Virus record (IMG/VR): IMGVR_UViG_3300021185_000618
Span: 1 to 28,344 of that record
Strand: one strand, 5' to 3'
Origin: a virus
Length of the DNA stretch: 28,344 nucleotides
In this document: one piece after another, positions 1 to 28,344 of the stretch
Position numbering within the stretch: position 1 is the first letter of the stretch
How the letters are laid out: every line of letters starts with the position of its first letter
Position numbers and translations under genes: made by a program
Notes under the pieces: model-generated
Told to the model about the DNA's origin: nothing
The model's input: only the letters and a program-made list of their open reading frames with translations
Databases searched by the model: none

Positions 1-1157
1 CATCCAATATTGCACCTATTACTAGCTTTGACTTAAACACTGACTTTGGTGCTGGCATTGATGTTACAGGTGATATTACTGTTACTGGGAATGTTGATGG
101 CAGAGACGTGGCTACTGATGGTGCTAAGCTTGATTTGATTGAAGCTGGTGCTACCGCTGATCAAACAGCCGCTGAGATAATGACTGCAATTCAAACAGTA
201 GATGGTGCGGCATCTGGATTAGATGCTGACTTACTTGATGGCTCCCATAAATCTGAAATTATTGCGCAAGCAGTTTCTGATGCTTCGGCTCAAGTTGGAA
301 ATGGATTGGTAACCTTGACTGTTGCCAATGGTCTAATAGGTGGCGGTTCCTTCAATCTAAACGATAGTGCCAACACAACAATCACAGTCGATCACGCAGA
401 CACTTCTAGCCAAGCAAGTATTACAAACTCACCTACAGATGGCATTGTGATCAAAAGTGCAGAAGTTGATACTTATGGACACATCACATCATTAAGTTCA
501 CAAGACCTAGATAGTCGTTACTATACAGAGACTGAACTAGATGGTGGACAACTAGACGCTAGATATTACACTGAAACAGAACTAGATGGCGGTCAGTTAG
601 ATAATCGTTATTTCACTGAGACAGAATTAAATGCGGGTGAATTAGATAACAGATACTTTACTGAAACAGAATTAACTGCGGGTGAATTGGACAGTCGCTA
701 CTATACAGAGACTGAACTAGATGGCGGTCAGTTAGATAATCGTTATTATACCGAAACTGAAGCAGACACAAAGTTTGTTGATGTAGCTGGTGATACGATG
801 ACTGGTAAGTTGATTGTCAATAATGACATTGAACAAGACCACTCAACAATGATTTCCAAGACAGCGACTACTAGCGCAACTGGTCAAGCAGACCTTTTCT
901 CATTCCCTCATGGGGTTTTCGGTAGTGCTGAGATTATTATCCAAGCCAAAGATGGTACTAATAGACATATCACTAAATTGTTGGTTACACATGACAGTTC
1001 AACAGCTATGGGTACAGAGTATGGTTCTATATCAACTGGTAGTGATCTTGCCACATATGATGTAGAGATTTCTGGACCGTTGCTGACACTTAAAGGTACA
1101 CCATCAAGTTCAAATACTACAACATATAAAATCGTGGGGACACTAATCGCTTCCTAA
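1..1157 (+). CDS. Tail-fibre-like protein, 3' part (5' end outside window)
   Basis: The reading frame is open from base 3, so the gene begins upstream of the window; the GTG at 108 is probably internal. The visible part is about 384 residues, rich in Thr, Asp, Gly and Asn, with low-complexity beta-type sequence such as GIDVTGDITVTGN typical of phage fibre shafts. A 15-residue tandem repeat (consensus DxRYYTETELDGGQL, five full copies plus a partial one) covers bases 510-761. The end (ITKLLVTHDSST and TLKGTPSSSNTTTYKIVGT) looks like a compact beta domain seen at the C-terminus of phage fibre or neck proteins. It is followed after 56 bases by the giant fibre gene, which has its own late promoter. 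A structural role is well supported by composition and context. The exact position in the virion (fibre, whisker or neck) cannot be said. Confidence 0.75.
   Translation, partial: SNIAPITSFDLNTDFGAGIDVTGDITVTGNVDGRDVATDGAKLDLIEAGATADQTAAEIMTAIQTVDGAASGLDADLLDGSHKSEIIAQAVSDASAQVGNGLVTLTVANGLIGGGSFNLNDSANTTITVDHADTSSQASITNSPTDGIVIKSAEVDTYGHITSLSSQDLDSRYYTETELDGGQLDARYYTETELDGGQLDNRYFTETELNAGELDNRYFTETELTAGELDSRYYTETELDGGQLDNRYYTETEADTKFVDVAGDTMTGKLIVNNDIEQDHSTMISKTATTSATGQADLFSFPHGVFGSAEIIIQAKDGTNRHITKLLVTHDSSTAMGTEYGSISTGSDLATYDVEISGPLLTLKGTPSSSNTTTYKIVGTLIAS
510..761 (+). repeat. 45-bp tandem coding repeat in fibre gene
   Basis: Five full copies and one partial copy of a 45-base unit encode D-(S/A/N)-R-Y-(Y/F)-T-E-T-E-L-(D/N/T)-(G/A)-G-(Q/E)-L. 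The first and fifth units encode the same 15 residues with a few silent base changes. The third and fourth form a variant subtype (RYF, AGEL). Regular spacing and invariant RY and TETE suggest a repeating shaft segment. Copy number may vary between relatives. Confidence 0.9.
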
Positions 1158-1162
1158 TTTGT

Positions 1163-1170
1163 TATAAATA
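1163..1170 (+). promoter_or_regulatory. T4-type late promoter (TATAAATA)
   Basis: Exact TATAAATA box in the 56-base gap between the two fibre genes. Transcription would start near 1176, leaving a leader of about 38 bases before the ATG at 1214. In T4 this box is read by the phage late sigma gp55 with clamp activation. The same mechanism is inferred here. Confidence 0.8.
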
Positions 1171-1213
1171 CAAGAAAGCATAATATAAGCCTAATCTGGG
1201 GAGAGTGAACCAC

Positions 1214-4200
1214 ATGGCAAATGATAAAAAATTCATAGTAAAGAACGGTCTGCAAACGGACAATAACGTTCTAGTTGGTACATCCACAGACGATGGTGTA
1301 AATAAACTACAAGTTACAGGAGCCGCAAAGGTAACTGGTACAGTAGAAGTAACCCAAGCAACCCCATCTACCGCGTCACTGACAGCGACAAATACTGGTG
1401 GTACTGGTGCTATTATTGCTAACTTTGTTGGTGATAGCCAATCCCTACAGATTACTAATTTCGCCACTGGCGATTACAGCCTTCTAAACAGTGGTCAAAA
1501 CAACGGTGTTAAATTCTACGACAATACTTCTGGTGTTGAAGTTATCTACAATGATGTGGTTGATTTAGAATTTGATAGTTCTGGTATTGACTTTAAACGT
1601 TCGCCAACTGTTAATGGTTCTATCATTTGGCATGCTGGTAACGATGGATCAGGCTCTACTCTTGACGCTGATTTGCTTGACGGAATTGATTCACTATCTT
1701 TTGTTCGCTCAGATGAAGATGATACTCTTGATGGTAACTATATCATCACAGGTAATCTTACAGTACAAGGTACACGTACAGAAATTGTTTCTGAAACAGT
1801 TTTAATTGCTGATAATATTATTACGCTCAACAGCAACTTTTTAACAGGTACTCCAACAGAAAATGCTGGTTGGGAAGTTTCTCGTGGTAGTTTAGTAAAT
1901 TCATCTCTACAATGGGACGAAACAAACGATTGGTTCAAGCTAATCTCAGCAGGGACAGATTTAGGTCGTATCATTACAACCGCTGATGAAGGTTCTGGTA
2001 ACAATTTTGATGCCGATACAGTTGACGGTTTGGAAGCGGCACAGTTCCTTCGTTCAGATGTTAATGACGTTGCGACTGGTAACTTAGAATTTGAAGGTAC
2101 AGTTGCTATTGGTAACGGTACTGGTTCGGCACTACTTACTATGCGTGGTGCGGGTAACAATAGAGTTCTTTCTTCTGACAATGGTAAAATTGGTTTCCTT
2201 GATGGAACCTTTGCTTATCAAACATATTCAGACTTAAATGGTGATTGGACTGTAGGTCGTCACAACATTGCTGAAAGATTTGTAGATAAAGATAACGCTA
2301 ACTATTTTGCAGAGCCAGCAGCCAACTCAGTATTCAACAATCTTGGGCTTGACAGTGACCTCTTCCACAATGGCAACGATGACACCAAAATATCATTCGG
2401 TACAGACACAATTGAACTTGCTACTGATGGCACAACAAGGCTAACACTTAATAATACTAATGCTGTATTTGCTAATGACATCATTGCACCAAGAATGTTG
2501 GATGCGTCTGACAATACTAAATTAATCGATCCTGCTGGAACTTCGGTTGTAAGCAATATTGGAATTGATACAAACATCTTCCATAATGGTGACACAGACA
2601 CAGATATTAACTTTGGAACTGACACAGTAAATGTAAACACTGGTGGTGCAACAAGACTTTCAGTAACTAATACTGGTGTCTCAGCTACGGTTGACATTAC
2701 CGCACCAAAATTTGTAGATTCGGCTGATGCCAACTACTTTGCACTTCCAAGTGGCACATCTGTTATGAGCCAAATCGATATCGACGATTACATTCGTCAT
2801 AACGGTGATACAAACACATTCATGGGCTTTAGTACAAATGACACAATCGTACTTGCTACTGGTGGTACTCCAAGACTTACTGTAACCGACGCAGACGTAA
2901 CAGCTTCAGTTGATGTTGTTGCACCAAGATTTGTTGACGCATCTGACTCAGCTTTCTATGCTGATCCAGCAGGAACATCTGTATTTAATGATCTTGGGAT
3001 TAATGATCAATTATTCCACAATGGCAATACAGGAACAAGTCTTGCTTTCGGTACAAATACTATTAACCTTTCTACTAATGGCTTAAGTAGAGTTTCAATT
3101 TCTGACACACAAGTTTCATCTACAGTACAACTTCGTGCGCCTGTATACTACTCACCAACAGGGACTACATACAGATTAGACCTCGACAGCACTACAACCT
3201 CTATGGCAGTTAATGCTAAGGTTGTTGTTGGTAACGTTGGGGATGATGTAAGATCAAATGACACTACAGGCGAAGGTGGTATTACACTTGCGCCATATGG
3301 AACAAGTGGTGGTGCTACAGCAAACCCAATATTCTCAATCTCTGGTGGTACTGGTGGTTTACCGCTAACATCATTAAATAAATTTGGAATGGGAAACAAC
3401 CCATTTGCTGTTAGCAACTTAATCACTGAAACTAGAGTTGGTGGAGTAACTGCAACTACTCTTAGAGGCGATTCATTCGGAAACATGTACCAAGTTATCG
3501 ACAATGATATGACTTGGGCTGTAACAGATTCGAGCGCAAACTTCTTGTTGACTGCTAATGCAACTGATGGTGACATTATCATTGGCGATCAAGCGGCTAC
3601 ATATGCAACTATGGACGCAACTCCAGTAGTTGGTTCGAAAACAAATAGTATTCTTCACGTAAGTGGTTCGGTTCAACTAACTAGTAACGATGACGCATTC
3701 GCAGTTGGTTCTGGCACAGCAACATTCCTTAAGGGTGATGAGCTAGGCTTTGGATCAGGTGGTGGTTTCTACATGGACGATACCGCTACGGTTAAAGTTC
3801 GTGGAGATAAAGATGTTTCTACTGCTGGTATCATGCAAGCCGCACAGTTTAAAGACGCCAATGATGATACTTTCTTTGGTGATTTTGCATCAACTTCAAG
3901 AATGAATAACATTGACGTATCTGGTACAATCAGACATGATGGCGATGTAAACACAAACATTGGTTTCCCAGCAAACGATCAAATTGCTTTAACAACTGGG
4001 GGAGTAGCTAGGCTTACTGTAACTGATACGGCTGTCACTGCATCTGTTGATTTAATTGCACCAAGATTGTTAGACTCGGACAATAACTCTTATCTTGTTG
4101 ATCCATCTGGAACTTCGGTAATGAACCGTATTGACCTTGACGATTACATTCGTCATAATGGCGATACTAACAGCTACTTTGGTTTCTCTGGTAATGACAT

Positions 4201-7200
4201 TTTCAAAGTATTTGTTGATGCCACACAGCAACTTAATATTGATGACAACTCTGCTAATTTTGCTCAAAACGTATACGCTCCAGCTTATTACGACAGCGAC
4301 AACAACTCATATTACCTAGACCCAGCAGCAGATTCTCAATTAAACACCATCGACATTGATGATTACATTCGTCATAGAGGTGACGTTACTACTCTATTCG
4401 GCTTCGATCAGAACGCAAGATTTAGAGTAAACACAGCTAATGCTAATCGTCTAAGTATTGACAACGACTCTGCCGACTTCACAGTAAATGTGTATGCACC
4501 TCGTTATTACGACTCAAACAATAATGCGTTCTACCTAGACCCAGCAAGCACATCTATCGTAAATGTTTTGAGAACAAACCAAATCCAAATGGACGGTACA
4601 TCTCTAACCATTGACTCACCATCAGGTCCTAAAGGGACTATTATGGTCGAAGGCGAAAGAGACAGCTATGCAGGTTACATGATTAGTAACGATTGGGGCT
4701 TTATATCTAGTGGTGCTACAGAAATGGGTCTGTATAACGAAACAGATAACGAATGGTCATTACTCGCCAATAGAAACAACTTCACAAGATTGTATTCTAA
4801 TAATATTCACCAAATTGGTGCTGAAAACGGTTACGGTTACGCTCCTAACAGAATGAGAGCGCCAATATTTGAAGATTCAGACAACACAGCATTCTATGCT
4901 GATTTGGCAGGTCAGTCAAGATTAAAGTCTGTTAAGGCTGGCGATAGTGCTATCTTTAACAACACAACATATCCTCTTGAAGTTAAGTCTGCCCAAGAAC
5001 GTATGATTGTAATACAAAATACATCGGCTGATGCCAACTTCCCATCTATATTCCACAACACAAGAAACTCTCGCTCTACTATGGGCATTTCGTTTAATAA
5101 TATTGGTGAAAAGTTTTGGTTTGAAGAAAATGGTAACTTCCAAGCATATGGTGCTGGTATCTTTGGTTCGCTTGCACTTAACGGTGGTAATGAAGACCTT
5201 GGATTGCTGAAAACATATGGTTCTGGTCTAGCTGACATGAAAATGTTTGATGCTTCAGATTATTGGGACAAACGTGTTATTCAACCTATGCAAGGTGACG
5301 AAAATGCGGCAACAACTTCAACCGCTGATTATGTGAAGGACGGAAGCGGACCTTTTGCTTCTTCTTATACTCTAAGAACAAATGGTTTCAGAAGCTTTGA
5401 CTCTGACTATATCCCTGTAGAACCAGGTGAAGAAATCTACGTCGAACAGGCCGTAAGATTGATCTCTGGGTCAGGTGGTAACTTCTACCTTGGTGTTAGA
5501 CAATACGATAAAGATAAAAATCCAATTGCTACTAACGATGGTATTGTGTACTTCGGTGCAAGTGCTGTTAATGTTACTTCGACTTCTTGGACGGAATATA
5601 AAGGCTACCACACGCTTCCAACATCACACACACCATTCAACGGCTCTGATGGTCTTGGTGTTCGTTTCGTAAGGGTTATTGCTCTTATGAACCACAGCGC
5701 AGGTGGTGCTTTGCGTGATTTCGGACCCCCTATTCTGAAAAGATCAGATGTACAAGGTAAGATCAAAGCCGATTCGATGGCTATTGATAATAGTGGTACA
5801 ATCGGTGTTAATCTTGATGTTGTTGGTACTATTACAGGCGATACTGTCATAGGTGTTAATGTTGACGCAACTAACTTCCGTGATGCTTCAAATGCAACGT
5901 ACTCATTCAATCCACGTACTGGTGGTAAAGTTGGTGGCACATGGGACTGGTCGAACGGTACTATTGACAATCTAAATAATCTTACTTTTGCTGATCCTGG
6001 CCCAAATGAAGGTATTCGTTGGAAGGGTGGTAATGAATGGGCGATCTTTGAATCTCCTGATAACCTAACAACAAATTCCTTAGGCAACCTACAATTTACT
6101 TCCGATAACTTAGCAGTAGGTGGATACGCCGCTGTAAGTCGTGCTACTATCACCACAGGTGGTGATGTTGTTGCGTCTCGTTATATGGATGCTCAAAGGT
6201 TCCGTGATAAAGACAATACAGCTTACTATGCTGATCCGGCTTCAACATCTGTATTTAATGAAGTTCGTGCTAACGAATATATTAGACATAATGGGGATAC
6301 TGACACTTACATTCGTTTCGTTGGTAATGACGATATGCAACTTGTTGCTGGTGGTCGCCAAATGCTTCGTATGGCAGAAGGCACTGATCCAGACAGACTA
6401 AGATTTGTTACTGATAATGATTGGACTGATGCTAACGGTGATTGGAACATGTCTCGTAATGTCAGTGTTACTGGTACACACACTGTTCTAAACGGTGCGT
6501 ATGCTAATATTTTCTACGATTCAGATGACAATAACTACTACGGTAATTTTGCTGGCACATCTGTAATGAATACGGTTCGTGGCAACCGCTTTGAAATGGG
6601 TAGTGCTTCTACTTACATTGATAACGTATCAGGTCAATACGGTACTATTAGAGTAACAGGTAATACTGGTGGATATGCAGGTTATGCAATCAATGACGAT
6701 TGGGTATTCATGTCAAGTGGCGCAGGGGTTGCAGGTATCTATAATGATACAAATAACCAATGGGCTACAATTTATCGCCAAGCAGGTGATACAGAACTTC
6801 ATTGGGCTGGTGTAGAACAAGCCTCTACTAAAAATGGCTACTTCTTAGGTACTAACGAAGTTCGTTCACCTATCTTCCGCGATAGTGATAATTCAACATA
6901 CTTCGGTGACTTTGGTGGCACATCAAGGTTCTTGGGTCTAACTGTTGACCAAGTTATCACAGGTAGTGTTTCTGGAAGTTCTGGACAATTACGTAGTAAA
7001 GAAAACCTAATTATTTCACCAAGCGAAGACAACGGCGAAACAATGGCGTTTGGTTTGGGAACTTGGAACAATGATGGTGCTTCACCTTATGCAGATTATC
7101 TACACTTAAAATCAGGTAATGATGCGGCTGACGGTAATGACAACTTGCTTATGTTCAAGAAAACTGGTGGGCGTGGAATGCGTCTATATTCTGGTTCGTT

Positions 7201-9676
7201 TGGTTCAACAACAGCTTATTCTTCATACTCTGATTTGGCTATCTACAACGCTAACCCAGGTGGTGGTACTAGTTCACAATTCTATGCAAGTAAATTCATC
7301 GACTCAGACAACACTTCTTTCTTCTTAGACCCTGCTGGTGTATCTAAGATCAAGCACCTAGAAGTTGCTGGCGAGAACCTTAATGCATCTTACTCACATG
7401 CGGCAATCGAAGTGCGTGAATACAACTACGGTGGCGCACAAACAGATAACGATGCTACTGCACCAAGGATTGGTTTCCATTGGGGTGGCAGAGTTGCTTC
7501 TCAGATCAGACTAGCTACAAACGCTGAAATTCAGATCAGAAACAACCCAGGTACTGGATACGAAAGCTTCCGTGCAAACAACATTTACGCACAGGGTGGA
7601 TCATATGCTGGACGTCACTATGATCGTGACAACACAGCTTATTATGGCGACTTTGCATCTACATCTGTAGTAAATGTTCTTGATGTTCGTGGCGAAATCT
7701 ACAACGATGGTTGGTTCCGTAACGATACATCTGGTCGTGGTCTTTACAGCACACCAAACAATATGCACTTCTATTCTAGTGATGCTGATAGTTGGAGAAT
7801 TCGTTCTGCACAGAATACATTGTCACTTGAGTTCTCAACGAACGCTGATGTGTATCGTGGTAGAGTTTATGCAACTAACTCGAATGAAATTGGTTTCTTA
7901 TCACAAGACAGTGGTTGGTCGCTAAGAACTACAAACGGTATAGTAGATTCACATCATAGCTTCTATGCTCCTATCATGTACGATAGAGACAACACAGGTT
8001 TCTATGTGAACCCATCAAGCGACTCACTATTCAGTGGTGATATTAGAGCAAACAGATTTGTACATAAAGATGATGTTACCCAAGACGATCAGTTTGGTTT
8101 GTACTTTGCATCTGGTGAATCTACTGCCTATGCGATTTATCGTGAGAGTGGTGGTTGGTCTAGCCCATTCCCTGATTTAAGAATTGCTTTCCATACGGGT
8201 CTTAAGTTTGGTGCGAATGCTAGTTATAATGGTATGCGTTTCTACGATGACTATACCATGGTTAATCAGGTTATGTCAATCAATAACGGTTCTGATCCAC
8301 TTGGTGCTAACGATGTTTATGTTAATAACTCATTGCAAGCTGGTGGCTCATTAAGAGCGCCTATCTTCTATGACTCAAACAACACAAATCGTTATACAGA
8401 CCCAGCCTCAACGTCTCAGATGGGTACGATTGAATGGGATCAGTTAAACGCAAGAGATCGTGGTGACTTTATTACCTTCTACGGTGATAACAGCACAAAC
8501 CACTCAATTTCTTCGAGAAATGCCTCTGGTGGTACTGATGACGATATTCGTATTAACTCATACGGCTCTGTTTATATTAACCTAGACTCAAATAACAACA
8601 ATACATCTGGCGCTGACTTTATGGTTGGACGTCACGGTCAAGCAACTGGTGGTATTGGTAACACTGACTTGTTTAGAGTTTATGGTGATGCAAACTATGC
8701 TTACTCAGCATACAGTTTCAGAGCGCCAATCTTCTATGACTCAAACAACACTGGCTTCTATTGTGATCCATCAGACTTCTCTAACTTTAACTCAGGTATG
8801 AGAGCTACAAATATCTATGCTCGTGATTGGTTCCGTAATGACAACTCTGGCGAAGGTATGTATAACCAAGCAACTGGTGCGCATTCGTATTCATGGCAAG
8901 GTCAGTATTGGGCTATCACTGGTAACAATAACAGTTCATCTATGTCTCTACAACTTAGAGCGACATATAACGGTACAATGTGTCGTTGGATGTATGGTGA
9001 CAGAACTTATGCTGGTGATCTTAACGCTGCTGGTCAATGGCAATTACAAACACGTCACCAAGATGGTTACTCTCCTGGTATACGATTTAGAGAAGAAGGT
9101 AACGAATCTTGGACAGGCAACGTAGGTAACGATGTTGGTAAGATTGAATATCACTCAAACCGTTTCTATATTGTTTCTGGTGCTAACTCAAACAGAATTT
9201 GTCAGTTTAGAAGAGATGGCTCTGATAGATCATACGTCGATAACAACGGTCTTTATGTTGGTACAGCTACGTCAGCAAGATGGGCTGACCTTGCAGAGAG
9301 ATATTCGGCTGATGAAATCTATCCAAATGCAACTGTTCTAGGTGTTAACCTTGACGGTGACTCTGAAGCTACTCTATGGCAACCGGGAATGCCTCTTTTG
9401 GGTGTTATCTCAACAAACCCAGCGGTTCAGATGAACGATATGGGTATTGAGCCAGGTTCTAAGTCTATAAAAGCACAAATGAACCCATTTGTTGCTCTTA
9501 AAGGTCGTATCCCATGCTTGGTAAGCGAACCAGTCAAAAAAGGTCAATGGGTAATCCCTGCTGGCGATGGTAAAGCTAAAGGTGTGGACTATGGAACTGC
9601 TGGTATAAATAGCTATGAGATAATAGGTATCGCGCTGAGCGATAGTGAAAATGGTGAAGTAGAGGTTAAAGTATAA
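1214..9676 (+). CDS. Giant modular tail fibre protein, 2820 residues
   Basis: Start chosen at the ATG at 1214 (MANDKKFIVKNGL), preceded by a purine-rich GGGGAGAG. A GTG at 1205 is possible but lies in that ribosome site. The N-terminal type MANDKKFxVKNGL is common in fibres of marine T4-like phages. Residues about 357 to 2510 hold some 19 copies of a module whose signature is D-x-(D/N)-N-x-x-(Y/F)-(Y/F)-x-D-P-x-x-x-S, usually preceded by AP-x-(F/Y). In the first half it is often followed by IRHNGDT..F.FxxND and a GG-x-x-RL strand. The last 130 residues form a distinct end domain starting RWADLAERY, also frequent at the ends of such fibres. I see no Ser/Asn self-cleavage motif of the Peptidase S74 type. 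Likely a long receptor-binding or adhesion fibre. The family is certain enough, but the receptor is unknown. The cassette at 9678 follows one base after its stop. Confidence 0.88.
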   Translation: MANDKKFIVKNGLQTDNNVLVGTSTDDGVNKLQVTGAAKVTGTVEVTQATPSTASLTATNTGGTGAIIANFVGDSQSLQITNFATGDYSLLNSGQNNGVKFYDNTSGVEVIYNDVVDLEFDSSGIDFKRSPTVNGSIIWHAGNDGSGSTLDADLLDGIDSLSFVRSDEDDTLDGNYIITGNLTVQGTRTEIVSETVLIADNIITLNSNFLTGTPTENAGWEVSRGSLVNSSLQWDETNDWFKLISAGTDLGRIITTADEGSGNNFDADTVDGLEAAQFLRSDVNDVATGNLEFEGTVAIGNGTGSALLTMRGAGNNRVLSSDNGKIGFLDGTFAYQTYSDLNGDWTVGRHNIAERFVDKDNANYFAEPAANSVFNNLGLDSDLFHNGNDDTKISFGTDTIELATDGTTRLTLNNTNAVFANDIIAPRMLDASDNTKLIDPAGTSVVSNIGIDTNIFHNGDTDTDINFGTDTVNVNTGGATRLSVTNTGVSATVDITAPKFVDSADANYFALPSGTSVMSQIDIDDYIRHNGDTNTFMGFSTNDTIVLATGGTPRLTVTDADVTASVDVVAPRFVDASDSAFYADPAGTSVFNDLGINDQLFHNGNTGTSLAFGTNTINLSTNGLSRVSISDTQVSSTVQLRAPVYYSPTGTTYRLDLDSTTTSMAVNAKVVVGNVGDDVRSNDTTGEGGITLAPYGTSGGATANPIFSISGGTGGLPLTSLNKFGMGNNPFAVSNLITETRVGGVTATTLRGDSFGNMYQVIDNDMTWAVTDSSANFLLTANATDGDIIIGDQAATYATMDATPVVGSKTNSILHVSGSVQLTSNDDAFAVGSGTATFLKGDELGFGSGGGFYMDDTATVKVRGDKDVSTAGIMQAAQFKDANDDTFFGDFASTSRMNNIDVSGTIRHDGDVNTNIGFPANDQIALTTGGVARLTVTDTAVTASVDLIAPRLLDSDNNSYLVDPSGTSVMNRIDLDDYIRHNGDTNSYFGFSGNDIFKVFVDATQQLNIDDNSANFAQNVYAPAYYDSDNNSYYLDPAADSQLNTIDIDDYIRHRGDVTTLFGFDQNARFRVNTANANRLSIDNDSADFTVNVYAPRYYDSNNNAFYLDPASTSIVNVLRTNQIQMDGTSLTIDSPSGPKGTIMVEGERDSYAGYMISNDWGFISSGATEMGLYNETDNEWSLLANRNNFTRLYSNNIHQIGAENGYGYAPNRMRAPIFEDSDNTAFYADLAGQSRLKSVKAGDSAIFNNTTYPLEVKSAQERMIVIQNTSADANFPSIFHNTRNSRSTMGISFNNIGEKFWFEENGNFQAYGAGIFGSLALNGGNEDLGLLKTYGSGLADMKMFDASDYWDKRVIQPMQGDENAATTSTADYVKDGSGPFASSYTLRTNGFRSFDSDYIPVEPGEEIYVEQAVRLISGSGGNFYLGVRQYDKDKNPIATNDGIVYFGASAVNVTSTSWTEYKGYHTLPTSHTPFNGSDGLGVRFVRVIALMNHSAGGALRDFGPPILKRSDVQGKIKADSMAIDNSGTIGVNLDVVGTITGDTVIGVNVDATNFRDASNATYSFNPRTGGKVGGTWDWSNGTIDNLNNLTFADPGPNEGIRWKGGNEWAIFESPDNLTTNSLGNLQFTSDNLAVGGYAAVSRATITTGGDVVASRYMDAQRFRDKDNTAYYADPASTSVFNEVRANEYIRHNGDTDTYIRFVGNDDMQLVAGGRQMLRMAEGTDPDRLRFVTDNDWTDANGDWNMSRNVSVTGTHTVLNGAYANIFYDSDDNNYYGNFAGTSVMNTVRGNRFEMGSASTYIDNVSGQYGTIRVTGNTGGYAGYAINDDWVFMSSGAGVAGIYNDTNNQWATIYRQAGDTELHWAGVEQASTKNGYFLGTNEVRSPIFRDSDNSTYFGDFGGTSRFLGLTVDQVITGSVSGSSGQLRSKENLIISPSEDNGETMAFGLGTWNNDGASPYADYLHLKSGNDAADGNDNLLMFKKTGGRGMRLYSGSFGSTTAYSSYSDLAIYNANPGGGTSSQFYASKFIDSDNTSFFLDPAGVSKIKHLEVAGENLNASYSHAAIEVREYNYGGAQTDNDATAPRIGFHWGGRVASQIRLATNAEIQIRNNPGTGYESFRANNIYAQGGSYAGRHYDRDNTAYYGDFASTSVVNVLDVRGEIYNDGWFRNDTSGRGLYSTPNNMHFYSSDADSWRIRSAQNTLSLEFSTNADVYRGRVYATNSNEIGFLSQDSGWSLRTTNGIVDSHHSFYAPIMYDRDNTGFYVNPSSDSLFSGDIRANRFVHKDDVTQDDQFGLYFASGESTAYAIYRESGGWSSPFPDLRIAFHTGLKFGANASYNGMRFYDDYTMVNQVMSINNGSDPLGANDVYVNNSLQAGGSLRAPIFYDSNNTNRYTDPASTSQMGTIEWDQLNARDRGDFITFYGDNSTNHSISSRNASGGTDDDIRINSYGSVYINLDSNNNNTSGADFMVGRHGQATGGIGNTDLFRVYGDANYAYSAYSFRAPIFYDSNNTGFYCDPSDFSNFNSGMRATNIYARDWFRNDNSGEGMYNQATGAHSYSWQGQYWAITGNNNSSSMSLQLRATYNGTMCRWMYGDRTYAGDLNAAGQWQLQTRHQDGYSPGIRFREEGNESWTGNVGNDVGKIEYHSNRFYIVSGANSNRICQFRRDGSDRSYVDNNGLYVGTATSARWADLAERYSADEIYPNATVLGVNLDGDSEATLWQPGMPLLGVISTNPAVQMNDMGIEPGSKSIKAQMNPFVALKGRIPCLVSEPVKKGQWVIPAGDGKAKGVDYGTAGINSYEIIGIALSDSENGEVEVKV
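9604..9611 (+). promoter_or_regulatory. Late promoter box inside end of giant fibre gene
   Basis: Exact TATAAATA followed by GCTATG, 66 bases before the ATG at 9678. It lies within coding sequence (around the AGINSYE residues), so codons could produce it by chance. Its position immediately ahead of the CHxS-tail genes makes it a good candidate for independent late expression of that cassette. Confidence 0.6.
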
Positions 9677-9677
9677 A

Positions 9678-10058
9678 ATGGCATCATATGCAACATTAAA
9701 TAATAATCTGCAAAGTCAGTGTGGTAGTCAGCTAAGGACTTTTGATAAGTCAGTTGGTTACTACATTAATGCCTATGTATATTCTGATGTTTATAACGGC
9801 AGTTATACCAGAGGACAATGGCATTACCAACGTTATGAGTATGTAAACGCTTCAAATAGTGTTTATAATAACTATCTTGACGGGCGTATCTATACTGGGC
9901 AGATCATTTATCAGCAAGACGTGATTGATTCAATCAATAGTGTTGTGAGAAGAACGGTTGATCTTATTGAAGGTCGCATCTCAAATAGAACCATCAACGC
10001 TTATTATTGTCACGCATCTTGCCACACTAGTTGCCATTCTTCGAGAGGACGCCGCTAA
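9678..10058 (+). CDS. CHxS-tail protein 1, candidate radical SAM substrate
   Basis: 126 residues. The body is rich in Tyr, Asn and Ser (SQLRTFDKSVGYY, YEYVNASNSVYNNY). It is followed by a helical-looking linker (VVRRTVDLIEGR) and a tail in which Cys-His pairs recur every four residues: C111-H112-A-S, C115-H116-T-S, C119-H120-S-S, then RGRR at the end. The start ATG is one base after the fibre stop; AGAGG lies 12 bases upstream, so translation may depend on coupling. Proteins of this size with a conserved body and a repetitive Cys/His/Ser tail next to radical SAM genes resemble precursor peptides of RiPP type; the H-x-S steps recall HxsA-type substrates. It may also be a virion protein whose tail binds metal. 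Not assigned to a named family. Function inferred. Confidence 0.72.
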   Translation: MASYATLNNNLQSQCGSQLRTFDKSVGYYINAYVYSDVYNGSYTRGQWHYQRYEYVNASNSVYNNYLDGRIYTGQIIYQQDVIDSINSVVRRTVDLIEGRISNRTINAYYCHASCHTSCHSSRGRR

Positions 10059-10441
10059 TGACTATGGATAGAGGTGACGTCAACTCATGGGTACAAACCT
10101 ATGGGGGTTCACAATTAAGAACGTTTGACAGAAACGCTGGGATATACGTTAATGCTTATGTTTACGCAGGTGGCGGTAACAACAGTTATACTAGAGGTCA
10201 ATGGTATTATCACAGATTTGAGTACGTAAATGCTTCAAATGGTGTGTACAACAACTATGTCGATGGTGGTATCAACAGTGGCAACGTTATCTATCCACAA
10301 GACATAGTTGACACATTGGAAGACTTGGTGAGAAGAACGGTTGATTTGATCGAAGGTAGAATGTCAAACAGAACTATTAATGCATACTATTGCCACGCAA
10401 GTTGCCATAGTAGTTGCCACAGTTCGAGGGGAAGAAGATAA
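10058..10441 (+). CDS. CHxS-tail protein 2, paralogue of the preceding gene
   Basis: 127 residues. The start ATG at 10058 overlaps the previous stop as TAATG, with AGAGGA eight bases upstream; another ATG in frame lies at 10064. It shares SQLRTFD, YTRGQW, YVNASN, YNNY, VRRTVDLIEGR and SNRTINAYYCH with its neighbour and ends C112-H113-A-S, C116-H117-S-S, C120-H121-S-S, RGRR. Over the last 24 codons 14 differ silently from gene 1 and only one changes a residue (Thr to Ser), so the tail is held by selection on the protein. It has lost the extra Cys near the N-terminus seen in gene 1 (SQCGSQ). The radical SAM gene starts two bases after its stop. Same candidate role as its sister: substrate or precursor-like virion protein. 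Confidence 0.72.
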   Translation: MTMDRGDVNSWVQTYGGSQLRTFDRNAGIYVNAYVYAGGGNNSYTRGQWYYHRFEYVNASNGVYNNYVDGGINSGNVIYPQDIVDTLEDLVRRTVDLIEGRMSNRTINAYYCHASCHSSCHSSRGRR

Positions 10442-10442
10442 G

Positions 10443-11618
10443 ATGTCAATGCAAAAATCATATTGTAAGCAAATGAGATACTCAGGACCTGAAAGCCTGT
10501 CGCCTGATAGTGCGTCCAAGTTTGATGTTCTCATTCAAATGGAAGTTTTAGCTGGCTGTGATCATGGTTGTTTGGGTTGTTTTGTCGATAAGAACATCGA
10601 TCCTGATATGAACCAACAGATCATTGATAGAGCAAAAGAACTCACTGATGGTGTAGCCAGAACTGGGCTAAACCTAAGAGAATTTGTTATAGGTCCGACA
10701 GACTTCTTCTCTGCTACCAATACAGAGTCTGTGCTGAATAACTCAATTGTACAAGACATTATGAGAGAACACACTGGCGCACGTATTGCGGCTCCAGCTA
10801 AGTTTGATATTGCTACAATGGAAAGAGTAAAAGAAATCTATGCCATCCTTGATGACGAAGATAAGTTTCGTCGTGATATGATCATTGAGTTTATTATGCC
10901 TATCGGCAAAGTAGATCAGATGTTGAACGACGAAGATTACTTTAACAATGTCATGGAAAAAGTACAGTTCTTTAAGGACAGTACACCTAAACAGATGGAC
11001 TGGTCTTGGACACTACAGGCATCGAACGTTGTTGGTAAAAAGATTGACAAAGAAACATATAACAAAATCATTCAAAAATCAGTAAACGAATACGAAACTA
11101 TTGTAGAAATGAACCCAGCTTTCTCAAGAGCAAGGTCGCAGTTGGTACAGCGTAGAAACCTATTTGGATGGAATGATTTCCTTGGTAAGGTTATTGACAA
11201 AGATAACGCACAAGAAACAGTTATGTCAATGGCTAACTTGTATTGTAACTCAATCAACTTTATTGGACTTACAATCGTACCAGGTGAAAACGGACCTACT
11301 ACACACTTGAATGTAATGCTTCACGAACAAGCATTCTTCCTCAATAACAAAAACCTAGACGTCACAGGTCTTACATTCGAAGAAATCTTGGATCGTAAAA
11401 ATGAGTTAGTGACGAAGGGTATAAATAGATCAAGTAAGGTGTCTGATTGTAACGGATGTCAATTTGCCGTAGCATGTGCAAGCCGACTAATCTTCGAAGC
11501 TCAAGAAACTTTAAACGTTGATGGATGTGTTTTAAACAAAGATGTCCTTGCAGAATATAACCCATACGATTGGACTTGGAACGACGATGCGATGGAAAAA
11601 CTAGGAGTAACATCATGA
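10443..11618 (+). CDS. Radical SAM protein 1 of the plus-strand paralogue family
   Basis: 391 residues, starting at the ATG at 10443, two bases after the CHxS gene stop; GAGGGGAAGAAG precedes it. The CX3CX2C motif C39-C43-C46 (CDHGCLGC) is the [4Fe-4S] site that binds S-adenosylmethionine. The family motif IGPTDFF has G84-P-T-D87. A C-terminal CX2CX5CX16C set (C336, C339, C345, C362) would bind one auxiliary cluster, a half-SPASM or twitch arrangement typical of peptide-modifying radical SAM enzymes. It also carries the MNPAFSR segment whose Pro and Arg recur in most sisters. It is the most divergent of the five: the YLxPFxYE segment reads THLNVMLHE. Its place next to the CHxS proteins makes them the first candidates as substrates. 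The reaction is unknown. Confidence 0.85.
   Translation: MSMQKSYCKQMRYSGPESLSPDSASKFDVLIQMEVLAGCDHGCLGCFVDKNIDPDMNQQIIDRAKELTDGVARTGLNLREFVIGPTDFFSATNTESVLNNSIVQDIMREHTGARIAAPAKFDIATMERVKEIYAILDDEDKFRRDMIIEFIMPIGKVDQMLNDEDYFNNVMEKVQFFKDSTPKQMDWSWTLQASNVVGKKIDKETYNKIIQKSVNEYETIVEMNPAFSRARSQLVQRRNLFGWNDFLGKVIDKDNAQETVMSMANLYCNSINFIGLTIVPGENGPTTHLNVMLHEQAFFLNNKNLDVTGLTFEEILDRKNELVTKGINRSSKVSDCNGCQFAVACASRLIFEAQETLNVDGCVLNKDVLAEYNPYDWTWNDDAMEKLGVTS
11420..11427 (+). promoter_or_regulatory. Possible internal late promoter (TATAAATA)
   Basis: Exact TATAAATA followed by GATC, inside the coding sequence of radical SAM 1 (residues GINRSS), 188 bases before the next start at 11615. It could boost the downstream genes. 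A chance match encoded by the residues is also possible. Confidence 0.35.
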
Positions 11619-12715
11619 TAGGCCAAAGTTTATATTACCTAAACAATAAGAAATACATTACAAACACGCATAACGTGGAAACAGTAATTGGTGAATTAAA
11701 TTCATTCTACCACACGGCTCAACCACGCAGAATTACAGTTGTGAACCCAAGCATGGAAAACTCTCGCCTAGAACCAGCAGAATATGAGAACCTTGCTGAA
11801 AACGCTAGAATTGGTGCATCTGAGTTGATGGATTTTGCGGCATGGGAAGATGTTGCTAACCCAACATTCATTCAGAACAGCGATAAACGTATTGTCATGT
11901 TTACAGATGAAACTGATATGCTATTTGTATTTGCTAATTATACTTCTGGTCTATTACGCGCTTCTGGGTTTTATCCAGAACCAGCGAATGACATTAACGC
12001 TATCACAGCACATTACATAGACGCAGTTATTAATCAAGATATGGTATTATCAATGATGAGTGACTCTCAGGTTTACGCTGATGCGAGAAACCACGTACTT
12101 GGCGTTTTAAATGCAGAAGACGCAGTTCCGTGGGTTGTCACATATCAGAACGGTAAGAACTTTAGTTATGACTTGCTGTTCTTCTTAAACGATAATTACC
12201 CATGTGCAGAAATTGCTGGTCTATTGGTAGAAAAGTTTACCATCCACTCGCCAGTTATGGCAAAAGATGTGATGGAACACTTTACATCAAGACGCCACTA
12301 CTCTGCATACATCATGTCAGTTATTGACTATATGAACGCAAACGCAACAGAAGAAAATGGTTGGGCTACAGATAAGAAACAGTTCTTTAAGGATGTTTAC
12401 GTCAACGCCGCCAACAAATCTAACTACACACTTGCGTTCTATCTACTAGAAGAAATGTGGAATAAAGTTAAAGATGACGCTGATTTTATTGCAGTTCACC
12501 AACACAAAGCTGACACTACGCCTGATGGTTGGGAATATATGGACTTGTACACAGAGATCAATAACGTATTCCCTATCGTCAAGAAGGTTTTGGAAAGAAA
12601 CTTTGATACGGAAAACATTACAGAAGACTTGAAATTGATTAATACAGACGTACAGTTCTTCTCAAAAAGACAGAATAGAATTCCATACTTGATCCATAAA
12701 TACCCTTTGATATAA
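11615..12715 (+). CDS. Unknown protein, cassette partner A
   Basis: 366 residues. The start ATG overlaps the previous stop (ATGA), with CTAGGAG upstream, so it is probably coupled to radical SAM 1. No known domain recognised, no signal peptide or membrane segment. The sequence is acidic with a predicted alpha/beta character. The segment around residues 210-245 (FLNDNYPCAEIAGLLVEKF, then TIHSPVMAKDV) aligns by eye with the next gene (YIKSDFLIDSPLLSRFV), with F-x-I-x-S-P-(V/L) and a following M..(S/T)R.....A shared. The two are therefore likely distant paralogues. Lying between radical SAM genes and after the putative substrates, it could be a recognition or scaffold protein or a further virion component; neither is shown by the sequence. 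Confidence 0.7.
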   Translation: MIGQSLYYLNNKKYITNTHNVETVIGELNSFYHTAQPRRITVVNPSMENSRLEPAEYENLAENARIGASELMDFAAWEDVANPTFIQNSDKRIVMFTDETDMLFVFANYTSGLLRASGFYPEPANDINAITAHYIDAVINQDMVLSMMSDSQVYADARNHVLGVLNAEDAVPWVVTYQNGKNFSYDLLFFLNDNYPCAEIAGLLVEKFTIHSPVMAKDVMEHFTSRRHYSAYIMSVIDYMNANATEENGWATDKKQFFKDVYVNAANKSNYTLAFYLLEEMWNKVKDDADFIAVHQHKADTTPDGWEYMDLYTEINNVFPIVKKVLERNFDTENITEDLKLINTDVQFFSKRQNRIPYLIHKYPLI

Positions 12716-12716
12716 T
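12689..12716 (+). promoter_or_regulatory. Weak sigma70-like promoter candidate
   Basis: TTGATC and TATAAT separated by 16 bases, ending at the stop of the preceding gene and just before the start at 12732. A late-box variant CATAAATA (12695-12702) lies inside the spacer. Either could start transcription of the following genes. In AT-rich coding DNA such matches are common. Confidence 0.25.
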
Positions 12717-12731
12717 AGAAAGTGATTTGAT

Positions 12732-13559
12732 ATGAATACTGACGAAGAAAGAAAGTGCTACGTTATACCTCTGGCTCCTACAGACCTTGTGCAAATTTAC
12801 AAGGTGAAAGAGGAAGAGAAAGATTTTGTACTATTTGTAAATTATTTTGAATCAAGAGAAAAACTTTCAGCGAAACATATTATCATATACCTAGCAAACA
12901 CTAATTTCAAAACTACTTTTTCGGGTATTGATGAAGAATTGTTAATAGAGTATATTAAGTCAGACTTTTTGATTGACAGTCCACTGTTGTCAAGGTTTGT
13001 AGTAATGATAATGAAAACTCGCTATGGACATGCATTAAATAATTTAGAAGAAAAACTTCTATTACAATTTAGCAAAGAACAACTGCATGATTTCGTAGAT
13101 AAGCACGTTGAGTTGGTTGATGAACTTTGTGAAACCATTGCTTCGATCATTCCTTTTGTCTTGTGTACGTTCTATGCAAACCTATCAGACGAAAATAAAG
13201 AAAAAGAATTTGAATTGGGTGAAGCAATCAAAGATATTGTTGTGACTGATGAACCAACAAATTGTGGACCTAATATTGCACGTCTAGTCACTGATGGGTG
13301 GGATGGATTTCTGTTAGTATGCTCTATGCTTGGGTTCTCAAAGAAATACAACAAGCAATTGTTCAATGAAAAACCAAGTTATTTTGGCAAAGACTTGTTC
13401 TTTATGTTAGGACAGACCAAAATTGTTGAGAACATCCTATCAATGATGCCGCCTGGATTTATTTCTACAGTAGACATAACACCACCCCTTAGTGATGATG
13501 AAATGGAAGCCGCGATCCTTAGCGATATTGAAGCAAAAGCAGATGATAGTACACCTTAA
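12732..13559 (+). CDS. Unknown protein, cassette partner B
   Basis: 275 residues, ATG at 12732 after a 16-base gap, the largest gap in this cassette. No recognised domain. The N-terminal half shows FVLFVNYFESRE and IEYIKSDFLIDSPLLSRFVVMIMKTRYGHAL, which matches the layout of partner A (FVFANY, then LVEKFTIHSPVMAKDV, then SRRHYSA). The C-terminal end is acidic and low-complexity (PPLSDDEMEAAILSDIEAKADD). It overlaps the next gene by 17 bases. Likely a sister of partner A and part of the same system. Function unknown. Confidence 0.68.
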   Translation: MNTDEERKCYVIPLAPTDLVQIYKVKEEEKDFVLFVNYFESREKLSAKHIIIYLANTNFKTTFSGIDEELLIEYIKSDFLIDSPLLSRFVVMIMKTRYGHALNNLEEKLLLQFSKEQLHDFVDKHVELVDELCETIASIIPFVLCTFYANLSDENKEKEFELGEAIKDIVVTDEPTNCGPNIARLVTDGWDGFLLVCSMLGFSKKYNKQLFNEKPSYFGKDLFFMLGQTKIVENILSMMPPGFISTVDITPPLSDDEMEAAILSDIEAKADDSTP

Positions 13560-14565
13560 TGGCACATATGCAGGTTATTATTCATATGATGAAGATAAGA
13601 GTCCTATAAACACAGACTTTCTTAGGACAGAAATCAATCTGGACATTTTACATGGCTGTAGTCAGATGTGTCCGGGTTGTTTTATTCCAAGAAAGAACTT
13701 GACTAAGGCAGATAACTTAGAAACTCTATATAATCTTCTCATTGAAGGTGCGTATCACCCCGACGAAATCACTGTCGGACCTACAGACATTTTTGATGCA
13801 GAGAACTTTCGTGAGATCATGACGCATCCATATATGAAAAAACTATATGGCATATCAGCGATTGGGTTTACATCAACATTACTTCAGTCTTATCAAGAAA
13901 TACGCTATAAGCTAGATATGATTTGGGGTTTATACAAAGATATTCATAGAATACCAGACATCGACTTCAAAATAGTATTAGATATAGATAAGTATCTTGA
14001 TGGCGAACTAGACGATTGGTACAAGAAACTTGAAATGTTTAAACTTGGTTCAGTACAGTTCCGTGTAAACTACCACAAAGATGTTTTCAAAAGAATTGGG
14101 TATAATGAGCTATGCCAAAGGGTATTCGATGACTTTAATGCTCCTGTTGTCATAACACCTTCTTTCCTTACTGATAGAAACGTTAGGGGAAAGGTAAGTC
14201 AACATCTTGAGAACTTTAAGCGTGATATGCTAGAGCAAAAGATTGACGATAAGTGGTTAAATCTATACACGTTCTTTGATGCTAAATTTAATGGTTACGG
14301 TTGTCAGAACTATAGTTTCTACAACAACAAACTTTATCTTAACCCATTCCTATACGACGTGATTATACAGCGCACACCACAATTCGAAACAACTATGGAT
14401 GCAAATACACTATATGACAATATCGAATATGCCCAACAAGTTGACGATTGCAATGGTTGTGAATATATGATGAGTTGTGCTGAGCGTAACATACATTTGT
14501 ATATGGAGTCGAGAGGATTGGACAGTTGTGTTGCTCTTAAGGAGTACATGTATGCCTCTGATTAA
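13543..14565 (+). CDS. Radical SAM protein 2 of the plus-strand family
   Basis: 340 residues. ATG at 13543 (MIVHLNGTYAG) chosen because it leaves only a 17-base overlap with the preceding gene; a longer start at 13492 would overlap by 68 bases and adds an unrelated Lys-rich stretch. Radical SAM cysteines C39-C43-C46 (CSQMCPGC), GPTD at 79-82, and a C-terminal CX2CX5CX16C set at C303, C306, C312, C329. It carries the family segments TPSFL (here followed by T-D-R rather than xR) and YLNPFLYD. The N-terminal 30 residues are Tyr- and Asp-rich. It is translated in overlap with both neighbours, which suggests coupled synthesis with the other enzymes. Reaction and substrate unknown; peptide or protein modification is the usual role of this architecture. 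Confidence 0.83.
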   Translation: MIVHLNGTYAGYYSYDEDKSPINTDFLRTEINLDILHGCSQMCPGCFIPRKNLTKADNLETLYNLLIEGAYHPDEITVGPTDIFDAENFREIMTHPYMKKLYGISAIGFTSTLLQSYQEIRYKLDMIWGLYKDIHRIPDIDFKIVLDIDKYLDGELDDWYKKLEMFKLGSVQFRVNYHKDVFKRIGYNELCQRVFDDFNAPVVITPSFLTDRNVRGKVSQHLENFKRDMLEQKIDDKWLNLYTFFDAKFNGYGCQNYSFYNNKLYLNPFLYDVIIQRTPQFETTMDANTLYDNIEYAQQVDDCNGCEYMMSCAERNIHLYMESRGLDSCVALKEYMYASD

Positions 14566-15709
14566 GAACAACCTATACTACGAAATGACTACAGAGACGC
14601 AAACTAAGCCAGTGAGCGCAGTTAAGATACAACTTGACGTTTTGGATGGATGTCACCACAAATGTCCTGGATGCTTTGTACATAGGCGTGGTAACAGTAG
14701 TGACCCACATCAACTAGAAGAAGCCAAACAGTTTATCAAGACTATTACTGATCAAGGCATTCTGGTAGATGAGATGCTTATCGGTCCGACTGACTTTCTC
14801 GCCTCTGAGAACTTCTATGAGGTTATGCCACATCTACTCGACGTTATCAATGAGAATAGCCCAATACTTGCATTCGTGTCAACCCTTATTGATGGAGATA
14901 TCAAAAAGTTTTGTCAATTCATTACTGACAATATAAACCTTGACACAGAGATTGAAATAGGTATTGCGACTAACCCACACAAGTTCTTTAATGAAGATTA
15001 CATACAACACGTATCAGAAATCCTAGACTACATAGATAAGAACCTACAACATGAGGTTACATATACATTCGTTGTTAATATAAAAGATTATGGATTAGAT
15101 TATGAAGAACTACACGATCAGGCTGTAAAACGTTTTGATACCATATTGGACTTCATTCCTTCAGTATCTCGCTCCCATAAAGCAAACATAATCTTAAAGA
15201 CACTTGATGAATTCAACGAATACTTTAGCACATGGCATCGTGAATCAAAGCTAAACAACATTATGGTAGATCATAGCCACGCTGGTATGAACTACACAGT
15301 GTTGAACTACAAAAGAGGTGAATGGTATCTTAGTCCGTTCATGTATGAGAACATGGCTATCTACCACGATATGTTCAAGGTAGATAACTTTAACTCAGTT
15401 AATGGTATGGTGGAACAACAAATTGAAAGTGCTAAGGGAACTGAGTGTGAAGATTGTCCTTTGTTCTTCTCTTGCTACAATAGAAAGATCATAATGTTAA
15501 GAGATTACCTTGGTGTGGATCGTTGTATTGCTCCTAAAGAGAATATGTTAAATAACATACATAACTATAACGCACCTGCTCAAACAATGTATCAATGGGA
15601 TGGTTATTCAGTTGAAAACGACAAGCAAGGTTATCGTAAGAAGTTTTTAGTTACTACTGACGATGATCCAGAACTAGAAAGAATTAAGGACATATCATAT
15701 GTTAAATAA
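14552..15709 (+). CDS. Radical SAM protein 3 of the plus-strand family
   Basis: 385 residues. ATG at 14552 has a strong ribosome site AAGGAG seven bases upstream, which decides the start; it overlaps the previous gene by 14 bases. SAM cluster cysteines C34-C38-C41 (CHHKCPGC), IGPTD with GPTD at 78-81, and the auxiliary cluster set C299, C302, C308, C325 with the same CX2CX5CX16C spacing as sisters 1, 2 and 5. Contains IPSVSR and YLSPFMYENMAIYHDMFKVDN, closest to sister 4 in this region. It has a C-terminal extension of about 60 residues after the last Cys (YNAPAQTMYQWDGY onward) that most sisters lack, which may bind a partner. Substrate unknown. Confidence 0.84.
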   Translation: MPLIKNNLYYEMTTETQTKPVSAVKIQLDVLDGCHHKCPGCFVHRRGNSSDPHQLEEAKQFIKTITDQGILVDEMLIGPTDFLASENFYEVMPHLLDVINENSPILAFVSTLIDGDIKKFCQFITDNINLDTEIEIGIATNPHKFFNEDYIQHVSEILDYIDKNLQHEVTYTFVVNIKDYGLDYEELHDQAVKRFDTILDFIPSVSRSHKANIILKTLDEFNEYFSTWHRESKLNNIMVDHSHAGMNYTVLNYKRGEWYLSPFMYENMAIYHDMFKVDNFNSVNGMVEQQIESAKGTECEDCPLFFSCYNRKIIMLRDYLGVDRCIAPKENMLNNIHNYNAPAQTMYQWDGYSVENDKQGYRKKFLVTTDDDPELERIKDISYVK

Positions 15710-16853
15710 TGATTGGAAAAATATTGTAGATGGTGGGCGTGGTGAAGAGTTTACTTCTATCGACAATATGAAGCAATACAAGATACAAGTTAATCTTGAG
15801 ATACTAGAGGGTTGCTCCTACATGTGTCCTGGTTGCTTTGTTAAACGTAAAGGTAATTGGAACCCAAACTCAATTGCTACGTTTCACTCATTAGCATATG
15901 AATTAAAAGATAGAGACGATATTGTATTAGATGATATTGTAATAGGTCCGACAGACTTTTATGGCGCACAAAACCTAGAAGAAATAATCAACAACCAAAG
16001 ACTTGCTGATGCCATATCCATGATGCCAGAAGACAACAGGAACATTCAGCATAACTGTTCCATACTTGGTTCCTTATCAGAAAAAGATATTGAGGGTAAG
16101 ATAAAGTCTATTGAAAACTCACTTTTGGGTAAGGTTGTTGAAGCTTGGGACGTACAGATTGCGTTAGATTTGAACCGTCTAATGAATGATCAGGTGTACC
16201 TAGACGCTCTTGACGAAAGAGTAGAAACATTTAAAAACAGTTCTTTAAACTTTGAAATAAGTATGGCTACTAATATAGTAAAGGGCGTAGAGGATATACT
16301 ATTCCCTGCTATTGAGTTCGTTAGGGATAGATACGAGACTGTTATTGAGGTATTGCCTTCAGTAGTACGCTCTTTCAATCACAGCGCAAAGCATGGAGAT
16401 AAGTTATTTGAATGGAATGATATGCTGACACGCTTAGCAGTAGACCCATATCGTTTCAAAAACAAATTCCACTTCTTACAAGGTGATGTGTCACATAAAG
16501 CTTTTCATTATTCCGTTATAAGTATATATCATGGGGATATGTATTTGTCGCCGTTTATATATGAGAATGCTCAAATCCATACAGATGATTTTAAAGTTGA
16601 TAATGGTTGGTTATGGTTGCCAGATGCGGATATAACTGACTATATTTTGAGAAAGAAAGATGAGGTAGTTGTTTCTCAAATTGAAAACAGTGGGAACAAA
16701 GAATGTGGAAGTTGTAAGTACCTAAACATATGTGCGAATAGAATGGTTCCTATGATTATGGATACTGTGTTTGATGGAAGAAAAGAGTGCATCTTAAATA
16801 AAGATGTAATTGGTTTATATGATGATGAGGTTTATCATGGGAATAGTTACTAA
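15699..16853 (+). CDS. Radical SAM protein 4 of the plus-strand family
   Basis: 384 residues. ATG at 15699 with AAGGA eight bases upstream, overlapping the previous gene by 11 bases. SAM cysteines C39-C43-C46 (CSYMCPGC), IGPTDF with GPTD at 83-86, LPSVVR, YLSPFIYENAQIHTDDFKVDN, and auxiliary cysteines C336, C339, C345, C364. The last gap is 18 residues instead of 16, the only spacing change in the family. Strong similarity to sister 3 around the FKVDN segment suggests these two arose by a later duplication. Probably a protein-modifying enzyme of the same cassette; its own substrate is not evident. Confidence 0.84.
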   Translation: MLNNDWKNIVDGGRGEEFTSIDNMKQYKIQVNLEILEGCSYMCPGCFVKRKGNWNPNSIATFHSLAYELKDRDDIVLDDIVIGPTDFYGAQNLEEIINNQRLADAISMMPEDNRNIQHNCSILGSLSEKDIEGKIKSIENSLLGKVVEAWDVQIALDLNRLMNDQVYLDALDERVETFKNSSLNFEISMATNIVKGVEDILFPAIEFVRDRYETVIEVLPSVVRSFNHSAKHGDKLFEWNDMLTRLAVDPYRFKNKFHFLQGDVSHKAFHYSVISIYHGDMYLSPFIYENAQIHTDDFKVDNGWLWLPDADITDYILRKKDEVVVSQIENSGNKECGSCKYLNICANRMVPMIMDTVFDGRKECILNKDVIGLYDDEVYHGNSY

Positions 16854-17865
16854 CAATAAACGAGCCGCACAAGCTGACAAAGACTTTGATCTATCTTTCT
16901 CTGAGGGACATGAAATAAAAGTACAGTTCAACTGCGAAGTATTATCAGGTTGTGAATTTAAGTGTAAAGGTTGTTTTGTAAACAAACTTGGTTCTAACAT
17001 GGGGTCTTACGATAGGTTAAACAATGCTATTGACTTATTCAATACTAATGGGTATAGAGTATCTACAGTAAACATCGGACCTACTGATCTATTCGGTAAT
17101 AACAATGTTATTGAGTTATTGCAAGACGAAACATTTCGTGAGTGCTTGAGTAAAGTTTCTACTATACAATTCGTGACTACTCTAACCAACATTTCATCGG
17201 AAGTGATTGATTTACTGAATAGTATTCCAAAAATAGATGGTTTTATGTATGACGTTAACATCGCCCTACAACCACCAGTGGATTGGGATTGGGTAGAAGA
17301 ACGGTTAAATCTTCTAAATGGATTTACAGACGATCTAAACTATTACATGGTTTACAACATGGGTAATGATGATGAGTACAATTCTAAAGTGCTTGAGATG
17401 TCAGAACTTGTAGAGGATAGGTTTGACTCGATACTTACACTGAACCCATCGTTCTTCCGTGCGCCTAAGAGTAAAGTCCAGCAGCACTTAATTGAGAAAT
17501 GGAAAGGGTATGACTTCTCTGATGATCTTATGCCCAAGACGTTCATAGATCAAGCACAGGGTGGTTCTTTAGAGTTAAACTACACCTACTGTAACGAACG
17601 TTTCTTTTGGACGCCATTCGTATATGACATCGCTTTAATAGGTACTGATGAATTTAAAGTCAAAGATGAGAATGACATTGAGTCGTGGACAGAAGCCAAA
17701 TCGTTTCAATTTATGGAACAATTAACGTACTCTGCTGAAACGAATAACTGTGGCTCCTGTCCTAATATGATGACATGTATTGATAAGGGTGTACTAAGTT
17801 ATATGAAACATCACTCACTTCTTTCGTGCGTGTTTCCCGGTGTGGTAACGACCAATAAAAGTTGA
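16837..17865 (+). CDS. Radical SAM protein 5 of the plus-strand family
   Basis: 342 residues. ATG at 16837 has GAGG six bases upstream and overlaps the previous gene by 17 bases. SAM cysteines C39-C43-C46 (CEFKCKGC), where Lys replaces the Pro found in sisters 2-4; IGPTDLF with GPTD at 81-84; LNPSFFR; WTPFVYDIALIGTDEFKV; auxiliary cysteines C305, C308, C314, C331 with CX2CX5CX16C spacing. Last gene of the plus cassette. Its final 51 bases overlap the end of the minus-strand gene 17815-18531, so the two transcripts converge with no room for a separate terminator. Confidence 0.83.
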   Translation: MGIVTNNKRAAQADKDFDLSFSEGHEIKVQFNCEVLSGCEFKCKGCFVNKLGSNMGSYDRLNNAIDLFNTNGYRVSTVNIGPTDLFGNNNVIELLQDETFRECLSKVSTIQFVTTLTNISSEVIDLLNSIPKIDGFMYDVNIALQPPVDWDWVEERLNLLNGFTDDLNYYMVYNMGNDDEYNSKVLEMSELVEDRFDSILTLNPSFFRAPKSKVQQHLIEKWKGYDFSDDLMPKTFIDQAQGGSLELNYTYCNERFFWTPFVYDIALIGTDEFKVKDENDIESWTEAKSFQFMEQLTYSAETNNCGSCPNMMTCIDKGVLSYMKHHSLLSCVFPGVVTTNKS

Positions 17866-18531
17866 CGGAAATACATTCTGAAATTCTTGAAAATCGTGTG
17901 GTGAACACTTATGCATTTTAATATCTAATTCTTGTTCGTGCATTGGGTAAATGGACATGATAGGTGTACCATACTTGAGTGTCACTGTGTATTCTTCAGC
18001 TTTAATAGGAAATACTAAAAACACATTTAAGGTATGTTGGTCATAAAAGTTTGTAATCCCAGGCACGAGTAGAATATTGTGCTTTCGCAAATCTTCACTA
18101 AAGTGTACCTCAGTAATCATGAACTCTGCTCTACGATTAGCTGTAACTGTCCAAGGACCGTGCAGTTTAAAAATTGTTCTATTTGGATATAACGTATCAC
18201 CAAATTGCTTTCGCTCGTGCATTGCCCCAGAAATAATGTCTGCCCCATAATGCGGTTCAATACATTCAACATCACCATCTGGTTTTACTTTAAAAATCGC
18301 ATCAGACCACAACTTAAGAGTAATAGGCTTACGAATATAATCAACTACACCAGGACAAGTCTTTAGTGTAGGTGTTGGTATTTTAGTACCAACCCTAGAC
18401 CTATACGTGTCATACGTGTTCTTTATTGATTTCCACCACGTTGGTGGTTTTGATCTTGGTTGAATTGGTTGAAGCTCTAGGATTGCCCCATGCTGTGTAT
18501 AAAAATCAAGTTTAAGTTTTTTCTTTATCAT
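17815..18531 (-). CDS. Phage protein of unknown function, 238 residues
   Basis: Last gene of the minus-strand operon. ATG at 18531 has AGGA about seven bases upstream and overlaps the radical SAM gene before it by 20 bases. Beta-rich, with no membrane segment. Features include PPTWWKSIKNTY near the N-terminus, KTCPGVVDYIRKPITLKLW, GPWTVTANRRAEFMITEVHF, and YGTPIMSIYPM near the end. I recall the pattern WWK / CPG..DY / W / G.P......P from hypothetical proteins of T4-like marine phages, but cannot tie it to a function. The basic C-terminus (TGKHARKK) is notable. It could be a structural protein or a substrate or partner of the neighbouring SPASM enzymes. Confidence 0.7.
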   Translation of the reverse strand: MIKKKLKLDFYTQHGAILELQPIQPRSKPPTWWKSIKNTYDTYRSRVGTKIPTPTLKTCPGVVDYIRKPITLKLWSDAIFKVKPDGDVECIEPHYGADIISGAMHERKQFGDTLYPNRTIFKLHGPWTVTANRRAEFMITEVHFSEDLRKHNILLVPGITNFYDQHTLNVFLVFPIKAEEYTVTLKYGTPIMSIYPMHEQELDIKMHKCSPHDFQEFQNVFPSTFIGRYHTGKHARKK

Positions 18532-19588
18532 AATTAAATCCTGTTATCAAATTCTGCCCTGTTTTTTCCATATAATTAAACCACATTCTCATGATGCAAT
18601 CAGGCAAGTCACGTTCTCTATTCTTCCAGTCCCATTGTGTGTAACATCTAAATCCACATTTGTTCCACCACTTACAAGACAAACAACCATTCTCATCCAT
18701 ATAGGCTTGCATCATACCTGCATTGTCTTTGCGTTCATATTTAGTGTTGAAGTCACGTTGATCGTATCTATCCCATCTACAGTTTGATGTAGAGTTATCA
18801 GGAAAGATTGTAACCTTATTAAGTGCCAAGCAATGCATGTGGTTGCTCTCGTTATATATCAAGTCTTTTATAGGATTGATGTCGGGGTAGTTGTGATATA
18901 CAAACTTCAAGAACTCTAGGTACTCACTGTCTGATGGTATCATATAATCAAAACCACGATCTGGTATATAATCATCAAAGTAAAACTCATCAAACTTCTC
19001 ATACAGATAGTGGAAGTATTCATCATCATCAGCCATAAACTTTTTAATTGACAAAGTAGTAGCAACCATATTAATTGATATGATATAATCAGCAAAGTAT
19101 TCTATGTTTTTTGCGTAAGGTCCTTTTGTGGGTCTTCCGTCAAAGTCATAAGAGCATATAATGTAGGACGGGATGTCTACAGCGTTTAGATCGTCTAATA
19201 GTTTTTCTACCCTATCTCTCTTGCTAAACTGAAAAGAAGTAACCCAAACAACTTTAATCTTTTGCTCGTGTTCATCGAATATTTTCTTAATTGCAACTAG
19301 AAAGTCATAATAAACTGGGTAAGCCCACTCTGATATACGATCTTGGAATAGTTCACCACCAACCATATTGATTTGGATAATGTCTACTCTGCCTTTCATT
19401 TTAATAACATGTTGTTCAACCAAATCAAGCTTGGAGAATATTTCTTCTCTCGACAAGCCTACAGTTGACTTCTTGTCGTGATGACAAAAAGAACAGTTAA
19501 GGTGACAGTTTTCAAACAACGTCAACTCAATCTCAGCGATGTCGGGTCGCTTAGTTTCTAATAACTGTTTTGTTATGTTAAAGTCCAA
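18512..19588 (-). CDS. Radical SAM/SPASM protein D (TTG start proposed)
   Basis: 358 residues if started at the TTG at 19588, which has AAGAGG nine bases upstream and overlaps the preceding gene by 11 bases. The ATG at 19645 would add 19 residues, overlap the preceding gene by 68 bases, and adds nothing that looks conserved. Radical SAM cysteines C28-C32-C35 (CHLNCSFC), the GGE motif at 77-79 (NMVGGELF) that contacts the SAM amino group, and a SPASM domain: CLALNKVTIFPD..C (usual Gly position is Asn) then CX2CX5CX3C at C302, C305, C311, C315 and a last Cys at 331. SPASM enzymes typically modify peptides or proteins. Unlike the plus-strand family it has GGE and two auxiliary cluster sites. Confidence 0.8.
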   Translation of the reverse strand: MDFNITKQLLETKRPDIAEIELTLFENCHLNCSFCHHDKKSTVGLSREEIFSKLDLVEQHVIKMKGRVDIIQINMVGGELFQDRISEWAYPVYYDFLVAIKKIFDEHEQKIKVVWVTSFQFSKRDRVEKLLDDLNAVDIPSYIICSYDFDGRPTKGPYAKNIEYFADYIISINMVATTLSIKKFMADDDEYFHYLYEKFDEFYFDDYIPDRGFDYMIPSDSEYLEFLKFVYHNYPDINPIKDLIYNESNHMHCLALNKVTIFPDNSTSNCRWDRYDQRDFNTKYERKDNAGMMQAYMDENGCLSCKWWNKCGFRCYTQWDWKNRERDLPDCIMRMWFNYMEKTGQNLITGFNYDKEKT

Positions 19589-20003
19589 ATAACATTTCCT
19601 CTTTGTAGTATTCGTAGATGTCAGGAACCATACCAAGCTTCTCATTGAAGTCTAGTTGGGCGAGTATTTCATCATAGGTTTCTTTGTCTTGCCAATATGG
19701 GACAAAGTGGGGGTCATTATTGAATAGCAATTCTGGATCATTGAGTGCATCAAAGAAGTCTTCCTTGAAGTCTCTGCTAAGCCAATGTGCATAACATATA
19801 GCAACCACGTAAGATTTAGCTGGGTAAATCCATTCGTCTACATACTCTCTGAAGTGCATTAACGCAAAATCAACCGTGAGGTCAGGTTGCCAATTAATCT
19901 CCACATCAGTCAGATCATCTTTGAATAAAGATGCTGTCAAATGATATGCGCTTTGTCTAGCTTTCCATTCTTTCATAATATTCCAACAATCCTTTATATC
20001 CAT
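19578..20003 (-). CDS. Small unknown protein between radical SAM genes
   Basis: 141 residues, acidic and rich in Trp, Tyr, Phe and Asp (VDEWIYPAKSYVVAICYAHWLSRDF, PYWQDKETYDEILAQLDF). No recognised domain and no long hydrophobic segment. ATG at 20003 overlaps the radical SAM gene before it by 47 bases; an in-frame ATG at 19976 would overlap by 20. Neither has a strong ribosome site. A small non-enzyme gene held between two radical SAM genes could be a leader-binding or docking partner. This is inference from position only. Confidence 0.6.
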   Translation of the reverse strand: MDIKDCWNIMKEWKARQSAYHLTASLFKDDLTDVEINWQPDLTVDFALMHFREYVDEWIYPAKSYVVAICYAHWLSRDFKEDFFDALNDPELLFNNDPHFVPYWQDKETYDEILAQLDFNEKLGMVPDIYEYYKEEMLFGL

Positions 20004-20871
20004 TACAACTATTAGTCAAATCTTTAACATATCGGTAATGTTCTGTTAAACAATTACCATAATATTTACACGTCTTACATATTTCGCTTAGATTGTTCTC
20101 AGGTTCTTCCCTAGCCCACTTCTTGTATTCATAATATGTTTTGTATTCTTTGAAGTATTCCTTATCATATTTATCGAACTCAAGCACACCATATTTACCA
20201 CTAGGGGTGATGTAGACGTGATCATTGCTGAACGCATCATATTCTTTGTCAATGCTTCGCCAGATGTTATCCATGTTTTGAAAATTAAAATTCTTTTCTG
20301 TTTTAGCTTCATCAAACCTAATAACAAAATCTTCAAAGTCTTTGTGCGTCACAGGATGGGCGTTTGCTTGGTTAATCGAGTAAGGTTTAATCTCAACTGA
20401 CTTTACATTAGCTACCATGTTAAGTGTAAAGATCATAAACTCAACATCCATCTCTAACACCTTGGGAGACGCAAGGATAAGCACAGACAAGTCCTTGTTG
20501 GCTTGCATCATGTTATTGAGTACGAACTGTTCTTTTTCTCTTGCGTGAAAGTCGTATGATACAGATAATGTCACATCTTCATCTCTAAAGAAATCAGGAA
20601 ACGCTGATAAGTTTGTATTGATGTTAATACTACCACCATAGTGTTTCCTAATCACCTCTTTAAGCGAATAGTAATACTCTGGTGTCAGTAGACCAATTTC
20701 ACCACCATACAGATCGACATGTCCAATAGGATCATCTATCTGCCCCAAGCTGTGATCAAGCCATAAAGGTGTTATCTTATGTCTATCATTTAATTGTGCT
20801 GTTGTCAAGTAGCAAAAGTCACAGGCAAAGTTGCAATAGTATGTCGGATTAATTGATAGATTCATCAACAT
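19957..20871 (-). CDS. Radical SAM protein C (short auxiliary-cluster type)
   Basis: 304 residues; ATG at 20871, alternative ATG at 20865. It overlaps the previous gene by 23 bases. Radical SAM cysteines C13-C17-C20 (CNFACDFC), GGEI at 55-58 (DLYGGEIGLL), and a short C-terminal set CX2CX5CX14C (ICKTC, GNC, NSC) able to hold one auxiliary cluster. It lacks the first half of a SPASM domain, so it is shorter than proteins A, B and D. Likely a peptide- or protein-modifying enzyme; substrate unknown. Confidence 0.8.
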   Translation of the reverse strand: MLMNLSINPTYYCNFACDFCYLTTAQLNDRHKITPLWLDHSLGQIDDPIGHVDLYGGEIGLLTPEYYYSLKEVIRKHYGGSININTNLSAFPDFFRDEDVTLSVSYDFHAREKEQFVLNNMMQANKDLSVLILASPKVLEMDVEFMIFTLNMVANVKSVEIKPYSINQANAHPVTHKDFEDFVIRFDEAKTEKNFNFQNMDNIWRSIDKEYDAFSNDHVYITPSGKYGVLEFDKYDKEYFKEYKTYYEYKKWAREEPENNLSEICKTCKYYGNCLTEHYRYVKDLTNSCNGYKGLLEYYERMES

Positions 20872-21886
20872 AAGGTGTCACCATATCTGGACTCATTCCA
20901 TTCGTAGCAAGTATTCTTGGAGCGAGTGATTTCATTTGTTTGCAATGTGCTTCAGTTGTCCCTTCACGTTTCATATCACGTACTGTCTTTTTACAGCCAT
21001 TACATATTTCAAACATAGGGCAAGTGTAGCAAGCCATTTTCATTGTCTGTATATGAGGATCATTTTGAAGAGGTGTCTGCATTTCACCATTCATTTCTTC
21101 TTCAAAATCAATAGGGTAATCCATATCATCAGCAAAAGAACCACACGAGTAGTAGTCACCCCCTGGGTTGAATGCACGAATACCACCATCGCAATGCCTA
21201 TTTTGAGGACAAGTAGTTGAAAAGCCTTGGAGACGTTTCATCATTTGTTTAGTGTTGAACTCATATTCAGCTAAACCACGATCATATATTTCAAGGTATG
21301 TTTCGTAAATCTTACTTAACTGATACGTGCTACCTTGTACGCCAGACGCCATAGCATAGTTTAACTTACACTCCACGTCCATCTCTTTGGCAAGCTCAAC
21401 GTTCTTGATAGCAAGATGTTCATTCTCTTCTGTAATAACCGCAATAAAGGGTGGACGTTCGCCAGTATGTTTTAACATAGCATCAGACACCATCCAAAAG
21501 TCTTTTTCTGTAAACTCTGAATAGTCACCTTTTAGTCTACCACCACCATACTGAAATGATGTTGCACAACCAAATCTTTCGTTCTTGAAGATGGGTAGCC
21601 ACTTCTCTGGGCGCATTAAGAAAGGCCATAGGTTAGATGTAAAGCTAATATATGCTGGGTAATCATGTTCATCAAGATGGTCTATCAGTTCTTGGTAATA
21701 CTCTGGCTTGACCATAAGTGGGTCACCACCATTAACAATGATTGTGTTAGTATCAGGATACCTTTTCAAGAAACGATAGATATATTCCAAGTCCAACAGC
21801 CCAACTTCATTGGGGTCGATGTCAGTCGAAGAACAAAACGTACATTTAAAGTTACAAGCCTCGGTTGGCTTAATAATCAAATCCAT
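20849..21886 (-). CDS. Radical SAM/SPASM protein B
   Basis: 345 residues. ATG at 21886 preceded by GGGAGACAAAGG and overlapping the previous gene by 10 bases. Radical SAM cysteines C11-C15-C18 (CNFKCTFC), GGDP at 53-56 in place of GGEP, and a complete SPASM signature: C232 X10 G243 X4 C248, then C286, C289, C295, C298 and C315 (CX2CX5CX2C, one residue shorter than the usual CX3C). Enzymes with this layout include sulfatase-maturing and RiPP-maturing proteins, which act on peptides or proteins. A second enzyme directly before it has the same layout, so stepwise or heteromeric action is possible. Confidence 0.83.
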   Translation of the reverse strand: MDLIIKPTEACNFKCTFCSSTDIDPNEVGLLDLEYIYRFLKRYPDTNTIIVNGGDPLMVKPEYYQELIDHLDEHDYPAYISFTSNLWPFLMRPEKWLPIFKNERFGCATSFQYGGGRLKGDYSEFTEKDFWMVSDAMLKHTGERPPFIAVITEENEHLAIKNVELAKEMDVECKLNYAMASGVQGSTYQLSKIYETYLEIYDRGLAEYEFNTKQMMKRLQGFSTTCPQNRHCDGGIRAFNPGGDYYSCGSFADDMDYPIDFEEEMNGEMQTPLQNDPHIQTMKMACYTCPMFEICNGCKKTVRDMKREGTTEAHCKQMKSLAPRILATNGMSPDMVTPYVDESIN

Positions 21887-22905
21887 CCTTTGTCTCCCGC
21901 TAATTTCAACATCAATGTTTTAGGCGCTGGGCATACGTCTTCCATCCATTGTAACTGATGACAATCAGAATGGCAATAGATAAACACAGGACAGTCGTAA
22001 CAACGTGGGTCACGCTCATGTGTCTCACAAGCAATCACTTCCATGCGTTTAGGGCTTTCTCTTACTGTCTTTGCTGGCATACTGATGTCACCATACCATT
22101 GTGTTGGGGCAGTATTAGGGCAACCTGCTACCGTACCATCGGCATTGATAGTGTGTATCTTTTGTTCACAATCCCTACAGAACGTACCATTAAAGAATTG
22201 ACCTTTACTAAACTTATCATAAACTGAATTGAGAAAGTTATTATGTATAGGGTGATCTTTAGTCGTCTCATGCATCTTCATCCAAAAAGCATCAAGCTCA
22301 GAGTTATGTGGAAAAATATCTGTATTAATTGTTGCATTGCCATCGTGGGTCAATCGTTCATAGTTAATAGAACCCACTCCAAGTGAATGCATATAATCAG
22401 CAATCTCAAGGGGTTCCATTGCAACAACATCTTTAGATACGGAAATAAAACATTGGATGTTACAACCTTCAGAAACCAAACGCTTTACATTGTCTTCCCA
22501 AAGCTGTCTTTGCTTTTCGTTTGCAAAACGAATGTTGGGGTCCCATGATGTACCGATAGAACCAGAGTCTAATACTTTAAGAAACTCAACACGTTCGTCA
22601 GTCAGTTTATATGTAAGATTTGTTGTGATACCATGTGTACATTTATCGCCCCAATGATCTTTCGTAACGTTATAGAAATGCCACAAGTCTTTCATTGGCG
22701 CAAGCAGAGGCTCACCACCATGGTACTCAAAGTGTATATGATTTGACCCATCGTCTAATTCGTTACACCACTTCGCTGTCTTATCCGCATCAAAGTAAAT
22801 CTTACGTCCGTTAATACCAGAAGTAAAACAATGGGCGCAGTTCAGATTACAAGTTTCGGTAGTCTTAACGTATACGATTAAGTGTTTCTGTGTCGTGAAT
22901 GCCAT
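21877..22905 (-). CDS. Radical SAM/SPASM protein A
   Basis: 342 residues. Radical SAM cysteines C19-C23-C26 (CNLNCAHC), GGEP at 63-66 (EYHGGEPLLA), and a textbook SPASM domain: C246 X10 G257 X4 C262, then C302, C305, C311, C315 (CX2CX5CX3C) and C325. It most resembles the anaerobic sulfatase-maturase and peptide-maturase group. The ATG at 22905 overlaps the cupin gene by 41 bases, more than its neighbours, and I find no strong ribosome site; no later start would keep the N-terminal strand. First radical SAM gene of the minus operon. Target unknown. Confidence 0.84.
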   Translation of the reverse strand: MAFTTQKHLIVYVKTTETCNLNCAHCFTSGINGRKIYFDADKTAKWCNELDDGSNHIHFEYHGGEPLLAPMKDLWHFYNVTKDHWGDKCTHGITTNLTYKLTDERVEFLKVLDSGSIGTSWDPNIRFANEKQRQLWEDNVKRLVSEGCNIQCFISVSKDVVAMEPLEIADYMHSLGVGSINYERLTHDGNATINTDIFPHNSELDAFWMKMHETTKDHPIHNNFLNSVYDKFSKGQFFNGTFCRDCEQKIHTINADGTVAGCPNTAPTQWYGDISMPAKTVRESPKRMEVIACETHERDPRCYDCPVFIYCHSDCHQLQWMEDVCPAPKTLMLKLAGDKGWI

Positions 22906-23317
22906 GTGATAACATCAATGCCTTTTCATAATTTAACGCTCTATGCGGTGTTCCAGATGGTATTAAAACCGTATCGCCCTTTTTTAATACAACCTCTTTG
23001 CCTTCAACTTCCATAATCTTCGTACCAGCAAGACATTCGATAAGAACATCTACAGGGTCTGTGTGGACATCAAATGATGCACCATTCTTTTGATTGTAAA
23101 AGGCATGAACGGTTCCTTTTACAAACAGTAAAGTTTCTATTTGCTCTACTTTAATCGTTCTACTCTCAGACAACAATCTAGCTACAGTCCCAACATATGA
23201 GATGAAGTCAGTTTGTTCTATGTAGTGTTGATTACCATCTTCGTCTATATAAGAAACATCATGGTTATCAAAACACTCTTCTGTTAGCAGAAAGTTTTCA
23301 AAGTCGATAAATGTCAT
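22865..23317 (-). CDS. Cupin-fold protein
   Basis: 150 residues; first gene of the minus-strand operon, with AGG six bases before the ATG at 23317 and a late promoter about 25 bases upstream. Residues 80-130 form a single cupin domain. Motif 2 fits the classic form G114-X5-P120-X-G122-X2-H125-X3-N129. Motif 1 is a variant, H85-T-D87 with E94. H85, D87 or E94, and H125 could bind Fe or another metal. The N-terminal half has no recognised domain. Such proteins may be dioxygenases, isomerases or simple binders. Its place ahead of four radical SAM genes and back-to-back with a 2OG oxygenase suggests a modification role, not proven. Confidence 0.72.
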   Translation of the reverse strand: MTFIDFENFLLTEECFDNHDVSYIDEDGNQHYIEQTDFISYVGTVARLLSESRTIKVEQIETLLFVKGTVHAFYNQKNGASFDVHTDPVDVLIECLAGTKIMEVEGKEVVLKKGDTVLIPSGTPHRALNYEKALMLSHGIHDTETLNRIR

Positions 23318-23341
23318 AGCTACCTGTTCATATTGTATTGT

Positions 23342-23349
23342 TATTTATA
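23342..23349 (-). promoter_or_regulatory. Late promoter of the minus-strand operon
   Basis: Exact TATAAATA on the minus strand, about 25 bases before the ATG at 23317. It points toward the cupin and radical SAM/SPASM genes. It lies back-to-back with the plus-strand late box at 23389-23396. Confidence 0.78.
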
Positions 23350-23375
23350 CTACCATATTTAGTCCAAAATGTCAA
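23347..23375 (-). promoter_or_regulatory. Sigma70-like promoter overlapping the late promoter
   Basis: On the minus strand a perfect TTGACA (23375-23370) is followed after 17 bases by TAGTAT (23352-23347), four of six matches to TATAAT. It overlaps the late box, so the operon may be read by host polymerase before late gene expression. The -10 match is imperfect. Confidence 0.45.
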
Positions 23376-23388
23376 CTCAAAGATTTGT

Positions 23389-23396
23389 TATAAATA
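23389..23396 (+). promoter_or_regulatory. Late promoter of the 2OG oxygenase gene
   Basis: Exact TATAAATA. Transcription should begin near 23402, after the ATG at 23397, which rules that ATG out and supports the start at 23424. Confidence 0.8.
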
Positions 23397-23423
23397 ATGT
23401 CATATATCATGAAGGAGACTGTT

Positions 23424-23984
23424 ATGGATTTTAATCCGCATTGGCCTACTACCATTGGTTCTGGAAAATTTGACGTTGAAGGGCTTGTTGAACACATATT
23501 CACTACCTACAACTTAAATGATTTAACAGGAGAGGTAGATGGCGGTAATATATTTAAAGATAACTCTGATGTAATGAATAAGTTCAAAGCATTAGTACAC
23601 GATAAGTTTAATGATTACCTAAAGCACTCTATTAATAAAAGTATTGAAGATTTCAAAAGTCATGAAATGAAAGCATGGATTACAGGTCATAGCAAAGACT
23701 ATAACATGACTATACATAATCATTCTGGCGCACACTTATCTGGTGTATTTTACATATTAGCAGAAGATCAAAATAGTGGTGGTGACATAGTATTTTCTGA
23801 CCCAAGAAGCAATGCTAATAGGGGATATGATGATTGGTTTAATCCTTTGTTTGATAGACATGCAATTACCCCAAGAACGGGAGATTTTATGATTTTTCCC
23901 AGTTTCACATACCATCATGTCAACCCCTATTACTCTAGTCTGAGAATATGTGTTCCTGTAGATTTGTATCTGTACAGGGGCTAA
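23424..23984 (+). CDS. 2OG-Fe(II) oxygenase family protein
   Basis: 186 residues. The ATG at 23424 has AAGGAG six bases upstream; the earlier ATGs at 23397 and 23409 lie at the transcription start or before this site. Residues about 84-180 match the small prolyl-hydroxylase-like 2OG-Fe(II) oxygenases: IHNHSGAHLSGVFYI with candidate iron ligand H98 or H100, SDPR with D126, FPSFTYHHVNPY with H164 or H165, and R174 (LRICVPVD) to hold 2-oxoglutarate. These enzymes hydroxylate proteins or small molecules. Related genes are common in marine T4-like phages, often beside structural genes. A virion protein target is plausible but not shown. It is transcribed divergently from the cupin/radical SAM operon. 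Confidence 0.82.
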   Translation: MDFNPHWPTTIGSGKFDVEGLVEHIFTTYNLNDLTGEVDGGNIFKDNSDVMNKFKALVHDKFNDYLKHSINKSIEDFKSHEMKAWITGHSKDYNMTIHNHSGAHLSGVFYILAEDQNSGGDIVFSDPRSNANRGYDDWFNPLFDRHAITPRTGDFMIFPSFTYHHVNPYYSSLRICVPVDLYLYRG

Positions 23985-23987
23985 ACG

Positions 23988-23995
23988 TATAAATA
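23988..23995 (+). promoter_or_regulatory. Late promoter before small paralogous structural genes
   Basis: Exact TATAAATA in the 74-base gap after the oxygenase gene, about 58 bases of leader before the ATG at 24059. Confidence 0.8.
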
Positions 23996-24058
23996 GAGTA
24001 AGAACGCAATAAAAAACGTGTTAATACACAAAACATAGTAAAACTAGGAGAAGAAGAA

Positions 24059-24442
24059 ATGGCTTTTACATATACATACACAGTCCGTAACCTAAAGGTT
24101 AAGGATGAGGTAAACTCTGAAGGTGCGACACTGACTAACGCAGTAGTTCAGACATATTGGGACATTACTGGTACAGACGAAGATGGCAACTCTGGTCAAT
24201 TCACAGGTGCTACACCATTTTCAGCGGCTACTGTTCCTGCTGGATCATTCACTGCATTTGAAGATTTGGATGAGGCTACAGTAATCGGTTGGATTACAAA
24301 TGTAATCAATTCAGACCCACAATACAAAGCTCACATCGATACGCAAATTCAAAAAGAAATTGATAGAGAAGTGGCAACTGAAGTTGCTGGAGAAGCATTG
24401 CCTTGGGGTGAAGCAACACCAGCACCATCTGACGATATTTAA
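24059..24442 (+). CDS. Small conserved phage protein (DUF7936-like), copy 1
   Basis: 127 residues with AGGAG before the ATG. The pattern is YTYTVRNLKV, a polar turn, then NAVVQTYWDITGTDEDGNSG, a short threonine-rich segment, then FxxFEDLDEATVIGWI and a charged end. I recall this layout from small proteins common in T4-like marine phages, placed in a DUF7936-type family. Late promoter and neighbours suggest a virion or assembly role. The tail after residue 100 (EVAGEALPWGEATPAPSDD) is extended, with LPW, compared with copy 2. Function unknown. Confidence 0.78.
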   Translation: MAFTYTYTVRNLKVKDEVNSEGATLTNAVVQTYWDITGTDEDGNSGQFTGATPFSAATVPAGSFTAFEDLDEATVIGWITNVINSDPQYKAHIDTQIQKEIDREVATEVAGEALPWGEATPAPSDDI

Positions 24443-24457
24443 TAGAAAGAAACAATT

Positions 24458-24787
24458 ATGAACTACACATGGGAAATACTAAAGCTTGGAACCCTTGACC
24501 AGACAAATAGTGATGGTGATGTGTTAGCCGATGCAATCATTTCTATTAAATGGAAAAAGATTGCAACCAACGATGCTAATAAAAAAGCAAGTTTTGTTGG
24601 TAAAACCACACTCGACGTGACTGATACTTCATTGGCTGACTACGTTGATTTGGATGATGTGACAAAAGAAAATGTCATTGAATGGATCGAAGGAACGATG
24701 TCTGAATCTGAGATAAATAATATTAACAACATTTTATCTAAGAAGCTACAAATTGAAACGATGACTACGTTTAAGCCTGATTGGTAA
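24458..24787 (+). CDS. Small conserved phage protein (DUF7936-like), copy 2
   Basis: 109 residues, 15 bases after copy 1, with AGAAAG ahead of the ATG. It shares the layout YTWEILKL, NSDGDVLADAIISIKWKKIAT, DYVDLDDVTKENVIEWIEG with copy 1 (WxIT, F-x-DLDEATVIGWI), so the two are diverged tandem paralogues. The end is TTFKPDW instead of the LPW segment. Role unknown, probably virion-linked. Confidence 0.76.
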   Translation: MNYTWEILKLGTLDQTNSDGDVLADAIISIKWKKIATNDANKKASFVGKTTLDVTDTSLADYVDLDDVTKENVIEWIEGTMSESEINNINNILSKKLQIETMTTFKPDW

Positions 24788-24820
24788 AAACCACAGTCTA
24801 CTTTATATAATGGAGAAATC

Positions 24821-25858
24821 ATGCACGACTTGCACATGGGCGGTTTGGCAACATACGCTTTAAAAAGAGGGGGTTCATTACACCCTATTTGTATACCTAC
24901 TGAAGTTTTAGGTAACGAAACTGGGATCATGAACCCCTCTATATTCTCTCACAAAGGAAAAATCCTTGTCAATGTGAGACACGTAAATTACTATCTATAT
25001 CACAGCGAAGGTAAAAAGTTTCCTCACCAGTGGGGTCCTTTGGTGTATATTCATCCCGAAAATGACGTAACACTCACAACGCACAATGTAATGTGTGAGT
25101 TGGACAACAACATGAATCTTGTGAATGCCCAACGTGTTAAGATGGCGTTAGATACAGGCAAGCCAACATGGAACTTTATTGGTCTTGAGGATGCACGACT
25201 ATTCAGTTGGGACGATAGATTGTTCCTATGTGGAGTACGCAGAGACTGTTTTGATGATAAAGGTCGGGGTCGCATGGAGATGTGCGAGATCGAATTCCTT
25301 AATGGTGAATGGACGGAAGTTTCACGTAATTCTATTCCAACACCAGGCGACGATAGTTCTTATTGTGAAAAGAACTGGATGCCAGTTAATGACATGCCTT
25401 GGCACTTTGTCAAGTGGACTAATCCTACTCAGATTGTCAAATTTGATATTGAAAACGGCACAACTGAGGATGCAATCTATGACGCAGAAAAGAAGGTCGA
25501 AGCTAATAAAGACTACAGAGGTGGCTCACAAGTAGTACGTATTAATGACAATCAGCGCATGGCTTTTGTTCATGAAACAAATTTGTTGCGTGATCCGTTT
25601 GGCAGAAAAGATGGCAACTATGCACACCGTGTAATTATATGGGATAACGATTGGAACATTGTTCACAGGAGTAGGGAGTTTCACTTCATGGGAACTTACT
25701 ACGATCATGTGAAGGGGCAAGACTACAACATTGAATTTGTTACTGGGGTTGCGACGCTAGGTAATGACATCTTGATATCTTTTGGATGGCAAGACAACGC
25801 TTCTTATGTATTGCGTATGTCGCAACAAGTATTTTCGCAATTTCTGATGGCTGAATAG
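24821..25858 (+). CDS. GH130-like beta-propeller protein (putative sugar-active)
   Basis: 345 residues, GGAG seven bases or so before the ATG. Blades of a five-bladed propeller can be followed: MNPSIFSHKGKILVNVR, NFIGLEDARLF (GLEDARLF at 121-128, matching the ED-x-R-L motif of the family), EKNWMP at 183-188, RGGSQV at 233-238, FVHET near 249-253, EFVTG and ILISFGWQDN near the end. GH130 proteins are mannoside phosphorylases and hydrolases; similar propeller proteins occur next to glycosyltransferases in phages and bacteria. With the methyltransferase and nucleotidyltransferase that follow, a role in making or attaching a sugar on phage particles is likely. Exact reaction unknown. Confidence 0.68.
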   Translation: MHDLHMGGLATYALKRGGSLHPICIPTEVLGNETGIMNPSIFSHKGKILVNVRHVNYYLYHSEGKKFPHQWGPLVYIHPENDVTLTTHNVMCELDNNMNLVNAQRVKMALDTGKPTWNFIGLEDARLFSWDDRLFLCGVRRDCFDDKGRGRMEMCEIEFLNGEWTEVSRNSIPTPGDDSSYCEKNWMPVNDMPWHFVKWTNPTQIVKFDIENGTTEDAIYDAEKKVEANKDYRGGSQVVRINDNQRMAFVHETNLLRDPFGRKDGNYAHRVIIWDNDWNIVHRSREFHFMGTYYDHVKGQDYNIEFVTGVATLGNDILISFGWQDNASYVLRMSQQVFSQFLMAE

Positions 25859-26092
25859 ATGACAAAAAAACTAATTCAAATTACTGATATACTTGAGACT
25901 AAGCTTCGCAAAGAAAAAGAGATTGAATATTACGAAGAGCAAATAAAGAAAATACAGACCAAGATGATGTTCCTTCAAAAAGACCTTGATTTGACCAAAC
26001 TAATAATTTCCATCATAGAGAAAGAAAAGGTTTATGATATCAAGGAGACGATGGAACAACGAATGATAGAGGGTGACGATAATGAAGTTTAA
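25859..26092 (+). CDS. Small coiled-coil protein
   Basis: 77 residues; the ATG directly follows the stop of the previous gene. Lys/Glu/Ile-rich with heptad-like runs from about residue 8 to 60 (ILETKLRKEKEIEYYEEQIKK, MMFLQKDLDLTKLI), so a coiled coil is expected. It overlaps the next gene by 11 bases. No known family; may be an adaptor in the sugar-modification group or a small structural protein. Confidence 0.65.
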   Translation: MTKKLIQITDILETKLRKEKEIEYYEEQIKKIQTKMMFLQKDLDLTKLIISIIEKEKVYDIKETMEQRMIEGDDNEV

Positions 26093-27320
26093 AAATATGC
26101 AAGTTCTAAATGATGTTGTTTTAGACTATAGTAATCCATGGAAAATGTTTGAACTCGCACGTGAGTACGATAAGTTGAAACAAGGTGCGGCGGCATTTGG
26201 TTGGTATCTTAGAGCGGCTGACTTCTGTGAAGGCGAAACATACGAAGAAAAATGGTTGCAATATAGATGTATGCTTTTTGGTGCGGCTATTTTTGATAGA
26301 TCAGAGGCTAGAAATCAAACCACCCAAGGTCTTCTTAAGATGGCTATGGCAGTATTACCTAATAGGCCAGAAGCATATTACTTCATGGCTAAACATTCGA
26401 TGGACACAAGCAACTTTCGTGATGGTATAATGTATTCTCAAATGGGTCTTGCTTTAGATTTGGTTGAACGTGACGATGATAATGGATTGGGATATCCTGG
26501 TCGTGTTGGTTTGGAACATGCATATGCGGTTTCTAAATGGAAGACTGATGGCAGAGACGCATCTAAAAACTTATTCTTTGATCTAAAGCACAAACGCAAA
26601 TTGGATATGACTAAGGAAATAAGCACGAGTGTTGATTGGTGGCTTCAAAATGTTGGTTACCCAAGTACACTACCATATAAAATTGAAGAACAAAATAAGT
26701 ATAGATGGAATTTTGATGGAATTAAAAGCGTAGAGAAAAACTATTCTCGACACTTCCAAGATATGTTTGTGCTGTCGCTTCTTAATGGTAAGATGGAAGG
26801 TACATTCGTAGAGATTGGTTCTGGACACCCTACACTATTCAACAACACTTACTTGCTAGAAAGAAGCTTTGGTTGGAAAGGATTGTCTGTAGATCATAGC
26901 GAAAGAATGTGCGCTCAGTTTAGTAGAGAACGTAGCACAAGTATTGTTATGGATGATGCCGCAACATTGGACTATGGTAAACTATTCAAACAACATTGTA
27001 TTGAGCAACACGTAGAGTTTCTAAGACTTAATGCAGATCAAGCATCTCTTGCGGCTTTAGATAGAATTCCGTTTTCAAAACATGAGTTCTCTATCATTCA
27101 ATTCCAACATAATGAATGTTGGTGGGGTGATGAGATTAAAGAAAAGTCAAGAGAGATTTTGAGTAATATTGGATATAAGTTGTTTGTTTCTGATGTGGCT
27201 ATCGATTCTACTAATTCCTATGAGGATTGGTGGGTACATCCGTCTCTCATAAATAACCGTATGAAGAGCAATAACGGTATTAACTTTGCTTGGGACTATA
27301 TGATGAAGGAAAGAAAATGA
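26082..27320 (+). CDS. TPR-containing FkbM-like methyltransferase
   Basis: 412 residues. The ATG at 26082 has AGAGGG eight bases upstream; a GTG at 26073 is the alternative. Residues about 18-150 form TPR-like helix pairs (WKMFELAREYDKLKQGAAAFGWYLRAAD, RPEAYYFMAKHSMDTSNFRDG), as found on glycosyltransferases and protein-modifying enzymes. Residues 240-400 form a Rossmann methyltransferase: VEIGSGHP at 243-250 is the SAM-binding loop, D271 (LSVDHS) the likely ribose-binding acid, and IIQFQHNE fits a later strand in FkbM enzymes. FkbM-type enzymes methylate sugar or other hydroxyl groups. It probably works with its neighbours on a virion sugar or other ligand. Confidence 0.75.
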   Translation: MKFKNMQVLNDVVLDYSNPWKMFELAREYDKLKQGAAAFGWYLRAADFCEGETYEEKWLQYRCMLFGAAIFDRSEARNQTTQGLLKMAMAVLPNRPEAYYFMAKHSMDTSNFRDGIMYSQMGLALDLVERDDDNGLGYPGRVGLEHAYAVSKWKTDGRDASKNLFFDLKHKRKLDMTKEISTSVDWWLQNVGYPSTLPYKIEEQNKYRWNFDGIKSVEKNYSRHFQDMFVLSLLNGKMEGTFVEIGSGHPTLFNNTYLLERSFGWKGLSVDHSERMCAQFSRERSTSIVMDDAATLDYGKLFKQHCIEQHVEFLRLNADQASLAALDRIPFSKHEFSIIQFQHNECWWGDEIKEKSREILSNIGYKLFVSDVAIDSTNSYEDWWVHPSLINNRMKSNNGINFAWDYMMKERK

Positions 27321-28090
27321 AACCAGTGATCGTAACGGGGGGATTTGATCCTCTACACTCAGGACATATTGCATATTTTAAAGCGGCTAAGGAAATGGGT
27401 TCTATCCTATTCGTTGGTCTTAATAGTGATGAATGGCTAACACGTAAAAAGGGCAGACCATTTATGTCTGTTGAAGAACGTATGGCTATTATTAAAGAGA
27501 TTGGCTGTGTGGGTCATGTATTTACGTTTGATGATTCAGATGATACTGCTTGTGATGCCATTCGATATGTAGCAAAACAAGCTCCTAAGAATTCACAAAT
27601 TATCTTTGCAAATGGTGGAGATCGTAAAAAAGGAACAACACCAGAAGTTGAGTTTGCTAGAGAGTTACGTGATGAATGTAATGTAACATTTGCTTTTGGT
27701 ATTGGTGGTGAAGATAAGAAGAATAGTTCATCATGGATACTAAAGGAGTGGGACAAGCCCACTACAGAGAGACTATGGGGTAAATATAGAGACTTAGATC
27801 AGAATGGTCATTGGAAGGTTAAAGAACTTTCTATTGATGTTGGTAAGTCTTTATCTGATCAAAGACACTTCATACGTTCAGAACATTGGCATATCGTTGA
27901 TGGTAATCTTAAAATGGACTTAGAGTTCTCTGATGGTTATTCAACATCTAAGGTTTATGGTACTGGTGACAGTATTGATATTCCATCTAAGACTTGGCAT
28001 CATGCAACTAATGTTGGTAACAAACCTGTTAAGGTTATTGAAGTATGGATGGGTAATACCTTATCTGAAGATGATATTGAAAGAAGATAG
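27317..28090 (+). CDS. Cytidylyltransferase-cupin fusion protein
   Basis: 257 residues. ATG at 27317 overlaps the preceding stop (ATGA), with AAGGAAAG upstream. Residues 1-135 form a nucleotidyltransferase of the RfaE2/TagD type: TGGFDPLHSGH with HxGH at 14-17, LNSDEW, and a FANGGDR segment near 97-103 in the place of the family's RxxD-like stretch. These transfer a nucleotide to a sugar or alcohol phosphate. Residues 150-257 form a cupin of the type II phosphomannose isomerase kind: ERLWGKYRDL, H184, E189, H190 (SEHWHIVDG), IPSKTWHHATN, and EDDIERR at the end. Fusion of the two suggests activation and isomerisation of a sugar by one protein. It completes the apparent sugar-modification group. 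Confidence 0.82.
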   Translation: MKPVIVTGGFDPLHSGHIAYFKAAKEMGSILFVGLNSDEWLTRKKGRPFMSVEERMAIIKEIGCVGHVFTFDDSDDTACDAIRYVAKQAPKNSQIIFANGGDRKKGTTPEVEFARELRDECNVTFAFGIGGEDKKNSSSWILKEWDKPTTERLWGKYRDLDQNGHWKVKELSIDVGKSLSDQRHFIRSEHWHIVDGNLKMDLEFSDGYSTSKVYGTGDSIDIPSKTWHHATNVGNKPVKVIEVWMGNTLSEDDIERR

Positions 28091-28129
28091 AGATGCTTAA
28101 ATGTCTAAAGAATCTATTATATTATCATA

Positions 28130-28141
28130 AGGGTTAACCCT
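28130..28141. repeat. 12-bp perfect palindrome, possible operator
   Basis: AGGGTTAACCCT is a perfect inverted repeat in the 124-base gap after the fusion gene. It lies just downstream of the -10 box of a minus-strand sigma70-like promoter, where a repressor could block initiation. No T run follows on either side, so it does not look like a standard terminator. Confidence 0.45.
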
Positions 28142-28169
28142 ATTATACACGACTTCTGAATGTTGTCAA
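28142..28169 (-). promoter_or_regulatory. Consensus sigma70-type promoter on the minus strand
   Basis: TTGACA (28169-28164) and TATAAT (28147-28142), both perfect, are separated by 16 bases. It points left into the antisense strand of the cytidylyltransferase-cupin gene. No minus-strand gene starts downstream, so any product would be an antisense or small RNA. A perfect pair is unlikely by chance but unusual here. Confidence 0.55.
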
Positions 28170-28178
28170 CTAGTTTTT

Positions 28179-28186
28179 TATAAATA
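28179..28186 (+). promoter_or_regulatory. Late promoter of the last structural gene
   Basis: Exact TATAAATA followed by TAAG, giving a leader of about 26 bases before the ATG at 28218. Confidence 0.8.
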
Positions 28187-28217
28187 TAAGAAAAATACTT
28201 CAACAAAGGAGAAGATG

Positions 28218-28344
28218 ATGGCTTTTCAGTTATCCCCACAAACAAGAAATGGCACACTCCAAGCAATTGAAACGACAATTGGTGCAAACCCAATTCTTAC
28301 GATTGCTACAGGAACAGTTCCGACTGAGTGTCCAAGTGCAAATA
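28218..28344 (+). CDS. Phage structural protein, 5' end only
   Basis: Frame open to the end of the window; 42 residues visible. AAGGAG lies six bases before the ATG at 28218; the ATG at 28215 is too close to it. The start MAFQLSPQTRNGTLQAIET, then TIGANPILTIATGTVPTECPSAN, matches the N-terminus of a small structural protein family common in tailed phages. A late promoter precedes it. Confidence 0.72.
   Translation, partial: MAFQLSPQTRNGTLQAIETTIGANPILTIATGTVPTECPSAN

Follow-up and report, generated by a model that had tools for sequence, protein, structure and literature searches.

Two adjacent genes in a viral DNA stretch of 28,344 nucleotides (the whole of which is termed the window here) encode paralogous proteins, A and B, whose last 16 residues follow the formula (C-H-x-S)3-R-G-R-R. 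This tail recurs on different proteins in well over 100 phage genomes, and always beside a bank of radical-SAM genes whose enzymes are of a peptide-cross-linking kind; phages therefore probably remodel the tip of a virion protein chemically, as bacteria make modified peptide antibiotics. There is a good likelihood that A and B are virion proteins with a C-terminal RiPP-like core, that this core is modified by the neighbouring radical-SAM/SPASM enzymes and that the tip becomes cross-linked. Evenly balanced is the wider proposal of a widespread phage system, in which a dedicated radical-SAM set turns the RiPP-like core of a virion protein into a multi-cyclised, possibly metal-holding tip that contacts the receptor. 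Conservation of the tail, its portability, its strict co-occurrence with the enzymes, the family of these enzymes and the constancy of a Ser, Asn or Asp acceptor are direct observations. The features of the window are listed in Table 1.

Table 1. Tail proteins, enzymes and partner genes in the window
Feature	Position	Strand	Remarks
Tail protein A	9678..10058	+	126 aa; predicted folded body and C-terminal CHASCHTSCHSSRGRR; open reading frame, homologues in 16 loci
16-residue tail codons of A	10008..10055	+	Lowest pN/pS block, 0.143
Tail protein B, paralogue of A	10058..10441	+	127 aa; ends CHASCHSSCHSSRGRR
16-residue tail codons of B	10391..10438	+	pN/pS 0.114
R1, radical-SAM	10443..11618	+	CDHGCLGC, auxiliary CNGCQFAVAC; CX3CX2C invariant in 35 homologues
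U1, 366 aa	11615..12715	+	In 33/64 wide loci; matches no family
U2, 275 aa	12732..13559	+	In 59/64 wide loci; conserved close downstream of tail gene
R2, radical-SAM protein	13543..14565	+	Conserved CX3CX2C
R3, radical-SAM protein	14585..15709	+	Weak Pfam Radical_SAM match, 2.7e-4
R4, radical-SAM protein	15699..16853	+	Conserved CX3CX2C
R5, radical-SAM protein	16837..17865	+	Conserved CX3CX2C
M1, radical-SAM with SPASM-type cysteines	18512..19645	-	PHROG 1802, 4e-19; cysteines 99-100% conserved in 103 homologues
Mx, 141 aa, accompanies M2	19578..20003	-	In 36/64 wide loci
M2, radical-SAM, shorter auxiliary-cluster motif	19957..20871	-	PHROG 1802, 2e-32; cysteines 100% conserved in 91 homologues
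M3, radical-SAM/SPASM	20849..21886	-	Pfam 1.3e-8; cysteines conserved in 107 homologues
M4, radical-SAM/SPASM	21877..22905	-	Full SPASM cysteines; directly upstream of tail gene in most other phages
Cu, cupin, upstream of M4	22865..23317	-	Pfam Cupin_2 1.4e-11; H85-x-D87...H125
Putative 2OG-Fe(II) oxygenase	23397..23984	+	Pfam 4e-14; related genes in cassettes of some jumbo phages

Selection on the tails of two paralogues

The ATG start of B overlaps the stop codon of A (TAATG). In an AlphaFold model of the metal-free monomer, the body of A is arranged as helix-strand-strand-helix (pLDDT 72-93), with values of about 50 over the last 20 residues. The model predicts a folded body and a disordered C-terminal tail, and such disorder is what a substrate should look like. 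Searches of Pfam and NCBIfam gave no significant family for the tail proteins. The family ocin_CLI_3235 was rejected, as its E-values of ~0.08-0.09 are at chance level. Fold searches with the tail protein and with U2 gave no match below E 0.2, and the tail profile had no match in the PDB.

A sequence-only reading of this DNA had counted 14 silent differences and one replacement (Thr to Ser) between the last 24 codons of A and B. The count is correct, and the other nine codons are identical. Serine codons do switch between TCT and AGT as described, but the "several" of that reading are two codons (S114 and S121 of A). At three fixed Ser positions in 30 A/B pairs, a change of codon class is found in 13 of 90 comparisons.

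The prediction that dN/dS would be lowest over the tail is borne out by codon alignments of homologues, in which pN/pS reaches its lowest block value over the last 16 codons, in A as well as in B (Table 1; other blocks, 0.24-0.80). The tail pS is not reduced in these alignments (0.73 in A, 0.67 in B), which rules out a constraint at the DNA level. The pN of 13 core codons lies below every one of 5,000 random draws of 13 columns, and 12 of the 14 invariant columns of a 61-sequence alignment fall in the last 16 residues. Selection was said to act on the exact tail residues. This is slightly too strong, since the three x positions are free; the wording fits the Cys, the His, the Ser at +2 from each His and the terminal RGRR, all near-invariant, but not the x of each CHxS, which varies. 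Freely varying Cys or His positions, named beforehand as evidence to the contrary, were not seen: all six are invariant in 129 representatives, a set whose pattern-found members had been selected for Cys and His. Tails recovered independently via M3 keep every Cys and His and show only Ser to Asn changes.

The likeness of the two tails might also stem from a recent duplication or from gene conversion. A and B tails of the same genome are more alike than tails across genomes, and in the window an identical run of 18 bases is situated just before the tail region. Against this, silent differences between A and B approach saturation: within 30 genomes, pS is 0.77 in the tail and 0.68 in the body, with pN at 0.08 and 0.36 and pN/pS at 0.108 and 0.531, respectively. 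Tail silent sites are thus as diverged as those elsewhere, and the tail is just as fixed where other phages carry a single copy of the gene. When the bodies are placed in a tree, the A copies of the main clade (24/24) fall into one well-supported group with the B copies outside, which indicates that the duplication predates these phages; the clade of locus L016 has a separate A/B split, in a short alignment with a long-branch warning there. The silent divergence and the A/B tree rule out conversion or recent duplication for practical purposes, and the original claim of selection on the tail rather than a recent copy is upheld. As judged from these alignments, the A/B duplication is old.

Within a genome, A and B have matching x residues far more often than across genomes. 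This holds when one representative is taken per cluster (24 of 30, where 8.3 are expected); none of 20,000 shuffles reached as high a value. Shared x changes in two long-separated paralogues point to a common partner, and this suggests that the tails of A and B have a common partner in each phage.

Two other small tandem proteins of the window, at 24059-24442 and 24458-24787, are alike by eye. The former matches DUF7936 (3e-12), and the pair may represent an old tandem duplication like that of A and B.

Occurrence of the tail and its probable link to the virion

With A as query, 16 viral contigs were found, and all display the tandem A and B followed by radical-SAM genes in near-constant order. 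Among the matches listed, 129 non-redundant proteins, 74-309 aa long, end precisely with the tail. These have several body types, and their tails end at the stop codon as RGRR, which the pattern does not demand. The majority of tails were found by a pattern that presupposes CHxS: at the DNA level, (CHxS)3-R-G is present in at least 119 stretches of viral contigs, where a rough estimate gives few chance matches at most.

The x residues observed are A, S, T, N, Q, Y and G. The residue at +2 from His is S, N or D, rarely A or V; close relatives have Ser, Asn or Ala there, and among distant variants, a search that left this position free gave S, N or D in 27 of 28 units. The tails of distant relatives consist of four to six units or end differently. 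Examples are CHSNCHSNCHSNCHTNRSRR (L354), CHSSCHYSCHSSCHGD (L363), CHSVCHSDCHHNCHSN (L371), CHNDCHSSCHYDCHNDCHSDCYSD (L408) and a tail of five units ending in SSGGW (L059). At L382 an S74 domain, a tail-fibre chaperone, directly follows the CHxS run (Pfam 1.5e-11), a fusion absent from A and B of the window. S74 domains self-cleave, and in L382 the CHxS run would consequently end up near the mature C-terminus.

Among the 129 representatives, every tail locus whose flank extends for 4 kb or more on a side (122/122) has radical-SAM genes; the 64 loci with wide flanks have three to nine each. In the reverse search from M3, the tail was found in all 25 contigs of at least 30 kb whose cassette is not cut by the contig end (25/25); six of these 25 carry Ser to Asn variants that fall outside the DNA pattern. 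A frequent gene order is cupin, M4, tail gene, U2, a gene of ~370 aa, M1, M3, M2 and Mx. The tail gene of most phages is within the enzyme operon, directly after M4; in the lineage of the window the M set is on the opposite strand and R1-R5 are added. Locus L005 (585-8962) has an A/B pair with R1 and R3 only of the R set, then directly M-type genes with no change of strand, and may represent an intermediate arrangement. The cassette ranges over phages of Alpha-, Beta- and Gammaproteobacteria and many marine contigs. No earlier report of the tail or of its tie to radical-SAM enzymes was found among open-access papers.

This co-occurrence bears on the idea that the tail is a metal-binding tip, in which three Cys and three His at the end of a fibre-like assembly would bind a metal (iron, zinc or an iron-sulphur cluster) and the radical-SAM genes would serve another target. 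The regular spacing of Cys and His is in keeping with such a tip, S, N or D at +2 could be favoured in turns, and the tips of phage fibres and spikes are known to contain HxH iron sites. The idea leaves the several radical-SAM enzymes at every locus without explanation, however, and the tail is disordered in the AlphaFold model of the metal-free monomer; a metal-binding tip of this kind is considered unlikely.

A genome scan gave 13 matches. L300-L302 are without radical-SAM genes and represent chance; the other matches are probably phage contigs in MAGs. The tail cassette is found at L307 (PAMZ01000003.1), a 382 kb contig binned as Halobacteriovoraceae, and at L309 (JAUHVL010000003.1), a 228 kb contig binned as bacterial; both are probably jumbo phages inside MAGs, possibly infecting those hosts. 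A relaxed scan for CHxx repeats gave 119 loci, most of them unrelated repeats and six with cassette genes. At L390 (1642-2865, minus strand) a six-unit CHxS run is followed by a long Pro-Thr-Glu-Ala linker; a Hint/intein-like domain (end HHNL) was suspected by eye after this linker, and Pfam did not bear it out, matching the linker only (PT repeat, weakly). A 167-aa protein at L443 (6070-6573, minus strand), on a 314 kb viral contig, displays many CHSN, CHSD and CHGN units, and no radical-SAM gene was found in the 7.9 kb examined.

Isolated phages gave no tblastn match with A, the tail alone or the L095 protein, probably owing to divergence and the low-complexity filter. Homologues were reached instead with M3 and a jumbo-phage tail protein as queries. 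M3 is present in seven phage records that represent six jumbo phages: Sinorhizobium Phosso, Agrobacterium Atu_ph07 (recorded twice), Burkholderia FLC6, FLC8 and SURPRISE13, and Pseudomonas DT01. In each isolate stretch examined the tail gene directly follows M4. The tails are CHTSCHASCHSSRSRR in Phosso, CHSSCHASCHNSRSRR in Atu_ph07, CHSSCHTSCHGSRGRR in FLC6 and SURPRISE13 and CHTSCHTSCHSARGRR in DT01; the FLC8 tail protein is identical to that of FLC6, and PHROG 35144 comprises tail proteins of the FLC6 type. Cupin or radical-SAM genes are named, without explanation, in papers on FLC6, SURPRISE13 and 332-Vera. The jumbo-phage radical-SAM clusters (332-Vera, FLC6, SURPRISE13, RP12/RP31) and PHROG 1802 and 35144 comprise the same enzyme families as described here, but the papers and PHROG entries name no substrate and do not mention the tail.

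In Atu_ph07, a mass spectrometry study of the virion defined a particle-protein cluster, CDS 170-215 (PMC6102473). The numbering of the phage record agrees with that study (portal gp198, prohead core gp204), and gp170, the first gene of the virion cluster, is the tail protein; from the cluster boundary we infer that gp170 is present in the particles. This cluster, the S74 fusion and the giant fibre-like gene upstream of A make the tail protein a probable particle protein of the tail region.

The giant fibre-like protein (window 1205-9676) has 2823 aa with repeated D-x-N-x-x-Y-x-x-D-P-A-x-T-S modules, and is preceded by a protein (108-1157) with tandem YYTETELDGGQLDNR-type repeats. Pfam gave no informative match for either protein.

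Enzymes of the cassette

The CX3CX2C motif is present in nine of nine window enzymes and is 100% conserved in their homologues. R1-R5 are five paralogues with 20-28% identity. The SPASM auxiliary motif, taken as C-x9-15-G-x4-C ... C-x2-C-x5-C-x3-C ... C, is complete in M4, has C-x2-C at one step in M3 and is without the Gly in M1; M2 and R1-R5 have a reduced auxiliary motif only. Conservation of the cluster cysteines in M1-M4 is 99-100% across 91-125 homologues per enzyme, which indicates maintained enzymes. M3 and M4 score best against DynA and DarE, with anSME, PapB, HxsB and HxsC weaker; all of these scores are far below the curated cut-offs, which none reaches. For M3 the best matches are NCBIfam DynA (1.6e-12) and, in the PDB, anSME (9e-7); for M4 they are DarE (1.5e-12), with DynA, PapB (1.5e-9) and HxsB weaker. 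The H-x-D...H triad of the cupin is 100% conserved in 102 homologues, and the PDB matches of this protein do not fix a reaction. A confident model of U2 (pLDDT 92) has no match in the PDB.

By eye, the region 24821-28090 of the window encodes a glycosidase/phosphorylase-type protein, a TPR plus methyltransferase-type protein and a nucleotidyltransferase-cupin fusion, suggesting sugar metabolism beside the cassette; the first two are without a Pfam match.

The cassette might instead make a small molecule or modify host, RNA or glycan targets, with the tail only recruiting or carrying the enzymes or their product. Such a role would suit the sugar and nucleotide-activating genes downstream, and a single substrate of 16 residues would hardly seem to need as many as nine enzymes. 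As three to nine enzymes exceed the number of different positions per unit, some may indeed act on other targets. But the enzymes are of the peptide-maturase type, the tail gene of most phages is embedded in their operon, and M1-M4 and the tail are constant across tail loci whereas the genes at 24821-28090 are not. Like the metal-binding tip, and to about the same degree, this alternative is improbable.

Candidate chemistry of the tail

In the preferred reading, tail modification, the folded body would hold out a flexible C-terminal tail whose last 16 residues serve as substrate of the radical-SAM enzymes encoded alongside. M1-M4, three of them with complete or near-complete SPASM auxiliary cysteines, and probably the cupin oxygenase too, would modify the repeated CHxS units, together with R1-R5 in this lineage. 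The likeliest modification would be a set of cross-links onto the beta-carbon of the Ser, Asn or Asp of each unit. With the His two residues before as donor, the product would be a three-residue cyclophane like those of triceptides; with the Cys at three residues' distance it would be a thioether, and CHx[S/N/D] fits either donor equally. A rigid multi-ring tip would result, most plausibly for host attachment or added particle stability. The tail as substrate, the type of bond and the role, host contact included, are what we infer.

Characterised enzymes that form three-residue cyclophanes link an aromatic residue, which may be His, to the beta-carbon at +2, where partners include Ala, Ser, Asn and Asp; characterised i, i+2 pairs are His-Ala, Phe-Ser, Trp/Phe-Asn and Tyr-Asp (PMC11002830). 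Triceptide/3-CyFE systems (HaaB, MscB, XncB, OscB, YxdB, YhhB) resemble the phage cassette in having a radical-SAM/SPASM enzyme beside a C-terminal repeated aromatic-x-acceptor motif, and His-x-[S/N/D] of the phage tail consists of documented partners, as does the occasional Ala (PMC11002830). In the phages, however, the candidate substrate is a probable particle protein rather than a short precursor, each His is preceded by a Cys, there are several enzymes where triceptides have one, and the cross-links are proposed ones. None of the NCBIfam 3-CyFE models is reached by the phage enzymes. The small precursor with leader and core, a triceptide trait, was not found; the candidates are 74-309-aa proteins with a folded body. 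It counts against a RiPP reading that classical precursors are small leader peptides and the proteins here have 126-309 aa. Nor was any RRE (leader-recognition) domain detected.

The Hxs system (HxsA with HxsB, HxsC and HxsD) also has HxS repeats near a C-terminus and more than one radical-SAM maturase. The phage units differ in being CHxS with a period of four, and the scores are below the Hxs cut-offs (M4 against HxsB, 33/370 bits; M3 against HxsC, 23/268 bits; no HxsD match). Ranthipeptides, with the Cys thioether enzyme PapB, share a Cys followed by an Asp, Asn or Ser acceptor, and the M4 match to PapB is below the cut-off. The natural motif of PapB is Cys-x3-Asp, whereas the phage spacing is Cys-x2-acceptor. 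As to sulfatase maturation (anSME), the tail has no Cys/Ser-x-Pro-x-Arg motif, and TIGR03942 gives 40/349 bits, below its cut-off.

Known examples of peptide maturation by radical-SAM enzymes concern small secreted peptides and a limited number of enzymes. In the phages described here, several such enzymes belong to the constant gene content, and they go with a single tail of 16 residues on what is probably a protein of the particle. Modification of the tail would explain the radical-SAM clusters beside structural genes in jumbo phages, left unexplained in recent papers. If true, virions would be modified in a way that is new, and new enzymes that cross-link peptides could be drawn from these phages, with post-translational cross-linking chemistry used to build a virus particle.
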